Part shown: in pieces, positions 1-64,000 of the stretch
Numbering within the stretch: position 1 is the stretch's first letter
Layout of the letters: each line of letters opens with the position of its first letter
Assembly: GCA_021775875.1 (NCBI GenBank)
Contig: JAJFHA010000025.1
Coordinates: forward strand, 1 to 64,000
Reading direction: 5' to 3'
Length of the DNA stretch: 64,000 bases
Source of the DNA: Hyphomicrobiales bacterium
GTDB lineage: Bacteria; Pseudomonadota; Alphaproteobacteria; Rhizobiales; NORP267
Translations under genes and position numbers: made by a program
The notes under the pieces: generated by a model
Databases searched by the model: none
What the model was told of the DNA's origin: nothing
What the model saw: the letters and a program-made list of their open reading frames with translations, nothing else

Positions 1-77
1 GCTACAGAATAACCCCGTTCGGTAATCTGCTTGATGGCATCAATCTTGAATTCTTCTGTAAATCGTGGCTTGCCCAT
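1..77 (-). CDS. IS3-family transposase OrfA, N-terminal fragment cut by the window edge
   Basis: Reading leftward from the ATG at 77, the protein begins MGKPRFTEEFKIDAIKQITE and goes on as RGYSV. This is the typical start of the helix-turn-helix OrfA of IS3-family elements, which binds the IS ends. A good ribosome site (AAGGAGAA) sits six bases upstream of the ATG. Only 25 codons are visible, without a frameshift. OrfA is normally read with OrfB by programmed frameshifting to give the full transposase, but OrfB lies outside the window, so I cannot say whether this copy is active. Confidence 0.8.
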   Translation of the reverse strand, partial: MGKPRFTEEFKIDAIKQITERGYSV

Positions 78-139
78 GTCGTTCTCCTTGTCCTCATTTT
101 TAGGTGACAAGGTGTCTACAATTCTAGGGGCTATTCAAA
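1..139 (-). mobile_element. Right-hand end of an IS3-family insertion sequence (rest lies outside the window)
   Basis: The segment carries the 5' end of a transposase OrfA on the minus strand, with a terminal sequence outside it (about 89-139) that includes GACACCTTGTC. Almost the same terminal sequence, from the CTCATTTTTAGG block through CTATTCAAA, recurs at about 19160-19209 beside a decayed copy. The two sites stop matching after CTATTCAAA, so the element probably ends near position 139. The other end, the target duplication and the exact element name cannot be read from this window. Confidence 0.8.
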
Positions 140-430
140 CCAGCTATCTCTACTGCTGTGGCCCAAGCATGTTGAACAGAAGTTCGATACTGCAACTCCA
201 CTAATAATCCATCGCTCAATATGAATTTTCCTGTCGGACAAAGTATTTTATCGTTCAGGTAGCATGACTATTTTGTCATTTTGCTACGAGGTGGATTTAC
301 TTTTGGCGGAATAGGGACCGGAAGGTACATCAGTTTACCGAAATTAATTTTTGTAACGAAATTTGATATTTGGAATCATTACCTTAAGGTAAGCGAGTAA
401 AATCGGCCAAATAGAGCAGAGGAACTTATC
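140..430. other. Gap without a recognisable gene between the IS end and the GST gene
   Basis: No open reading frame of convincing length or composition was found on either strand. The stretch is AT-richer than its surroundings and presumably holds the promoter of the following GST gene, but I could not single out a -35/-10 pair. A purine-rich GAGCAGAGGA just before 431 is a plausible ribosome site. Confidence 0.4.
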
Positions 431-1177
431 ATGGGCGCGAATATTCGATTTCTTCACCATCCTACTTCACAGCCATGCCGTGCGGTGCATCAATTGATGC
501 TTGAAGCGGGTATCCCGTTTGACGAGGAAATCGTCAATCTGATGGATGGGGAAAATGAGACCCAGAGCTTCAAGGATACATATAATCCGACAGGCCAGGT
601 GCCGATCCTGGTTGATGGTGATTTTGTGGTTTGGGAAAGCCCGGCGATTGCGTCCTATCTGGCTGAGAAATTCGATATTGCGGACAACTGGTTCGGTGCA
701 ACCATGCAACAACGTGCCCTTATCCAGCAATATTGCCATTGGCATTCAACCACGCTACGGCGCGGGGCCGGGGCCTTTTTCTATACCCATTTTGCAGAAT
801 GCATCTGGGGCGACCGTGATTATTCCAAGGAAATAGAAAAGGGAAAATATACGCTTCTTGAGTCTATGGGGGTCATGGAAGCCTGGCTCGGGACTAGCAA
901 ATATCTCTGCGGTGACGAGATCAGTTTTGCCGACCTGCTCAGCTTTCATGAATTTATGTCGCATTTTGCAGGCAAAATTATTACGGACGCTGATTGGGGA
1001 AAACACCCGAATATCAGAAAATGGTTTGATGCTATTTCAGAGCGTCCTCATACGAAAGCGGTAAGCGAAATGATCATGGCGGTCGGTGCCATGCGCCTCG
1101 CCGGCGACCTTATTCCCATGACCCGCAAAACATCGCTCGCAAAGGGAACGGAAATTACACCCGGCCTTCCTTATTAG
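431..1177 (+). CDS. Glutathione S-transferase family protein (theta-like)
   Basis: The 248-residue protein has the two-domain GST layout. An N-terminal thioredoxin fold (about residues 5-82) contains TSQPCRAV around Ser13, the usual position of the catalytic serine in theta-class enzymes. It is followed by NPTGQVPIL with the cis-proline and by WES (69-70), which holds the gamma-glutamyl part of glutathione. An all-helical C-terminal domain follows (about 95-225). Such cytosolic enzymes conjugate or dehalogenate electrophiles; the substrate cannot be told from sequence. The gene stands alone, converging with the zinc-binding protein gene downstream, whose stop lies 23 bases away. Assignment to the family is secure; the theta subclass is likely. 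Confidence 0.9.
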   Translation: MGANIRFLHHPTSQPCRAVHQLMLEAGIPFDEEIVNLMDGENETQSFKDTYNPTGQVPILVDGDFVVWESPAIASYLAEKFDIADNWFGATMQQRALIQQYCHWHSTTLRRGAGAFFYTHFAECIWGDRDYSKEIEKGKYTLLESMGVMEAWLGTSKYLCGDEISFADLLSFHEFMSHFAGKIITDADWGKHPNIRKWFDAISERPHTKAVSEMIMAVGAMRLAGDLIPMTRKTSLAKGTEITPGLPY

Positions 1178-1199
1178 GTCCGCCGGTAAACACTGACCG

Positions 1200-2120
1200 T
1201 TATTGGGACGTCTGACCGCGAAGGCAATTTTCAATCGCGGTCAGATTTTGGGCCATCATTTCAAAATATAGCTCAGGCCCAGGTTCAATCCCGGCCCCAA
1301 GCGAATCTAGGACATTGTGACGGGCCGTTGTTCCGTCAATCAGGGTGTCGACTATACGCGGATTGAGTTGGGGTTCTGAAAACACACACACGATGGAGCC
1401 GGATTCCATACTGTTGCGAATGTCAGCGATACGCCCGGCATTTGCAGGTAGCTCGGGGGATGTAACCAGAACGCCTTCATTTCTCAGTTGAAAGCGGAAA
1501 TCCAGATATTGAAATCCGTCATGATAGGTAACGTAGGGAATATCCCCCAATGATTGGAGCGAGGCACTCATATCGCTTAGCAGATTGTTCAACCGGGATT
1601 GCAGGCGCGCGCTATTGCGCCGATAGGTTCGGGCATTGTCTGGGTCAGCGGCAACCAAAGCGGCGGCGATGGTGGCGACCATTTTGCGGGCATTGACCGG
1701 ATCGAGCCAGATATGGGGGTCTTTGCCATGCTCGTGATGTTGGGCGACAGCAGCATGCTCGGCTTCGCCGGTTCCACGATAATCCAGCAAGGTCAGCCCG
1801 CGGGTTTCAACAAGGCCAATAACCTCGGCTTGTCGGCCAAGCGTTTCCAGCGCCTTTTCCAGAAACAGTTCCAGACCCCTGCTGATGCGAAACACAAGAC
1901 GGGCACTCTGGATCGCCTCAGCGTCTGAGGGTCGCAGGCTGTATGAATGCGGTGAGGAGATGGCTGGGACCAATAAATATGGTGTGCCGGTATCTCCCAT
2001 CACCGCCGCAACGAGGGAATGCAGCGGCGCGATTGTTACCACAACATTGTCGAGTGCGCGGGACGAAGTGGTACTGAACAGGAATAAGAATGCGGAAAAA
2101 AATACGATTAGATATTTCAT
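1200..2120 (-). CDS. znuA: Zinc ABC transporter substrate-binding protein (ZnuA type), orphan
   Basis: A 306-residue cluster A-I metal-binding protein. A signal peptide (about 1-22, ending near SRA) sends it to the periplasm. The expected zinc ligands are present: His58 (SSPHSY), His136 (DPHIWLDP), His200 (YHDGFQ) and an acidic residue near Asp272 (LDSLGAG). The loop before His136 is short but His-rich (QHHEHG), as in ZnuA; long versions of this loop help to collect zinc. ABC partners znuB and znuC, and the regulator zur, are not in the window, so it must work with components encoded elsewhere. It is divergent from the pirin gene. ZnuA rather than a Mn-binding homologue is favoured by the His-rich loop. 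Confidence 0.88.
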   Translation of the reverse strand: MKYLIVFFSAFLFLFSTTSSRALDNVVVTIAPLHSLVAAVMGDTGTPYLLVPAISSPHSYSLRPSDAEAIQSARLVFRISRGLELFLEKALETLGRQAEVIGLVETRGLTLLDYRGTGEAEHAAVAQHHEHGKDPHIWLDPVNARKMVATIAAALVAADPDNARTYRRNSARLQSRLNNLLSDMSASLQSLGDIPYVTYHDGFQYLDFRFQLRNEGVLVTSPELPANAGRIADIRNSMESGSIVCVFSEPQLNPRIVDTLIDGTTARHNVLDSLGAGIEPGPELYFEMMAQNLTAIENCLRGQTSQ

Positions 2121-2147
2121 GAGACAGTGCCAACATACTTCAAGGGA

Positions 2148-2157
2148 AAAATGTTAT
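2148..2157 (-). promoter_or_regulatory. Possible Zur half-site upstream of znuA
   Basis: The ten bases AAATGTTATA match one arm of the AT-rich palindrome commonly bound by the zinc repressor Zur in alphaproteobacteria. They lie about 28 bases upstream of the znuA start, where a repressor would act. The second arm is poorly conserved (TCTTTACA), so this is only suggestive. Confidence 0.2.
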
Positions 2158-2274
2158 ATCTTTACAACCGGGCTTTTTGCAATTGCACAATGTCCCAATA
2201 GTGGAACTACCGGTGGTTAGTGTGTGAGATGCCGGTGATGCGGAACCACGGGGATATGGAACAGGAGACATGTC

Positions 2275-3207
2275 ATGGGATGGATTCCAGATTTTAGTGG
2301 AACCAGCGCAGAATCGGGTTCAGCAGATTCTATCGACATCAAAATCATCCCACGTGTTCAAGACCTTGGTGGCTTTGAAGTGCGGCGGGCGTTGCCAGCA
2401 CCAAAGCGGCGGATGGTTGGGCCGTTCATATTTTTTGACCATGTTGGTCCGGTTGAGTTTTTGACCAATCAGGGGCTGGATGTGCGCCCCCACCCGCATA
2501 TCGGCCTTGCTACAATCACCTATCTGTTAGAGGGAGAATTCCAGCACGCGGATTCTCTGGGCAATAACAGGATGATATATCCGGGCGAAGTAAACTGGAT
2601 GATTGCCGGCAAGGGAATAACCCATTCAGAGCGCACCAGTGAAGCGACTCGGCAAAACAAACATAATCTGCACGGAATCCAGACCTGGGTTGCGTTGCCG
2701 GAAGACCAGGAAGATATGGCGCCTGATTTTGAGCATCATGAAAGCGCACGCCTTCCGGTGCTGGATGCAGATGGTATTAATGCACGACTTATTGTGGGGT
2801 CCGCATACGGCGAGACGGCGCCGACACAGACTTTTTCCGACATGTTCTATCTGGATGTGACATTGGAACCTGAAAAAATAATGCCGCTGCCCCAGGACCA
2901 TGAAGACCGGGGGGCTTATATTTTGTCCGGTGTCGTAAGCATCGGCGGGGTAAACCATGAAACCGGGCAGATGCTTGTCTTCCGGCCCGGTGATGCGGTG
3001 ACGCTGAAAGCCGGTCCTCAGGGTGTGCGGCTCATCCTCCTAGGTGGCGAAAGTCTCAATGGCCCACGCTATCTTTGGTGGAATTTTGTTTCATCTTCAA
3101 AAGACAAAATCGAAGAAGCGAAACAGGCTTGGCGGGCCGCAGACTGGAAAAATGGGCCGTTCAAATTACCGCCGACCGATGACGGCGAATTTATCCCGTT
3201 GTCATGA
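2275..3207 (+). CDS. Pirin family protein
   Basis: The 310-residue bicupin carries the pirin metal site: His73 and His75 in RPHPHIGLAT, then His117 and Glu119 in GITHSER, spaced as in characterised pirins, which bind iron. The N-terminal cupin spans roughly 25-140 and the Pirin_C cupin about 190-295. Bacterial pirins act as quercetin dioxygenases, as redox sensors or as modulators of pyruvate dehydrogenase, and the sequence does not choose between these. It is transcribed away from znuA; a regulatory tie through metal supply is possible but not shown. The ATG at 2275 is preceded by AGGAGA. Confidence 0.9.
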   Translation: MGWIPDFSGTSAESGSADSIDIKIIPRVQDLGGFEVRRALPAPKRRMVGPFIFFDHVGPVEFLTNQGLDVRPHPHIGLATITYLLEGEFQHADSLGNNRMIYPGEVNWMIAGKGITHSERTSEATRQNKHNLHGIQTWVALPEDQEDMAPDFEHHESARLPVLDADGINARLIVGSAYGETAPTQTFSDMFYLDVTLEPEKIMPLPQDHEDRGAYILSGVVSIGGVNHETGQMLVFRPGDAVTLKAGPQGVRLILLGGESLNGPRYLWWNFVSSSKDKIEEAKQAWRAADWKNGPFKLPPTDDGEFIPLS

Positions 3208-3332
3208 GCAATAGATTTCGTAAGCGATAGACTTTCGTCCCGGCTTGTTGCCCAACCCGGTTTCGGGATATAAAGCAGCAATCAATTTTGCAGCTTTGGT
3301 AGAATCCAAACGCCACAGATTGGGGGATACAA

Positions 3333-4550
3333 ATGATCAACGCGGGTGATACAGCCTGGATTTTAACATCTACGGCTTTGGTGCTTTTTATGACGTTGCC
3401 GGGGTTGGCACTATTTTATGGCGGACTGGTTCAGTCCAAAAACATTCTCTCGGTTTTGATGCATTGCATGGCGATTGCCTGTTTGATGTCTCTACTCTGG
3501 TTGTTCGGCGGCTATAGTCTGGCCTTCTCAGAAGGCAATGCCTGGATTGGTGGATTGTCAAAATTCATGCTGATGGATGTGGGCCGCGAAACAGTGGCAG
3601 ATGGAACCGCTATACCAGAAACAACCTTTTTTATGTTCCAGATGACATTTGCGATTATCACGCCTGCCCTGATTATCGGGGCCTATGTGGAGCGCATAAA
3701 ATTCGTTGCCGTTCTGCTGTTTTCGACCCTGTGGCTATATATCGTTTATGCGCCGGTTACCCATTGGGTCTGGGGCGGTGGATGGCTTGGCGAAATGGGA
3801 GTTCTGGATTTTGCCGGCGGTATTGTGGTGCATGTCACGGCTGGTGTTTCAGCGCTTGTTATCGCAAAAATGCTGGGGTCCCGACGCGGTTTTCCAAACC
3901 AGGTACGGCCGCCACATGCACCTTGGATGGTGATGGTTGGCGCGGCCATGCTTTGGGTCGGCTGGTTTGGCTTCAATGCGGGCAGCGCGTTATCGGCGGG
4001 GTCCGATGCGGGAATGGCGATGCTGGTCACACATATTTCTGCGGCCACGGCTTCGTTGGTCTGGATGGTTATCGAATGGGTGAAATTCGGCAAACCGAGC
4101 CTTGTGGGGATTGTTACCGGGACCATTGCGGGTCTCGCGACAATCACGCCAGCATCCGGGTTTGTTGGCCCAATGGGTGGCCTCGTCCTTGGCCTTGCCG
4201 GCGGTCTGATTTGTTACGGCGCGGTTGATCTGATCAAACGCCGACTTAAAATTGATGACGCGCTCGACGTTTTGGCGGTCCATGGTGTTGGTGGTGCGAC
4301 GGGTACGCTTCTGGCAGCGGTCTTTGTAGCGACGTCACTTGGTGGCGTTGGTTTGGCCGACGGGGTCTCCATGGGTGACCAGTTTATCCTCCAGGTGATC
4401 GGGGTGGTGGTTACGCTTGCATGGTCGGCTGTTGCCACATTCCTGATCGTGAAACTTGTACAGATCGTGTGCGGGCTTCGTGTTAGCGATGAAGAAATTA
4501 TCGAAGGGCTCGATTTTTCAGCCCATGGCGAACAAGGCTACAATCTCTAA
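3333..4550 (+). CDS. amtB: Ammonium channel/transporter Amt
   Basis: A 405-residue inner-membrane Amt/Mep/Rh protein with about eleven membrane helices. Visible functional residues are the twin pore histidines His167 (GIVVHVTAG) and His317 (LAVHGVGG), Asp159 of the substrate site, and a periplasmic gate phenylalanine (Phe102, in FMFQMTF). The first helix begins directly at MINAGDTAW, without a cleaved signal. It conducts NH4+/NH3 into the cell under nitrogen limitation and is blocked by its PII partner, encoded 11 bases downstream. A weak TTTTGCA before the gene recalls a sigma-54 -12 element, but no matching -24 element was found. Confidence 0.95.
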   Translation: MINAGDTAWILTSTALVLFMTLPGLALFYGGLVQSKNILSVLMHCMAIACLMSLLWLFGGYSLAFSEGNAWIGGLSKFMLMDVGRETVADGTAIPETTFFMFQMTFAIITPALIIGAYVERIKFVAVLLFSTLWLYIVYAPVTHWVWGGGWLGEMGVLDFAGGIVVHVTAGVSALVIAKMLGSRRGFPNQVRPPHAPWMVMVGAAMLWVGWFGFNAGSALSAGSDAGMAMLVTHISAATASLVWMVIEWVKFGKPSLVGIVTGTIAGLATITPASGFVGPMGGLVLGLAGGLICYGAVDLIKRRLKIDDALDVLAVHGVGGATGTLLAAVFVATSLGGVGLADGVSMGDQFILQVIGVVVTLAWSAVATFLIVKLVQIVCGLRVSDEEIIEGLDFSAHGEQGYNL

Positions 4551-4561
4551 GGAATTGAACC

Positions 4562-4900
4562 ATGAAATGGATTATCGCAATTATTCAACCGCACCGTCTT
4601 GAAGCGGTGCGCGAAGCTTTGATGGCGATCAACGTAGCTGGCATGACCGTTACCGAGGTAAAGGGTTATGGCCGTCAAAAGGGCCATACCGAAATTTATC
4701 GGGGGGCAGAATATGAAATTTCCTATCTGCCCAAGGTGAAAATCGAGGTGGCCGTGGACGGTGCAATTGCTGATCAGGTTGTCGAAACCATTCGCTCATC
4801 CGCTGAAACAGGCAAGATTGGTGATGGCAAAATCTTTGTCCTCGATTTAGCAAATGCAGTTCGCATTCGTACCGGTGAAACTCAATCTGACGCGCTTTAG
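4562..4900 (+). CDS. glnK: Nitrogen regulatory protein PII (GlnK/GlnB)
   Basis: A complete PII protein of 112 residues. The T-loop contains Tyr51 in RGAEYEISYLPK, the residue uridylylated by GlnD, and KIGDGKIFV forms the conserved B-loop region. PII trimers sense ATP/ADP and 2-oxoglutarate and, when deuridylylated, plug the Amt trimer at the inner membrane face. The gene lies 11 bases after amt and should be cotranscribed. The order amt-glnK is the reverse of the usual glnK-amtB. Confidence 0.95.
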   Translation: MKWIIAIIQPHRLEAVREALMAINVAGMTVTEVKGYGRQKGHTEIYRGAEYEISYLPKVKIEVAVDGAIADQVVETIRSSAETGKIGDGKIFVLDLANAVRIRTGETQSDAL

Positions 4901-4933
4901 TTGAACCAAACTCTAAGATTGAGGCCATTCCAG

Positions 4934-5050
4934 ATGTATCGCCAGCGATTTTCTGGAAATGGGTATAGCCTGGCCCTTCGCCTCGAAACCGATGCCACCA
5001 TTGCAGGATTTCTTGATCCGGAAACCGCCCGGCGTCTCACAGAGTTTTAG
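4934..5050 (+). CDS. Possible 38-residue small protein or gene remnant
   Basis: An ATG at 4934 opens a frame of 38 codons ending at TAG 5048-5050. The product, whose second half reads TIAGFLDPETARRLTEF, has protein-like composition. A weak AGG lies about ten bases upstream. I recognise no family; it may be the leftover of a decayed gene. It sits between glnK and the epimerase gene on the same strand. Confidence 0.2.
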   Translation: MYRQRFSGNGYSLALRLETDATIAGFLDPETARRLTEF

Positions 5051-5146
5051 TCGATATTCCAAAAACCGGAAGAACAGGTTCGCAGCAAATCAAACTGCTG
5101 CTATAGGTGACAAAATTATGTTGCTCTACGCAAAGGCCCGACTGAA

Positions 5147-5830
5147 ATGACCAACAAAAATACGCCATCACCGATCCTGATTGCCCCATCAATTTTGTCG
5201 GCGGATTTCGCCCGCCTTGGCGAAGAGGTCAGTGCCATCGACAATGCAGGATGTGACTGGGTGCATATCGACGTTATGGATGGTCATTTTGTCCCGAACC
5301 TGACTTTTGGTCCGTGTGTAATCGAAGCCATTCGGCCGCACTCAAAAAAGATTTTTGATGTGCATCTGATGATCGATCCGGCCGCCCCCTATCTGGAGGC
5401 CTATTCAGCTGCCGGAGCTGATATCATCACGGTGCACGCCGAAGCCGATAAACATCTCGACCGGTCGCTACAGGTGATTCGGAATTTGGGGAAGAAAGCG
5501 GGAGTATCGCTCAACCCGGCAACCAATGAAAGCGTGATCGAACATGTCCTCGACAAAATTGACCTCGTGTTGGTCATGACTGTAAATCCGGGATTCGGTG
5601 GGCAGAAATTTCTTGAATCTCAACTCTCGAAAATTGCCAACATCCGCGCAATGATTGGCGATCGACCGATCCATCTGGAGGTCGATGGCGGCGTTAATTC
5701 TGAAACTGCGGCATTGGTAGCGAAAGCTGGCGCCGACGCACTGGTAGCGGGATCTGCCGTATTTGGCGACGGCAAATACGCCGTCAATATCGCCGCGATC
5801 CGGGCAGGGGCGGAAAACGCCATAGTTTGA
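5147..5830 (+). CDS. rpe: Ribulose-phosphate 3-epimerase
   Basis: A 227-residue TIM-barrel enzyme interconverting D-ribulose 5-phosphate and D-xylulose 5-phosphate in the pentose phosphate and Calvin pathways. Metal and catalytic positions are clear: His40 and Asp42 in [13 protein letters not shown], His73 in DVHLMI and Asp180 in LEVDGG. The phosphate loop and [10 protein letters not shown] signature are intact. Length matches the family. The start ATG has AAGG ten bases upstream. No Calvin-cycle genes are nearby, so a housekeeping role is most likely. Confidence 0.95.
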
Positions 5831-5965
5831 TCCCCGGAACCTGTTGATCCCCGGCCTGCGGCGGGTGCCACGCACGCGGCTAAAATCGGCTTGAGCGCAT
5901 TACATTACAGGCACGGTGTGATCCCGAAGGCAAAGGTATGCATCGCAACCGGAACCGGCCCAATA

Positions 5966-6136
5966 TCAATATGATCCTTTGATCTCAAAATCAGAAATAC
6001 AGACCCCGCCATTGCCAGAGCTATCAGTCATAGCGCCACTACAGGTGTCGCCGCCGACCACAACGTAATTTTTACCGTTCGGTTCAATAATGCATTCCAG
6101 ATCGATATGCATGAAGCAAAATTGACCAACAGGCAT
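5966..6136 (-). CDS. Possible 56-residue cysteine-containing small protein
   Basis: Read on the minus strand from the ATG at 6136, this frame encodes 56 residues, with cysteines at 7, 15, 32 and 46, a glycine/serine-rich middle (GGDTCSGAMTDSSGNGG) and the C-terminus EIKGSY. The composition resembles a folded secreted or metal-binding peptide more than random translation, but there is no clear ribosome site or signal peptide. It starts 8 bases from the start of the divergent K+ channel gene. I recognise no family. It fills most of the otherwise empty 5831-6143 interval. Confidence 0.3.
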   Translation of the reverse strand: MPVGQFCFMHIDLECIIEPNGKNYVVVGGDTCSGAMTDSSGNGGVCISDFEIKGSY

Positions 6137-6143
6137 TGATGTT

Positions 6144-7091
6144 ATGCAGATGAGAAAAACGCTTTACCGGGTTCTTGAGCGCTCCCACCGCACTGATCAA
6201 GCTGGACGCATCGTCGACCTGGCTTTAATTGCCCTGATTGCGGTCAACGTGGTTTCTGTAACTCTGGAGACGGTTGACTGGATATACGCAGATTACAAAA
6301 CCCTGTTTGATTTCATTGAGATTGTTTCGGTTGCCGTTTTTTCAGTAGAATATCTATTGCGCGTTTGGAGTTGTGTTGAAAAAGATCCCGACAAACCGGC
6401 ATTTTCTCAACGACTGCAATATATGATGTCTCCGCTGGCACTTATTGACCTGCTGGCCTTCGCGCCTTTCTACCTGTCTTTCTTCTTTGTTATGGACTTG
6501 CGGTTCCTGCGTGTTTTGCGGCTGTTGCGGATTTTCAAACTGACCCGCTATTCGTCTGCCATGATCATGCTTCTGGACGTATTTCGCGAAGAAGCAAACG
6601 CATTTTTAGCGGGTATGTTCATCCTGTTTGTGCTGCTGGTTCTGTCTGCAAGCGGCGCTTATCTTGTAGAGCATGACGTACAACCGGAAAAATTCGGTTC
6701 GATCCCTGACGCGATGTGGTGGGCTGTCGCGACCCTCACTACGCTCGGTTATGGTGATGTCACCCCCATCACGCCATTGGGGAAATTATTCGGCGCCTGT
6801 GTCGCGGTAACAGGGATCGGCATGGCAGCCCTCCCCGCTGGTATTTTGGCAAGCGGCATGGCCGATCAGCTTCGCCGCAAGCGAGAGGCGCTCGCTGATC
6901 AATATCGCGCAGCCCTTGAAGACGGTGTCATAGACACAGACGAAGCGCACGAATTGGAAGAATACAGAAAAAATCTGGGCCTGAGTAAACTTCTGGCGAC
7001 CGAAATTCTAAAAGACCAACAAAAAAGCGCTTTGTCACACAAGCTAAGCTTCTGCCCCAATTGCGGTGAAGACCTGACCCGCTACCATTAA
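6144..7091 (+). CDS. Voltage-gated-type potassium channel with C-terminal CxxC tail
   Basis: The 315-residue protein has six membrane helices. The S4 helix (118-136) carries regularly spaced arginines at 120, 123, 126 and 129, and the pore loop has the K+ selectivity filter TLGYGD (200-205). This is the Kv/KvAP-like tetrameric cation channel plan. After S6 comes a charged helix and a short helical region (about 250-285), and the protein ends in FCPNCGEDL (Cys304, Cys307), half a zinc ribbon that could pair between subunits. Physiological role unknown. The gene is single and converges on the TRAP operon. Confidence 0.88.
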   Translation: MQMRKTLYRVLERSHRTDQAGRIVDLALIALIAVNVVSVTLETVDWIYADYKTLFDFIEIVSVAVFSVEYLLRVWSCVEKDPDKPAFSQRLQYMMSPLALIDLLAFAPFYLSFFFVMDLRFLRVLRLLRIFKLTRYSSAMIMLLDVFREEANAFLAGMFILFVLLVLSASGAYLVEHDVQPEKFGSIPDAMWWAVATLTTLGYGDVTPITPLGKLFGACVAVTGIGMAALPAGILASGMADQLRRKREALADQYRAALEDGVIDTDEAHELEEYRKNLGLSKLLATEILKDQQKSALSHKLSFCPNCGEDLTRYH

Positions 7092-7116
7092 TATTCAGCG
7101 AATTCCTGACCAGCAG

Positions 7117-9774
7117 CTAGAAGTTCAACGAGATGTCCCGATGTCCAGAACCGCAGCTCGCAACGAACAAAGCCTGTTCGTGGTTTAATTGGGTTTGCAA
7201 CCGCACACCAATTGTTCCCCGGATCAAAGTTTCATAGCTGGCAATGTTGCTAGCCAATTCGCCTGCTGCCCGTTCGCGCCATGGTAGCTGTTCCTGATAT
7301 GCCGAAATAACCAGCGCCATTTCATCTGCAGCTTTGGCACGGTCAGGCGTATCACCACGAAGGGCGCGCCGAACCTTGGAAAGTCCGGAGCGAATATCTG
7401 ACGTACCTTCAATATCGTTGAACGCAGAACTGAAGTCGGAAATTCGCGCCATCATGGTTTCAGCATCAGCGCTGGCCAAATCGCCACGAATGGCATCAAA
7501 CTCTCCGGCAAGCTCTTTATAAGCTGCCGATCCTTCAAAGGTACGCACCAGCGTCGCTACCGGCTCGTATCCGGAATCTGCGGCACGGCGGAATTGCCTG
7601 CGAAGCAAAATTTCGGCGTCGCGGACTTCTGCAAACGTTTCAGACCGCTCTGACCATTCGGCCGGGATTGTGGCAAGCATAGCGTCACGCTGTACTTTAA
7701 GCGTTTCTGCCTGCTGCAAAAAGGCTGCCTTGGCATTAGCATTTTCGTCGCCGCGCAGCCTGCTGGCTTCGGTCTCAAGAGCTTTGATTTGATCATCCAG
7801 TTTCCGGGCTTCGGCCTCGGTAAACCTCACTTCGGTATGGAGAGGTCTAAAGGCTGGCGTGTGTTCAGCCACCACAGCTTCTGCTGCTTTGACATCGGCC
7901 AACAGACCGATGGATTTTTCTGCTTCGTCAAAGCTGGCGGTTATTGAAGATGCCAGTCGGGTCGGCAAATAGCTTACATCGAACCCGCGCGCGGTCACAA
8001 TCGCATCGCGGATCATGTTGCCATTGGCCATAAATTCACCGTGGATATATTCTTCCACGCAATAAAGAAGTTTCGGATTGCGCGGCGGTGGCGCGGTTTC
8101 AGATGTCAGCGACAACCGGCTCGGGAGATAATTCACCAATGCCGGGTTCATCGCAACGATGACCAGAGCCACCAGTTGCAGGCAAATGAACGCGACGACG
8201 CCCTTGTACATTTCGATGGTTTTTACAACCGCAGGCGCCACCCCTCGTAAATAAAAGAGCGCAAAGCCAAAGGGCGGGGTCAGGAACGATGTCTGGATAT
8301 TCAGGCCGATCATGACCCCAAGCCAAACCGCCGTAATATTGGCGGACGGATCAGCCAGCAGGATCGGTGCGACTATCGGCACCACCACAACAGCAATCTC
8401 GATAAAATCGAGAAAGAAGCCGAGGATAAAAATCACAGCCATCACGATCACGAATTTCGACCAGAAACCGCCCGGCAAACTGTTTAGATAATCACGCACC
8501 AGGTCCTCACCGCCAAAGGCCCGGAAGGCTGCCGTCAACATAGCGGCACCGAGCAGGATGATGAATACCAACGACGTGGTTTTCGCGGTCTCGATCATCA
8601 CACCCTGGAGAGTGTTTTCAACGCGCAAAGCCCGCGCTCCGGACCAGATTAGGGCCACAATCAGGCCACCAGTCGCAATTACTCCCAAGGTTACGCCGAT
8701 TATGTCGTCGGTTGAATCGATCGCCTTGATATTGGTGTCAAAAAATTTCAGCACCAGCCAGATCGCAACGAGTGATGAAATTGCCAAAATGGCTGGATAA
8801 AACGCCCCGCGTTTGCCTTCTACCAACCGATATCCGGCCATCACCAAAGCGCCAGCGGCACCAATGGCGCCTGCCTGGTTCACGGTTGCGACACCAGTAA
8901 TGATTGATCCCAAAACAAGGAAGATGAGGGTCAAGGGCGGTACCAATGTCAGTACAACCTTGATCAAGAACGAGCGATCAAACTTGCCTTCAAATGGCAC
9001 AGCCGGCGCGACGCTGGGGCGCACAAAGGCATAGACCAAAATAAACGCCATGTACAAACCGACAAGCACCAGACCGGGTAATAAAGCGCCGAGGAACATT
9101 TCGCCAGCGCTGGTTGTACCCACATCGAATTCAGACGGCATCGACAATTCGCCAGTCGCCAATTTGTGCAACGCTTTACGCGCCGTGCTCGCCTGATCGG
9201 TAGCACTTGCCAACTGGTCAGCCAGAATGATCAACACAATTGAAGGCGGGATAATCTGACCCAACGTGCCGGACGCCGCGATTGTACCGGTTGCCAGTGA
9301 CTGGGAGTAATTGTTCTTCAACATCGCCGGCAACGAAATCAGGCCCATGGCGACAACAGTCGCCCCAAGAATCCCAGTCGTTGCCGCCAACAATGCGCCA
9401 ACAAAGACGACCGAAATACCCAAACCACCGCGCACTGGCCCAAACAATTGCGCCATAGTGATCAACAAATCTTCAGCGATCTTCGAGCGTTGCAGCATGA
9501 TCCCCATAAAGATGAAAAGCGGGATCGCAATTAGAGTGTCTCGTTCAACTTCCCAATAGACCCCGCGTAAATTGGTAACGCCGGCACTAAGCCATTGCCC
9601 CGGCCCGCCCTGGGCGAAGAAAGAATCCACACTGCCGGTAAACAACCAGCCACAAATGGCAGCGATAACCACAGTTAAAATTGCAGATCCTGGCAGCGCG
9701 AAGGCAACCGGATATCCGGACGCCAATGCTGTTGCCATGAGAATTACAAGAAGAGCTAAAAAATAGAATTCCAT
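7117..9774 (-). CDS. TRAP transporter large permease (DctM type) with a long C-terminal extension
   Basis: Residues 1 to about 550 form a normal DctM permease of the dicarboxylate/chloroaromatic branch. Motifs include GTIAASGTLGQIIPPSIVLI and SFLTPPFGFALFYLRGV, with about twelve or more membrane helices. It moves the substrate delivered by the binding protein, driven by the Na+ gradient. Residues about 551-885 are an additional soluble part, largely helical, with a coiled-coil-like stretch near 650-700 rich in Glu, Lys and Ala. I recognise no domain there. The second TRAP system in this window has a 538-residue DctM that ends before such a tail. The gene is last in the dctP-dctQ-dctM operon, 8 bases after dctQ. 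Confidence 0.9.
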   Translation of the reverse strand: MEFYFLALLVILMATALASGYPVAFALPGSAILTVVIAAICGWLFTGSVDSFFAQGGPGQWLSAGVTNLRGVYWEVERDTLIAIPLFIFMGIMLQRSKIAEDLLITMAQLFGPVRGGLGISVVFVGALLAATTGILGATVVAMGLISLPAMLKNNYSQSLATGTIAASGTLGQIIPPSIVLIILADQLASATDQASTARKALHKLATGELSMPSEFDVGTTSAGEMFLGALLPGLVLVGLYMAFILVYAFVRPSVAPAVPFEGKFDRSFLIKVVLTLVPPLTLIFLVLGSIITGVATVNQAGAIGAAGALVMAGYRLVEGKRGAFYPAILAISSLVAIWLVLKFFDTNIKAIDSTDDIIGVTLGVIATGGLIVALIWSGARALRVENTLQGVMIETAKTTSLVFIILLGAAMLTAAFRAFGGEDLVRDYLNSLPGGFWSKFVIVMAVIFILGFFLDFIEIAVVVVPIVAPILLADPSANITAVWLGVMIGLNIQTSFLTPPFGFALFYLRGVAPAVVKTIEMYKGVVAFICLQLVALVIVAMNPALVNYLPSRLSLTSETAPPPRNPKLLYCVEEYIHGEFMANGNMIRDAIVTARGFDVSYLPTRLASSITASFDEAEKSIGLLADVKAAEAVVAEHTPAFRPLHTEVRFTEAEARKLDDQIKALETEASRLRGDENANAKAAFLQQAETLKVQRDAMLATIPAEWSERSETFAEVRDAEILLRRQFRRAADSGYEPVATLVRTFEGSAAYKELAGEFDAIRGDLASADAETMMARISDFSSAFNDIEGTSDIRSGLSKVRRALRGDTPDRAKAADEMALVISAYQEQLPWRERAAGELASNIASYETLIRGTIGVRLQTQLNHEQALFVASCGSGHRDISLNF

Positions 9775-9782
9775 AATGACTG

Positions 9783-10775
9783 TTACCCGTGGGAAAGAGA
9801 TGCTTCAGGCACCTCGTCGTCCGACGCGTTGAGATAGTCGGAAACTGCTTCAAGGAAATAGGCGACAAACTGGATCATCATCGTGATCGCGAATATCCCC
9901 AAAAACGCGGCCAGCTGGTATTTGACATACATACCGTAGCCGGATTGCGACACTTCAAATTTAGTGAGCGGACTGTAGATAATCGCGGTTCTGCTACCAA
10001 ACCCGATAATCATGATCGTCCAGCACAGGGAAATCCCGAGCAACACAGACCCGACCGAATTGACAATGCCCCGGGTCTTTGTCCGGAAGCTGGCATAGAG
10101 CACATCCACGCGGACATGCCCGTCTTCGAGCAAAGTGAAGGCGCTGGCAAACAGAAATAACCCGCCATACCAATAGCGAACCAGGTCGCCCATAAATGCT
10201 TGTTCGTAGGAAAAAATAAACCGCGTGAACACAATTATAAGTTCAGCAACAACAATCAAAAGCGTGAGCCAGTGAAAACCCAGGGTCCGGGTGAAAGAAG
10301 CGATAACAAAGCCAACCACAACCAGGGGGATATGCACAAACATACCGCGGAATGTCGGTCGGCCAAGCTGGGTCGTCAAGTCTTCGCCAACGACGGACGC
10401 GAGCAAATTCTCGACCCTCAAAAACGATATTGTTGCGTCGACAATCCCGACAATCAAAACCGCCCAAAACACGCCCCGAATCAACCATGTATTGAACCGG
10501 GTGATTTTTGCGCTGTCCTCAATTAACGAAACGCTTTTATTTTTCAAAACGTAAAAACCCGCTGCGGCAATAGCAGCAATATAAAAAGCAATTTGAAGCC
10601 AGCTTAAAATACCGGCGTCCTTCAGGATTCCGGCCGGACCCGGCCATCCCAATGAATTTGTAAAATATACATTAAATAGAAATGCCACCAGACCGGTCAG
10701 CATGGACCAGCCAAATATCCGGGCCCAGAATTCCAGCCCCCTGGTTTCAGCAGGTACTTCAGATTTCGATATCAT
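9783..10775 (-). CDS. TRAP transporter small permease (DctQ type), enlarged
   Basis: At 330 residues this is almost twice the usual DctQ length (about 160-180). The C-terminal half, with LLEDGHVRVDVLY, is the conserved DctQ four-helix domain that forms the membrane complex with DctM. The N-terminal half adds extra hydrophobic helices (about 18-40, 60-78, 95-115, 145-165 and 170-190). It overlaps nothing and lies 8 bases before dctM. Enlarged Q and M subunits in the same operon suggest co-evolved additions. Confidence 0.85.
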   Translation of the reverse strand: MISKSEVPAETRGLEFWARIFGWSMLTGLVAFLFNVYFTNSLGWPGPAGILKDAGILSWLQIAFYIAAIAAAGFYVLKNKSVSLIEDSAKITRFNTWLIRGVFWAVLIVGIVDATISFLRVENLLASVVGEDLTTQLGRPTFRGMFVHIPLVVVGFVIASFTRTLGFHWLTLLIVVAELIIVFTRFIFSYEQAFMGDLVRYWYGGLFLFASAFTLLEDGHVRVDVLYASFRTKTRGIVNSVGSVLLGISLCWTIMIIGFGSRTAIIYSPLTKFEVSQSGYGMYVKYQLAAFLGIFAITMMIQFVAYFLEAVSDYLNASDDEVPEASLSHG

Positions 10776-10794
10776 TTAAGAGACAGCCCCCGCC

Positions 10795-10825
10795 AAAAAA
10801 GGGACGGGGTGATATGCCCCGTCCC
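10795..10825 (-). terminator. Intrinsic terminator or attenuator between dctP and dctQ
   Basis: A perfect nine-pair stem (GGGACGGGG with CCCCGTCCC, seven-base loop) is followed on the minus strand by six Ts. It lies directly after the dctP stop and before dctQ. Partial termination here would give much more binding protein than permease, a common arrangement in binding-protein-dependent transporters. Confidence 0.8.
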
Positions 10826-10853
10826 AATTATTAGGTTCATGCGTATCAGGAAA

Positions 10854-11945
10854 TTATATCCCGAGAACCCGGTTACGCTTGCTGCTGTAGCCGGCGCCAG
10901 CAAGTTTCTGCCATGCACCAAGTTCACGCAGTGAAGACTGGAACGCATCGTCGATTTTTACGACCAGCGGAGAATGACTACGGGCGTCTTCGAAGACTTC
11001 CGCAGCTGCAACGCCAAAGCTGTCGTAAATCTCGTCAGAGAATTCACGCACTTCAACACCATGCTCGTTCACGAGTTTAGCCAGATACTCACCATTGTTG
11101 GCATTGGTCTCGTTCATCATGGCTGAATTGCCTTCAGAACATGCCGCCGTGATGACGTCTTTTTCCCAGTTGGACAATTCGCCCCACCAGGATGCATTCA
11201 TGCCAAAACTAAGCATTGAGCCAGGCTCATGCATACCAGGATGGTAATAATATTTGGCGGCTTCGTAGAACTTCATGAAATAGTCGTTGAACGGACCAAC
11301 CCACTCGGTTGCATCAATTGCGCCAGAAACCAGATTTTCATAAATCTGACTACCAGGAACTGAAATTGGCGATGCGCCAAGCTTGGCCATAACGTCGCCG
11401 CCAAGACCAGGGATACGCATTTTCAGACCGTTGAGATCATCAGCTGTGTTGATTTCTTTGTTGAACCAACCACCCATCTGACAACCGGTATTACCGGCTG
11501 GAAGACTTTTGAGGCCGAATTCGCCAGCCAGCTCATCCCACAATTCCTGACCACCACCAAATTCGATCCAGGCAGCAATCTCTACATAGGTCATGCCGAA
11601 CGGTACGGCGGTGAAATAGGCCCAACCAGGATGCTTGCCTTTCCAGTAATAGTCAGCGGATGAATAGGCTTGAGCGTTGCCAGAGGCAACTTCATCAAAC
11701 ACATCAAAACCACCAACGCGTTCACCGGAAGCAAAGTATTCGGTTGTAATCCGACCTTCACTAATTTCGGTAATACGTTCAGCCATTCTCTGTGTGGGTA
11801 CACCGAGACCCGGGAAATCCCGAGGCCATGACGACACGATGGTCATCTCTCTGCGCTCTTGCGCAATTGCCGGAGCGGCCAATGTCGTGGCGGCTACGCC
11901 AGCACCAGCGGCACCTGCTGTTTTCAGAAATTTACGTCTATCCAT
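10854..11945 (-). CDS. TRAP transporter solute-binding protein (DctP, TakP-like)
   Basis: A 363-residue periplasmic binding protein with a twin-arginine signal (MDRRKFLKTAG, then AAPAIAQ at the cleavage site). The mature part has the TRAP binding-protein signatures GNTGCQMGGWF, MRIPGLGGDV and ATEWVGPFND; the arginine in the second motif normally clamps a carboxylate. The sequence resembles the TakP branch that binds 2-oxo acids together with a cation, but the ligand is a guess. First gene of the operon with dctQ and dctM downstream. The homologue at 60628-61716 is of the same subfamily. Confidence 0.92.
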   Translation of the reverse strand: MDRRKFLKTAGAAGAGVAATTLAAPAIAQERREMTIVSSWPRDFPGLGVPTQRMAERITEISEGRITTEYFASGERVGGFDVFDEVASGNAQAYSSADYYWKGKHPGWAYFTAVPFGMTYVEIAAWIEFGGGQELWDELAGEFGLKSLPAGNTGCQMGGWFNKEINTADDLNGLKMRIPGLGGDVMAKLGASPISVPGSQIYENLVSGAIDATEWVGPFNDYFMKFYEAAKYYYHPGMHEPGSMLSFGMNASWWGELSNWEKDVITAACSEGNSAMMNETNANNGEYLAKLVNEHGVEVREFSDEIYDSFGVAAAEVFEDARSHSPLVVKIDDAFQSSLRELGAWQKLAGAGYSSKRNRVLGI

Positions 11946-12390
11946 TAAAGTACTCCCTTCAACGTTTGCGGCAAAAACCGCGTTAGTTAGATTCCACTTA
12001 TATGTCAGAAGGTGCTCCTCGAATTTCGGATGTCGATTTCAGCAAGATACGCCATGTGCTCCCCGCATCCGTACTTAACGACGGATTTGGCAAAATTCGC
12101 AAACAGCCCTGTCTGAATCGGATCCCCTCAGATCACCTCCAATGCCTCCATATACATCTAACACCATTGTCAGGCAAATGTGCAACCTGAATCAGCTTCA
12201 ACTATTTGTGTCGCGGGATAAATTTCATTTCCGAAAAGGAAAAACTCGTTGCTCAAAATCAAAAAATGCATGCCATTAACTGGCAAACGATGATTTTGAT
12301 GCTTGCGGGAAGGAAACAATCAGTGCCTTTCTTGAAAATTCAGGCTAATAACCGGTCCGGATAGTCGGAACATAACCAAAGATAATTGCC
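11946..12390. promoter_or_regulatory. Intergenic region with candidate promoter for the TRAP operon
   Basis: This 445-base gap between divergent genes holds no convincing reading frame. On the minus strand TTGCCT and TATATG, 17 bases apart (12149-12177), form a reasonable sigma-70-like promoter about 200 bases upstream of dctP, implying a long leader. The part next to 12390 should hold the promoter of the FkbM-type gene; no clear hexamers were chosen there. Confidence 0.3.
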
Positions 12391-13206
12391 ATGAAGCTGC
12401 GAAACTTGATCGAATTTGCTGGATTTCGCCAATCACCTCAATGGTTTGGCTTTAATGTCGATACTTTCGCAGGAGAGAATGGGAGCCAGATCAAATTTGC
12501 CAACTGGAACCATCCGCGCGTCCACCAGATATCCCAGTCGGATGTAGATAATTTTCCGGCTTACGACGCGGTCATCAATCCGGGCGATTTCTGCATCGAT
12601 ATCGGTGCCCATACTGGCGATACGACTTTGCCCATAGCCATCGCGGCCGGGAAAGAAGGGCTGGTTCTGGCGGTTGAGCCCAATTACCACCTGTTCCACG
12701 TGCTTCAGAAAAATGCGCGCCTGAACCGGTCAATCGCAAATATAGAGCCAATCCTTGCCGCCAGCGCATCAGAGCCTGGTGAAATCAGCCTCGAATATTC
12801 TGATTCCGGATTTTGCAACGGGGGCCGCCATGAAGGCTTGTCGCCTCTGCAACATGGCCATATGTATAAAATGACGGCATGGGGCCTCAATTTGGCTGAA
12901 GAAATTGAAAGCGATTACAGCGACAGGTTAAATCGTCTTTCATTTATCAAGGTCGATGCAGAAGGATATGATTTATACATTCTGCAATCCCTGACATCGC
13001 TGTTCGGCAAAGCGCGACCGATCGTCAAGGCCGAGATTTTCAAGAAAACAGATCAGGCCTATCGTGAGTCCATGTTTGATTTTTTCAACGACAAAAATTA
13101 TCAGGTCTTTCGCATTACCGAAGAACCCGTCGGCAAGCCGGAACCCATTACCCGTGACGAAATGAATTCATTTCCGCATTTTGATATTCTGGCGACGCCT
13201 CGCTAG
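12391..13206 (+). CDS. FkbM family SAM-dependent methyltransferase
   Basis: A 271-residue protein with a Rossmann methyltransferase core. Motif I is IDIGAHTGDTTLP (Asp70-Asp77), followed by AVEPN, which binds the ribose of S-adenosylmethionine, and VDAEGYD, the conserved FkbM motif IV. FkbM proteins O-methylate sugars, polyketides or other small molecules; the substrate is unknown here. The gene stands alone between a divergent TRAP operon and a convergent uncharacterised gene. No polysaccharide cluster is nearby. Confidence 0.88.
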   Translation: MKLRNLIEFAGFRQSPQWFGFNVDTFAGENGSQIKFANWNHPRVHQISQSDVDNFPAYDAVINPGDFCIDIGAHTGDTTLPIAIAAGKEGLVLAVEPNYHLFHVLQKNARLNRSIANIEPILAASASEPGEISLEYSDSGFCNGGRHEGLSPLQHGHMYKMTAWGLNLAEEIESDYSDRLNRLSFIKVDAEGYDLYILQSLTSLFGKARPIVKAEIFKKTDQAYRESMFDFFNDKNYQVFRITEEPVGKPEPITRDEMNSFPHFDILATPR

Positions 13207-13265
13207 AGTGGGCCTGCTCAGGGCCAAAGCCCTAACTGTATTCTTCAGCATTTTAATTCGGTCCG

Positions 13266-14000
13266 TTATGTTTGTGCTTTCCAGTCAGCGACAATCGACG
13301 AAGCGTTCACGCGCTTGCGATATTGTTCGCGAATATCGCGCCAGCGGAACCGGATTGAATTCATGACAATCTCCCGATCCCGTTCCCGGTAATCATCAAT
13401 CACCGGCGCATACTTCACTAAATCCTCCGGGCTGAGTTTGAAGGCATTTTCCATTTTCCCCATCTGGTCCCAGGCGACCTGTTTGACGCGGGCCTTGAAG
13501 GCGCTTTCCACTTCTTTGGAAAGATAGGCATATTCCGAATCTTCAAAAGTCCGCTCGATCACATTGCTGAAACAATACAGAGCCAGTTTTTTAGTGTCCG
13601 TTTTGCCAAGACCCGACGCGTCGGCAATAGTCGCCACCGAGAAAATCGAAAAGTCTGAAACGCACGCACAATAAACCCGCCACCTGGCCAGCGTGATTGA
13701 AGCGGACATTTCCTCGTCTTCAAATGCTTTCGGATATCTGATCCCCATACGGGTCTTTAGATATCCGTACAAAGATGTTTGGGCGACATAGGATGACCGG
13801 GTTTGGGCGAAATTGAGCAAGGCATCGACGGAGTCGATTTCACTCTTGTCAAAGCGAATAAGCAGCGTTTTGCCGAATTTTTTCCTGAAATTCGCTATTA
13901 GACTTAAGAATAATGCGAATCGTTCATTAATTCTTCCAACTGTTAACAAATCGTATATCCTGTCTTGGATTGCACTGACTCGGTTTCGAGGGGGCTGCAC
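13266..14000 (-). CDS. Uncharacterised protein
   Basis: A 244-residue cytosolic protein that I do not recognise. It has no signal peptide or membrane helix, is rich in charged residues, and looks mostly helical. The C-terminal part is strongly basic and acidic by turns (DDYRERDREIVMN, RDIREQYRKRV). It is divergent from the symporter module starting at 14070, with about 70 bases between starts, so it may share regulation or be a regulator of that module. This is inference from position only. Its sequence is AT-richer than the flanking symporter genes. Confidence 0.65.
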   Translation of the reverse strand: MQPPRNRVSAIQDRIYDLLTVGRINERFALFLSLIANFRKKFGKTLLIRFDKSEIDSVDALLNFAQTRSSYVAQTSLYGYLKTRMGIRYPKAFEDEEMSASITLARWRVYCACVSDFSIFSVATIADASGLGKTDTKKLALYCFSNVIERTFEDSEYAYLSKEVESAFKARVKQVAWDQMGKMENAFKLSPEDLVKYAPVIDDYRERDREIVMNSIRFRWRDIREQYRKRVNASSIVADWKAQT

Positions 14001-14069
14001 TCAAAAAATCGCAACCTTGGTTGTGAAAATTCGAGCGCCAATACATGGCGTAAAATTGGGGAGAATTCA

Positions 14070-14330
14070 ATGGCTTCAAAAAATGCAGAAGCAATGCAAG
14101 GACATTGGGCAAAGACCAGGAGCCTTACGTTTTTCGTTTTGGCAGTTTGGTTCCTTTTCTCGATGGTCATTCCTTGGAATGCTCACATCCTGAACAATTA
14201 TTCATTTATGGGCTTTGAGCTCGGTTATTATATGTGTGTTCAGGGTTCGCTTTTCGTTTTCGTTGTGCTGATCTGGTTTCAAAACTGGCGGCAGGACGCG
14301 ATCGACGATGAATTTGGCGTCGGTGAATAG
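14070..14330 (+). CDS. DUF4212 small subunit of sodium:solute symporter
   Basis: I start at the ATG at 14070 because GGGGAG lies upstream and the family begins near this point; a longer frame from 13965 has an unlikely N-terminus. The 86-residue product has two membrane helices (about 17-36 and 48-70) and the WxxRxTxxxL/WF pattern of the DUF4212 (TIGR03647) family. These proteins are always paired with a VC_2705-type symporter, which starts 12 bases downstream, and are thought to form a two-component carrier. Confidence 0.88.
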   Translation: MASKNAEAMQGHWAKTRSLTFFVLAVWFLFSMVIPWNAHILNNYSFMGFELGYYMCVQGSLFVFVVLIWFQNWRQDAIDDEFGVGE

Positions 14331-14342
14331 GGGGTATTAGAG

Positions 14343-16148
14343 ATGGAAGGTGGATTCCTAAATAACCTTGGCCGCGTATACGCGATGTATACCGGCGGGT
14401 TTCTCGTCTTTGTTGCCTTAATGGCAATTCTTGAGCAAATGGGTGTGAGTGCTTCTACAATCGGCATTCTGTTCGTTGCTTTTACAATCGCGATCTATGC
14501 CGCAATTGGTTGGCTGTCACGGACCATGCAGGTCGATGCCTATTATGTGGCGGGGCGTGAAGTTCCGGCACTCTACAATGGTATGGCAACGGCTGCTGAC
14601 TGGATGTCAGGTGCGTCTTTTGTGGCGCTTGCCGGTGGCATCTATTTTGGTGGTTACGGTTACCTTGGCTTCATCGTTGGCTGGACCGGCGGTTATGTCT
14701 TGGTGAACTCGCTGATGGCGCCATATTTGCGCAAATTTGGCTGTTACACCGTGCCTGACTTTATCGGCACACGCTACGGCGGCAACCTGGCACGTTTCTG
14801 TGCGGTGGTCATTCTGGTTACGGCGTCCTTCACCTATGTGACGGCGCAAATCAACGCAACCGGAACCATTGCAGCACGTGCCCTCCAGATCCCGTTTGAA
14901 TTTGGTGTCTGGTTTGGCCTCCTTGGCATCCTGCTCTGCTCGATGCTTGGTGGTATGCGCGCGGTTACCTGGACCCAGGTGGCCCAGTATATCGTGCTGA
15001 TCATCGCCTATCTGGTGCCTGTGATCTGGATGTCGAATGCGCAAGGCTTTGGCATTATCCCGCATTTCTCATACGGGGATGCAGCTGCTCGTATTGCCGA
15101 ACTTGAGCCTATGCTCGGGGTTGGCACCGCACCAACGGAATCGTTTGCTGGCCTGAAAGCCCTGACTGGATTGCACAATGATCCGCAAGGTGGTTTTGGC
15201 GCCTGGAAAATGGTTTCCCTTGCTGTTGCCATGATGACCGGTACGGCTTCATTGCCGCACATTCTGATGCGTTACTTCACAACGCCATCCGTTCGTGAAG
15301 CACGCCGTTCGGTCGGTTGGTCACTGCTCTTTATCTTCCTGCTCTACTTCACAGCGCCGGCTCTCGCCACGCTGACCAAGTTGCAGCTTCTGGATCCAGA
15401 GCTTGCTACCAGCATCATCGGTAAATCTGTTGCTGACGTTCAGAACCTCGACTGGATCCAGAACTGGTCCAACGTGGGCATGCTGAAAGTTACAGACGGC
15501 AATGGTGATGGCATTTTGCAGATCAACGAATTCTTTATGCGCTCAGGCATTGTCGTGCTTGCAACGCCGGAAATCGCTGGACTGCCTTATGTGGTGTCGG
15601 GCCTTGTGGCCGCTGGCGGCATGGCTGCTGCCATGTCAACGGCTGACGGCCTTCTGCTGGCAATCGCCAACGCTCTCAGCCATGATCTGTACTACAAGAT
15701 CATCGACCCGAAAGCGGATACCAAGACTCGTCTCATCGTAGCGCGTGTCCTGCTTATCCTGATCGGTGGTGCGGCAGCGTTTGTGGCCAGCCTGAAGCTT
15801 ACCAGCATCCTTGGGGCTGTTGCCTGGGCTTTCTGCTTCGCCAATTCCGGTCTGTTCTTCCCGCTGGTGCTTGGCATCTGGTGGAAACGGGCAAACCGTC
15901 AGGGCGCGATTGCGGGTATGGTCTTAGGCTTCGCAGCCGGTGCCGCTTACCTGGTTCATGTTCAAACTGGTGGTACCCAGATCCTTGGACTTGACGGACT
16001 GCGCTTCGGCATCATCGGTATGCCGGTCAGCCTGATCGCCATGGTGGTAGTCAGTCTCATGACACCAGAGCCAGATGCGGAAACGCAGGCAATGGTTGAC
16101 GAGACCCGGAACCCATCCGGCAAAGCTATCCTGGACAGCACGCATTAA
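14343..16148 (+). CDS. Sodium:solute symporter, VC_2705 subfamily, with EF-hand-like loop
   Basis: The 601-residue protein has about 13 membrane helices and SSS-family signatures (AYYVAGREVPALYNGMATAA, GWTGGYVLV). It is related to the acetate carrier ActP, but belongs to the subfamily that uses a DUF4212 partner, encoded just upstream. It probably imports a short-chain carboxylate with Na+. Unusually, residues 385-396 read DGNGDGILQINE, a canonical 12-residue EF-hand loop (acidic or amide side chains at 1, 3 and 5, glycine at 6, glutamate at 12), placed between membrane helices. A strong terminator follows the gene. Confidence 0.93.
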   Translation: MEGGFLNNLGRVYAMYTGGFLVFVALMAILEQMGVSASTIGILFVAFTIAIYAAIGWLSRTMQVDAYYVAGREVPALYNGMATAADWMSGASFVALAGGIYFGGYGYLGFIVGWTGGYVLVNSLMAPYLRKFGCYTVPDFIGTRYGGNLARFCAVVILVTASFTYVTAQINATGTIAARALQIPFEFGVWFGLLGILLCSMLGGMRAVTWTQVAQYIVLIIAYLVPVIWMSNAQGFGIIPHFSYGDAAARIAELEPMLGVGTAPTESFAGLKALTGLHNDPQGGFGAWKMVSLAVAMMTGTASLPHILMRYFTTPSVREARRSVGWSLLFIFLLYFTAPALATLTKLQLLDPELATSIIGKSVADVQNLDWIQNWSNVGMLKVTDGNGDGILQINEFFMRSGIVVLATPEIAGLPYVVSGLVAAGGMAAAMSTADGLLLAIANALSHDLYYKIIDPKADTKTRLIVARVLLILIGGAAAFVASLKLTSILGAVAWAFCFANSGLFFPLVLGIWWKRANRQGAIAGMVLGFAAGAAYLVHVQTGGTQILGLDGLRFGIIGMPVSLIAMVVVSLMTPEPDAETQAMVDETRNPSGKAILDSTH

Positions 16149-16168
16149 GCACTGTCACTAAAAATCAG

Positions 16169-16200
16169 AGGGGTGGGACTTTGTCCCACCCCTTTTTTTT
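16169..16200 (+). terminator. Intrinsic terminator of the symporter operon
   Basis: An eleven-pair stem (AGGGGTGGGAC with GTCCCACCCCT, three-base loop) runs straight into nine Ts. It lies 20 bases after the symporter stop and before the YggT-like gene. Confidence 0.92.
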
Positions 16201-16235
16201 GATTAAGATCACAAATCAAAACCTGAAAGAAAATC

Positions 16236-16577
16236 ATGAATGAAATACCGCTCTGGATTCTGACCCTTGATTATACTCTGGGCACAATCATGTGGACCCT
16301 GATCGGAAGGGTCGCGATGAACCTGTTCCAACCAGTGGATTCAGATTTCTTCTTCATGAAATTCTTTGTTCGGGTAACAGACCCGGTTTTACGATTCTTT
16401 AAACCGATCACACCGAGCTTTCTGCTGGTCCCTCTGGTACCGCTTTTCGTTGCCTGGTTCTTCTTCATGGTTCGCTTTTACGTAATGCCATGGCTGCTTG
16501 GATATTCGGTCATGGGAATGCTGTCCTTCCCGCTTGAAGGAGAGATTGCCCGCGGGCTTTATAATTTGTTCAATTAG
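16236..16577 (+). CDS. YggT-like small membrane protein
   Basis: A 113-residue protein with membrane segments near 8-28, 58-80 and 84-105. The central DPVLRFFKPITPSFL resembles the repeat of YggT/YlmG proteins (PxxxxxRxxxP), here in a single copy. Function is unknown; such proteins are linked to membrane or division processes. It sits between the symporter and the exonuclease-CBS-nucleotidyltransferase gene, a neighbourhood that suggests it belongs to the symporter module. Confidence 0.7.
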   Translation: MNEIPLWILTLDYTLGTIMWTLIGRVAMNLFQPVDSDFFFMKFFVRVTDPVLRFFKPITPSFLLVPLVPLFVAWFFFMVRFYVMPWLLGYSVMGMLSFPLEGEIARGLYNLFN

Positions 16578-16663
16578 CGCCGCTTGCCCTGGATCAAGCA
16601 TATACTGAATTAGGCGCGATATATTTCCTGAAACAACGGGTTTGCTAAATGCAGGATCTATAG

Positions 16664-18802
16664 ATGGCGTGGAACCGAAATAATCAGCCTGCGGAAACCC
16701 AATCCGCCAGTCCGCTCCTGTCGCTTTCAGCGGTTATCATGGATACGGAAACCACCGGGCTGGATACCGCTAAAGACCGGATCGTCCAGATCGGCGCTAT
16801 CAAAATGGTATTGGGCAAAGTGCTGGAGGATGATCCCTTCGACCAGCTTGTTGCTCCCGGCATCCCGATCCCGGCAATGTCCAGTGCGATCCATCACATT
16901 ATGGACGAGGAAGTTAGAACCGCACCCTCTTTCGGGCCCAGCTTTGACGATTATCAAAACTGGGCCGGGGCCGGGCTTCTGGTTGGCTATTCTATCGGAT
17001 TTGATATCGCCGTCATCAAGGCAGAATTTGCCCGTATGGAGAGAGACTGGACACCGCCCCGCAGCCTCGATGTGCGCCACCTTGTACAAATCATTTCACC
17101 CTCGCTTCCAGACATTTCACTTGAAACCGTCGCTGCCTGGCTCGGTCTTGAAATCAAGAACCGTCACAATGCGCTTGGTGATGCCATCGCCACCGCGCAA
17201 ATTTATAAGGCCCTGATTCCGTATCTTGCCAAAAAGGGGATTTTTACTCTTGCCGAAGCCGAGCGCGCTGTCGCTGGCCTGACTACCCAAATCAGTGGCG
17301 AGGTGAGCGCCGGATGGCACGATATGGCGGCCAGTTCCAAGGCAAAAATCGATCCTGTTCTGGCGGGCATTGACAGTTTCCCGTACCGTCACAGAGTTGG
17401 CGATTTGATGCATACGCCGCCCATTTTTGTCGAAGCGAACAGCAATGTGAGCACCGCTCTCGATTTGATGATCAGCAAGGGCATCAGTTCGGTATTTGTG
17501 CACCCGGAAAAGCCGAATACTGAAGTTGGCATCCTCACAGAGAGAGACCTGTTGCGGGCATTGCAGAGCCAAGGCTCAAAATTGTTGCTGCAGAAAGTGT
17601 CTAACCATTGTGTAACACCGTTAATCTCGATCGAAAAAAATGAATTCGTCTATAAAGCCATCAGCCTTATGTCGAGCCGGGGTTTCCGCCATCTCGGAAT
17701 CCACAATACCGATGGCGATATCGTCGGCGCACTCAGCGCTCGGGACCTGCTCCGCCAGCGGTCGCAGGATGCCTATGTACTGGGACAGGGCATTGCGGAT
17801 GCAAAAACACCCGAACAGCTAAGTCTGATTTGGCCCGAGCTATCTTCTGTCGCCCGTGGCCTGGTAGGGGAAGACGTGGATGGCCGTGAGGTCGCAGCTA
17901 TCATCTCCCGCGAATTAAGAGGGCTTACCCGCAAAGCCTGCATCATCGCCGAACAGGAAATGGTAGCGTCAGGGAAAGGCGCCGCGCCTGTGCCCTATAC
18001 CATGCTGGTGCTCGGGTCCGGCGGGCGCGGTGAAAGCCTGCTCGCCATGGATCAGGATAACGCCATTATTTTCGAAAAAGGCGAACCGGGCGGCATCGAG
18101 GACCAATGGTTTGAAGCATTGGGCCAACGGGTAGCTGATATTCTTGATATGGTCGGCGTTCCCTATTGCAATGGCGGGATCATGGCATCCAATCCGGAAT
18201 GGCGGATGGATGTGAACGGGTGGCGGGGTCATGTGGAATCCTGGATCACCCGCTCGAAGCTCGAAGATATGATGAATTCGGATATCTTCTTCGATTGCCG
18301 CGCGGTTCATGGCGACTTGGGCCTGTTGGATCAAGTTCGCGACCCTGCAATGGACGCTGCCGGTAGATCGACAAATTTTCTGAAATTGATGGCCATGAGT
18401 AGCGCCGACATTCCCGAGATGACCGGATGGTTTGGCCGCTTCAAACTCAAAGATGGTCGTATGGACCTTAAACGTGGCGGCCTGATGCCTGTTTTTGCAG
18501 CCGCTCGCCTGCTGGCGATTAAATATGGCTCCCACGCGCTCTCTACTCCAGACCGCCTGGCTGATGTCCGCGAACACCTTGGTACAACTGCCCATGTTGC
18601 TGATGATCTCATAGAAGCGCACCGACTCATTCTCGATACCATCCTGCGCCAGCAACTTCTGGATCTGGAAGAAGGCATCAGACCTGGCAACAAGGTTGAC
18701 CCGACTTCTTTCAGTTCTCTTGAGCGACAAGAACTGAAATGGGCTCTGGAGAAAATCGCCAACGTCCCCGACCTGCTCGGCAACCCTAGTGGTGTTGTTT
18801 AA
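16664..18802 (+). CDS. Exonuclease-CBS-DUF294 nucleotidyltransferase fusion protein
   Basis: A 712-residue three-part protein. Residues about 22-185 are a DEDDh exonuclease domain of the DnaQ type with its catalytic set (Asp27, Glu29 in MDTETTG; Asp114; His168 and Asp173 in HNALGDA). Residues 245-368 are a CBS pair that binds adenyl nucleotides. Residues about 395-540 are a DUF294 nucleotidyltransferase related to GlnD (GSGGRGE at 451-457, Asp463, Asp465), followed by the DUF294 C-terminal helical domain. CBS-DUF294 proteins often lie next to VC_2705 symporters and are presumed to regulate them. All catalytic residues are present, so both enzyme domains could be active. Confidence 0.88.
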   Translation: MAWNRNNQPAETQSASPLLSLSAVIMDTETTGLDTAKDRIVQIGAIKMVLGKVLEDDPFDQLVAPGIPIPAMSSAIHHIMDEEVRTAPSFGPSFDDYQNWAGAGLLVGYSIGFDIAVIKAEFARMERDWTPPRSLDVRHLVQIISPSLPDISLETVAAWLGLEIKNRHNALGDAIATAQIYKALIPYLAKKGIFTLAEAERAVAGLTTQISGEVSAGWHDMAASSKAKIDPVLAGIDSFPYRHRVGDLMHTPPIFVEANSNVSTALDLMISKGISSVFVHPEKPNTEVGILTERDLLRALQSQGSKLLLQKVSNHCVTPLISIEKNEFVYKAISLMSSRGFRHLGIHNTDGDIVGALSARDLLRQRSQDAYVLGQGIADAKTPEQLSLIWPELSSVARGLVGEDVDGREVAAIISRELRGLTRKACIIAEQEMVASGKGAAPVPYTMLVLGSGGRGESLLAMDQDNAIIFEKGEPGGIEDQWFEALGQRVADILDMVGVPYCNGGIMASNPEWRMDVNGWRGHVESWITRSKLEDMMNSDIFFDCRAVHGDLGLLDQVRDPAMDAAGRSTNFLKLMAMSSADIPEMTGWFGRFKLKDGRMDLKRGGLMPVFAAARLLAIKYGSHALSTPDRLADVREHLGTTAHVADDLIEAHRLILDTILRQQLLDLEEGIRPGNKVDPTSFSSLERQELKWALEKIANVPDLLGNPSGVV

Positions 18803-18880
18803 GGTATTCGTATTTGCAATATTTTACACCTGACCTCACGATAATAAGCTAATAAAAAAAGAAGGGGATGGTGGGGAAAT

Positions 18881-19209
18881 GCTGGAAAACTGTGAGCCCT
18901 GATCCGGGTGTATCAGCAGTTTTTCTTTTGGCTTACTGCGCTCCACGGTTCGGGCAGCAAGTCTCACCTTGATCCAGCAAATCATCATGCAGTTTGCTGT
19001 ATCCCTAAACCTTGTCACTGTCTTCCTGGGCGACTTCGAGAGCCGTTTCACCCAGGCGCTCCGAAACCTCTCTAACCGGATAGCGCCGTTCCGTGATCTG
19101 GTGCACCGCATCAATCTTGAAACCATCGTTGTGTTTAACTTTGTCCATAATAATCTCTTGGTCTCATTTTTAGGGGACAAGGTGTCTAGGAAGCTTGGGG
19201 CTATTCAAA
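18881..19209 (-). pseudogene. Decayed IS3-family element with fused OrfA and OrfB remnants
   Basis: On the minus strand the terminal sequence (about 19160-19209) matches the IS end at 89-139. From the ATG at 19148 an OrfA-like product (KIDAVHQITERRYPVREVSE) runs 47 codons to a stop at 19005. Further on, in other frames, OrfB pieces appear: YSKLHDDLLDQGETCCPNRG, then LLIHPDQGSQFSS near 18881-18920. Most of OrfB, including most of its catalytic DDE core, is deleted and frames are shifted. The element cannot move by itself. The other end was not found. Confidence 0.8.
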
Positions 19210-19268
19210 GCTTCTTTCAAAAAGTGGGAAACGGCTGACACATCTGCCATGCGGAGAATAGGCCTTTT

Positions 19269-19293
19269 AATCTCCGCTAATTACGCGGAGATT
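19269..19293 (+). terminator. Hairpin with short T run between IS remnant and tRNA gene
   Basis: A nine-pair perfect stem (AATCTCCGC with GCGGAGATT, seven-base loop) followed by GGTTTTG. The T run is short, so termination may be weak. It may be a remnant or a backup terminator. Confidence 0.4.
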
Positions 19294-19330
19294 GGTTTTG
19301 CGCTTGCTAGTGCCCCTATATTGCCCCTGT

Positions 19331-19368
19331 GGCAAAAAATAAGGACCTAACATTTCTGCTAAGTCCTT
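19331..19368 (-). terminator. Intrinsic terminator of the tRNA-fMet gene
   Basis: On the minus strand an AAGGAC...GTCCTT stem is followed by ATTTTTTG, starting 9 bases after the encoded CCA end of the tRNA. Confidence 0.7.
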
Positions 19369-19376
19369 GAAATAAT

Positions 19377-19453
<77 letters not shown>

Positions 19454-19599
19454 TCAATTATGTCGAGCGCTCTGCGCTCTTTCCCGAACATGGTCTTGCC
19501 GTGGACGAAAGTCCCGGTCAGCCTGTGTCTTGTTCGGGCTGGTTGATACATTGATTGGCCATCCGGCACAATCACGTGTCTCAGGCAGACTATGTAGCA

Positions 19600-19624
19600 G
19601 CCTCTTTCCGGGAAAGAAAGAGGC
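19600..19624. terminator. Hairpin between fhs and tRNA-fMet
   Basis: A perfect nine-pair stem (GCCTCTTTC with GAAAGAGGC, seven-base loop) about 45 bases after the fhs stop. There is no T run on either side, so it may slow or process transcripts instead of ending them. Confidence 0.35.
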
Positions 19625-19669
19625 CAAATGGCAAAATAAACATCTCATTTCGCCTGTGTATGCTTGAGA

Positions 19670-21346
19670 CTAGAATAAACCTTCAATCAGACCTTCGTCA
19701 TTGAGCTGAATCGATTCTGCTGCGGGAACCCGAGGCAGGCCGGGCATGGTCATAATTTCCCCGCAAACGGCAACAATAAACCCAGCGCCAGCCGAGAGCC
19801 GCACTTCGCGGATCGGGAGCGAATGGCCGGTTGGCGCACCGCGCAGATTGGGATCGGTTGAGAAGGAATATTGGGTCTTGGCCATGCAGACCGGCAGGTT
19901 GCCGTAACCCTGGTCTTCCCATTGGCGCAACTGGTCGCGGATTTTTTTGTCCGCCAGCACTTCGTCGGCGCGGTAGATACGCTTGGCAACTGTTTCCATT
20001 TTCTCAAAGAGACCCATATCGTCCGGGTAGAGCGGGGCATATTGGGCGGAGCCGCCTTCGACAATTTCAACAACTTTGTTGGCAAGGTCCCTGGCGCCTT
20101 CGGAGCCGTTGGCCCAATGTTTGGCAAGTACGGCTTCTGATCCATGGTTGATCACATAGGACCGGATGGCTTCAATTTCAGCGTCCGTATCGGTGATGAA
20201 ATGATTGATGGCGACCACAGCCGGAACGCCAAACATTTTCATGTTTTCGATATGACGGCCGAGATTGGCGCAGCCCTTTTTGACGGCATCGACATTTTCC
20301 GGGCCAAGGTCAGCGCGCGCCACGCCGCCATTCATCTTCATGGCGCGGACCGTGGCGACAATAACAACGGCTTTGGGTTTTAGACCCGCCTTGCGGCATT
20401 TGATATTCATGAATTTCTCAGCGCCGAGATCAGCGCCAAAGCCTGCTTCGGTCACCACATAATCGGCGAGCTTGAGGGCAGTTGTTGTTGCGACCACTGA
20501 ATTACACCCATGCGCGATGTTGGCGAACGGGCCGCCATGGACAAAGGCCGGGTTGTTCTCAAGGGTCTGAACAAGATTGGGCTGGACCGCATCCTTGAGC
20601 AGAACCGCCATTGCGCCCGCCGCTTTGATGTCGCGGCAAAAAACCGGTGAGCGGTCGCGCCGGTAAGCAACAATCATGTCGCCAAGGCGTTTTTCCAGAT
20701 CAGCCAGATCAGACGCAAGGCACAGGATCGCCATCACTTCGGAGGCTACAGTAATGTCGAAACCAGCTTCGCGAGGGAAGCCGTTTGAGACACCACCAAG
20801 CGACGCTGTAATTTGACGCAGCGCCCGGTCATTCATGTCGACAACGCGCCGCCATACAACCCGGCGGGTATCAATTTCCAGACTGTTGCCCCAATAGATA
20901 TGATTGTCGATCATCGCCGCCAACAGACTATGGGCTGAAGTGATGGCGTGGAAATCGCCGGTGAAATGCAGGTTCATGTCTTCCATCGGTACAACCTGGG
21001 CGTAACCGCCACCGGCTGCGCCACCCTTCATGCCGAAATTCGGCCCGAGCGAAGCTTCGCGAATACAGATCATGGCATTTTTGCCAATCGCGTTCAGGCC
21101 GTCACCAAGACCAACGGTTGTGGTAGTTTTGCCTTCACCAGCTGGTGTCGGGTTGACGGCAGTCACCAGGATCAGGTTGCCGTCCTTGTTGCCTTGAACC
21201 GATTTGATAAATTCAGCTGAAACTTTGGCTTTGTCGTGACCATAGGGGAGGAGGTGTTCGCTTGGGATGCCGAGTTTTTCGCCAATTTCCATGATTGGCT
21301 TTTTGGTCGCTTCGCGGGCAATTTGAATGTCGGTCTTTACGGTCAT
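19670..21346 (-). CDS. fhs: Formate-tetrahydrofolate ligase
   Basis: A full-length 558-residue enzyme joining formate to tetrahydrofolate at the cost of ATP, giving 10-formyl-THF. The P-loop [14 protein letters not shown] (about 67-80) and the family motifs [10 protein letters not shown] and [13 protein letters not shown] are intact. It is last in the oxalate operon, about 40 bases after the formyltransferase-like gene. Here it can pass formate released from formyl-CoA into folate C1 metabolism, or run backwards to give ATP from formyl-THF. Confidence 0.96.
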
Positions 21347-21387
21347 TGATTTCGGTCCTGTTGAATAAATATTGAAGCTGTGTGGCC

Positions 21388-22305
21388 TTAGCTGCCCAGA
21401 ATTTTGCCTTTTTCAATTCCATCTTCTGCCGTCAATTCTGCGACAGGAATTTTCTTTTTGCCTGCGGGCCTGAGCCTTTGTATCAGGATGCCCCCTGATC
21501 CAGCGGCCACAGATACGCCATTCGATGTGACATTGACGACCTCACCGGGTTTGCCATTGATAGTGTCATCGACGGCGGAATCAAAAATCTTCACTTCAGC
21601 GCCGTTGACGCTGGTCCATGCTCCCGGCTGGGGGTTGCCCGCCCGGATGATGTTGTAGATATCAGAAGCTGGCTTGTTCCAATCGATCTCGGCATCCTTT
21701 TTGCCGAACCAGGATTCATAACTTCCGGTAGATAAATCCTGAACGGTTTTTGGTGCGGTGCCGGCTTTGACCAAGTCGAGAGATTCGATCATGGCGTCGA
21801 CACCCATGGGGAACAGTTTTTTGAAATAAACATCGCCAAGGCTTTCGTCAGGGCCAATGTCGCATTCTTTCTGCATCAGGATAGGGCCTTCATCCAGCCC
21901 GTCATCGGGCCAGAAAATGCTCAAACCCGTTTTCGTTTTGCCCATGGCTATCGGCCAGTTGATCGAGCTTGGGCCGCGATGGTCTGGCAGCAGGGACGGG
22001 TGATACTGGAACGAGCCGAGGCGCGGGGCGTTGAGAACTGCGTCCGGCACAAACAACAACACATACGCCATCATGCAGACATCGGCGTCGAAGGATTTTA
22101 TCAGTTCCAGCGCTTCGGGCGTTTTCCACGATGCCGGTTGATGAACCGGCAGGCCGTGTTCCAGCGCCAGTTCTTTTACCGGATCGATGGGACGGCCTTC
22201 TTTGTCAGGCGCAGTGAATACGCCAACGACATTTTCGCCATTTTCCAGAAGGCGTTCGAGAACGGCCTTGCCGAATGCCTGTTGGCCATGAACAAGAATT
22301 TTCAT
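21388..22305 (-). CDS. Stand-alone homologue of the formyl-THF dehydrogenase hydrolase domain; candidate formyl-CoA/folate formyltransferase
   Basis: A 305-residue protein with an N-terminal formyltransferase domain and a C-terminal FMT-type OB fold (about 205-300). The active-site stretch is [11 protein letters not shown] with His102 and GLDEGPIL with Asp138. The position that holds the catalytic Asn of Fmt and PurN is not Asn (SFQYH). This and the downstream motifs ([18 protein letters not shown] region, PGAWT) match the hydrolase domain of eukaryotic-type 10-formyl-THF dehydrogenase better than Fmt or PurN; the 36-residue His-Asp spacing is the same. It may hydrolyse 10-formyl-THF to formate. 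Because that domain normally hands the formyl group to a 4'-phosphopantetheine arm, transfer between formyl-CoA and THF is an attractive alternative. It is 9 bases after frc. Confidence 0.8.
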
Positions 22306-22314
22306 ATTCGTCTC

Positions 22315-23562
22315 CTAGATGGCTTTGGATGCGCGAAGCGAGGCAATTTCCTCGTCCGCGTAACCAAGCACGTCTTTTAGAATTTCATCGGTATGCTCGC
22401 CTAAAAGCGGTGAGCGCAAAACTTCAACCTCCGAATCTGACATTTTTATCGGGCAACCGACGGTCAGATATTTGCCGCGTTCGGGGTGATCAACTTCTAC
22501 CACTGTTCCGGTTTCGCGTAATGCTGGCTCGTCCGCCAGCTCTTTCATGGAAAGAACCGGTCCGCAGGGAATATTCAGCGGGTTGCAAAGCTCCATCACT
22601 TCGAACTTGGTTTTGGTTTTGGTCCATTCCTCGATTGCATCAAAAATATCCGAGATTTTATCGAGGCGTTCCGGCGGGGAGGCGTAGCCTGGAGCGGTTT
22701 TCCAGTCCGGCTTGCCGACCAGGTCGCAAATATTGCCCCATACGGCTGCTTGAGTAATGAAATAGACATAGGCATTGGCGTCGTGTTCCCAGCCCTTGCA
22801 TTTCAAAATCCAGCCAGGTTGCCCACCACCAGAATCGTTGCCGGCTCGTGGCGTTGTATCGCCCAGATCGACGCCCTTTCCAGCCAGACTGTACTCGTTT
22901 AGCGGGCCGCGTTGAATTCTCTGATGGTCGCGCAGCTTGACGCGGCAGAGGTTAAGGACGCTGTCCTGCATGGCGGCCAATACTTTTTGACCACGTCCGG
23001 TTTGTTCGCGCTGGAACAGGGCGGCGACAATGCCGAGCGCCAGATGCAGGCCGGTGCCAGAATCGCCGATCTGGGCAGCGGTTACCAAAGGCGGGCCATC
23101 GAAGAAGCCGGTGGTGGACGCAGACCCGCCGGTGCATTGGGCGACATTTTCATAGACCTTGCAATCTTCATACGGACCGGGGCCAAAGCCCTTGACGGAT
23201 GCCATGATCATGCGCGGGTTCAGTTCCTGAATGCGTTCCCAGGAAAAGCCCATGCGATCCAGCGCACCGGGGGCGAAATTTTCCACCAGCACATCGCAGG
23301 TTTTCACCAAGCGTTCGAGAACTTCTTTGCCGCTTTCCGATTTTGTATTCAGGGTGATGGCGCGTTTGTTGTGGTTGAGCATCGTAAAATAGAGGCTGTC
23401 TACATCCGGGATATCGCGCAGCTGGCCGCGGGTCGCGTCGCCTGTGCCGGGGCGCTCCACTTTAATGCAATCGGCGCCGAGCCAGGCCAGCAACTGGGTG
23501 CAGGTTGGCCCGGACTGGACGTGGGTAAAATCAAGAATCTTGACCCCTTCTAGTGCTTTCAT
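22315..23562 (-). CDS. frc: Formyl-CoA transferase (oxalate CoA-transferase)
   Basis: A 415-residue class III CoA-transferase that swaps CoA from formyl-CoA to oxalate, giving oxalyl-CoA and formate. The catalytic aspartate is Asp167 in [12 protein letters not shown], matching Asp169 of the Oxalobacter enzyme. [20 protein letters not shown] at the N-terminus and the glycine loop [14 protein letters not shown] are typical of Frc and not of the carnitine relatives. It follows oxc after about 40 bases. Cytosolic, working as an interlocked dimer. Confidence 0.95.
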
Positions 23563-23604
23563 TTGAACTTCCTGTCTTTCCTGTTTCGACTCTGGTGAGC
23601 CGGG

Positions 23605-25329
23605 TTATTTTTTAACAACGCTTTGTGGATTGAGATTGCCGATGCGGCCGCTTTCGGTGCCTGCATTTTCGTCAATTACCGCGTTGACAAGGGTTGGCTT
23701 GCCAGAGGCAAAGGCTTCCTTGATGGCTTGGGACAATTCGTCGGGCGAGGTTGCATAAACACCGACGCCGCCAAAGGCTTCCATCATCTGGTCGTAGCGA
23801 GCGTCTTTGACAAAAACCGTGGTGGCGACATCGTCGCCGCCGGACGGGTTGGTATCGGTGCCGCGATAGATGCCGTTATTGTTGAAAACAACTACGCAGA
23901 TCGGCAAATTGTAGCGGCAAATAGTTTCAATCTCCATGCCGGAAAAACCGAACGCGCTGTCGCCTTCAACTGCCAATACCGGCTTGCCGGTCTCAATTGC
24001 CGCCGCGATGGCAAAGCCCATGCCGATCCCCATGACACCCCAGGTGCCGACATCGAGCCGCTTGCGGGGTTGATACATATCGACGATTGAGCGGGCGAAA
24101 TCGAGAGTGTTGGCGCCTTCATTGACAAGGATCGCGTCGGGACGCTCCTTGATAATGGATTTGATGACGCCGAGCGCACCGTGATAATCCATCGGCACGT
24201 TATTATTGCGCAGTTTGGGGGCCATCCGCTCGATGTTGGTTTCGACCTTGGTTCGGATCGCACCGGTCCATTCCGCTGGTGGGGTCGACCAATCGTCTCC
24301 CATCTGAGCGAGAAGGGCAGCAACACTGGACGCGATGTCGCCCACAATTGGTGCGGTGATTTCAACATTTGAATCCATTTCTTTAGGTTCAATGTCGATC
24401 TGGATGAATTTTTTAGGCTCCACCCCCCAGGATTTGCCTTTGCCGTGAGACAGGAGCCAGTTCAGCCGCGCGCCGATCAGCATCACTACATCGGCCTCTT
24501 TCAGGGCGAGGGAACGCGCCGCTCCAGCGGATAAAACATGGTCATCCGGCAGCAGCCCCTTGGCCATGCTCATGGGCAAATAGGGGATGCCGCTCTGTTC
24601 GACAAATTTCCGGATATCGTCGTCGGCCTGGGCATAAGCTGCACCTTTGCCAAGAATGATCAGGGGGCGCTTAGCGTTACCAAGAATTTCGAGTGCTCGG
24701 GCCACAGCTTCGGGAGCCGGAATTTGGCACGGTGCCGGGTCGGCCACTTTGATTAGTGATTTTGCACCGTCTTCAACATTCATTGTCTGGCCGAACAGTT
24801 TTGCCGGGAGGTCCAGATAAACCCCGCCGGGGCGTCCGGAACATGCTGCCCGGATGGCGCGGGCTACGGCGATGCCTATATCTTCCGCGTGCAATACCCG
24901 GAACGCCGCCTTGCATAAAGGCTTGGCAATGGCGAGCTGGTCCATTTCTTCATAATCGCCCTGCTGCAGATCGACGATTTCGCGTTCAGAAGAGCCGGAA
25001 ATCAAAATCATTGGGAAACAATTGGTGGTGGCATTGGCAAGCGCCGTCAGGCCGTTCAGGAACCCGGGCGCTGATACGGTCAGGCAGATGCCGGGTTTTT
25101 GCGTCAGAAAACCTGCAATTGTAGCTGCGTTGCCTGCATGCTGCTCGTGCCTAAACGAGATGACCCGGATGCCCTCGGCCTGCGCCATCCGGCCAAAATC
25201 CGTGATCGGGATGCCCGGCACGCCGTAAATTGTATTCAGGTCGTTCAGTTTGAGGGCGTCGATCAGGAGGTGAAACCCATCGGTCAAATCGCCTGTGTCG
25301 GCTTCATTGGTTTCGGCATTGTTGGACAT
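23605..25329 (-). CDS. oxc: Oxalyl-CoA decarboxylase
   Basis: A 574-residue thiamine-diphosphate enzyme converting oxalyl-CoA to formyl-CoA and CO2, consuming a proton. Glu62 in RHEQHAG is the cofactor-activating glutamate. The TPP/Mg motif runs from [10 protein letters not shown] to FNNNGIY. The length, and the IYRGTD loop typical of Oxc, separate it from acetolactate synthase. It pairs with frc to make the oxalate cycle. The ATG at 25329 follows GGAG-like bases in the 37-base gap after gntR. Confidence 0.95.
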
Positions 25330-25366
25330 TCTCTACTCCGTAAAAAATATAAATTAATCGATGGTG

Positions 25367-26095
25367 TCAGGCAGCGCTGACACCGGATTCAGGTTCAACC
25401 CATGTGCGTTCAACATGAGCGTAAAGGTTCAAGGTATGTTCGCGCACCAGCCGCTCAGCCAGTTCGGCGTCGCGGGACTCAAGTGCTTCGATAATATGAA
25501 AATGATCAACGATGGAACGGTTCACCCGGTCACCTTCTGAAATTGTACGTGCCCGGATCGCCTGCATATGGATGAACAGGCCATCGGTAATTTTTGTCAG
25601 AAGGGGAATCTGCGCAAGTTCAAGAATGCGCTGATGGAAGCTGATATTGGTTTCCGAATATTCGTCAATCTGGGCGCGTATTTCGTTGTCTTTGAAGGTG
25701 GCGAACATAGTGCGCAGGGATGCGATATCTTCATCTGTCGCAACACTTGTAATCAACCGCGCCGCCATGCTCTCAAGGGCTGCCCAGACCAGTATCATTT
25801 CAAGAATGTCCTGCTTGGATTTGCGGACAATGAAAACCCCCTTGCGCGGCTCGATGCGCACCAGACCTTCTTGTTCAAGGCGGGCCAGAGCTTCACGGAC
25901 CGGGGTGCGGCTGATTTGGAGACGGGTTGATAATTCACGCTCGTCGAGGCGCAATTCGGCGTTGTCCGCGTAAATATTGGGTGCGGTGATCGCTTCCTTG
26001 AGCGTCTCGTAAATTGTTTGCTTCAGGCTTGGTGGCGACACCAGAGGAGCCAGCTCAATGCGTGCGGTTGAAGCGAGTGGTCGTTTCTCGGTCAA
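25367..26095 (-). CDS. GntR family regulator (FadR/FCD subfamily) of the oxalate genes
   Basis: A winged helix-turn-helix (about 20-90, with STRLQISRTPVREALARLEQ) is joined to an all-helical FCD ligand domain (about 95-230), which in relatives binds a carboxylate through metal-held histidines (SFHQRIL, DHFHIIEAL, REHTLNLY). The frame is open up to 26188, but that would overlap tctA by about 100 bases. I prefer the TTG at 26095, whose codon overlaps the tctA stop (TTGA) and which has GGAGG ten bases upstream. The position inside the operon points to local control by oxalate or a derivative. Start uncertain, family certain. Confidence 0.88.
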   Translation of the reverse strand: MTEKRPLASTARIELAPLVSPPSLKQTIYETLKEAITAPNIYADNAELRLDERELSTRLQISRTPVREALARLEQEGLVRIEPRKGVFIVRKSKQDILEMILVWAALESMAARLITSVATDEDIASLRTMFATFKDNEIRAQIDEYSETNISFHQRILELAQIPLLTKITDGLFIHMQAIRARTISEGDRVNRSIVDHFHIIEALESRDAELAERLVREHTLNLYAHVERTWVEPESGVSAA

Positions 26096-27618
26096 GATTT
26101 CGGAGCCTCCATATTCAGTTTTGCCTTGCGTCGCTGGCGCACCAGATACAGCGGATAGATGATCAAGCCAAGAGCTGCGATCAGACAAATCAGTGATATC
26201 GGCCGGGTTAGAAAAATTGTCATGTCGCCATGCTCGGCGATCATTGTCTGGCGGAAGGATTTTTCAGCCAGCGGTCCGAGCACGATTGCCAGCACCAAGG
26301 GTGCCATTGGGTAATCAAGTTTACGCATCAGATATCCAACCACTCCGAATATCAGGATCAGCCAAACGTCGTGCATCGAACTGGCGGGCGCAAAGCCGCC
26401 GACAAAACAAAGCACGAAGATAATTGGTGCGAGGATCGTAAAGGGCGTGCGCAATATCCAGATGAAGACCGGAATCAGGGACAGGTTGAGAATTACCGTG
26501 AACAGGTTTGCCGCATAGAGACTTGCGATCAGGCCCCAGACAAATTCCGGATGTTGAGAAAATAACAGCGGGCCGGGTTCCAGACCCCAGATGATCATGC
26601 CGCCAAGCAGAATGGCGGTTGTGGGGGAGCCTGGAATGCCCAGGGTCAGCATCGGTAGCAGTGACCCGGTTGAGGCGGCATTATTGGCGGCTTCCGGCGC
26701 GACAACCCCGTTGACATTGCCCCTGCCATATTCTTCTGGATTTTTTGCCATGCTTCTGGCCATGCCATAGGCCATCAGCGAGCCGGGTGTTGCGCCGGCG
26801 GCTGGCAGGATGCCGACAAAATAGCCCAGCGTTGAACTTAGGAACATGTTCAGCTTTGACCTGCGCCAGAGCATCTTCAAGGTTTCCACGCCACGCTTGA
26901 TGCCAAAGGTATGTTTGGCGATTTCCACTTTTCCCTGCGCCTGTTCGAGCGTCCAGAGCATTTCGCCGATGCCGTATATGCCGATCGCGAGGACGATAAA
27001 TGAGATGCCTTTATAAAATCCGGGTAGATCGAAAAATATCAGTCGTGGATGGCCGGAAATAATATCCAGCCCGACCGACGACAGCACTAAACCGAACAGG
27101 ATCATGAATATGGTTTTCGGAATGTCGTCGCCACCAAGGCCGATAAAGGTTGCGAACGCCAATACCATCAGGGCGAACTCTTCTGTTGAACCGAATCGCA
27201 GGGCAAAATTTGCCAGCGGCGGGGCGAACAGAGTGAAATAAATGACCGAGATGGTGCCGCCGACAAAGGAGGCGATAGCGGCTGCAATAAGCGCCCGGTC
27301 GGCTAAGCCTTTTATTGCCATGGGCCGCCCGTCAAACGTTGTGGCAACAGCGGTGGACGCGCCCGGAATGCCAAGCATGATTGACGAGATCGCACCGCCA
27401 TACATGGCGCCATAATAGATAGCCGCCAAGAATATCACGGCGCTGGTCGGTGGTACGAAAAACGTAATCGGCAATAAAATTGCGACCCCGTTAACCGAGC
27501 CAAGGCCGGGAATGGCGCCAATGAACAGGCCCATCAGGCACCCAAGCATCATCATGGCGAGATTGAGCGGCTCGAAAGCCACTGCAAATCCGTCCATAAG
27601 CGGTCCGAGAATTTCCAT
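26092..27618 (-). CDS. tctA: Tripartite tricarboxylate transporter, large membrane subunit TctA
   Basis: A 508-residue inner-membrane protein with about 12 helices and TctA-family motifs: GAIPGLGSVNGVAILLP, YYGAMYGGAISSIMLGIPG and LGIPGSPTTAILLGGM. It forms the channel part of a Na+-driven TTT carrier with TctB, using TctC as periplasmic receptor. The three genes stand directly upstream of the oxalate enzymes in one transcript, so oxalate is the likely cargo, although characterised TTT systems carry citrate and other organic acids. Confidence 0.93.
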   Translation of the reverse strand: MEILGPLMDGFAVAFEPLNLAMMMLGCLMGLFIGAIPGLGSVNGVAILLPITFFVPPTSAVIFLAAIYYGAMYGGAISSIMLGIPGASTAVATTFDGRPMAIKGLADRALIAAAIASFVGGTISVIYFTLFAPPLANFALRFGSTEEFALMVLAFATFIGLGGDDIPKTIFMILFGLVLSSVGLDIISGHPRLIFFDLPGFYKGISFIVLAIGIYGIGEMLWTLEQAQGKVEIAKHTFGIKRGVETLKMLWRRSKLNMFLSSTLGYFVGILPAAGATPGSLMAYGMARSMAKNPEEYGRGNVNGVVAPEAANNAASTGSLLPMLTLGIPGSPTTAILLGGMIIWGLEPGPLLFSQHPEFVWGLIASLYAANLFTVILNLSLIPVFIWILRTPFTILAPIIFVLCFVGGFAPASSMHDVWLILIFGVVGYLMRKLDYPMAPLVLAIVLGPLAEKSFRQTMIAEHGDMTIFLTRPISLICLIAALGLIIYPLYLVRQRRKAKLNMEAPKS

Positions 27619-27639
27619 GTTTGCTGCCCGTCTGCCTGA

Positions 27640-28137
27640 TTAAAAAAACATGCTGTAAAGTGGATAAAACAAGGGTTCGGTGACGCCTTTCGGCAGAAAT
27701 ACTTTCATGCCGATTTCGAAGAAGAAGAACGTGACGATTGGTGCCAGAAGCGCGATCGGGGCAATCACTACCCAGGAATGACCACCGAGAAAACGCATGT
27801 AAAACGCCAGGAAAAGCGGGATCATGACATAGGCACCAACAAAATGGGTACCCAGAAACATCACGAAAATCGCACCAGCCGATACCACAAACAAACGGAA
27901 TGTGGAGTAGCCCATAAAGGAATTTTCGTCGCGTGATTGAGGGGTCACCCGTCGTCGGGCACGCCAGAAAATCACACCGCTTGCCACCAGCATTCCGAGT
28001 GATAGCCAGAACGGGAATGCCCCGCCGCCCGGCCCCTTGCCGCTGACCCAGCCGATGGGGAGCTCTGAGCTCTTCCACATCAGGAATAACGAGAAGGCCA
28101 CAAGCGCCAAAGCCATTATTTGTTCGGCATGTCGCAT
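27640..28137 (-). CDS. tctB: Tripartite tricarboxylate transporter, small membrane subunit TctB
   Basis: I place the start at the ATG at 28137 because GAGGAGG lies four bases upstream; a longer frame from 28173 lacks such a site. The 165-residue product has four predicted membrane helices and the TctB pattern with GPGGGAFPFWLSLGML between the first two. It stabilises TctA in the TTT complex. It sits 40 bases after tctC and 21 bases before tctA. Confidence 0.88.
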   Translation of the reverse strand: MRHAEQIMALALVAFSLFLMWKSSELPIGWVSGKGPGGGAFPFWLSLGMLVASGVIFWRARRRVTPQSRDENSFMGYSTFRLFVVSAGAIFVMFLGTHFVGAYVMIPLFLAFYMRFLGGHSWVVIAPIALLAPIVTFFFFEIGMKVFLPKGVTEPLFYPLYSMFF

Positions 28138-28177
28138 GCGGCCTCCTCGGGTTTGCTGAAGATTCAGGCTCAATCCG

Positions 28178-29164
28178 CTATTCTATTTCGCCGGCAGCCC
28201 GCAGCATTTCTTCATGCTTGTCGCGTTCGCTGGTGAAATAGGATTGCAGTTCGTCGCCAACCAGCCAAGCGCATTGCAGGGCTTTGCTGGAACAATATTC
28301 TTTCCATTCGTCGGAGGCATATACCTTCTCAAAAAGATCACGATAGAAGGCCTGAACATCTGCTTCGATGCCACCCGGAGCCACGACCGAACGCTGCATG
28401 AAATATACAAGTTCAGGATGGCCAAGTTCGGCAAAGGTTGGAACATCCGGGAAAGCCGGGATGCGTTCTGGCGTCAAGGCTGCCAACGGGCGCGATTGAC
28501 CGGCTTCATAAAAGCCCATCTGTTCGGACGGATTGTTGACGGTTGAATTGACGTGGTTGCCGATCAGGTTTTTGGCAACGGTGCCGCCACCGCTATAGGG
28601 CACGTAGGTGACTTCAAAACCGTAGGCTGTTTGCAACATGCCGGTTACGAGCGAATCTTCCTGGCCGGTTCCGGTGCCGCCCATGATCCAGTCTTCAGAA
28701 CCTGCCGCTTTTACGGCGGTGACATAATCGTCAACCGACATGATATCGGTTTCGGAATTGACCCATAAAATAAAAGTGTCTTCGGCGAGACGCGCTATCG
28801 GTGTGAATTCTTCGATATTCACGCCAAGGCCCGGATTGCGCAGCGGCGTCGTGTAATAGGAATTCAATGTCGCCATGACAATATGCGGGTTACCGGCACT
28901 GTCTTTCAGATAGCGCAATGCTTCAGCACCAGATCCGCCACCCTTGTTGATCGGGATCACCGGTTGTGGCGACAGGTCGTGAGTTTCAATGATGCTCTGG
29001 ATAAAACGGGCAAGGCGATCAGCGCCCCCGCCCTGGCCGGCCATGATAACAAATTCAATAGGTCGTTGAGGCTGCCAGTCGGCTTTGGCGATATTTCCCA
29101 GCGACGTTAGAATCAGGGCTAACGTCAAAAACGTGCCCAGAAAAATAGTTTTTGCGAATTTCAT
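28178..29164 (-). CDS. tctC: Tripartite tricarboxylate transporter substrate-binding protein TctC (Bug family)
   Basis: The start at 29164 has GGGGAGG upstream and gives a proper Sec signal peptide (MKFAKTIFLGTFLTLAL... ending near AKA, about residue 28); a longer frame from 29230 would bury it. The 328-residue periplasmic receptor shows Bug-family features: PIEFVIMAGQGGGADRLAR, then GGGSGAEALRYL around the ligand loops and YVPYSGGG. Two cysteines near the C-terminus (CSSKALQC) could form a disulfide. First gene of the oxalate operon. Confidence 0.9.
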   Translation of the reverse strand: MKFAKTIFLGTFLTLALILTSLGNIAKADWQPQRPIEFVIMAGQGGGADRLARFIQSIIETHDLSPQPVIPINKGGGSGAEALRYLKDSAGNPHIVMATLNSYYTTPLRNPGLGVNIEEFTPIARLAEDTFILWVNSETDIMSVDDYVTAVKAAGSEDWIMGGTGTGQEDSLVTGMLQTAYGFEVTYVPYSGGGTVAKNLIGNHVNSTVNNPSEQMGFYEAGQSRPLAALTPERIPAFPDVPTFAELGHPELVYFMQRSVVAPGGIEADVQAFYRDLFEKVYASDEWKEYCSSKALQCAWLVGDELQSYFTSERDKHEEMLRAAGEIE

Positions 29165-29549
29165 TTGAAATCCTCCCCTGGATTGGGTGCCGAATTGGAT
29201 AAAAACCAATTTTCTTTTCCATTGCGGCACTAATGCACACCTTCACACCGATTTTTATCGCCTTCTTGAGCGAGGCTTGGTATGTGGTCTTTGGTATGCC
29301 ACAGACACTTCGCGCATTTTGACGTGATGGAGTCAAGGTGGAAATTTGATTCTGTGGAAACCGGGTGCCGGGAAAATGTTGTTCCGGAGAAAAATATTTT
29401 CCATTGATAAAACATTGCAGTACCGGGAAAGGTTTCCATCCGGGCAAGGAAGTATTTGTCGTTTGCCGCTGTGATTGCGGCGGGATTGACGTATTGTTGC
29501 AGCTGGTCAGGAGATATTTAATAGAAATGAATTGCGGAGATGCAAAAAT
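29165..29549. promoter_or_regulatory. Divergent control region of the oxalate and formate dehydrogenase operons
   Basis: This 385-base gap contains no supported gene. It must hold the promoters for tctC (minus) and fdhB (plus). It contains a direct repeat of TTGGTATG at 29277-29284 and 29291-29298, the second copy extended to TGGTATGCCA, which is nearly palindromic and of the general T-GT-AC-A form used by FadR/FCD regulators. The site lies about 115 bases from tctC and about 250 from fdhB and is the best candidate operator for the GntR protein of the operon. Confidence 0.4.
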
Positions 29550-31241
29550 ATGAGTCCTGATCCGAGACCCATCCATCCGGGATCCGGTCGGCGCAAAGCT
29601 GCCCGCTACCCAAAAGGCCGGTATCTGCAGAGCGGTGAGCGTGATGCTGTTCTCTCTTTGTTGGGGGACCGGGAATTGCGCCGCGATCATCTGATCGAAT
29701 ATCTGCATCTTGTTCAGGACAAATACGGGCATCTTTCAGCGGGCCATCTTCAGGCGCTTGGCGGCGCGTTGCGAATTTCCATGGCGGAAGTTTATGAAGT
29801 GGCTTCCTTTTACGCCCATTTCGATATTGTGCGCGACGGAGAAACGCCGCCGCCGGCAACAACGATCCGGGTGTGTGAATCACTGAGCTGTATGCTGGCG
29901 GGTGCCGAAACCCTGATCACTGCGCTTGAAAATGGATCAGGCGATGATGTGCGGATTGTCCGCGCGCCCTGTATGGGGCGATGTGATCTGGCACCGGTCG
30001 CGGAAGCCGGGCACAGGCATGTTGATCATGCGACGGTCGAGAATATTGGTGAGATTGTCACCAAGGGTGATCTGCATCCGGTCGTTCCGGATTATCAGGA
30101 TTTTGAAGCCTACCGCGCCGATGGCGGCTACCAGATGCTGGAACAATGCCGGGCAGGCGTACGCGATGTTGAAGATGTGATCCAGACCCTGTCCGATGGC
30201 GGATTGCGTGGCCTTGGTGGTGCCGGGTTCCCGACCGGGCGCAAATGGCAATTTGTACGGGCGGAATCCGGGCCACGCCTGATGGCGGTCAATGGCGATG
30301 AAGGCGAACCGGGGACATTTAAAGACAGGCATTATCTGGAAACCGCGCCACATAAATTCTTTGAGGGCATGCTGATCGGTGCCTGGGCGGTGGAAGCAGA
30401 AACCATCTATATCTATCTCCGGGATGAATATCCGGCGGCGCGCGAAATCCTGCTGCGCGAGATTGCAAAGCTTGAAGCAAGTGGATTGGCCGATCACACC
30501 AATATTGAGCTGCGTCGCGGGGCAGGGGCTTATATTTGTGGTGAAGAATCCGCGATGCTTGAATCGATCGAGGGAAAACGCGGGATACCGCGTCACCGCC
30601 CACCCTATGTGGCGCAGGTTGGTCTGTTCGGGCGGCCAACGTTGGTCAACAATATTGAGACGCTGTACTGGATTCCGGAAATTCTGAAAAACGGTGCCGA
30701 CTGGTTTGCCGATCAGGGAATTGGCGACTCCAAGGGCTTGCGCAGTTATTCAGTTTCGGGTCACGTGAAAAATCCTGGCGTCAAGCTGGTGTCGGCTGGA
30801 TTGACCGTGCAGCAATTGATCGATGATCATTGCGGCGGCATGAGCGACGGCCATGTATTTCGCGGATATTTGCCCGGCGGGCCCTCGGGTGGGATTTTGC
30901 CAGCCACCATGAACGACCTGCCGCTTGATTTCGGTCAGCTTGAAAAGCACGGCTCGTTTGTTGGTTCACACGCGGTCGTAATTTTGTCTGATCAGGATGA
31001 TATGCGAGCCGTGGCGCTCAATCTGATGAAGTTTTTTGAAGATGAAAGCTGCGGCCAATGTACGCCGTGCCGGAACGGAACGGAAAAAGCGGTTAAACTG
31101 ATGAGCCGCGATAAATGGGACCAGGACCTGCTCAATGACCTTGCGACAGTGATGGCAGATGCCTCCATTTGCGGGCTCGGACAGGCTGCCCCCAACCCGC
31201 TGAAATCGGTGCTAAAATATTTCCCGGAAGATGTCACATGA
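29550..31241 (+). CDS. NAD-dependent formate dehydrogenase, NADH-binding beta subunit (NuoE-NuoF fusion)
   Basis: The 563-residue protein joins two complex-I-like parts. Residues about 30-190 form a NuoE-like thioredoxin fold with a [2Fe-2S] site (Cys109, Cys114, Cys141, Cys145). The rest is NuoF-like: GGLRGLGGAGFPTGRKW and GRPTLVNNIETL for FMN and NADH, and ESCGQCTPCRNG plus a later SICGLG cysteine for a [4Fe-4S] cluster. Electrons from formate reach NAD+ here. The same fusion occurs in the tungsten-type Fdh1 of Methylobacterium. I start at the ATG 29550, not the upstream TTG. The stop overlaps the alpha start (ATGA). Confidence 0.92.
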   Translation: MSPDPRPIHPGSGRRKAARYPKGRYLQSGERDAVLSLLGDRELRRDHLIEYLHLVQDKYGHLSAGHLQALGGALRISMAEVYEVASFYAHFDIVRDGETPPPATTIRVCESLSCMLAGAETLITALENGSGDDVRIVRAPCMGRCDLAPVAEAGHRHVDHATVENIGEIVTKGDLHPVVPDYQDFEAYRADGGYQMLEQCRAGVRDVEDVIQTLSDGGLRGLGGAGFPTGRKWQFVRAESGPRLMAVNGDEGEPGTFKDRHYLETAPHKFFEGMLIGAWAVEAETIYIYLRDEYPAAREILLREIAKLEASGLADHTNIELRRGAGAYICGEESAMLESIEGKRGIPRHRPPYVAQVGLFGRPTLVNNIETLYWIPEILKNGADWFADQGIGDSKGLRSYSVSGHVKNPGVKLVSAGLTVQQLIDDHCGGMSDGHVFRGYLPGGPSGGILPATMNDLPLDFGQLEKHGSFVGSHAVVILSDQDDMRAVALNLMKFFEDESCGQCTPCRNGTEKAVKLMSRDKWDQDLLNDLATVMADASICGLGQAAPNPLKSVLKYFPEDVT

Positions 31242-34015
31242 GCAAGCAAATCAAATTTGAACTGGATGGCAAGCAGGTTGCCGCTGAGCCGGATGAAACC
31301 ATCTGGCAGGTAGCGAAACGGGAAGGGGTGGATATCCCGCACCTTTGCTGGCACCCGGAGCCGGGCTACCGGTCGGACGGAAATTGCCGCGCCTGCATGG
31401 TGGAAATTGATGGCGAGCGGACCCTGACAGCATCCTGCATTCGCACCCCGACTGAAGGTATGAAAGTCAGTTCAGCGTCTGAACGGGCAAAAAAATCCCG
31501 CGAGATGGTATTTGAATTGCTTCTGGCGGACCAGCCGGAGCGGGATGAGGCTCATGATTCGAAGTCCAGTTTCTGGAACTGGATGGACGCCATGGATGTC
31601 TCCGACATCCGCCGCTACCCGGCGCGTGAAGCAGTTGCGGCCGATAATTCCCACACCGCGATTGCGGTCAATCTTGATGCCTGCATCCAGTGCAATCTTT
31701 GTGTGCGGGCGTGTCGTGAAGTCCAGCGCAACGATGTGATTGGCATGGCGGGACGGGGCAGCGACGCGAAAATCATTTTTGATTTCGATGCCGGGATGGG
31801 TAGTTCGACCTGCGTCGCGTGCGGCGAATGTGTGCAGGTTTGCCCCACAGGCGCATTGATGGAATCCAGCCTTCTGGATGATGCCGGCGTGCGAACAGAA
31901 TTTGAAGAACGTTCCGTCGATACCCTTTGCCCTTATTGCGGTGTCGGGTGCCAGACCAGGGTGCATGTGAAGGATGATCGCATTCTTTATGTGGATGGGC
32001 GTGATGGCCCAGCCAACGAAAACCGGCTTTGTGTCAAAGGCCGGTTCGGCTTTGACTATATCCACCATTCCGGGCGGCTGACCAAACCGTTGATCCGGCT
32101 GGCAGATGCGCCGAAAGAAAAAAGCGGTGAAATCGACCCCGACAATCCATTGACCCATTTCCGCGAAGCAAGCTGGGACGAGGCGCTTGATGTGGCGGCA
32201 AATGGATTGAAATCAATCCATAAACGTGATGGCGGCGCGGGCCTTGCGGGCTTTGGCTCGGCCAAAGCATCCAACGAAGAGGCGTATCTGTTCCAGAAGC
32301 TGATTCGTCAGGGGTTTGGGACCAACAACGTGGATCATTGCACCAGGCTTTGCCACGCATCATCAGTTGCCGCTTTGATGGAAGGGTTGAGTTCAGGCTC
32401 AGTGACCGCGCCATTTACAGCCGCCAAAGACGCCGAATGCATCATCGTTATCGGCGCGCGTCCTTCTGAAAATCACCCTGTTGCGGCGACCTATATCAAG
32501 AATGCCGCCAAAGAAGGCGCGAAGCTTGTTGTTATGGATCCGCGCGGCCAGAATCAGGGCATTGCCCGATTTGCCAGTCACGTTTTGCAATTCCAGCCCG
32601 GTCGCGATGTGGCGTTATTGAACGCCATGTTGAATACGATCATTTCTGAGAATCTCCATGACGAGCAATATGTTCAGGCGCATACCGAAGGCTTTGAGGC
32701 GCTGCGCGATCAGGTGGCTGAATTTACGCCTGAAGCCATGGAAGAGATTTGCGGGATCGACGCCGCGCGCATTCGTGAAGTGGCGCGGCTTTATGCAACA
32801 TCGCGCACCTCGCTTATTTTCTGGGGTATGGGAATTTCCCAACATACCCACGGCACCGACAATTCCCGCTGTCTGATCTCGCTTGCTTTGGTGACCGGTC
32901 AGGTCGGGCGGCCAGGTACCGGACTGCATCCGTTGCGCGGCCAGAATAATGTACAGGGCGCGTCTGACGCAGGGTTGATACCAATGTTTTTCCCCGATTA
33001 TCGCTCGGTGGAAAATGACGAAATCCGCGGTGAATATTCGGAATTCTGGGGCCGTGAACTTGACCCCAAACGCGGGCTGACTGTGGTGGAGATTATCGAC
33101 GCAATCCATGCCGACCAGATCAAGGGCATGTATGTTTTGGGTGAAAACCCGGCCATGTCCGACCCGGATCAATCTCACGCCAGGGGGGCGCTTGCCAAAC
33201 TTGAACATCTTGTGGTGCAGGATATTTTTCTGACCGAGACGGCGAAATATGCCGATGTGATCCTGCCGGCGTCGGCGCATGCAGAAAAGTGGGGCTCCTT
33301 CACCAATACCAACCGGCAGGTGCAGATTGCCCGACCGGTTCTTGATCCGCCGGGAGACGCCCGCCAGGATTGGGAGCTTGTGCAGGAACTTGCCAACCGG
33401 GTTGGCCTTGATTGGAAATACACCCATCCGCGTGATGTGTTTGCAGAGATGACCGAAGTGATGGCGTCGCTAAAAAATATTACATGGGAACGGTTGGAGC
33501 GAGAAGATTCCGTGACCTTCCCGTGCGACGGACCGGATCAGCCGGGTAACGAGATCATATTTGGCGACGGCTTCCCGACCGCCAATGGTCGCGCCAGAAT
33601 TGTGCCGACCAAATTGGTTGCGCCGGATGAATTGCCGGATGAAGATTTCCCGCTGGTGCTGACAACGGGCCGCCTGCTCGAACATTGGCATACGGGTTCG
33701 ATGACCCGTCGCGCCGCCAAACTGGATGCGCTGGAGCCGGAAGCCATTGTATGCCTGAATTCGCGCGATCTGATGCGGATGAATGTTGTGGCGGGAGACT
33801 TTGTGAAAGTCTCAACGCGGCGTGGCGACATATCGTTGATGGCCCGCGAAGACCGGGATGTGCCGGAGGGAATGGTGTTCATTCCATTCTGCTTTGCTGA
33901 AGCTGCCGCCAATATTCTCACCAACCCGCAACTTGATCCGATGGGCAAAATACCGGAATTCAAATTCTGCGCCGCCCGGGTTGAACCTGTCCGGGTGACA
34001 GAAGCGGCGGAGTGA
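31238..34015 (+). CDS. fdhA: Formate dehydrogenase alpha subunit, Mo/W-bis-MGD
   Basis: A 925-residue cytosolic catalytic subunit. Domain order: [2Fe-2S] ferredoxin (Cys37, Cys50, Cys53, Cys67), a His-Cys stretch, two [4Fe-4S] clusters (CIQCNLC from 149 and CVACGEC from 192), a [4Fe-4S] with CPYCGVGC at 231-238 and Cys265, then the Mo/W pterin domain. The metal ligand is Cys372 in HCTRLCHASS, not selenocysteine. It oxidises formate to CO2 and feeds NAD+ through the beta subunit. The start overlaps the beta stop. Accessory genes for cofactor sulfuration (fdhD) are not in the window. Divergent from the oxalate operon, whose formate it would consume. Confidence 0.95.
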   Translation: MSKQIKFELDGKQVAAEPDETIWQVAKREGVDIPHLCWHPEPGYRSDGNCRACMVEIDGERTLTASCIRTPTEGMKVSSASERAKKSREMVFELLLADQPERDEAHDSKSSFWNWMDAMDVSDIRRYPAREAVAADNSHTAIAVNLDACIQCNLCVRACREVQRNDVIGMAGRGSDAKIIFDFDAGMGSSTCVACGECVQVCPTGALMESSLLDDAGVRTEFEERSVDTLCPYCGVGCQTRVHVKDDRILYVDGRDGPANENRLCVKGRFGFDYIHHSGRLTKPLIRLADAPKEKSGEIDPDNPLTHFREASWDEALDVAANGLKSIHKRDGGAGLAGFGSAKASNEEAYLFQKLIRQGFGTNNVDHCTRLCHASSVAALMEGLSSGSVTAPFTAAKDAECIIVIGARPSENHPVAATYIKNAAKEGAKLVVMDPRGQNQGIARFASHVLQFQPGRDVALLNAMLNTIISENLHDEQYVQAHTEGFEALRDQVAEFTPEAMEEICGIDAARIREVARLYATSRTSLIFWGMGISQHTHGTDNSRCLISLALVTGQVGRPGTGLHPLRGQNNVQGASDAGLIPMFFPDYRSVENDEIRGEYSEFWGRELDPKRGLTVVEIIDAIHADQIKGMYVLGENPAMSDPDQSHARGALAKLEHLVVQDIFLTETAKYADVILPASAHAEKWGSFTNTNRQVQIARPVLDPPGDARQDWELVQELANRVGLDWKYTHPRDVFAEMTEVMASLKNITWERLEREDSVTFPCDGPDQPGNEIIFGDGFPTANGRARIVPTKLVAPDELPDEDFPLVLTTGRLLEHWHTGSMTRRAAKLDALEPEAIVCLNSRDLMRMNVVAGDFVKVSTRRGDISLMAREDRDVPEGMVFIPFCFAEAAANILTNPQLDPMGKIPEFKFCAARVEPVRVTEAAE

Positions 34016-34047
34016 ACTGCACCCAAGTTACAGGATTTGTGTGTGGC

Positions 34048-35259
34048 TTATTGTGGTCGCCGGGCGCGGACATCGCCTTCCGGGGTCATGAACCGAGCGC
34101 CGTCTTTATATGACCAATTGCGCATGACGCCGTTGCCGCGTTCAACATCCAGTGTCCCGACCCAGGCGCCGAATGTTGCCTGATGGTCGATGGCGCGGAA
34201 TTCTGTTCGCCCGACAAGGGTATCAAATCTGAGCCCTTCAAAGGTATCGATTAAGGCTTCGGTTTCAATTGAACCTGCGGCCTCAATAGCGGCTTTGATG
34301 GCATAAACTGCTGTATAGCCAAGCAGCGATCCGAGCCGGGGGGTGTCGTTGAATGCGGTACGGTAATTCTCGACGAATGCGATATGTGGCGGGCTGTCAA
34401 TTTGTGCCCAGGGATAACCGGTCACGATCCATCCCTCCGGCGTATTGCGTCCCAAGTTGAGCAGCCATTCCGGTTCTCCGGTCAGCAAGCTCAATATTGT
34501 CCGGTCTTCAAACAGGTTTTGGGCATTGCCTTCACGGGTGAATGCGACAAGGTCGCCGCCAAACAGGGCTGAGAAAACACCTTCGGGCTCCGCTTGGGCG
34601 ATGGCTGCAATTGTGGCGGAGGCGTCGATCCTGCCGAGTGGTGGATATTGTTCCGCCACGATTTCAATGCCGGGAATAGCGGCCATTATCAATTGTTTGA
34701 AGCTGGCCGCCGCTGATTGCCCGTACGCATAATTTGGCGCAACGATCGCCCATTTTGTGATCCCGCTTGTCTCGACTGCATCAACCAGCATGGCGGTTTG
34801 CATGTAGGTGTTTGGGCGCAGGCGAAAGGTGTGGCGATTTCCGGATCCAAGCGTCAATGCGTCGGTGAGTGGGGTGGTTGCCAGAAATACAATTTTGTTC
34901 TGATTGGCATAATCAGAAACCGTAAGGGCTGTGCCGGAGAGGAATGTACCGAAAATCAGGGATACTTTTTCGCGGAGAAGCAATTCGCTAGCGACACGAA
35001 CAGCAGTCCCGGCCGTGCCGCCATCGTCGCGGCTGATAATCTCAAGCGGTTTGCCCAAAACCCCGCCAGCGGTGTTGATCTCAGCGAGCGCCATTTGCCA
35101 GCCGTTTCGATACGGCACGTTGAAAGCGGCGTAGCGAGCATACGACGACAATTCACCGATCCGGATGGTGTCGTCATCGGCTTTTGCAGTGGTGGCAATA
35201 GATGCCGTGAGAACAAGCGTTGTCAGGACAATTCCAAAAAAACCAATTCGTTCATTCAT
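34048..35259 (-). CDS. ABC transporter substrate-binding protein, branched-chain amino acid/amide type (orphan)
   Basis: I start at the ATG 35259, which gives a signal peptide ending near AKA (about residue 27); a longer frame from 35289 would hide it. The 403-residue periplasmic-binding fold (Peripla_BP_6) includes NTAGGVLGKPLEIISRDDGG and the hinge segments typical of LivK/AmiC-like receptors, which bind amino acids, amides or aromatic acids. No ABC permease or ATPase genes are near. It lies downstream of korAB on the same strand after a 123-base gap, and may deliver the substrate of the heterocycle operon. That link is inference. Confidence 0.85.
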   Translation of the reverse strand: MNERIGFFGIVLTTLVLTASIATTAKADDDTIRIGELSSYARYAAFNVPYRNGWQMALAEINTAGGVLGKPLEIISRDDGGTAGTAVRVASELLLREKVSLIFGTFLSGTALTVSDYANQNKIVFLATTPLTDALTLGSGNRHTFRLRPNTYMQTAMLVDAVETSGITKWAIVAPNYAYGQSAAASFKQLIMAAIPGIEIVAEQYPPLGRIDASATIAAIAQAEPEGVFSALFGGDLVAFTREGNAQNLFEDRTILSLLTGEPEWLLNLGRNTPEGWIVTGYPWAQIDSPPHIAFVENYRTAFNDTPRLGSLLGYTAVYAIKAAIEAAGSIETEALIDTFEGLRFDTLVGRTEFRAIDHQATFGAWVGTLDVERGNGVMRNWSYKDGARFMTPEGDVRARRPQ

Positions 35260-35382
35260 GTTTTTTCCCGGAACAGAAAAGTCTCGCAAGCCGTCAGATC
35301 ATATCACCGGATGGGCCAATGAAACATAGCCTTGGGGAAATACACCATTGAGGTGATTGGAGGATTTCCGGCAGGTTTTCCG

Positions 35383-36393
35383 TTACCGCACCTGCCATGT
35401 ATGTCCCTGGCTCAAAAGTTTTTTGAGACGGTCACTCACATCGGCCACCGGTCCGGGATTGACGCTGCCATGGGCTTCAAACACAGTCTTTTCTTTTGCA
35501 TAAAAAACGCCAATCGGGGTCGGCATGCCGGGTCCTTCGAGGTAGGCCAGCAGGTTGGCAGCGGTCAAACTGGTTTCATCATGGACCATAATATCGCCTT
35601 CGCTGATACCATTTTCACCGATTTCAACAGCCTTGAGAGAGAGGGTTGCCACATCAAATTGTAAACCGTGACTGCGCTCGGCGCCCCAGATCATCGGTTG
35701 GCCATGTTCAAGATGTAGCAGGTTTTCCAGCGCCGGCTTTTTATCCGTCAATTGATCGTAAATACCGTGATTGAAAACGATACAATCCTGCAGGATTTCC
35801 ACAAAGCCGGTGCCCTGGTGGGCGTGGGCGCGTTTCAGGGTCGGAATCAGGTGCTTTGCGTTTACATCAATGGAGCGGGCGAAAAATGTTGCCCCTGCAC
35901 CCAGCGCGAACCGGCCTGCATGAACCGGTTGGTCTAGCGAACCGTCAAGAGATGTTGGCGATCGGGTGCCTAAACGCGATGTGGGAGACATCTGGCCTTT
36001 GGTCAGGCCGTAAATTTCGTTGTTCAGCAGCAAATAAACCAGATTCATATTCCGGCGCAAAAGATGCAGCAAATGATTGCCGCCAATCGAGAGGGAATCG
36101 CCGTCGCCTGAAACCAGCCAGAGATCAACTTCCGGGTTGGCGATCTTGATGCCGGATGCAATTGCCGGTGCGCGGCCATGGATGGTGTGGAAGCCGTAGG
36201 TTTCCATATAATAGGGAAAGCGCGCGGCGCAGCCAATGCCTGAGACAAAGACTGTATTATCAGGGTCCGCTTCAAGCTCGGCGAGGGTGCGCTGCACGGC
36301 TTTCAGAATGGCGTAATCGCCACAACCGGGGCACCAGCGAACTTCCTGGTCTGTTGCGTAATGCTTGGCGGTGAGTTTTTCCGGCGCGTTCAT
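35383..36393 (-). CDS. korB: 2-oxoacid:ferredoxin oxidoreductase, beta subunit (KorB)
   Basis: The 336-residue subunit binds thiamine diphosphate (GDGDSLSIGGNHLLH to LNNEIYGLTKGQ) and a [4Fe-4S] cluster with cysteines in RWCPGCGDY, GIGCAARFP and LQDCIVFN. Together with KorA it oxidises a 2-oxo acid, most likely 2-oxoglutarate, to the CoA ester and CO2, reducing ferredoxin. Its start overlaps the korA stop by four bases. Its placement next to a ferredoxin-dependent reductase operon suggests low-potential electron supply, as KorAB does for benzoyl-CoA reductase in some bacteria. Confidence 0.93.
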   Translation of the reverse strand: MNAPEKLTAKHYATDQEVRWCPGCGDYAILKAVQRTLAELEADPDNTVFVSGIGCAARFPYYMETYGFHTIHGRAPAIASGIKIANPEVDLWLVSGDGDSLSIGGNHLLHLLRRNMNLVYLLLNNEIYGLTKGQMSPTSRLGTRSPTSLDGSLDQPVHAGRFALGAGATFFARSIDVNAKHLIPTLKRAHAHQGTGFVEILQDCIVFNHGIYDQLTDKKPALENLLHLEHGQPMIWGAERSHGLQFDVATLSLKAVEIGENGISEGDIMVHDETSLTAANLLAYLEGPGMPTPIGVFYAKEKTVFEAHGSVNPGPVADVSDRLKKLLSQGHTWQVR

Positions 36394-38270
36394 TGTCCGG
36401 CTCCTTCCAGTATTTCCTTGGCGGCGTCGACAATCTCAGCCACCTTGAACGGGCGGCCTGATACTTTGGCGAGGGATTTGAAATCGCCTTGATATTCCGC
36501 TCTCAAAAGAGTGGCGAGCTGGCCCATATTCATTTCAGGAACCAGAACATGCTCGAACCCGGCCAACAGCTCACCCAGATTTGCGGGCAGGGGCCAGATA
36601 TTCGATAATTGAATGTGGCTGGCATCAAGGCCGTCGTCGATCAGGGTTTCAACCGCCCGGCTGGTGGGGCCGTAAACAGATCCCCAAGCAACAATTGCGA
36701 GTTTTCCGGACAGGTTGCCCTGATCCACGGTCTGAGCCGGAATATCGTTTGCGATGCGGTTTATCTTTTCGGCCCGCAAATGGGTCATGTGATTGTGGTT
36801 GTCTGGATCGTAGGAAATTTCGCCAGTGATATTCTGGCGTTCGATACCGCCGATCCGGTGAATACCGCCGGGGATTCCGGGTGCGACCCATGGTCGGGCC
36901 AAGGTTGTTTCATCGCGCCGGTACGGAGCGAAATCATCCGGCAGGGCTTTATCGACAGGCGCAAATGCATACCCTTCCAGGTCCGGGATCGGCCAGGGTT
37001 CGGATGCGTTGGCCAAATAGCCGTCCATCAACAATATGACCGGGGTCATATATTTGATGGCGATACGTACCGCTTCGATCGCAGTATCGAAACAATGTCC
37101 GGGAGTGTTGGCTGACAGCACCACAACGGGGGTGTCGGAGTTGCGCCCCCAAACCGACTGATACAGATCAGATTGTTCGGTCTTGGTGGGCATGCCGGTG
37201 GACGGACCACCACGTTGGACATTGACGATGACGAGGGGAAGTTCTGTTGCTGCCGCAAGACCGATGGCTTCCGTCTTGAGGGCAATACCCGGTCCCGACG
37301 ATCCGGTAATTCCGACCTGACCGGCATAGGACGCACCGATCGCCGCGCAGGCGGCTGCGATCTCGTCTTCGGCCTGAAACGTGGTGATATTATATTCGGC
37401 ACCGAGCCTGGTCAGGATATGCAGAATGTTGGAAGCCGGGGTGATCGGATACGAACAATAGACCAGATTTCGCTCGGCGAAATTTGCGCCAGCCGTCAGG
37501 CCCCAGCAAAGGGACTCGATCCCCGTTACGCCGCGATAATCTCCGGGTGCGATTTTTGCGGCCGGTACGCGAAAAGGGTGAATATCCATCTCGGTGACTT
37601 CGCCGTAGGCAAAGCCTGCATCGAGTGCGGCGTTGTTGATCACCGCGATATCACCAAGCTTGCCGAACTTGGCCTTGATCCATTCAGCCGCCGGGGTCTT
37701 TTCCCGGTCAAACAGCCAGAGTACGAGGCCCAACGCCCACATATTTTTGGAGCGGATGCTGTCCTTGTTTGAAACATCGACATTCTCAAGCGACTTGATG
37801 GTTTTGAGCGTCAGCTCCGTCATTGGAATATTGATGACCCGGTATGCATTCAGGCTGTCGTCTTCAAGGGGGTTGGATTCGTACCCGGCCTTGGTGAGAT
37901 TGCGCTCCTGGAACGCGGTTTCGTCGGCGATGATCAGGCCGCCTTTTTGCAGATCAACCAGATTGACCTTGAGGGCAGCCGGGTTCATCACCACCAGCAC
38001 ATCGATCATGTCACCAGACGTTAGAATTTGCCGGGCGCCAAAATTTATCTGGAACGAAGATACGCCGAAGGTGGTTCCAACCGGCGCCCTGATTTCAGCC
38101 GGAAAATCCGGGAATGTTGCCAGATCGTTGCCCGCCAATGCGGTTGCGAGCGTAAATTGCCCACCGGTAATTTGCATGCCGTCGCCTGAATCTCCGGCAA
38201 ACCGGACAACGGCGGATTCCCGTGTTTCCCGGTCTATATGTCCTGGTGGGTTGGTACTTTCAATATTCAT
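36390..38270 (-). CDS. korA: 2-oxoacid:ferredoxin oxidoreductase, gamma-alpha fusion subunit (KorA)
   Basis: The gamma domain (about 20-210, with RFAGDSGDGMQITGGQ) is fused to the alpha domain (about 230-600) with SYPITPASNILH, FQAEDEIAA and VNVQRGGPSTGMPTKTEQSD, the CoA/TPP-binding features of the KorA family. The fused gamma-alpha plus separate beta layout is that of aerobic 2-oxoglutarate:ferredoxin oxidoreductases, different from the four-subunit oxalate oxidoreductase of acetogens. The ATG at 38270 is preceded by GGGAACAGG; a start at 38300 is possible. The 160 bases between korA and the DUF1185 gene are AT-rich and may hold a separate promoter. Confidence 0.92.
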   Translation of the reverse strand: MNIESTNPPGHIDRETRESAVVRFAGDSGDGMQITGGQFTLATALAGNDLATFPDFPAEIRAPVGTTFGVSSFQINFGARQILTSGDMIDVLVVMNPAALKVNLVDLQKGGLIIADETAFQERNLTKAGYESNPLEDDSLNAYRVINIPMTELTLKTIKSLENVDVSNKDSIRSKNMWALGLVLWLFDREKTPAAEWIKAKFGKLGDIAVINNAALDAGFAYGEVTEMDIHPFRVPAAKIAPGDYRGVTGIESLCWGLTAGANFAERNLVYCSYPITPASNILHILTRLGAEYNITTFQAEDEIAAACAAIGASYAGQVGITGSSGPGIALKTEAIGLAAATELPLVIVNVQRGGPSTGMPTKTEQSDLYQSVWGRNSDTPVVVLSANTPGHCFDTAIEAVRIAIKYMTPVILLMDGYLANASEPWPIPDLEGYAFAPVDKALPDDFAPYRRDETTLARPWVAPGIPGGIHRIGGIERQNITGEISYDPDNHNHMTHLRAEKINRIANDIPAQTVDQGNLSGKLAIVAWGSVYGPTSRAVETLIDDGLDASHIQLSNIWPLPANLGELLAGFEHVLVPEMNMGQLATLLRAEYQGDFKSLAKVSGRPFKVAEIVDAAKEILEGAGQ

Positions 38271-38430
38271 GGCCTGTTCCCAAATCGGATTGGTCTGCAT
38301 ATTTGCACGAGATATTTTAGGTGTAAATATTTATGATATATCGGCGTATTCGTTCTTTTTATGATGCTTTTTGTTCTTTCAGAATGGATAACTATCGGTC
38401 TTGGTGCGACTTTTCCAATACAAAATTGTG

Positions 38431-39015
38431 TTATCTGAGTCCGTCATTTTTGGATATCTCCGATACAGTCAACCCGCCAAGACGGGTATGCGGCCTTGGC
38501 CCTGTTGCCATCGCGAGAATGTAGCAAATTTCATCGGCCTTGGGGGCGTCTGAAATTCCAACTTCGATAGCGTCGAAATGGCTGCGCACATAGGCGGCAT
38601 TTATATGGTGCAGGGGGATATCGATTCTGGCACCCATGCCGCCGACCTTTTTGGTGGACGGGACGATGGCACGTGCTTCGCCGAGTAATTCACGCATAGC
38701 ATAGCCACCGGCAACGTGCCAGAGGGCACCGTGTTCCAGTTCGCCATTTTCTCCGACAATCGCGCCTTTGCCATAAGCTTCGACTTTCGAGATATCGCCA
38801 CCCGCGAGCGCTTCCACCAATCTGGATGATATGCGCAGGCCTTCGGGTTTCAGGGCTTCCATCATGGGCAAGAGGTCTTCTACATATTGCCCCGCATAGG
38901 GGTTGCGGATGATCATAGCTGCATAACCTTTGCGGACCGGGGTTTCCAGCTTCGGGCCGCCATCATGAAACGTGTCTTCGATATGCACGACGATTTTTCT
39001 GATTTCAATGTCCAT
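38431..39015 (-). CDS. DUF1185 (amino acid synthesis family) protein
   Basis: A 194-residue cytosolic protein of a family of unknown activity labelled amino acid synthesis. Visible conserved parts are VHIEDTFHDGG near the start, AAMIIRNPYAG and STKKVGGMGARIDIPLHH in the second half. The ATG at 39015 overlaps the UPF0280 stop (TGATG). It is the last gene of the eight-gene heterocycle operon. The family often travels with 6-hydroxynicotinate-reductase-like and UPF0280 genes, but its reaction is not known to me. Confidence 0.85.
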   Translation of the reverse strand: MDIEIRKIVVHIEDTFHDGGPKLETPVRKGYAAMIIRNPYAGQYVEDLLPMMEALKPEGLRISSRLVEALAGGDISKVEAYGKGAIVGENGELEHGALWHVAGGYAMRELLGEARAIVPSTKKVGGMGARIDIPLHHINAAYVRSHFDAIEVGISDAPKADEICYILAMATGPRPHTRLGGLTVSEISKNDGLR

Positions 39016-39929
39016 CAATTTGCTCCGGTATGAAAGGGCTCAAAAGCTATATAGTTAGCGACATTGCCGATGGTTCGCGTGGCTTCGGCGAGTTTTAAAT
39101 GTGCACCGATAATGCTGTTAATCTGATAAAAATTGGTCGCTAGGGCTGCGCCATTGTCCAGCGCGTCCGAAATTTGAGCGCTAGACAAATCCCCGATATT
39201 TGTCACGACCAGCAGGTCGTCAAGATCAGAATCCGGGTCAAGCTGATGGGCCGGGGTCCGGGAAATAAAATCAGAATTTATATTCACGTGATTGGCGATA
39301 ATTGTTGCTGCGGCGTCAGCGCTGGCGGCGTTCGCTGCCAATGCTGTTGCGGAATCGGCGATGCCGAGCGAAAATGAACGCCCATGCCTGCCCGACGTGG
39401 CGATGCCACCAATACCGGATGCGGCATCAATGTGAGCGTTTCCCTGGATCGCGGCGAATTCTGGTTCAGGGCGGTTGATGAGGCCAATAGTCAGCGTTTT
39501 CGCGTCTTCTACATGGACAGCGATATCGCCGCCATTGTTGACAAATGCGCGGGATAGCAAAGCGGCCTGGCGCATCTCATCCATGATCTCGTCGGCAACC
39601 GCGCCTGCCACCGCCGCCATCGGCGTGATAAAATGCTGATTTCCGAATGGTGCGATTGCGGCTTGCATGCGCCGGGCAACGGGGGACGAAAATTCCTGAG
39701 CCGGGTCGTATCTGCACCGCAATGTTTCCAGCTCCGACACCAATTCATCAAGAATGGTCGCAAACCTGGATTGTGCAGCCGCGAAGGCGGTAGATTGATG
39801 ATCCTTGTCGCCCCAGACGCCGATCACCAGATCAATCGGACCATGGTTGAGATGCAGTCGCAATGGCTCATCCGGCTGCGACCGGCTGGGCAGGATATCT
39901 GTGAGGAGGGTTGCGGTCGCCGATTGCAT
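39015..39929 (-). CDS. UPF0280 protein, ApbE-like fold; candidate flavin transferase
   Basis: The 304-residue protein belongs to UPF0280, a family grouped with the ApbE superfamily. The GIATSGRHGRSFSLGIADSA segment (about 176-195) and the following ASADAAAT parallel the ApbE metal/FAD region. ApbE enzymes attach FMN to serine or threonine of target proteins. The neighbour 6-hydroxynicotinate-reductase homologue belongs to a family whose characterised member (Eubacterium barkeri) carries covalent flavin, so a dedicated flavinylation role is a reasonable inference. Start two bases after the MarR stop. Confidence 0.82.
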   Translation of the reverse strand: MQSATATLLTDILPSRSQPDEPLRLHLNHGPIDLVIGVWGDKDHQSTAFAAAQSRFATILDELVSELETLRCRYDPAQEFSSPVARRMQAAIAPFGNQHFITPMAAVAGAVADEIMDEMRQAALLSRAFVNNGGDIAVHVEDAKTLTIGLINRPEPEFAAIQGNAHIDAASGIGGIATSGRHGRSFSLGIADSATALAANAASADAAATIIANHVNINSDFISRTPAHQLDPDSDLDDLLVVTNIGDLSSAQISDALDNGAALATNFYQINSIIGAHLKLAEATRTIGNVANYIAFEPFHTGAN

Positions 39930-39930
39930 A

Positions 39931-40386
39931 TCAGGTCAATTTTCCAAGCAGGGAGAGAAGCGTCTTCTGCTCATCAATCGTCAATGGAGCCAGGGTCTCT
40001 CTGGTAACCCGCGTTGCTGCGGTGCGCATACGGCTCGTCTGGTCGGCGCCATCAGGAGACAGACGCAGCAAAACCCGGCGAGCATCGTCGGGGTCAGTGC
40101 GCTGGGCGACAGAACCACGTTTCTTCAATCTGGAAATCACACCAAATGTCGTTGCTGGGTCCATGGCCGCCATCCGCCCCAAGCGATTTTGCGAAATTTC
40201 GCCGGCATCCTGTAACTTGATCATGGTTGTAAATTGGGTCGGGGTGACGTCAAATTCTTCCATCACGGATTCAAATATCGACGACGCACGCTGGTGAGCG
40301 CGGCGCAGAACGAAACCAATCTGTTGTTCCACCTGATACTCACCAGATAGCTGATCAGTCGGGGCTGTGGCTGTTTTTACGGTCAT
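39931..40386 (-). CDS. MarR family transcriptional regulator
   Basis: The 151-residue winged-helix protein has the MarR layout: dimerisation helices at both ends and the DNA-reading region ISQNRLGRMAAMDPATTFGVIS, then the wing RTDPDDARRVLLRLSPDG. Such regulators release DNA on binding aromatic acids. Being inside the heterocycle operon, with four bases overlapping the reductase gene, it probably controls its own operon; a palindrome upstream of hyuA (49418-49429) is the likely operator. Confidence 0.9.
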   Translation of the reverse strand: MTVKTATAPTDQLSGEYQVEQQIGFVLRRAHQRASSIFESVMEEFDVTPTQFTTMIKLQDAGEISQNRLGRMAAMDPATTFGVISRLKKRGSVAQRTDPDDARRVLLRLSPDGADQTSRMRTAATRVTRETLAPLTIDEQKTLLSLLGKLT

Positions 40387-41882
40387 CTGGTTTCTTTCAG
40401 CGGCCAGGGCGGATCGTCATTCATCAGCTCGATCCGGGCGTCGCCCGCAAATTCGCGGATAACGTCGTTGACCGCCACGATATCCTCTACATGGCCACCA
40501 TTGCGGCTGTAAACGTCTTCCGGAATTGTGAATTCAATCGGCGCGACAATGGCTGGAGTCGGGACATAGCCAAACGAATTATCCGGCATTTTCAACACAT
40601 CCACCATGATTGTGATGCCACCGCCGGGCCAGACATAAACCGGCGCACCGCCCATGGTCACCTTGCTGATCTGGTCAGATACCGAGCGGGTCAGGCTGAC
40701 CGGGTTTTTGGTAACACCTGCGCGCAATGACCCGCCAGCTCCTGCCATGAACAGGATTGTCGTCAGAGACGGTTCGCAATTCTCTCCGATCAGATCGATG
40801 GTGCGGCGTAAGTCTGCGGGCATCTCTGCGACCACGGGTTTCAAGTCTTCATCTAGAATACAATAGAGCGCGTCTTCGCCGGTGGTGCTGGTGAATAAAA
40901 GCCGCAAGCCCGGCCATGCCTTTTTCGGATCTATCGATTTCAAAAGCGTGAGGGGATCGGAAACGTCCGTGCCGCCCCATCCGGTGCCCGGTTCCGCAAC
41001 TTGAAAATAACGCCCGGCGGTGGATTTGCGCCCGATGATACGGATACCAGCTTCCGGCATATCAAGACATTTTCCGGCCTGATGTTCGGTCAACACACCT
41101 GTAATATGATCGTCTACAACAATCACTTCGTCCACATGGTCAAACCATTGCTGGGCAAAAATACCGATGGTTGCCGACCCGCAGCCGACGCGCATGCGCC
41201 GTTCTTCAACGCCGTTGACGATCGGGGCCTTGCCCGCCTGAATGGTCAGGTCAGATCCGTTTTCGATTGAAATATCAAGTGCGCCCTTGTTGCACAGCGT
41301 CAGCATCGCCTGGCAGGTAACGTTGCCTTCTTTCTTGGAGCCACCGGTTAAATGGCGAACGCCGCCGATGGAGAGCATTTGGGAACCATATTCGGCGGTG
41401 GTGACATGGCCGATTTCTTCGCCTTCGCACAGGATCGCAGCGCGTTCAGCGCCCAGATGCCGGTCAGTATCGATCTTCACTTTGACGCCGCAATAACTGA
41501 ATATGGCTTCGCTGACGACGGTTACGGTATCGACGCCGTTATGCTGGCTGCCCACAATAAAGGGTGCTGGTTTATAATCGGGATAGGTGGTTCCGGCCCC
41601 GACGCCGGATACAAAGGTGGTTTCCGGGCGCAGCATATCGCCGGACCAATCTTCCGAAGAACCTGCAAATTCCACCAGCTTGCCATTTTCATCTATCGCC
41701 TGAGACATCAGCAAAACGGGATCAGTGCGCACCAGCATACCGTCTTTGTTGGCATAACGGCTACATGCCCCGGCACGGTCCGGGCGGATGCGACAGAGAA
41801 CCGGGCAGGCGTCGCAGCGGATGATGCCTTCATTGCCTTCGCGGGCGCCGAATTTACTTGTCCTGTCAGATAAATTGGTCAT
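40383..41882 (-). CDS. 6-hydroxynicotinate reductase-like iron-sulfur flavoprotein
   Basis: The 499-residue protein is related to 6-hydroxynicotinate reductase of nicotinate-fermenting clostridia, which reduces the pyridone ring with ferredoxin electrons and holds FeS clusters and covalent flavin. An N-terminal cluster motif is visible: Cys23, Cys26, Cys30 and Cys40 (CDACPVLCR, then AGAC). Further conserved Cys lie at 131, 190, 197 and 234; near the last, CGSAT recalls, but does not exactly match, the SGAT flavinylation motif. Overlaps by four bases with both neighbours. The true substrate may be another N-heterocycle. Confidence 0.82.
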   Translation of the reverse strand: MTNLSDRTSKFGAREGNEGIIRCDACPVLCRIRPDRAGACSRYANKDGMLVRTDPVLLMSQAIDENGKLVEFAGSSEDWSGDMLRPETTFVSGVGAGTTYPDYKPAPFIVGSQHNGVDTVTVVSEAIFSYCGVKVKIDTDRHLGAERAAILCEGEEIGHVTTAEYGSQMLSIGGVRHLTGGSKKEGNVTCQAMLTLCNKGALDISIENGSDLTIQAGKAPIVNGVEERRMRVGCGSATIGIFAQQWFDHVDEVIVVDDHITGVLTEHQAGKCLDMPEAGIRIIGRKSTAGRYFQVAEPGTGWGGTDVSDPLTLLKSIDPKKAWPGLRLLFTSTTGEDALYCILDEDLKPVVAEMPADLRRTIDLIGENCEPSLTTILFMAGAGGSLRAGVTKNPVSLTRSVSDQISKVTMGGAPVYVWPGGGITIMVDVLKMPDNSFGYVPTPAIVAPIEFTIPEDVYSRNGGHVEDIVAVNDVIREFAGDARIELMNDDPPWPLKETR

Positions 41883-44635
41883 GAGCCGGGTGTCTCCTGC
41901 AAGGCTTGCCAGATGCGGTGGGGCAAGGCCGGGGCGCGGCGCACCACAATACCGGTGGCGTGCCGGATTGCGCCGAAAATGGCAGGGGGTGTGGGAACAA
42001 GCGCCGGTTCGCCAATGCCTTTGGCACCAAACGGCCCGTGATGTTCCGGGTCTTCGATCAGCTTGATATCGATTTGCGGCACGTCACCAAAGGTCGGGAT
42101 CAGATAATCGTGTAGATTTTCGGTTCTGCCGGGAATGAATTCTTCCATCAAGGCCATGCCGATGCCCTGAGCAATACCGCCTTTTATCTGACCTTCCACA
42201 AGTGTTGGGTTGATGGTGCGACCTACATCGTGAGCAGCGACAATGCGTTGCAGTTTCACAGTGCCGAAATCCAGATGCACATCGGCCAAACAAATTTGTG
42301 CCGCGAACCCGTAGGTTGCATAGGGAATGCCCTGGCCTTTTTTATCGAGCGGACTTGTCGGCGGATCAAAGGTGCCAAACCCTTCAAAGACGTTTCCGTT
42401 CTCATTTTGGTCGAGAGAGTCCAGTTCAATGACCCGGCGCACGTTGCCGTCGATAACGCGGATCGCCCCGGCTTCAATCGAGATTTCGGCATTTTTACCT
42501 GCATTGGACATGGCCAAAATCTTTGCGCGTAAATCTTCGCCCGCCAATTGCGCCGCCTTGCCGGATACAAAGGTTTGGCGGGACGCGGAAGTCTTGCCGG
42601 CATCAGGCGTCAAATCGGTATCACCGGTTACCTGTTCGATCTGGCTCACCGGCACCCCAAGGGCATCAGCGCATATTTGGCGCATGATCGTATAGGATCC
42701 CTGACCGATATCGACCGCGCCATTATAAAGAGTGATGGTGCCTTCGGGATCAATGGTCAGGCGCATGATGGATGGGTTGGAAAGAGAGGTGTTGCCGCAG
42801 CCGTACCACATACATCCAATCCCGACACCACGGCGGATGCGGCCGTCGGATTTGTTGAAGGTTTCAGCATCTTTCAGCATTGTCTGCCAATTTTCGCGCA
42901 GGGCATCAAGACATTGGTCCAGCCCGGCGCTGTGGGTCAAAACCTGCCCGGTGGCGGTTTTGTCGCCTGCCCGGATCGCGTTCAGGTGACGAATTTCCAG
43001 CCGGTCCATGGAAAGCTGCTCGGCCAGATCATCCATCAGGGTTTCGTTGGCGATGGCAGCTTGCGGCACGCCAAATCCGCGAAATGCGCCGGACGGGTTG
43101 GCGTTGGTGAGGACAGCAGCCGACCGGTTCAGGATATTCGGCACCAGATAAGGCCCGGTGGCGTGAACCGGCACCCGGCCGGCTACCGTTGGGCCCCAGG
43201 ATGCATAAGCGCCTGTATCAAATTGCCCATCGGATTCGTAATTTATCAGCCGCCCATTTTTATCAGCGCTGGCTTTCGCCCAGATTTTCGATGGATGACG
43301 CTTGGTACTGGCCGCCATGGATTCGATCCGGCTCAAAACGGTTCTTATCGGATGGTTCAGTTTCAAAGCGGCCACCGCCAGCATCGGCTGGACCAATACG
43401 TCGAGCTTGCCGCCAAACCCGCCGCCGCAGGCAGAGGGGATGATGCGCACTGCATCCGCATCGACCCCGAGCACATAAGCAACTTCGTCGCGGTCCATAT
43501 AAGGGGCTTGCGTGGACGCTGTGACAGCCACCCGGCCATTGCCTTCAGGAACAGCGAAGCCTGCTTCGGGTTCGATATAGGCATGTTCGACGAATCCGGT
43601 CTCAAAGCGACCTTCCGCGGTGGCGGCGATATCCGCGTCGCTGTCACCGATCCGGCCCTTTTCCACATAACCGCGGATCAAAACATTGTCCGGCCATTCC
43701 TCGTGAAGCGCCGGGGCGGATGGGTCAGTGCCACCATCGATACCGATGACGGGGGTGTCTTCGCGCCACGTGATCAGGCTCGCAACATCAGCAAATTCAA
43801 TCGCGTCGCGGGCACCAACCAAAGCGCAAACCGGTTCGCCGCGATGGCGCACATGGGCTTCGGCGAAAACCGGCTGGTGGCGCAAATTCGGGAAAATTCC
43901 ATAGCCGTTGCCGCCCGGAATATCGGCGGCTGTCAGCACAGTTTTGATGCCGGGATTGGTTTTCAGGAAAGCGTCTATATCAGAAATTTCAAAGCGGGCA
44001 CTTGGATAGGGGGAGCGGATGGCACGGAGCCAGAAGCTATTATCCGGCGCAACATCATCGCCGAATTTCTCGGTGCCTGATACCTTGGCGCGGCCATCGG
44101 TTCGCTCAACACGCGCACCAACGGCGTGGCCTGTGTCCGGGCATTCGCTGGCAAGATTGCCGTTGCCGCCAGCAAGCGCGGCGACCGCGTCGATGATTGG
44201 CTCATACCCGGTACAGCGGCACAAAACGCCGCCAAGGGCATCGGCAATTTCGGTTCGGTCGGGATTCTTGTTGCGGGTCAGCAAATCGGTTGCAGCCATC
44301 AACATGCCCGGCGTGCAAATGCCGCATTGGGCCGCGCCATGAGCGAGGAACGCGTCACGCAGTTTTTCCAATACAGGGTTATTTTTCTGCTCGACGGTTT
44401 CGATGTTTGCGCCATTGGCTTGCGCCGCTGCTACCAGACACGAGCAAACCTGGCCCCCGTCCAAGAGGATGGTGCAAGCGCCGCAATCGCCTGCGTCGCA
44501 GCCAACCTTGGTTCCGGTCAGGCCAAGATCATTCCGTAACAGGCTGGCAAGAGTATCGAAAGGATGCGCGCTTGTTTCAACCCTCTTGCCGTTCAGGGAA
44601 AACGCAACGGTGATTTTGCTGGGCTGTTCGTTCAT
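41879..44635 (-). CDS. Xanthine dehydrogenase-family molybdoenzyme, fused [2Fe-2S] and molybdopterin subunits
   Basis: The 918-residue protein starts with a [2Fe-2S] domain pair (about 8-160: GCDAGDCGAC, then CGICTPGM and CRCTGYEPI) and continues as the molybdopterin-binding subunit (about 170-910) with CGGGFGGK, NPSGAFRGFG and the catalytic glutamate in GAKGIGEPALVPTPPAI. Such enzymes hydroxylate N-heterocycles next to the ring nitrogen using water. Small and large subunits are usually separate; here they are one chain, while the FAD subunit is encoded upstream with a four-base overlap. Substrate unknown; a pyridine or similar ring carboxylate fits the neighbours. Confidence 0.92.
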   Translation of the reverse strand: MNEQPSKITVAFSLNGKRVETSAHPFDTLASLLRNDLGLTGTKVGCDAGDCGACTILLDGGQVCSCLVAAAQANGANIETVEQKNNPVLEKLRDAFLAHGAAQCGICTPGMLMAATDLLTRNKNPDRTEIADALGGVLCRCTGYEPIIDAVAALAGGNGNLASECPDTGHAVGARVERTDGRAKVSGTEKFGDDVAPDNSFWLRAIRSPYPSARFEISDIDAFLKTNPGIKTVLTAADIPGGNGYGIFPNLRHQPVFAEAHVRHRGEPVCALVGARDAIEFADVASLITWREDTPVIGIDGGTDPSAPALHEEWPDNVLIRGYVEKGRIGDSDADIAATAEGRFETGFVEHAYIEPEAGFAVPEGNGRVAVTASTQAPYMDRDEVAYVLGVDADAVRIIPSACGGGFGGKLDVLVQPMLAVAALKLNHPIRTVLSRIESMAASTKRHPSKIWAKASADKNGRLINYESDGQFDTGAYASWGPTVAGRVPVHATGPYLVPNILNRSAAVLTNANPSGAFRGFGVPQAAIANETLMDDLAEQLSMDRLEIRHLNAIRAGDKTATGQVLTHSAGLDQCLDALRENWQTMLKDAETFNKSDGRIRRGVGIGCMWYGCGNTSLSNPSIMRLTIDPEGTITLYNGAVDIGQGSYTIMRQICADALGVPVSQIEQVTGDTDLTPDAGKTSASRQTFVSGKAAQLAGEDLRAKILAMSNAGKNAEISIEAGAIRVIDGNVRRVIELDSLDQNENGNVFEGFGTFDPPTSPLDKKGQGIPYATYGFAAQICLADVHLDFGTVKLQRIVAAHDVGRTINPTLVEGQIKGGIAQGIGMALMEEFIPGRTENLHDYLIPTFGDVPQIDIKLIEDPEHHGPFGAKGIGEPALVPTPPAIFGAIRHATGIVVRRAPALPHRIWQALQETPGS

Positions 44636-45507
44636 GATGCCACCTGCTGCAATAACGGTCCGGATATCTGGCGTAACATGTCACTGACAAGCTTGATCGC
44701 CGCGGCATTGCGGTATTCACCACTGGCGCGAATATCTCCAATCGGGTTCAGGTCGGCAAACTGGCTGTCCTCGACAAGTCGGGATAAATCGCCGGTTATC
44801 GGCTGGCCCTTGAGACGATCTTCAAGCGCTGTCAAGCGCACGGCTTTTTCCGAGCATGCCCCAACCGAAATGAATGCCTGTTCCACGCTGTCGCCATTGC
44901 CCGGTACAATCACGCCTGCCACCATGGCGATAGAGATAACCAGATAGCGCCGTGCGCCGAGCTTTAGAAAATGAGAAATTGTTGCGTCCGGCCTTTCTGG
45001 AATCAGGATGGCGGTGACCAATTCGTCCTGCGCCAAGACCGTACTGCGATAACCGGAGATGAATTCGAGGATGGGAATGCAGCGCGTTCCGGCTTGTCCC
45101 TGAATTTCAACCTGCGCCTCCATGGCTGCAAGACAGGGAACACCGTCGGCGGCGGGGGAAGCGTTGCAGATATTCCCTGCCAGCGTGCCCCGGTTCTGAA
45201 TTTGCCGTCCGCCAACATCTCGTGCTGCAAGTTTCAAACTGTCAAACAGGGCCGGTAATTCTGCGTCTGCAATATTGCTCCATGTCGCAAGCGCCCCGAT
45301 CCGCCACATATTGTTTTGCCGGGTGATCCCGCGCAGCTCGGCTAGCTGTGAGATATCCAGAATGTCATGCGTCTGGCGATGGCCCCATGCTTCGCCCGTG
45401 GCGCGGGCCGGGAAAATATCGGTTCCACCCGCCAGGACAGTGAGTGCCGATTTCGCTCTGAGCGCCAGGGCCTCTGTGAGGCTTTGCGGTTGAAAATAGG
45501 ATGCCAT
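44632..45507 (-). CDS. Xanthine dehydrogenase-family FAD-binding subunit
   Basis: The 291-residue subunit has the FAD-binding fold of CoxM/CutM-type proteins. The AGGTDIFPA loop (about 26-34) and the GGRQIQNRGTLAGNICNASPAADG segment (about 96-119) hold the FAD diphosphate, and a CO_deh_flav_C domain follows. It passes electrons from the molybdenum/FeS subunit to the acceptor. Overlaps the large-subunit gene by four bases, 8 bases after hyuB. Confidence 0.92.
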   Translation of the reverse strand: MASYFQPQSLTEALALRAKSALTVLAGGTDIFPARATGEAWGHRQTHDILDISQLAELRGITRQNNMWRIGALATWSNIADAELPALFDSLKLAARDVGGRQIQNRGTLAGNICNASPAADGVPCLAAMEAQVEIQGQAGTRCIPILEFISGYRSTVLAQDELVTAILIPERPDATISHFLKLGARRYLVISIAMVAGVIVPGNGDSVEQAFISVGACSEKAVRLTALEDRLKGQPITGDLSRLVEDSQFADLNPIGDIRASGEYRNAAAIKLVSDMLRQISGPLLQQVAS

Positions 45508-45515
45508 AATTGTTC

Positions 45516-47267
45516 CTATTCACCGGGAGCGCCGGTTTCGCCCGGCGTACCGGGTACGGTATCCGGGTCGAAATTGTATAATTCTCGCGCTGTTTCAGGC
45601 GAATAATAACCCCGCTTCAAATCACGTTGGATCAATTTGGAATCGCGTTTTGCCGAATCCCCATAGCCACCACCACCGGGGGTCTGCACGGCAATGCTCT
45701 CGCCCGTCCCCAACGGCAAATCCTGATCTTTGGATCGGTGAGGCGGGCTGTAATCGCCATCGCCGCGATGCAGCACGATCATATTGGGCGCACCATCGGC
45801 GCCACCAACAGCGCCTTGCGGTCCAAAGCGTCCATGGTCCATCACAAAGGAGGCACGGGCATTGCCGCGCAGTAATTTGATTTCATAATCCACACCAAAT
45901 CCACCGCGATGCTCACCGGCCCCGCCGGAACCCTCACGAAGGGCAAACCGGGTGAACAGGATCGGGAATTTCTGTTCCATAACCTCAACCGGCGGCATTT
46001 TGGAAATACCGATTGTTGAACACCCGTTGGTGAGGCCGTCATGATCGGCATTGCCGCCATAGCCACCCCCGGTCATCAGATACATGACGTAATCCTTGCC
46101 GGTTTCAGGGTCGTCGCCGCCTAGCGAAAAATTGCCGCTGGTGCCGGCCGGTGCCGCTGTAACTTCATCGGGAATGGCCTGGACAAGGGCTGCAAAAACG
46201 GCTTCGGCGATGCGCTGGGATACTTCTGCCGCGCAGCCGGAAACCGGGCGCGGATATTGGGCATCCAGAAATGTTCCTTCCGGGCGCTTGATGTTTAGCG
46301 GTTCAAATACGCCTGCATTAATCGGTACGTCCGGGAAAACATGCTTGATCGCCAGATAAATAGAGGAATAGGTTGTGGCCATTACTGAATTCATCGGACC
46401 CGCACATGGTGCGCTTGATCCAGTCATATCGAAATCAAGATTATCACCCTCGCGGGTGATCTTCATGACGATCTTCAGGGGTTCATTATTGACCCCGTCT
46501 GAATCCACAAAAGCTTCGCCAATATAGTTTCCTTGCGGGATGCGGTTGATATGGGCGCGCATCAATTGGGCCGAGCGGTTGCGGATTTCCCCAATCGCCT
46601 GGTCAACCGTTTCGCTTCCGTAACGGTCCAGCAAATGCGCAAGCCGCCGCGCACCTACCTTGAGAGCGGCTTCCTGCGCGCGGATATCACCAATGCGCTG
46701 GTCGGCGATCCGCATATTGGATTTGAGGATCGCGAAAATTTCCTGATCCATCTCGCCGCGTTTGAATAATTTGACCGGTGGAAGACGTAATCCTTCTTGC
46801 TCAACTTCGGTGGCGTGGGCGGAAAACCCGCCCGGCACCATGCCGCCAATGTCGGGCCAGTGACCGGTATTTTGCAACCAGCAATAGAGCTTGCCGTCAT
46901 AATAGAATGGCATTGCGAACCGCACATCCATCAAATGAGTGCCGCCAAGATAGGGGTCGTTGACGATATAAATATCGCCCGGTTCAGGCGCTGCGGTAAT
47001 GCCGGCCTCGATCCGTTCGATGATCGACATGGTTGAATATTGCATTGTGCCGACAAAAATGGGCAGGCCGAATTCACCCTGGGCGATCAGCTCGCCGGTA
47101 TCGCGATGATAAATCCCGTCGGAACGGTCATCGGCTTCAGCGATAACCGGGGAGAATGCAGATCTGGAAAATGCGATATCCATCTCGTCGCAGACCTGCT
47201 GCAAACCGTTCTGGATCACTGTCAGGGTAACGGGATCGATGGGCGTGGATGTCTCTGTGTTGCTCAT
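45516..47267 (-). CDS. hyuB: Hydantoinase/oxoprolinase B subunit
   Basis: A 583-residue HyuB-family protein with the conserved NDPYLGGTHLMDVRFAMPFY region (about 103-122), SAHATEVEQEG and the C-terminal VQTPGGGGYGD. With HyuA it forms an ATP-dependent cyclic-amide hydrolase (N-methylhydantoinase, 5-oxoprolinase) or, in the acetone-carboxylase branch, a carboxylase. The four-base overlap with hyuA and the molybdoenzyme/reductase genes downstream suggest it opens a lactam made from a reduced heterocycle. Confidence 0.92.
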   Translation of the reverse strand: MSNTETSTPIDPVTLTVIQNGLQQVCDEMDIAFSRSAFSPVIAEADDRSDGIYHRDTGELIAQGEFGLPIFVGTMQYSTMSIIERIEAGITAAPEPGDIYIVNDPYLGGTHLMDVRFAMPFYYDGKLYCWLQNTGHWPDIGGMVPGGFSAHATEVEQEGLRLPPVKLFKRGEMDQEIFAILKSNMRIADQRIGDIRAQEAALKVGARRLAHLLDRYGSETVDQAIGEIRNRSAQLMRAHINRIPQGNYIGEAFVDSDGVNNEPLKIVMKITREGDNLDFDMTGSSAPCAGPMNSVMATTYSSIYLAIKHVFPDVPINAGVFEPLNIKRPEGTFLDAQYPRPVSGCAAEVSQRIAEAVFAALVQAIPDEVTAAPAGTSGNFSLGGDDPETGKDYVMYLMTGGGYGGNADHDGLTNGCSTIGISKMPPVEVMEQKFPILFTRFALREGSGGAGEHRGGFGVDYEIKLLRGNARASFVMDHGRFGPQGAVGGADGAPNMIVLHRGDGDYSPPHRSKDQDLPLGTGESIAVQTPGGGGYGDSAKRDSKLIQRDLKRGYYSPETARELYNFDPDTVPGTPGETGAPGE

Positions 47268-49357
47268 TCTGCTGCCATCCCATCTGCGGCTTTGCCTGAC
47301 AAAGGCACGTCGACGATCATGTTGCCAATCTGGTCTACAAGAGCGCTGGTACCCGGTTCGATTAAAAGCGTTGAATCCATTTGTTCCAGAATGGCCGGCC
47401 CGTTGATGGTTGCGCCAAGGGGGACGCGGTCGCGCTCATAGACCGGAATGTCGATTGCCTTGCCGTCAAATATCACCGACCGTGTTGCGGATTTAGCGTC
47501 GGCGAGATTGGCGCAGCGCGCGTCCGCATCCAGCAAAGCGTCGAGCGGGATTTCAGGGCGGATACCGACAACGCTGGTATTGATGTTGACCAGTACCGCT
47601 TCGATTTCCGGTAGATGTACTTCAAACCGCTCGAAATACGCGGCTTCAAAAATTTTCTGAATTTTTTCTCTGGTCACGTCGGGTCCTGGCAATTCGACAC
47701 GGATCAAATGGGTCTGGCCGCGGAACTGCATGTCGGCTGAATGGGTGATCCTGGTCTCGGTGATTTCACTGCCGGCAACTTCATTGGCTTCGATCCCGTG
47801 GTCGCGCTGGGAAAGCATTACTGTTTTCAAAGCTTCGATAGAAACGTCGCCAAGTGATCGGTTGATGGTGTTGACCACATCTTGCCTTAGGTCGGCCACG
47901 AGGCAACCAAGTGCATTGACCAAACCGGGCCGGGCCGGGATCAGAACCTTGGGCAGGGCTAACTCACGGGCCAACGCCACCGCATGCAACGGCCCGGCGC
48001 CGCCAAAAGCAAAGAGGGCAAAATCGCGCGGGTCGTGGCCACGAGATAATGAAACCATGCGGATCGCGCCTGCCATCTGGGTGTTGGCCACATGGATCAT
48101 CGCGGCGGCTGCTTCTTCAATTGTCAGACCGAGGGGCTGTGCGATTTGTTCATCCATGATGTTTCGCACATCATCGAGCGTTACCGCTGGATTGTTTTTT
48201 CCGGCAAACACTTCGAGCCGTAACCGGCCAAGAATGATGTTAGCGTCGGTGATGGTCGGTTTGGTACCGCCCCGGCCATAGGCGACGGGGCCAGGTTCGG
48301 CTCCAGCGCTTTCAGGTCCGACTTCCAGCAACCCGGCGGCATTGATTTTACCGATCGAGCCGCCACCTGCGCCGATGGTGCGTACATCCACCATGGGGAC
48401 ATGGATCGGCAATCCATAATCAATGGCCAGTTCCGAGCTTGTTGATGGTTCGCCGCCGCGCACCAGAGCGACGTCCGTCGAGGTGCCGCCCATATCATAG
48501 GTGATGATATTTTCAATGCTGGCGCGGGATGCCGTTTTTGCTGCTGCAATGACCCCAGACGCAGGCCCGGACATCACCGTTTTGGCAGCCTCATCAACAA
48601 CGATTGCTGCCGATACCGTGCCGCCATTGCCGTTCATGACGAGGAGATCGCGCTTGTAGCCGCTATCTGTAAGCTGGTTTTGTAAATTGGTGATGTAGCG
48701 ATGCAGAACCGGTTGAACGGCTGCATTGACGGACGCAGTGGTGCCGCGCTCAAATTCCCGATACTCCGAAATCAGCTTGTGGCCCACAGTGATAAATTCG
48801 TTTGGCCAGACATCCCGGGCGATTTCTTCGGCGCGTAATTCATGAGCCGGATTGGCATAGGAATGCAGGAAATGGATCACCAATGCTTCCACGCCGTCGG
48901 CGATCAATTGTTGCAGGCAGGCGCGAAACCCGGCTTCATCTAAGTGCGTGATGACGCTACCACGGGCATCCATGCGCTGATTTACTTCGAGGCGGAATTC
49001 GCGCGACACCAGCGGCTCAAATTGCCCGGTCATGCCATAAGGGTTTGGTCGGGTGCGCCTGCCAAGCTCAAGCACATCACGAAAGCCTTTTGTGGTGATC
49101 AGCCCGCACCGGGAGATCTTGCGCTCCAGAATGGCATTGGTGGTAATCGTCGTGCCATGAACGATCAGATCGATGCCTGCTGGCGTTTGCCCGGCGGCTT
49201 CGATCGCATTCAACACACCTGCCGCTTGATTGCCAACGGTCGTTGGTGTTTTGGCAATCGTCATGGCGGTCGGTGCGCTGCCATCTTCGGGGATCACACA
49301 GGTGATCACATCGGTGAACGTGCCGCCAACATCGATGCCAGCCATTACCCGCGTCAT
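47264..49357 (-). CDS. hyuA: Hydantoinase/oxoprolinase A subunit
   Basis: The 697-residue ASKHA-fold ATPase subunit has phosphate loops AGIDVGGTFTDV near the start and DMGGTSTDVALV in the middle, and a conserved GAGGGSIGKI. HyuA phosphorylates the ring carbonyl and HyuB completes ring opening in oxoprolinase-type enzymes. I use the ATG at 49357; a GTG at 49375 in frame is possible. First gene of the operon; the 160-base upstream region before the divergent glycosyltransferase carries the palindrome at 49418-49429. Confidence 0.92.
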   Translation of the reverse strand: MTRVMAGIDVGGTFTDVITCVIPEDGSAPTAMTIAKTPTTVGNQAAGVLNAIEAAGQTPAGIDLIVHGTTITTNAILERKISRCGLITTKGFRDVLELGRRTRPNPYGMTGQFEPLVSREFRLEVNQRMDARGSVITHLDEAGFRACLQQLIADGVEALVIHFLHSYANPAHELRAEEIARDVWPNEFITVGHKLISEYREFERGTTASVNAAVQPVLHRYITNLQNQLTDSGYKRDLLVMNGNGGTVSAAIVVDEAAKTVMSGPASGVIAAAKTASRASIENIITYDMGGTSTDVALVRGGEPSTSSELAIDYGLPIHVPMVDVRTIGAGGGSIGKINAAGLLEVGPESAGAEPGPVAYGRGGTKPTITDANIILGRLRLEVFAGKNNPAVTLDDVRNIMDEQIAQPLGLTIEEAAAAMIHVANTQMAGAIRMVSLSRGHDPRDFALFAFGGAGPLHAVALARELALPKVLIPARPGLVNALGCLVADLRQDVVNTINRSLGDVSIEALKTVMLSQRDHGIEANEVAGSEITETRITHSADMQFRGQTHLIRVELPGPDVTREKIQKIFEAAYFERFEVHLPEIEAVLVNINTSVVGIRPEIPLDALLDADARCANLADAKSATRSVIFDGKAIDIPVYERDRVPLGATINGPAILEQMDSTLLIEPGTSALVDQIGNMIVDVPLSGKAADGMAAE

Positions 49358-49417
49358 TGTTCCAAAATCCCTCACCTCAAGTCGTTTGCCTGACCGGTTT
49401 CATTTCCGGATTATTCA

Positions 49418-49429
49418 TTCGTGTACGAA
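49418..49429. promoter_or_regulatory. Palindrome TTCGTGTACGAA upstream of hyuA, candidate MarR operator
   Basis: Five-base inverted arms (TTCGT/ACGAA) around a two-base centre, 60 bases upstream of the hyuA start. The form is typical of MarR operators, and the operon encodes a MarR regulator. No second copy was found before korA, where only a looser ATTTGCAC...GTGTAAAT inverted repeat (about 38302-38329) is seen. Confidence 0.4.
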
Positions 49430-49517
49430 CAATAACAGAAATATCCAGATGCGCCAATGCAAATTTGTGATCAAATTTTTGGAGACAAACCACCATCTTT
49501 CAGGTGAAATAGTAAAC

Positions 49518-50591
49518 ATGAAGATAGCGCATTTAATATCTACGCGTTCGCAAGATGGTGTGGCTTCGAGCAGCAGAACACTCGTTGAAACGCAACTGGC
49601 AGCAGGCCATGAAATCTTGATAGTGACCAGAGCCAATAGCTGGATCGATATGCAAGAATGGCCCAAGTCTGTTGTGCAGAAGTCTTCTGGTTTCGCTACT
49701 ATGCCAGGTGAGATCCGCAAGGTGGGCAATGGATTGCGCGAATGGCAGGCTGATATTGTCCATTGCCATGGCAGCAGGGCAAACAAGTACGGTTTGGTTT
49801 TCAGGGTGGCATCAAAAACGCCTGTTATAGCAACCGCGCATTCATGCCACATGCAATTTCCCTGGATGTTTTTTTCCGCCGTTATTGCGCCGAGTGAAAA
49901 TACGGCGGCTTTTCATATTCGTCGCAACCTGGTGTCGCGCAGGAAAATTCATGTCATTCCACATATGCTTGATTGGTCTGATGACCCCTTGAGGAAGATA
50001 TCCGACCGCGAAGCTGTCCGCGCAGAGTTGGGTATCGAAAAAAATGATTTTGTAGTTGGTAATGTGGGGACGGTCTGCGAGAGGAAAAATCAAGTTGACG
50101 CACTGCATGTGCTCCGCAAACTCATTGATAATGGCTGTGACGCACGCTTGGTACTGGTTGGGATGTTGCCTGAAGACCCTGAATCTGTACCTGGCTGGCG
50201 GGAGCTGATCAAAGACCCACAGATTGCAGAACGGCTCATTTTAACGGGCCATCGGGCGGATGCCGTACGCATTTTTCACGCATTTGATGTGTTCTTGTTT
50301 GTGTCCAAGCAAGAAGAAGGGCCAATGGTTACGCTCGAAGCGATGGCCGCCGGATTGCCTATTGTGACCTATAATGTTGGCGATACTGCAAGACAGATCG
50401 AGCCTGGGTTGAATGGGTTTTTGGTGAACCAGAACGACATTGAGGCAGCCGCCAGCGGCGTTGCACATATCTATCATAATCCGCGAGAGGCGAAGAAATT
50501 TGGTATTGCGGCGCAAGCGAAATTAAGGGCCGAATTCAATCCTGCACAAATTGGCAAATGTATTGAGAATGTATATCGAGATGTTTTATAA
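49518..50591 (+). CDS. Glycosyltransferase family 4 protein
   Basis: I begin at the ATG 49518 (AGGTGA upstream, MKIAHLISTRSQDGVASSS), as glycosyltransferases of this fold start directly with the first beta strand; a frame from 49230 runs antisense through hyuA. The 357-residue product has the GT-B fold with VGTVCERKNQ and the donor-sugar motif FVSKQEEGPMVTLEAMAAGLPIV, where the EE and G contact the nucleotide sugar. It builds an unknown glycan. It lies alone between catabolic genes and looks AT-richer than they are, which may mean recent acquisition. Confidence 0.9.
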   Translation: MKIAHLISTRSQDGVASSSRTLVETQLAAGHEILIVTRANSWIDMQEWPKSVVQKSSGFATMPGEIRKVGNGLREWQADIVHCHGSRANKYGLVFRVASKTPVIATAHSCHMQFPWMFFSAVIAPSENTAAFHIRRNLVSRRKIHVIPHMLDWSDDPLRKISDREAVRAELGIEKNDFVVGNVGTVCERKNQVDALHVLRKLIDNGCDARLVLVGMLPEDPESVPGWRELIKDPQIAERLILTGHRADAVRIFHAFDVFLFVSKQEEGPMVTLEAMAAGLPIVTYNVGDTARQIEPGLNGFLVNQNDIEAAASGVAHIYHNPREAKKFGIAAQAKLRAEFNPAQIGKCIENVYRDVL

Positions 50592-50618
50592 AATTGAATT
50601 GTCGATTGGCGTCCAGAA

Positions 50619-51824
50619 ATGACAGTCCCAGCCCAACCAAAAGACCCGCTCGGCGCATTCATGGATTATCCGCAAGTGCGGGTTGAAAATGCTTCAAGCG
50701 GTCCGCTCGACGGCCTTACTTTTGCGGTCAAGGACCTGTTTGACGTTGCGGGATATCCAACCGGATGCGGACACCCGGATATTCTGGCGAAGGCGGTGCC
50801 AGCCGAAAATCATGCGCCAGCGGTGGCGCAATTACTTGATGCAGGCGCCCGGTTTGTTGGCAAAACGCTTACTGATGAAATTGCTTTCAGCACGAATGGC
50901 ATCAACCATCATTATGGATCTCCGGTGAATTCGAAAACACCCGACCGTATCAGCGGTGGTTCGTCATCCGGTTCAGTGGCGGCTGTTGCCGGGGGAAAAG
51001 TTGATTTTGCCCTTGGCACCGATACCGGGGGATCGATCCGTGCTCCCGCAAGCTATTGCGGATTGCCCGGTTTGCGAACAACCCATGGTCGGTTGAACCT
51101 TGAAGGCTGTATGGATCTTGCACCCAGTTTCGATACCCTTGGATGGTTTGCGCGAGATATGGCCACCTATAAACGGGTAGGGCGCATTCTGTTTGATCCG
51201 GTCGATGCGGTGGAAATCGGTGATCTGAAACCAGCAATCGTTTTGGATGTATTGCCTATACTTGATTCGGGAGCGCAAGCGGTTTTTGCTGAAACCGTTC
51301 AGCGTTTGCAAGATGTGCTTGGCGAAATCGGTTCGATTGAAGTCGCCGAGGGCAGGCTTGATGACTGGTACCGGGTGGGACGCACCTGTCAGGTTCATGA
51401 GATATGGACCCAGCATGGTGAATGGATTGTCAGAGATAGTCCTGAATTTGGGCCGGGTGTGCGGGAGCGCCTGGAATGGGGGCAGCAATTGACAGGGGAA
51501 GAAATTCAGGAAGCGACTAATCAGCGCGTTTCCATCAGGACGCACATCCACGAGGCGATACGTCGTCACGGTATTTTGGTGCTGCCGACTTCGCCGGGGA
51601 TCGCGCCATTGAAATCGTTGCCCATGGAGAAAATAGAAAAATTCCGCGACCGGGCGCTGAAAACACTATGTCTCTCTGGTTTGTCCGGAGTGCCGCAAAT
51701 CAGCATGCCGATCGCTCAATTTGATGGCGCGCCGTTTGGCATATCCTTGATGGGCTCACCCGGCACAGATGAAGCGTTGATGGACCTGGCTGAAAAAATC
51801 GAAGCTGCGTTGGGTGTGGCCTGA
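50619..51824 (+). CDS. Amidase (amidase signature family)
   Basis: The 401-residue enzyme has the Ser-cisSer-Lys triad of the family: Lys38 in AVKDLFDV, the serine run in ISGGSSSGSVAA (113-122) and the nucleophile Ser139 in TDTGGSIRAPA. It hydrolyses a carboxamide to acid and ammonia. The short form (about 400 residues) is close to the AtzF/indoleacetamide-hydrolase-like amidases lacking extra domains. With the nitrile hydratase 8 kb away it could complete nitrile-to-acid conversion, but they are not cotranscribed. Its start is 28 bases after the glycosyltransferase stop. Confidence 0.9.
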   Translation: MTVPAQPKDPLGAFMDYPQVRVENASSGPLDGLTFAVKDLFDVAGYPTGCGHPDILAKAVPAENHAPAVAQLLDAGARFVGKTLTDEIAFSTNGINHHYGSPVNSKTPDRISGGSSSGSVAAVAGGKVDFALGTDTGGSIRAPASYCGLPGLRTTHGRLNLEGCMDLAPSFDTLGWFARDMATYKRVGRILFDPVDAVEIGDLKPAIVLDVLPILDSGAQAVFAETVQRLQDVLGEIGSIEVAEGRLDDWYRVGRTCQVHEIWTQHGEWIVRDSPEFGPGVRERLEWGQQLTGEEIQEATNQRVSIRTHIHEAIRRHGILVLPTSPGIAPLKSLPMEKIEKFRDRALKTLCLSGLSGVPQISMPIAQFDGAPFGISLMGSPGTDEALMDLAEKIEAALGVA

Positions 51825-51892
51825 CAGCGTTAACAGGGACTGAAGCTAAAAGCTGCAATTTGGGCGACTGATTTCACCGGATATTTTTGTGG

Positions 51893-51987
51893 CCGTGGCA
51901 TATTGCAATCACATCAGCCAAGCCGGTCCGCCTACCGGCCCCTAAGGCCGACGCCGTGTAGAGAGGTCTCGCGGCGTCGGTTTTTTT
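51893..51987 (+). ncRNA. Candidate small RNA or 3' leader ending at a strong terminator
   Basis: Between the amidase and the convergent ggt gene lies a TTGGGC/TATTTT pair, 16 bases apart (51860-51887). It is followed by a hairpin GCCGGT...ACCGGC (about 51922-51939) and then the terminator at 51948-51987. The arrangement would give a transcript of about 95 bases. I recognise no known RNA family, and the promoter match is weak. Confidence 0.25.
51948..51987 (+). terminator. Intrinsic terminator
   Basis: A nine-pair stem (CCGACGCCG with CGGCGTCGG) is followed by seven Ts on the plus strand, 124 bases after the amidase stop and just short of the convergent ggt gene. Confidence 0.9.
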
Positions 51988-51990
51988 ATT

Positions 51991-53814
51991 TCAGTCGCCA
52001 ATCGCAGCGCCTTCACGGCGTGGGTCAACGCCGCCCAGCAAGCCGTCCGGGGTGACCCGGATGATATGCAATCCGCTGGTCATTGATGGCCGGGCAATTT
52101 CGTGGCCGAGCGCTTCCAGTTCGCTGGCAAAGCGATCCATATCCGCACCATGCTCCAGTTCGGCAGGGCCGTTGCGGCTGCCGAAAGTGCCCAACGCGGA
52201 CGCTGCCTGAGGGTCCATGTTCCAGTCAATCATGGCGACCAAAGCCTTGACCACGTAGAGAATGATCCGGCTGCCGCCTGGCGATCCTAGCACCGCCCAA
52301 AGATTTCCGTCGGCGTCGAACACCATGGTCGGAGACATTGAAGAGCGGGGCCGCTTGCCGCCTTCGACGCGGTTGGCGACAGGCCTGCCACCTTCATCAA
52401 CGGGGCGGAAGGAAAAATCCGTCAGTTCGTTATTCAGCAAAAACCCGGAAACCATGCGCCGCGACCCGAACGCGGATTCAATCGTTGTGGTCAGAGAGGC
52501 CGCATTGCCGAATTGATCAATAATTGAAATATGCGAGGTGCCGGGATTTTCGTCTGATGCGTCAGTGCCGGGTGTCGTCTCCAAATCCGGCGGCGTGCCG
52601 GGTTCGGCCCGACCCATCGTCTGTGCCGGATCAATCATCTGCGCCCGCTCTTCCAGATAGTCAGGGTCCAGCAGCCCAGCCGGGACGTCAACAAAATCAG
52701 AATCCGCCATGTAGCGGTTGCGGTCGGCGTAGCTGAGTTTTTCAGCTTCGATAATCATATGAATGGCCGCGGCGTTTGGCTGGTCGCCCAGATCGCTTGC
52801 TTCAAGCAGACCAAGAATGGCCCCAACCGTCATGCCACCCGAGGAAGGGGGGCCCATGCCGCAAATCGAATAGCTGCGATAGGGGACGCAGACGGGTCGG
52901 CGTTGGATCGATTCATAAGCTCGCAAATCGTTGAGGGTGATTGTTGCCACACCGGGTTCAGATGCTGCCGCGATGATGTTTTTTGCAATTGGGCCGGACC
53001 GCAAGGCTCTGTGGCCACTTGTAGCAATTTGTTTGAGGGTTCGCGCCAAAGCCGGGTTTTTCAAAACCTCGCCAAGGGCGCGGGCTTCACCTGTATTGTC
53101 AAAAAAATAATTCCTGGCGTCTTCGTTGAACGCGTCTGGCCCCATCCCGGTCAGCAAAAGGTTGAGCCGGGGCGAGACGCCAAACCCGTTGGATGCAAGG
53201 TCGATTGCGGGCGCGAATAATTCACCCCATTCGATCCGGCCAAATTCGCCATGGACCGCTTCCAGCATGGGTACAATGCCCGGTACGCCGATTGAACGCC
53301 CGGTGCCAACGGCATCCGGCCAACGAATTGGGGTGCCGTCGTCATTGAGAAATCTGTCTGGCCCGGCTTCCGCTGGTGCTGTTTCGCGACCATCCACGGT
53401 TAACAATTGTTGCTGGAAGGCGTCCCAATAGAGCAGGAACCCGCCACCACCGATGCCGGAGGATTGTGGTTCCACCAGATTAAGCACCATCTGGGCGGCA
53501 ATAGCTGCGTCGATCGCGGTGCCGCCGTCTCTCAACATCTGTCGCGCGGCGCGAGCGGCAAGCGGGTGTGCGGCGACCACCATTTGGCTGCGGACCGGGG
53601 CTGCGGGCCGGGTGGCCTGACCTGTTGGGGCTTCCGGCGCGGCGCGGCTCAGTTGGGCGTGAACCGGATGGATATTCGCGCTCAAAAGAAATGCTGTGAG
53701 CATAACGGTGCCAGCGACAATCAATAGACGGCGGGTATGGTGCAAAATGGATGTTCCGGACAAAATGGTCCCCTTGTTGGCAATCACCTTCAACAAGGTA
53801 ATATAGGCGATCAT
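51991..53814 (-). CDS. ggt: Gamma-glutamyltransferase (gamma-glutamyltranspeptidase)
   Basis: A periplasmic Ntn-hydrolase precursor. The catalytic threonine that becomes the new N-terminus after self-cleavage is in GTSHISIIDQFGNAAS; GGGGFLLYW and CGMGPPSSGGMTVG are further family landmarks, and the lid-loop region is short. It cleaves or transfers the gamma-glutamyl group of glutathione. The secretion signal is HHTRRLLIVAGTVMLTAFLL to HPVHA. The ATG at 53814 gives a long N-terminal region ahead of it; a TTG at 53745 would fit the signal better. The frame is open to 53949, but that overlaps the divergent gene. Confidence 0.9.
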   Translation of the reverse strand: MIAYITLLKVIANKGTILSGTSILHHTRRLLIVAGTVMLTAFLLSANIHPVHAQLSRAAPEAPTGQATRPAAPVRSQMVVAAHPLAARAARQMLRDGGTAIDAAIAAQMVLNLVEPQSSGIGGGGFLLYWDAFQQQLLTVDGRETAPAEAGPDRFLNDDGTPIRWPDAVGTGRSIGVPGIVPMLEAVHGEFGRIEWGELFAPAIDLASNGFGVSPRLNLLLTGMGPDAFNEDARNYFFDNTGEARALGEVLKNPALARTLKQIATSGHRALRSGPIAKNIIAAASEPGVATITLNDLRAYESIQRRPVCVPYRSYSICGMGPPSSGGMTVGAILGLLEASDLGDQPNAAAIHMIIEAEKLSYADRNRYMADSDFVDVPAGLLDPDYLEERAQMIDPAQTMGRAEPGTPPDLETTPGTDASDENPGTSHISIIDQFGNAASLTTTIESAFGSRRMVSGFLLNNELTDFSFRPVDEGGRPVANRVEGGKRPRSSMSPTMVFDADGNLWAVLGSPGGSRIILYVVKALVAMIDWNMDPQAASALGTFGSRNGPAELEHGADMDRFASELEALGHEIARPSMTSGLHIIRVTPDGLLGGVDPRREGAAIGD

Positions 53815-53845
53815 GACCAAGACGCCAGAACAGGTTCGGGGCTGA

Positions 53846-54673
53846 ATGACAAAAGACAATTTTTCATTTCTGATGGTCGCGCCAAATGGTGCGCGGCGAC
53901 GCAAGGCCGACCATCCGGCGATCCCGCTGACGGCGCCTGAACTGGGCATTGAAGCGGCGCGATGTCAGGAGCAAGGGGCCGCCGCGATCCATCTCCATGT
54001 GCGTGATGGCGATGGCGGGCACAGCCTTGATGCTGATCGCTATCTGGAGGCCATCGCGCAGGTGAAAGCAATTGCTGGAGATATGGTGATCCAGATCACC
54101 ACAGAGGCGGTCGGGATTTATAAACCCGCTGAACAAATGGCGGTCGTGCGGGCGGTGAAGCCAGAATTTGTATCCATGGCTCTGCGCGAATTGATCCCGG
54201 ATATGGGCGCGGAAAGCGAGGCCGCCGCATTTTTTGCCTGGATGAAGCGGGAGCGGATCGTGCCGCAATTCATTCTTTATGATGTCGATGACATACAACG
54301 GCTGATCGCATTTCAGGAGCGCGGGATCGTTCCGTTCATTGCGCCACCGGTAATTTATGTGCTGGGCCGTTACGCCAAGAACCAGATATCTGAACCGGCG
54401 GATCTTGATCCGTTTCTGGCGGCGGGAAACAATTTTCCAAACTGGATGGTGTGCGCATTTGGCCCGAAGGAAGCTGCGGCAATTGGATATGCATTCGATC
54501 AAGGCGGCAATGGTCGAATTGGGTTCGAGAATAATTTGCATATGCCCGATGGCTCAATCGCGCCGGATAACGCAGCTTTGGTTGGCGCAGCAGCGTTGGA
54601 AGCTGAGCGCGCCGGGTGCAATCTTATGACGTCGGCGCAGGTCCACGAAATGTTGGCTCAAGTGCGGCGATAG
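53846..54673 (+). CDS. BKACE-family beta-keto acid cleavage enzyme (DUF849)
   Basis: A 275-residue TIM-barrel of the 3-keto-5-aminohexanoate cleavage family. These zinc enzymes join acetyl-CoA with a beta-keto acid and split it to a CoA ester and acetoacetate. The zinc histidines are in AAIHLHVRDGDGGHSLD; a glutamate in RIGFENNLHMPDG completes the site. The keto substrate differs between subgroups and is not evident. GGGG lies seven bases before the ATG. It precedes the SAF-domain dehydrogenase by 43 bases, likely in one transcript. Confidence 0.9.
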   Translation: MTKDNFSFLMVAPNGARRRKADHPAIPLTAPELGIEAARCQEQGAAAIHLHVRDGDGGHSLDADRYLEAIAQVKAIAGDMVIQITTEAVGIYKPAEQMAVVRAVKPEFVSMALRELIPDMGAESEAAAFFAWMKRERIVPQFILYDVDDIQRLIAFQERGIVPFIAPPVIYVLGRYAKNQISEPADLDPFLAAGNNFPNWMVCAFGPKEAAAIGYAFDQGGNGRIGFENNLHMPDGSIAPDNAALVGAAALEAERAGCNLMTSAQVHEMLAQVRR

Positions 54674-54716
54674 CCGCTAGACTTGGCAATGAATTCGGCA
54701 ATGTGGGGCAAAAATT

Positions 54717-56027
54717 TTGTACATTTATGACGAGTTGAAGGCGCGTGCTGACGCAAATAACCCGGTCCGTGTGGCGCTGGTTGGTGCCGGGAAATTCGGT
54801 TCTATGTTCCTGTCGCAAATACCATCAACGCCGGGGCTTGAGGTTGCCGTTATTGCTGATTTGCGTGTCGATGCTGCGCGTGCGTCTTGTGTTGAAGTTG
54901 GCTGGGACGAGGCGCGGATTGCCGCGACACGCTTTACCGATGATGCGGCTGAGGCAATTGCTGCCGGCGATGTGGATGTTGTGGTTGAAGCCACCGGTCA
55001 TCCGTCCGCGGGCGTGCGGCATGCCCGAATGGCGATCCGTCACGGCAAGCATATCGTCATGGTCAATGTGGAAGCAGACGTGTTGGCCGGGCCATTGCTG
55101 GCGCGCGAAGCCGCCAGAGCTGGCATCGTTTATTCGATGGCGTATGGCGACCAGCCGGCGCTCACAGTTGAGATGGTGGAATGGGCGCGGTCTTGCGGGT
55201 TTGATGTGGTGGCCGCCGGGAAAGGCACCAAATATTTGCCTGCGTATCATGCTTCAACGCCCGATACGGTTTGGGATCATTACGGCATGACGCCTGAAGA
55301 AGCGGCGCAGGCCGGGATGAACCCTAAAATGTTCAATTCATTCCTTGATGGCACCAAATCTGCATTGGAAATGGCGGCAATTGCCAATGGTTGCGATCTG
55401 GCACCGCCATCTAACGGGTTAGCATTTCCGCCATGCGGGATGGATGACCTGGCAGAGATTTTGCGACCCCGATCTGTGGGGGGTGTTCTTGAATCCACGG
55501 GCCAGGTGGAAGTTGTCTCGTCGCTCAATCGTGACGGGTCGCTGGTTGAACGGGATTTGCGCTGGGGCGTCTATGTGGTGATCGAGGCACCTAACGATTA
55601 TGCCGCCCAATGTTTCAGGCAATATGGCATGAACACCGACGCCACCGGGCGCTATTCAGCCATGTACAAACCGTTTCATCTGATCGGGCTGGAACTGAAT
55701 ATGTCTGTTCTGTCCGCTGCTCTGTTGGGGAAAACTACCGGGTCCACGAAAGATTTCAGAGGCGATGTGGTTGCCGTTGCCAAGCGCGATTTGCGGCCCG
55801 GTGAAATACTGGATGGGGAGGGCGGGGCGACCGTGTGGGGTAAATTGTTGCCTGCCGCCACCTCTCTTGATCTCGGAGGGCTACCTATCGGTCTGGCGCA
55901 AGGTGTTGCATTGAAAAACCCTGTGGCGGCCGGGTCGCCGGTCACCTGGGCGGATGTGGAATATGATGTTGCTGATGAAACCGTAATTGTGCGTCGGAAT
56001 ATGGAAACGATGTTTGCGGCGAAATAG
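54717..56027 (+). CDS. Homoserine dehydrogenase-like NAD(P)-dependent oxidoreductase with C-terminal SAF domain
   Basis: The 436-residue protein has a Rossmann NAD(P) domain (about 17-150, VALVGAGKFGSMFLSQI), a middle catalytic part resembling homoserine dehydrogenase, and a C-terminal SAF domain (about 350-430, AKRDLRPGEILDGEGG). Start is TTG at 54717 with GGGG upstream. The family's substrate is not known to me; SAF domains elsewhere bind sugar acids or sialic acid. It probably acts in one pathway with the upstream BKACE enzyme. A strong hairpin follows the gene. Confidence 0.8.
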   Translation: MYIYDELKARADANNPVRVALVGAGKFGSMFLSQIPSTPGLEVAVIADLRVDAARASCVEVGWDEARIAATRFTDDAAEAIAAGDVDVVVEATGHPSAGVRHARMAIRHGKHIVMVNVEADVLAGPLLAREAARAGIVYSMAYGDQPALTVEMVEWARSCGFDVVAAGKGTKYLPAYHASTPDTVWDHYGMTPEEAAQAGMNPKMFNSFLDGTKSALEMAAIANGCDLAPPSNGLAFPPCGMDDLAEILRPRSVGGVLESTGQVEVVSSLNRDGSLVERDLRWGVYVVIEAPNDYAAQCFRQYGMNTDATGRYSAMYKPFHLIGLELNMSVLSAALLGKTTGSTKDFRGDVVAVAKRDLRPGEILDGEGGATVWGKLLPAATSLDLGGLPIGLAQGVALKNPVAAGSPVTWADVEYDVADETVIVRRNMETMFAAK

Positions 56028-56086
56028 AACAAGTGAAGGTTTATTTCGCTCGCGGCGCATTAGCGCCGGGTCGCCGTCGCGACTGT

Positions 56087-56112
56087 CCGTTTCTGTTGGG
56101 TAACAGAAACGG
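56087..56112 (+). terminator. Eleven-pair hairpin after the BKACE/SAF-dehydrogenase operon
   Basis: CCGTTTCTGTT pairs perfectly with AACAGAAACGG around a four-base loop, 60 bases after the dehydrogenase stop. No T run follows, so it may stabilise the 3' end. Confidence 0.45.
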
Positions 56113-56185
56113 CTAAAAGTGTGAATTGCTGAAATCTTCTGGATCATATACGCAGGATTTTCTGGCAATTTTGGAATTTTGAACC

Positions 56186-57421
56186 ATGAGCAGCGCGGGC
56201 GAAGTGGAAGACAGATTCGGGGCTGACAGCTCATATTCCTGGTCGCGGCTGATGGTGGCTTTGCTGTTGAGCACCATTGGCGGCGTCGGTTTGTGGTCAA
56301 CTGTCGTTGTTTTGCCGGTGATCCAGGCGGATTTCGGGATTGACCGGGGCGGGGCGTCTTTGCCTTATACCGCGACCCTGATAGGCTATGCCATTGGCGG
56401 TATTTTCATGGGCCGGGCGGCGGATCGTTTCGGCGTCACACGCCCTGTTATCTTCGGCGCTTTGATGCTGGGAATTGGGTATTTCGCAGCCGCGATAGCG
56501 CAAAGCTATTGGCAGTTTATTGCAGCCCAAGCGCTTCTGATCGGGATGATGGGAAGTTCTGCGACCTATGGCCCGCTTGTTGCTGATATCTCCCATTGGT
56601 TCATCAAGCGGCGCGGGATTGCGGTCGCAATTGTGATTAGCGGCAATTATGTCTCCGGCGCGTTTTGGCCACCCATTTTGCAATATGGCATCGAGACAAT
56701 CGGCTGGCGGCAATCCTATATGTGGATCGCGCTGCTTTGCGTTGTCACCATGATCCCGCTGGCATTATTCATGCGCCGCCGACCGGATATCGACGCGGGC
56801 GATGTACCTGTAGCGCGCCGGGTCGCGATTGCGCTGCCAACCTCGCCACGGAAAATGCAGGCGCTGCTGGTGCTTGCCGGTGTTGCCTGCTGCGTGGCTA
56901 TGTCGATGCCACAAGTGCATCTGGTAGCGCTTTGCGTTGACCTTGGTTACGGCGCGACGCGGGGGGCGGAAATGCTATCGGTGATGCTCGGTCTCGGGAT
57001 TATCAGTCGGTTGGTATCGGGCATGGTTGCCGACCGGATTGGCGGGCTGGCGACGCTGCTGATCGGTTCAACCTTGCAATGTATTGCGTTGCTGTTTTAT
57101 CTCCCCTTTGACGGACTGATGTCGCTCTATGTGATTGCCGGAATGTTCGGGTTGGCGCAGGGCGGCATCGTGCCAAGCTACGCGCTGATCGTGCGGGAAT
57201 ATTTCCCGGCCCGCGAGGCAGGCTCCCGGATCAGTATTGTGCTGATGTCGACGATTGCGGGGATGGCGCTTGGGGGATGGATGTCCGGCGAAATTTACGA
57301 TCTCACCGGTTCCTATCAGGCAGCCTTCCTGAACGGGATTGCGTGGAACCTGCTGAATATGGGGATCGCGGCGTGGCTGTTGATAAGCCGGTTGCGACCT
57401 CATGCGCCGCTGGCGGCATAA
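56186..57421 (+). CDS. MFS transporter (oxalate/monocarboxylate-like)
   Basis: The 411-residue carrier has twelve membrane helices and the MFS loop motif after helix 2 (GRAADRFGVTRPV), repeated after helix 8 (GMVADRIGG). The pattern resembles the OFA/monocarboxylate branch, which carries organic acids. It follows the BKACE and SAF-dehydrogenase genes on the same strand and may import or export their substrate. Substrate unproven. Confidence 0.88.
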   Translation: MSSAGEVEDRFGADSSYSWSRLMVALLLSTIGGVGLWSTVVVLPVIQADFGIDRGGASLPYTATLIGYAIGGIFMGRAADRFGVTRPVIFGALMLGIGYFAAAIAQSYWQFIAAQALLIGMMGSSATYGPLVADISHWFIKRRGIAVAIVISGNYVSGAFWPPILQYGIETIGWRQSYMWIALLCVVTMIPLALFMRRRPDIDAGDVPVARRVAIALPTSPRKMQALLVLAGVACCVAMSMPQVHLVALCVDLGYGATRGAEMLSVMLGLGIISRLVSGMVADRIGGLATLLIGSTLQCIALLFYLPFDGLMSLYVIAGMFGLAQGGIVPSYALIVREYFPAREAGSRISIVLMSTIAGMALGGWMSGEIYDLTGSYQAAFLNGIAWNLLNMGIAAWLLISRLRPHAPLAA

Positions 57422-57508
57422 CGGCAAAAAATCTGTGCAGCATATTTGCGCTTTGGGTGCTGGCTGGTATCACTAGGGTCCAGACCCATTTTTTGAAGAC
57501 CAACCATC

Positions 57509-58792
57509 ATGACCCTGCTTGATATTATTGCGATGCTGTTCGCGCTGTCGGCGCTGTTTGGCTATATCAATCACCGCATATTGCGCCTGCCCCACACAAT
57601 CGGGCTGGTGGTGATCGCCCTCGTGGCTTCGCTGTCGCTGATCGTGATCGACTGGTTCGTACCGGGATTTGAGGTGGATGATACGGTGCGTGGGGCGATT
57701 GCGAGCATCGATTTTCACGCGACCCTGATGGAAGGTATGCTGAGCGTGCTGCTGTTTGCAGGCGCTGTGCATATTGACCTGTCGGAACTGGCGGCGAAAA
57801 AATGGGCAATTGGAACTCTGGCGACGGTTGGGGTTATCACATCGACATTTTTGATTGGTGGAGCGGTCTGGTTGATCGCCGGGTTGCTGGGTCAGGCGAT
57901 CCCGTTTATCTGGGCTTTGGTCTTCGGTGCCTTGATCAGTCCGACCGATCCGGTAGCGGTGCTTGGTATTTTGAAAACCGTCCGGGTGCCGAAACCGCTT
58001 GAGGCCAAGATTGCCGGAGAATCGCTTTTTAATGATGGCGTCGGGGTTGTAGTATTCTCCATCCTCGTGGCGATTGCGGTTGGCAGCGGACATGGAGATG
58101 GATCAATCGGCGTCGCCGAAGTCGCGCAACTATTTGCCGTCGAAGCTCTGGGCGGAGCCCTGCTTGGTATTGTATCCGGATATATAGCCTATCTGGCCAT
58201 GCGCGGGATCGATGAACACAACCTCGAAGTCCTGATTACGCTGGCTTTGGTAACGGCATCATATGCCTTCGCGCTACATTTCCATTTAAGCGGACCAATT
58301 GCGGTGGTGGTCTCGGGGATTTTTATCGGCAATCACGGGGCGCGTTTCGCGATGAGCGAAAATACCCGCCAGCATGTGTTTCAATTCTGGGAATTGCTCG
58401 ACGAAATGCTCAATTCGGTGCTGTTCCTCCTGATCGGCCTTGAAGTGCTGGTGGTAGGGTTGAGCCCGGAATTTATCCCGTTGATGCTGCTCGCTATTCC
58501 CGTCGTGCTATTGTCCAGATATACTGCGGTGGCGGTTCCGATCTCGCTATTGTCAGTGCGCCAAGAATTTACGCGGGGTGCCATAACCCTGCTCACATGG
58601 GGCGGGTTGCGCGGCGGTATTTCGGTAGCTTTGGCTTTGTCGCTGCCGGATGTGGCGTTCAAACCCGCCATCCTCTCAATGACCTATGCGGTGGTGGTAT
58701 TTTCAATCATCGTTCAGGGGTTGACCATGAAGCCGCTGGTGCGGGTCATGAAGCGAAAAAATGAAGAAGATCTGGAGGAGGCGGAAGAATAG
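57509..58792 (+). CDS. CPA1-family Na+/H+ antiporter
   Basis: The 427-residue protein has about 12-13 membrane helices and the CPA1 ion-binding signatures SPTDPVAVLGILK and GESLFNDGVGVVVF (the Asn-Asp pair), as in NhaP and eukaryotic NHE. It exchanges cytosolic Na+ (or K+) for protons and protects against salt and alkali. The tail ends in a run of acidic residues (EEDLEEAEE). Only four bases separate its stop from the stop of the convergent nitrile hydratase activator gene, with no terminator between them. Confidence 0.92.
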   Translation: MTLLDIIAMLFALSALFGYINHRILRLPHTIGLVVIALVASLSLIVIDWFVPGFEVDDTVRGAIASIDFHATLMEGMLSVLLFAGAVHIDLSELAAKKWAIGTLATVGVITSTFLIGGAVWLIAGLLGQAIPFIWALVFGALISPTDPVAVLGILKTVRVPKPLEAKIAGESLFNDGVGVVVFSILVAIAVGSGHGDGSIGVAEVAQLFAVEALGGALLGIVSGYIAYLAMRGIDEHNLEVLITLALVTASYAFALHFHLSGPIAVVVSGIFIGNHGARFAMSENTRQHVFQFWELLDEMLNSVLFLLIGLEVLVVGLSPEFIPLMLLAIPVVLLSRYTAVAVPISLLSVRQEFTRGAITLLTWGGLRGGISVALALSLPDVAFKPAILSMTYAVVVFSIIVQGLTMKPLVRVMKRKNEEDLEEAEE

Positions 58793-58796
58793 CCGG

Positions 58797-59183
58797 TCAG
58801 GTTTTCTTTGCCAGTTCGCGACCCAGAACAATTGGTTCACCGTGCGGGGTTGCCAATGTCGCCCGCTCCCAGGCATCGCGGCGGTCATTCAGATCGGTCG
58901 CGTTTGTCAGACTTTTTTCCGAAGAAATCCGCTCCAACGCTGCCAACCAATGCAGGTAATAGGTGTCGCCGATATCCGGGTCACCGGCATTTTGAGCGCG
59001 GGTGATTTCATCCGCAAGCGTCGCCGCCCATTCGGGCCATGTGAAAATGCCTTTCTCATACAGCCGGATTGTCATGCTGAAGGCCTGGGCCTGCCAGGGT
59101 TCAGCAAAGACCGGACCTTCATCGTCGCGGGGCAGCTCCGGCACTGCAGCAAGCGCGCTCGCGACGCTATCAGGCTGGCTCAA
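58797..59183 (-). CDS. Nitrile hydratase accessory (activator) protein
   Basis: I use the TTG at 59183, which has GGGAGG six bases upstream and gives [14 protein letters not shown]; a longer frame to 59324 is antisense-like inside the beta gene. The 128-residue protein shows the accessory-family pattern PVFAEPWQAQAFSMTIRLYE and FTWPEWAA. It helps to insert cobalt and to oxidise the active-site cysteines of the alpha subunit, and resembles the N-terminal half of the beta subunit. Overlaps the beta gene by 14 bases. Confidence 0.9.
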   Translation of the reverse strand: MSQPDSVASALAAVPELPRDDEGPVFAEPWQAQAFSMTIRLYEKGIFTWPEWAATLADEITRAQNAGDPDIGDTYYLHWLAALERISSEKSLTNATDLNDRRDAWERATLATPHGEPIVLGRELAKKT

Positions 59184-59826
59184 GATAGGCCTCCCATAAA
59201 TCCAGATATACCGCATGGTGGGGATCAGCGTCTTCGCCCCAAAGCTCTGTTGCTTCAAAGCGGATGCCGTAGCAAATGCCGGGTTGTTCGCCCTCGCCAC
59301 GGGCATTGGTATCCGGGAACACAAAAGCCCCGTGGATATCGGCGATTACGCCAATATGGCCGCGCACATAGTGTGGCATCCTCGTATGGGTTTCGGGGTG
59401 GCGATTGAGAACGCGGACGCGGTCGCCAATCGCAAAACCCAGCTGGATATCGGCATCGCGTTTGGCTGATCCACCTGATGCCAGAACTTTTTCGACATCC
59501 CTGGCCGCCAGGATGCGGTTTACTTTGACGCGCACTTCAGGCGGGGCGCCGGCAAGTTCCTGCGCGGATACCAGATCATGCTTGCGCAGTATTTTGATCA
59601 ACCCTTCAAGCCAGATTTGGTAATAGCTGCTTGATATATATTGCGCCGGAGGAATGCTTTCGCGGGCAAACCGTGAAGCGTCAATATTCCACAACCCCGT
59701 TGCCCCCATGGCAAGAGTTAGCCCAAACACGGTCTCTTCCCAGTCGGCGTGAAAATTAGGCTCATCGGCTTCTTGCAATACCGGGCCATAGCCATGCAGG
59801 CCGCCATAATCGTGCGGTCCGTTCAT
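59170..59826 (-). CDS. nthB: Nitrile hydratase beta subunit
   Basis: The 218-residue subunit begins [15 protein letters not shown], a family hallmark, and has the C-terminal SH3-like barrel (about 128-215) with [26 protein letters not shown]. Its two conserved arginines normally contact the oxidised cysteines of alpha. Starts inside the alpha stop (four-base overlap). Hydrates nitriles to amides with the alpha subunit in the cytosol. Confidence 0.95.
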
Positions 59827-60470
59827 GACAACAAGCCTTGGGACCTTGCGTCCTCTGGCGACAAAGCAAGGCCAGTGCCGATCATGGAATTGCGGGTCAC
59901 CAACGCTGCCAATTGCTCTTCGCTGAAACCCTCGGTTCCCTCTGGGCGCATGGGCAGTACCAGATAGCGCAATTCAGCGGTTGAATCCCAAACCCGGATT
60001 TCGGTTTCTGAGGGCAAGGAGACATCAAATTCATCCAGTACCCCGCGCGGGTCACTGACGGCGCGAGACCGGTAGGGAGCCGATTTGTACCAGACTGGCG
60101 GCAGGCCGAGCACCGGCCACGGGTAGCAGGAGCAAAGTGTGCACACGACCATATTGTGAATTTCGGGCGTGTTTTCCTTGACGATCATGTCTTCGCCCTG
60201 ACGCCCGGTAAAGCCGAGCGTGGCGATGGCACCGCTTGCGTCTTTGCGCAAAAATTCGAGAAAATCCGGATTGCTCCAAGCGCGGGCGACAACCATCGCG
60301 CCATTTTGAGGCCCGACTTTTTTCTCGTAAGTGTCCACCAGCCGGTTGAGGGCCTCAGGGTCCACATAGCCCTTCTCAACAAGGATCGATTCAAGCGCCC
60401 GGACCCGCAATTCGGTTTCGGTCAGGTGCGAATGATCATGGTCATGATGATGGTCGTTATCTTCTGACAT
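59823..60470 (-). CDS. nthA: Nitrile hydratase alpha subunit, cobalt type
   Basis: I start at ATG 60470 because GGAG lies seven bases upstream; the frame is open to 60497. The metal site is [14 protein letters not shown] (Cys110, Cys113, Ser114, Cys115). Thr after the first Cys and Tyr after the third mark the cobalt class, whereas iron enzymes have Ser and Thr. The N-terminus carries a histidine/aspartate run ([12 protein letters not shown], residues 4-15) that may gather metal. Operon alpha-beta-activator; no separate cobalt transporter is in the window. Confidence 0.95.
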
Positions 60471-60627
60471 TTTAGGCTCCGAAATGGTGTGATCCAACCC
60501 TAGGATTTGGTGTTGGTGTTCGCAACCTGTTTGTGAATTCCGGTCCGGCCCCGGTTTCTGGCTCTTGTCCCCGGTGCGTGGCTGGGCTTTGATTGGTCAT
60601 CGAGGCTGCAATTGGGGAGATGATTCG

Positions 60628-61716
60628 ATGGATCGCCGTGCATTCATTAAAAAAGCGGCAATGGCAGGCGGCACTGTGGCGGCAACCGGTCTGGCGGCAC
60701 CGGCGATCGCGCAAGGGGTGATGGAACTGAAAATGGTCACGTCCTGGCCGAAAAGTTTCCCAGGTCTTGGCACAGCGGCGGAGCGGTTTGGGGCGCGTCT
60801 GGAAGCAGCCTCCGGTGGCAGATATGTGGTGAAAATATTTGCTGGTGGCGAACTGGTTCCGCCCTTGCAATGTCACGATGCGGTGCAGGACGGCACTGCC
60901 GATATGTATCATTCGGCGGATTATTATTATCAATTCAAATCCAGGGGATATGCTTTTTTCACTAGCGTGCCGTTTGGGTTGCGGGCCGATGAAATGGAAG
61001 CCTGGATACTCCATGGCGGCGGGCAGGAATTGTGGGACAAGCTTGGTGCAACTTTTGGTATCAAGCATTTGCCGTGCGGCAATACCGGTGCCCAGATGGG
61101 CGGATGGTTTAACCGGCCGATCAATTCGCTGGATGATTTCAAGGGCCTTAAAATGCGCATCCCCGGCCTTGGCGGTGAGGTGATCCGGGCTCTTGGCGGC
61201 ACCACTGTAACGCTAGCCGGAGCGGAAATTTTACCCGCTCTTGAAACGGGTATGGTGGACGCGGTGGAATGGGTCGGGCCATGGGGGGACCTTGAATTTG
61301 GCTTCCATAATGTCGTGAAGAATTATTATTATCCGGGTTTTCAGGAACCGGGCAGCATGTTGGGTCTGGGGCTCTCGAAAAAACTCTGGGACGAATTGTC
61401 AGACGCTGACAAAATGATGTTCGAGACCTGTGCGCTGGCTGAGAATAATTTTGACCACGCCGAACATAATGCCAGAAATCTGGCGGCGTTAAATGTCCTG
61501 ACCAGCGAACATGATGTTGTCTTGTGGGAATATCCCGATGATGTATTTCAGGGATTTGGCAATGCCGCCAAAGATGTCCTCGCTGCCGCAGGCGATACGG
61601 ATGCTATGACCAAAGAGATTTACGCCAGCTTCATGGCGTTTCGCAAGCAAGCCGCAGACTGGTCGCGCTATTCCGATCAGGCCTATATGAACAAACGGGC
61701 GCTGGTGGATTTTTAG
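60628..61716 (+). CDS. TRAP transporter solute-binding protein (DctP, TakP-like), second system
   Basis: Start at ATG 60628 (GGGGAG upstream), giving a twin-arginine signal (MDRRAFIKKAA to AAPAIAQ); the frame is open to 60565 but that adds an unlikely peptide. The 362-residue receptor shares GNTGAQMGGWF, MRIPGLGGEV and AVEWVGPWGD with the receptor at 10854-11945, so both belong to one subfamily for 2-oxo or related acids. It diverges from the nitrile hydratase operon with 157 bases between starts, suggesting shared control. Confidence 0.92.
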   Translation: MDRRAFIKKAAMAGGTVAATGLAAPAIAQGVMELKMVTSWPKSFPGLGTAAERFGARLEAASGGRYVVKIFAGGELVPPLQCHDAVQDGTADMYHSADYYYQFKSRGYAFFTSVPFGLRADEMEAWILHGGGQELWDKLGATFGIKHLPCGNTGAQMGGWFNRPINSLDDFKGLKMRIPGLGGEVIRALGGTTVTLAGAEILPALETGMVDAVEWVGPWGDLEFGFHNVVKNYYYPGFQEPGSMLGLGLSKKLWDELSDADKMMFETCALAENNFDHAEHNARNLAALNVLTSEHDVVLWEYPDDVFQGFGNAAKDVLAAAGDTDAMTKEIYASFMAFRKQAADWSRYSDQAYMNKRALVDF

Positions 61717-61773
61717 CTGGTATCCAGCTTAGCTGGCATTCAGCGATCCGGTAAAACAAAGGAACCTGCGCCG

Positions 61774-62307
61774 GTGTCTCATCTGGATGTAATAATCAGG
61801 CGGATTGATGCGCTGAACCAATGGACCGGCCGGGCCATTGCCTGGGCTATGCTGGCGATGGTTCTGGTGCAGTTTCTGGTCGTGATCCTGCGTTATGTGT
61901 TTTCCGTCGGGTTCATCTCCATGCAGGAATCAATCCTCTATCTGCACGGGATCGTGTTCTTGATCGGATCAGGCTTCACCCTGCTTCACGATGGCCATGT
62001 GCGGGTCGATATTTTTTACCGCGAGGCAGGCCCGCGCTACCGCGCCCTGGTTGATTTGCTGGGCAGCATGTTTCTGCTGTTGCCGTTCTGCGCTGTTATT
62101 TTCTGGCTGTCCTATGGCTACATCATGAATTCCTGGTTGGTGCTGGAAGGGTCGCCGGAAGCGAGCGGGTTACCGCTGGTATTTTTGCTGAAAAGTGTGA
62201 TCTGGATTTTCGCAATTTTGCTTGGGCTACAGGGTATCGCGCTTGGACTTCGCGCGTTTCAAACTATTGCAGGTGAGCGGACGAGTTATTCCGCCGGGCC
62301 GCGATGA
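61774..62307 (+). CDS. TRAP transporter small permease (DctQ), second system
   Basis: A normal-size 177-residue DctQ with four membrane helices and the family motif FTLLHDGHVRVDIFY. Start is GTG at 61774 with AAAGGAA about ten bases upstream. Overlaps dctM by four bases. It lacks the N-terminal extra helices of the DctQ at 9783-10775. Confidence 0.9.
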   Translation: MSHLDVIIRRIDALNQWTGRAIAWAMLAMVLVQFLVVILRYVFSVGFISMQESILYLHGIVFLIGSGFTLLHDGHVRVDIFYREAGPRYRALVDLLGSMFLLLPFCAVIFWLSYGYIMNSWLVLEGSPEASGLPLVFLLKSVIWIFAILLGLQGIALGLRAFQTIAGERTSYSAGPR

Positions 62308-63920
62308 TCGATCCGCTGTTGCTTTGTCTGGCGATGTTTGTCGTCACTTGCGGGTTGCTGCTGGCGGGTTTCCCAGTGGCCTTTACGCTCGCTGGCGGTG
62401 GTTTGGCATTTGCCGGTCTTGGGCATTTGCTCGGCGCATTTGATATCGCGCTGTTGACGGCGGTCCCGCAACGGCTTTTTGCTACCATGACCAACGATAT
62501 TCTGGTGGCGGTGCCGCTCTTTGTATTTATGGGGGTGATGCTGGAAAAGTCCCGGATTGCTGAAGACCTGCTCGATAATATGGGGCGATTATTCGGGCGG
62601 TTTCCGGGCGGACTTGGAATTTCGGTTTGTATCGTGGGCGCGTTGCTGGCGGCATCCACCGGTATTGTTGGTGCCACCGTTGTGACCATGGGGTTGCTGG
62701 CGCTGCCGACCATGTTGCGACGTGGCTATAACGTGCCGCTTGCTGCCGGTACGATAGCGGCGTCGGGTACATTGGGACAGATCATCCCGCCGTCTATCGT
62801 ATTGATCATTCTTGGCGAACAATTGTCGGTTGCCTATCGTAACGCCCAGTTGGAGCAGGGCATTTTTGCCCCCGACACAATCTCGGTGAATGATCTTTTC
62901 GCCGGCGCGATGATCCCCGGTCTGCTGCTGGTGGGTTTGTATATTTGTTACATCATGTTTGTTGCCTGGCGGCGTCCGGGCGACGTGCCGCCGGTTCCAG
63001 ATATGGAAAAATCTGACCTGCCGGTCAGGGCGCAGATGGGGCAATTGCTGCTGGCGCTTGCGGCTCCCCTGTTGCTGATCATTGCGGTTTTGGGATCAAT
63101 CCTTGCCGGGCTGGCGTCGCCCGCCGAAGCGTCGAGCGTCGGGGCTGTTGGCGCGATTTTTCTCGCCGGTTACAGAGCAGACCAGCAGCGGCGCCGGGGG
63201 GTTTTCATGGCGGTCCTCGCGCTTGGCGGGCTGTTGTTGCTGGCTCAAATATTTGACCTTCGTCTCCAGCGCGACCAAATCGCCACTGTAGACTTGGTTG
63301 CGATTTTTGCAGCGCTGGTCTTGTCAGTCGTTGCGCTGGCCGGGTTGGCGCAGGCAATTTTGCGGGTTTATTTCCAGTCGACCGATAAAGATGCAAGCGT
63401 CTTAGTGGCCGTGATGCGTTCGGCCATGAAAATTTCCTCGATGATTTTCATGATCCTGATCGGAGCCTCGATATTCAGCCTGGTATTTCGCGGGTTTGGC
63501 GGCGATTTATGGGTTGAATCCTTTCTCATCGCGTTACCGGGCGGGGTCATGACCGCGATGTTTGTGGTGATGGCGGTCATGTTTGTGATGGGTTTCTTTC
63601 TCGATTTTCTGGAAATCGTCTTCATCGTGGTGCCGATCGTCGCGCCGATATTGTTGCAAATGGAAATGCCCGGCGGCGGGCTGATGAGCCCGGTCTGGCT
63701 CGGGGTGATGATGGCTGTCAATTTGCAAACCTCGTTCCTGACACCGCCGTTTGGCTTCGCGCTTTTTTATCTGCGCGGTGTTGCCCCGGCGAATGTCCGA
63801 ACCAGTGAGATCTATCGCGGTGTTATGCCTTTCGTGCTGATCCAGCTTTCGCTGCTTTTCGTACTGTGGCATCTGCCGGAGATATCAACATGGTTGCCGT
63901 CTATCCTGTATGGACCTTGA
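62304..63920 (+). CDS. TRAP transporter large permease (DctM), second system
   Basis: The 538-residue permease has the complete set of DctM motifs (GTIAASGTLGQIIPPSIVLI, SFLTPPFGFALFYLRGVAP) and ends at ISTWLPSILYGP, without the 335-residue tail found on the DctM at 7117-9774. With the DctP and DctQ genes directly upstream it forms a Na+-driven importer for a carboxylate or related compound. Confidence 0.93.
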   Translation: MIDPLLLCLAMFVVTCGLLLAGFPVAFTLAGGGLAFAGLGHLLGAFDIALLTAVPQRLFATMTNDILVAVPLFVFMGVMLEKSRIAEDLLDNMGRLFGRFPGGLGISVCIVGALLAASTGIVGATVVTMGLLALPTMLRRGYNVPLAAGTIAASGTLGQIIPPSIVLIILGEQLSVAYRNAQLEQGIFAPDTISVNDLFAGAMIPGLLLVGLYICYIMFVAWRRPGDVPPVPDMEKSDLPVRAQMGQLLLALAAPLLLIIAVLGSILAGLASPAEASSVGAVGAIFLAGYRADQQRRRGVFMAVLALGGLLLLAQIFDLRLQRDQIATVDLVAIFAALVLSVVALAGLAQAILRVYFQSTDKDASVLVAVMRSAMKISSMIFMILIGASIFSLVFRGFGGDLWVESFLIALPGGVMTAMFVVMAVMFVMGFFLDFLEIVFIVVPIVAPILLQMEMPGGGLMSPVWLGVMMAVNLQTSFLTPPFGFALFYLRGVAPANVRTSEIYRGVMPFVLIQLSLLFVLWHLPEISTWLPSILYGP

Positions 63921-63982
63921 TCAGGTCAAAGATCATAATGGCTGGCAGATATGAAAATTGGCGTTGAAAAAGGAATTTTGTT

Positions 63983-64000
63983 TTGATCACGAAAGCGGAA
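63983..64000 (+). CDS. Possible start of the next gene, cut by the window edge
   Basis: A TTG codon at 63983 with AAAGGAA about seven bases upstream opens LITKAE to the end of the window. Too short to identify or confirm. Confidence 0.2.

Follow-up and report, generated by a model that had tools for sequence, protein, structure and literature searches.

Probable replacement of enamidase by the ATP-dependent HyuAB in a 6-hydroxynicotinate-reductase operon of a Hyphomicrobiales bacterium

The locus described here raises the question of how a nitrogen ring would be opened by an operon that is built around a 6-hydroxynicotinate-reductase-like protein (Hnr) and in which an enamidase gene is missing. 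Nicotinate fermentation by Eubacterium barkeri proceeds by way of a hydroxylase, Hnr and then hydrolytic opening of 1,4,5,6-tetrahydro-6-oxonicotinate (THON) (PMC9304392). The present operon lies on the minus strand, between 38431 and 49357, of a 64,000-nucleotide window (contig JAJFHA010000025.1). From its gene content and conserved motifs, the complementary distribution of two ring openers, a swap of these at one position and the pairing of Hnr with a UPF0280 protein, we infer with a probability of about 0.72 that it serves catabolism of nicotinate or a close pyridine carboxylate via Hnr, the ring being opened by HyuAB.

All eight reading frames assigned to this operon in a preliminary description were present in their places, with 4-base overlaps at five of the seven junctions, one 8-base gap and one 1-base gap. 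Seven of the eight families were confirmed by Pfam and NCBIfam combined, the eighth being Hnr. The co-occurrence of the eight families, which the preliminary description had proposed as a check, was found as the full set in identical order at 5 of 107 Hnr loci (L064, L068, L072, L073 and L085), and the arrangement therefore exceeds chance. The functional unit probably extends past the operon to include a solute-binding protein gene (35259-34048) and, between it and the operon, the two genes of a 2-oxoacid oxidoreductase (38300-35383). Promoter-like sites were not found upstream of HyuA or in the gap preceding the oxidoreductase.

Neither Pfam nor NCBIfam matched Hnr (40383..41882) at E <= 0.001, and no PDB match to it was credible; its putative name comes from annotated relatives and from PMC3511419. 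Plasmid-borne relatives (8 of 26 plasmid matches were taken) were 58-63% identical and annotated as 6-hydroxynicotinate reductase. A four-Cys motif at the N-terminus was present in 104 of 106 homologues. Searched whole and undivided, a structure model of 499 residues (mean pLDDT 81.8) had no PDB match at E <= 0.001 and a best VIA-align Z of 3.2, a whole-chain result from which a new fold is not claimable. An Hnr profile matched nothing convincing among PDB sequences, and the viral contigs scanned contained no Hnr relative. Upstream of Hnr, a complete molybdenum hydroxylase was encoded by genes for an FAD subunit (44632..45507; Pfam FAD_binding_5 and CO_deh_flav_C) and a fused [2Fe-2S] and molybdopterin subunit (41879..44635; Fer2, Fer2_2, MoCoBD_1 and MoCoBD_2). 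Across 79 copies of the fused subunit, conservation of eight FeS cysteines and of Glu876 was 97% or more.

The first two genes encode the subunits of a lactamase-like enzyme that depends on ATP: HyuA (47264..49357; Pfam Hydantoinase_A and Hydant_A_N) is the ATPase, and HyuB (45516..47267; Hydantoinase_B) carries the metal site. A GTG at 49375 offers a possible alternative start for HyuA. The nearest NCBIfam model to HyuA was caprolactamase alpha, and the caprolactamase (CapA/CapB) equivalog scores of HyuA and HyuB, 482.6 and 320.2 bits, fell far below cutoffs of 1000. The ATP motifs given for subunit A of this enzyme class (PMC8453981) were noted in HyuA at 15, 294 and 358 (DVGGTFTD, DMGGTSTD and GAEPGP), their key D and G residues being at least 97% conserved among 47 Hnr-linked HyuA. 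In HyuB, H111, D114 and H136 are spaced exactly as the second, third and fourth metal ligands of CapB (Asp-His-Asp-His), and each was conserved in 97% or more of 35 copies; the first ligand departs from CapB spacing, with D47 as a candidate. HyuB was found in 18 of 18 HyuA genomes tested (out of 34) and was not seen inside the stretch examined at 11 of 46 HyuA loci. The pair belongs to the same families as CapAB and OplAB, of which the latter carries out ATP-driven opening of a six-membered lactam (PMC11033972), and retains the ATP residues and most metal-site residues, whereas THON is predicted as its substrate in place of caprolactam, valerolactam or oxoproline.

The suggestion of the preliminary description that HyuAB could stand in for enamidase was borne out by the distribution of the two openers. 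Among 398 sampled Pseudomonadota genomes, 32 contained Hnr (G072 was dropped, its match covering only 36 residues), and of these 17 carried Hnr-type HyuA and 17 an enamidase of at least 61% identity, 2 of them having both and none lacking both (Fisher p 2e-7). Neither the close HyuA type nor a close enamidase was found in the other 366 genomes; few candidates were scored per genome, so misses are possible. A set of 56 Hnr genomes, made up of these 32 and 24 picked from 80 named genomes, gave 34 with HyuA, 25 with enamidase, 3 with both and 0 with neither (p 1e-12; like the other, a value that ignores relatedness). The 107 Hnr loci, for which extended loci came from 19 of the 32 genomes and L050 was dropped as it had no Hnr, contained HyuA in 46 cases, enamidase in 31, both in none and neither in 30, 15 of the last being shorter than 19 kb. 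A Sulfitobacter amidohydrolase proved to be an enamidase homologue (2vun, E 1e-106). In the related loci L097 and L106, a HyuA-type opener and an enamidase are found at one and the same position, with conserved flanks on either side. On a tree of Hnr, from which L047 and L136 were omitted for split or short Hnr calls, 88 of the 106 rows carried an opener label and 12 opener changes were counted, of which starred branches force no fewer than 7; phylogenetically independent pairs were too few for significance, none going the same way (median p 0.125 on both trees). A recurring replacement of enamidase by HyuAB in related bacteria is well supported by these genomic comparisons. Literature joining 6-hydroxynicotinate with a hydantoinase was not found in a search that left preprints and most subscription papers outside its scope and is weak evidence of absence.

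The rarity with which the two openers share a genome or locus might also be expected if HyuAB and enamidase clusters degraded different heterocycles, each opener being matched to the product of its own Hnr, and extra enzymes in some clusters, such as a Rieske oxygenase, fit that explanation. It is nevertheless improbable: Hnr was not sorted by opener, as the 12 changes on its tree indicate, no Hnr column split the opener sets (best balanced accuracy 0.83), and a pair of Hnr 88.5% identical had opposite openers in largely syntenic clusters. Moreover, both hydroxylase types occurred with both openers, the fused Mo enzyme with HyuA at 36 loci and enamidase at 21, and the NicB type with HyuA at 2 and enamidase at 4.

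The statement that no enamidase gene is present held for the operon and failed for the genome, where an enamidase homologue 41-42% identical to Hnr-linked enamidases was found at G000:C24:47655-48812; HyuAB may thus not be the sole opener in the source genome. That this protein opens THON, leaving HyuAB to hydrolyse another cyclic amide or a side product, is somewhat less probable still. Its score against the E. barkeri enamidase 2vun (335 bits) comes near that of an Hnr-linked enamidase (360), but it sits in an apparent MarR-HpaB-DUF1185-enamidase operon (DUF1185 adjoining in 3 of 3 such loci seen, HpaB nearby in 2 of 3), Hnr was not found in two of three genomes with this type, which hold 67% identical homologues, and HyuAB heads the Hnr operon with overlapping genes. 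Least likely is another nitrogen ring as substrate with Hnr a distant namesake, for which the indirect naming of Hnr and the failure of the Mo enzyme to reach any NCBIfam equivalog cutoff can be cited, against a mean column identity of 63% among 44 diverse Hnr members, a true enamidase homologue beside Hnr in 31 of 107 loci and growth on nicotinate of Bradyrhizobiaceae SG-6C, in which a homologue sharing 42% identity with the enzyme of E. barkeri lies within a conserved cluster (PMC3511419).

The first description, of an operon for reductive N-heterocycle breakdown centred on Hnr, is supported, and the ring is most probably nicotinate, although the hydroxylase could take another substrate. In the proposed pathway, the FAD and fused FeS/Mo subunits would add a hydroxyl group to ring carbon 6, and Hnr would reduce 6-hydroxynicotinate to the six-membered lactam THON. 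HyuAB would then spend ATP to open the lactam, with activation at the ATP site of HyuA and hydrolysis at the metal site of HyuB, in the role played by the amidohydrolase-type enamidase in relatives; the open-chain product would be deaminated and pass towards glutarate. Reduced ferredoxin, the probable electron source for Hnr, would be supplied by the adjacent 2-oxoacid:acceptor oxidoreductase (alpha, 36390..38300, minus strand, above the TIGR03710 cutoff; beta, 35383..36393, minus strand, Pfam TPP_enzyme_C, overlapping alpha by 4 bases). Homologues of alpha were noted near Hnr in L059 (cut by a contig end), L097, L119, L121, L123 and L136. This enzyme is probably a second substitution, replacing ferredoxin-NADP reductase (FNR). 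The comparison of the two across 61 genomes (p 1.6e-5) is biased because 5 were added for having the oxidoreductase near Hnr; minus those, FNR was present in 1 of 5 oxidoreductase genomes versus 46 of 51 others (p 0.0016). Five genomes had neither, so other donors exist or were missed. The Liv-type solute-binding protein (34048..35259, minus strand; Pfam Peripla_BP_6) is likely to serve substrate uptake; it was clustered by similarity with proteins from 44 further Hnr loci, and homologues more than 45% identical were present in 43 loci.

UPF0280 (39015..39929; NCBIfam NF003322) and Hnr were distributed identically among the 398 genomes, both occurring in the same 32. This pairing, the oxidoreductase and the solute-binding protein were absent from the preliminary description. 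The fold of UPF0280 is that of ApbE (Z 15.2-17.8 and rmsd 3.0-4.0 over 205-227 residues against ApbE, Ftp and FmnB entries; Z <= 7.8 against other folds), and it shares with ApbE flavin transferases an A-D-x3-T motif like that of the ApbE metal site. In contrast, its partner Hnr lacks the ApbE target motif D-x-x-[S/T]-G-A-[S/T] (0 of 106 Hnr, 0 of 8 operon proteins), and for the catalytic His of ApbE, His257 in Vibrio cholerae (PMC12052999), a candidate counterpart is present in a minority only, a His occurring in the ATSG..ADxxxT segment of 20 of 103 sequences. UPF0280 probably equips Hnr with flavin. More tentatively, and with the balance somewhat against it, it may be a new cytosolic flavin transferase dedicated to Hnr and using a non-ApbE site, in a pathway that is a kit with exchangeable hydroxylase (NicB or fused Mo), electron donor (FNR or 2-oxoacid:ferredoxin oxidoreductase) and opener (enamidase or HyuAB) around a fixed Hnr-UPF0280 pair. 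A literature search of the same scope, and equally weak as evidence of absence, found nothing on UPF0280.

The MarR-type protein (39931..40386; Pfam MarR) would be the regulator; its gene was present in 59 of 107 Hnr loci, in 14 of them between Hnr and UPF0280. DUF1185 (AA_synth, PF06684; 38431..39018, TTG start) occurred in 84 of 107, sometimes in two copies. As a candidate deaminase acting after HyuAB it was rejected because its distribution, 30 of 31 enamidase loci and only 34 of 46 HyuA loci, was the reverse of that predicted. The association of DUF1185 with amino acids was based in part on the presence nearby of genes for branched-chain-type transporters (PMC2954203); Hnr clusters, where such transporters are common, may explain the name 'amino acid synthesis'.

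The preliminary description had also proposed an aerobic, ATP-using variant. Of this, the HyuAB substitution is supported and an aerobic route is not new, because an aerobic Hnr-route nicotinate cluster was already proposed for Azorhizobium caulinodans and SG-6C (PMC3511419). That cluster is said to encode steps one to three of the pathway, and hence by implication an enamidase, whereas the present operon has HyuAB and a hydroxylase with fused FeS and Mo parts, and a 2-oxoacid oxidoreductase is encoded next to it. With E. barkeri the proposed order of hydroxylase, Hnr and hydrolytic ring opening is shared; that organism is anaerobic and its bifunctional enamidase also deaminates, and the downstream route differs, leading in Azorhizobium to glutarate (PMC3511419). 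These findings suggest a likely reaction for HyuAB proteins of a subfamily that otherwise bears just the name hydantoinase or oxoprolinase, and the exact pairing with Hnr gives UPF0280 a testable role. Bacteria using vitamin B3 or other pyridines would thus have switched repeatedly, at a single step of the pathway, between two enzymes that are unrelated and of which one depends on ATP.

Eight open reading frames on the minus strand, running from 49357 to 38431 in the window and overlapping by 4 bases at five of their junctions, with gaps of 8 bases and 1 base at the other two, confirmed the operon of the preliminary description. Pfam and NCBIfam together identified HyuA, HyuB, the FAD subunit, the fused [2Fe-2S]/molybdopterin subunit, MarR, UPF0280 and DUF1185. 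The remaining product, the 6-hydroxynicotinate reductase (Hnr)-like protein, had no Pfam or NCBIfam match and no credible PDB match, and was assigned from plasmid-borne homologues annotated as 6-hydroxynicotinate reductase, which are 58–63% identical to it. All eight genes, arranged in this order, were also found in 5 of 107 compared Hnr loci (L064, L068, L072, L073 and L085). These 107 comprised 19 loci from sampled genomes, 8 of 26 plasmid matches and 80 contigs kept from a genome collection with at least 590 confirmed Hnr relatives. Hnr clusters were noted on all 26 plasmid records, 14 of them from Sulfitobacter or Pseudosulfitobacter, which suggests spread via marine Roseobacter plasmids. 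In one genome (L047, G016:C1:2969781-2971258), Hnr was broken into two overlapping frames by a frameshift or sequencing error.

Hnr was present in 32 of 398 Pseudomonadota genomes (a 33rd match, in G072, was 36 residues long and was left out), and UPF0280 (E ≤ 1e-10) in exactly the same 32 of 398. Likewise, UPF0280 accompanied Hnr in 106 of 107 loci, on the same strand in 106 of 106; the sequence of the sole exception, L101, stops shortly past Hnr. The Hnr of Eubacterium barkeri bears a covalent flavin. A structure model of UPF0280 (pLDDT 93.8) had the ApbE fold, with Z scores of 20.7 to DVU1097 (2o34), 15.2–17.8 to ApbE, Ftp and FmnB and 7.8 or less to other folds, and an A-D-x3-T motif, like that of the ApbE metal site, was retained in 100 of 103 UPF0280 proteins. 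Two observations speak against a standard ApbE role: the corresponding segment contained His in only 20 of 103 UPF0280 proteins, and the ApbE target motif as defined in PMC12052999 occurred in 0 of 106 Hnr proteins.

In E. barkeri, a bifunctional enamidase opens 1,4,5,6-tetrahydro-6-oxonicotinate (THON) to 2-formylglutarate (PMC9304392). The proposal that HyuAB takes the place of this enzyme was well supported by comparative genomics, i.e., by complementarity at the level of loci and genomes, by switches on the Hnr tree and by a same-place swap. Among the 107 loci, an Hnr-type HyuA was present in 46 and an enamidase in 31, and no locus had both; 30 had neither, and 15 of these 30 are shorter than 19 kb. 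An amidohydrolase adjoining Hnr in Sulfitobacter matched the E. barkeri enamidase (2vun) at E 1e-106. In the 32 sampled Hnr genomes (cutoffs, HyuA E ≤ 1e-180, enamidase ≥ 61% identity), HyuA was found in 17 and enamidase in 17, both in two (G123 and G194) and one or the other in all 32; the other 366 sampled genomes yielded no match of either close type, with few candidates scored per genome. When these 32 were joined by 24 genomes chosen by us from the 80 collection genomes (enamidase cutoff 51% or more), the counts for the 56 were HyuA 34, enamidase 25, both 3 (G123, G194 and G417) and neither 0. Hnr-type HyuA (55% or more) was separate from paralogues (one at 51%, others at 44% or less), and enamidase homologues of the window genome (G000), G238 and G289, at 41–44% identity, formed a separate set. 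HyuB was present in 18 of 18 HyuA genomes tested of the 34, at 67–74% identity outside the window genome and in some genomes distant from HyuA. In Reyranella loci (L134, L118 and others), the Hnr cluster contained HyuA but no HyuB; in L134, where HyuB lies elsewhere in the genome, the gene after HyuA was read by us as enolase-superfamily-like.

The swap was seen between two marine alphaproteobacterial genomes (L097 and L106) with Hnr proteins 88.5% identical and aligned DNA pieces of 71–75% identity. Past a second DUF1185 gene, which forms the left flank (590-column piece, 73.6% identity), L097 carries HyuA and HyuB (16520-20223), whereas in L106 an enamidase gene lies there on the minus strand (13504-14655); the right flank, a 522-base piece aligning at 73.6%, appears to encode an isochorismatase-type hydrolase. 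Twelve opener changes were counted on the Hnr tree over 88 labelled of 106 rows (12 labels from genome-level searches; G417, with both openers, scored HyuA by its locus), at least 7 of them forced by starred branches; shuffled labels required 27.7 changes on average. Of the independent pairs, none went the same way; starred pairs numbered 4 on one tree and 11 on the other, too few at a median p of 0.125 each.

HyuA retains phosphate motifs DVGGTFTD and DMGGTSTD and adenosine motif GAEPGP, and HyuB retains H111, D114 and H136, spaced as three metal ligands of the caprolactamase subunit CapB (residues from PMC8453981); by spacing, HyuB has no counterpart of the first CapB ligand, for which D47 is a candidate. 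THON is a lactam with a six-membered ring, and OplAB, which belongs to the same family, uses ATP to open delta-valerolactam, also six-membered (PMC11033972). It is therefore chemically reasonable that HyuAB would open THON at the expense of ATP. The Mo subunit retains its FeS cysteines and Glu876. The fused Mo enzyme occurred in 36 HyuA and 21 enamidase loci and the NicB type in 2 and 4, respectively, with 16 loci lacking a recognised Mo enzyme; as both types pair with both openers, these sequences suggest that HyuA and enamidase clusters share one intermediate. The substrate and reactions of the operon are predictions.

The Hnr of E. barkeri accepts electrons from ferredoxin. Genes for a 2-oxoacid:acceptor oxidoreductase (38300-35383) begin 130 bases downstream of the operon and are followed by a gene for a Liv-type solute-binding protein of a kind common to many Hnr loci. 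In the closest relative by Hnr (L059), the alpha gene occupies the same place, interrupted by the contig end, and the oxidoreductase was also near Hnr in L097, L119, L121, L123 and L136. Ferredoxin-NADP reductase (FNR) was near Hnr in 16 of 107 loci, never together with the oxidoreductase. Of 61 Hnr genomes, 48 had FNR, 10 the oxidoreductase, 2 both and 5 neither; five were added because of the oxidoreductase, and p was 0.0016 without them. The window genome itself gave no match to FNR. Other recurrent genes near Hnr (flanks of L125, L133 and L134) encoded CoA-transferase III (18 loci), mu-crystallin-like proteins (9) and acyl-CoA synthetase (6); their recurrence is in keeping with an exit from glutarate to glutaryl-CoA. 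The best window-genome match to the L125 CoA-transferase was 43%. A 487-residue protein of L052 (2740-4203), without a Pfam match, had homologues in L032, L044, L056, L058, L085 and L109.

Elsewhere in the window, the genes at 19670-34015 resemble an oxalate/formate cluster: they encode a formate-tetrahydrofolate ligase, CoA-transferase III together with a TPP enzyme interpreted as oxalyl-CoA decarboxylase, a tripartite tricarboxylate transporter and a formate-dehydrogenase-like pair. Among products of 50619-56027, the gamma-glutamyltransferase, beta-keto acid cleavage enzyme and DRL/SAF-domain oxidoreductase were absent from all Hnr loci searched, and the amidase had weak matches (38–39%) in two.

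The earlier statement that no enamidase gene is present stood for the operon but not for the genome, which carries, on contig C24, a homologue of enamidase that scores 335 bits against 2vun. This gene lies in an apparent operon with MarR, HpaB-type monooxygenase and DUF1185 genes (L139 6417-10352, i.e., G000:C24 44916-48851). G238 and G289 likewise have adjacent enamidase and DUF1185 genes, G289 also has HpaB close by, and the 398-genome search found Hnr in neither of the two. Gene content points to a separate oxidative pathway, possibly an N-heterocycle pathway not yet described, and to a link between DUF1185 and enamidase-like chemistry.

The "aerobic variant" of the preliminary description is not itself new. 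An aerobic Hnr pathway was already known: PMC3511419 reports growth on nicotinate for the aerobe SG-6C, whose Hnr homologue shares 42% identity with the E. barkeri protein and belongs to a gene cluster that is conserved, among others, in Azorhizobium caulinodans. The new elements concern how the ring is opened, where the electrons come from and which accessory proteins take part.
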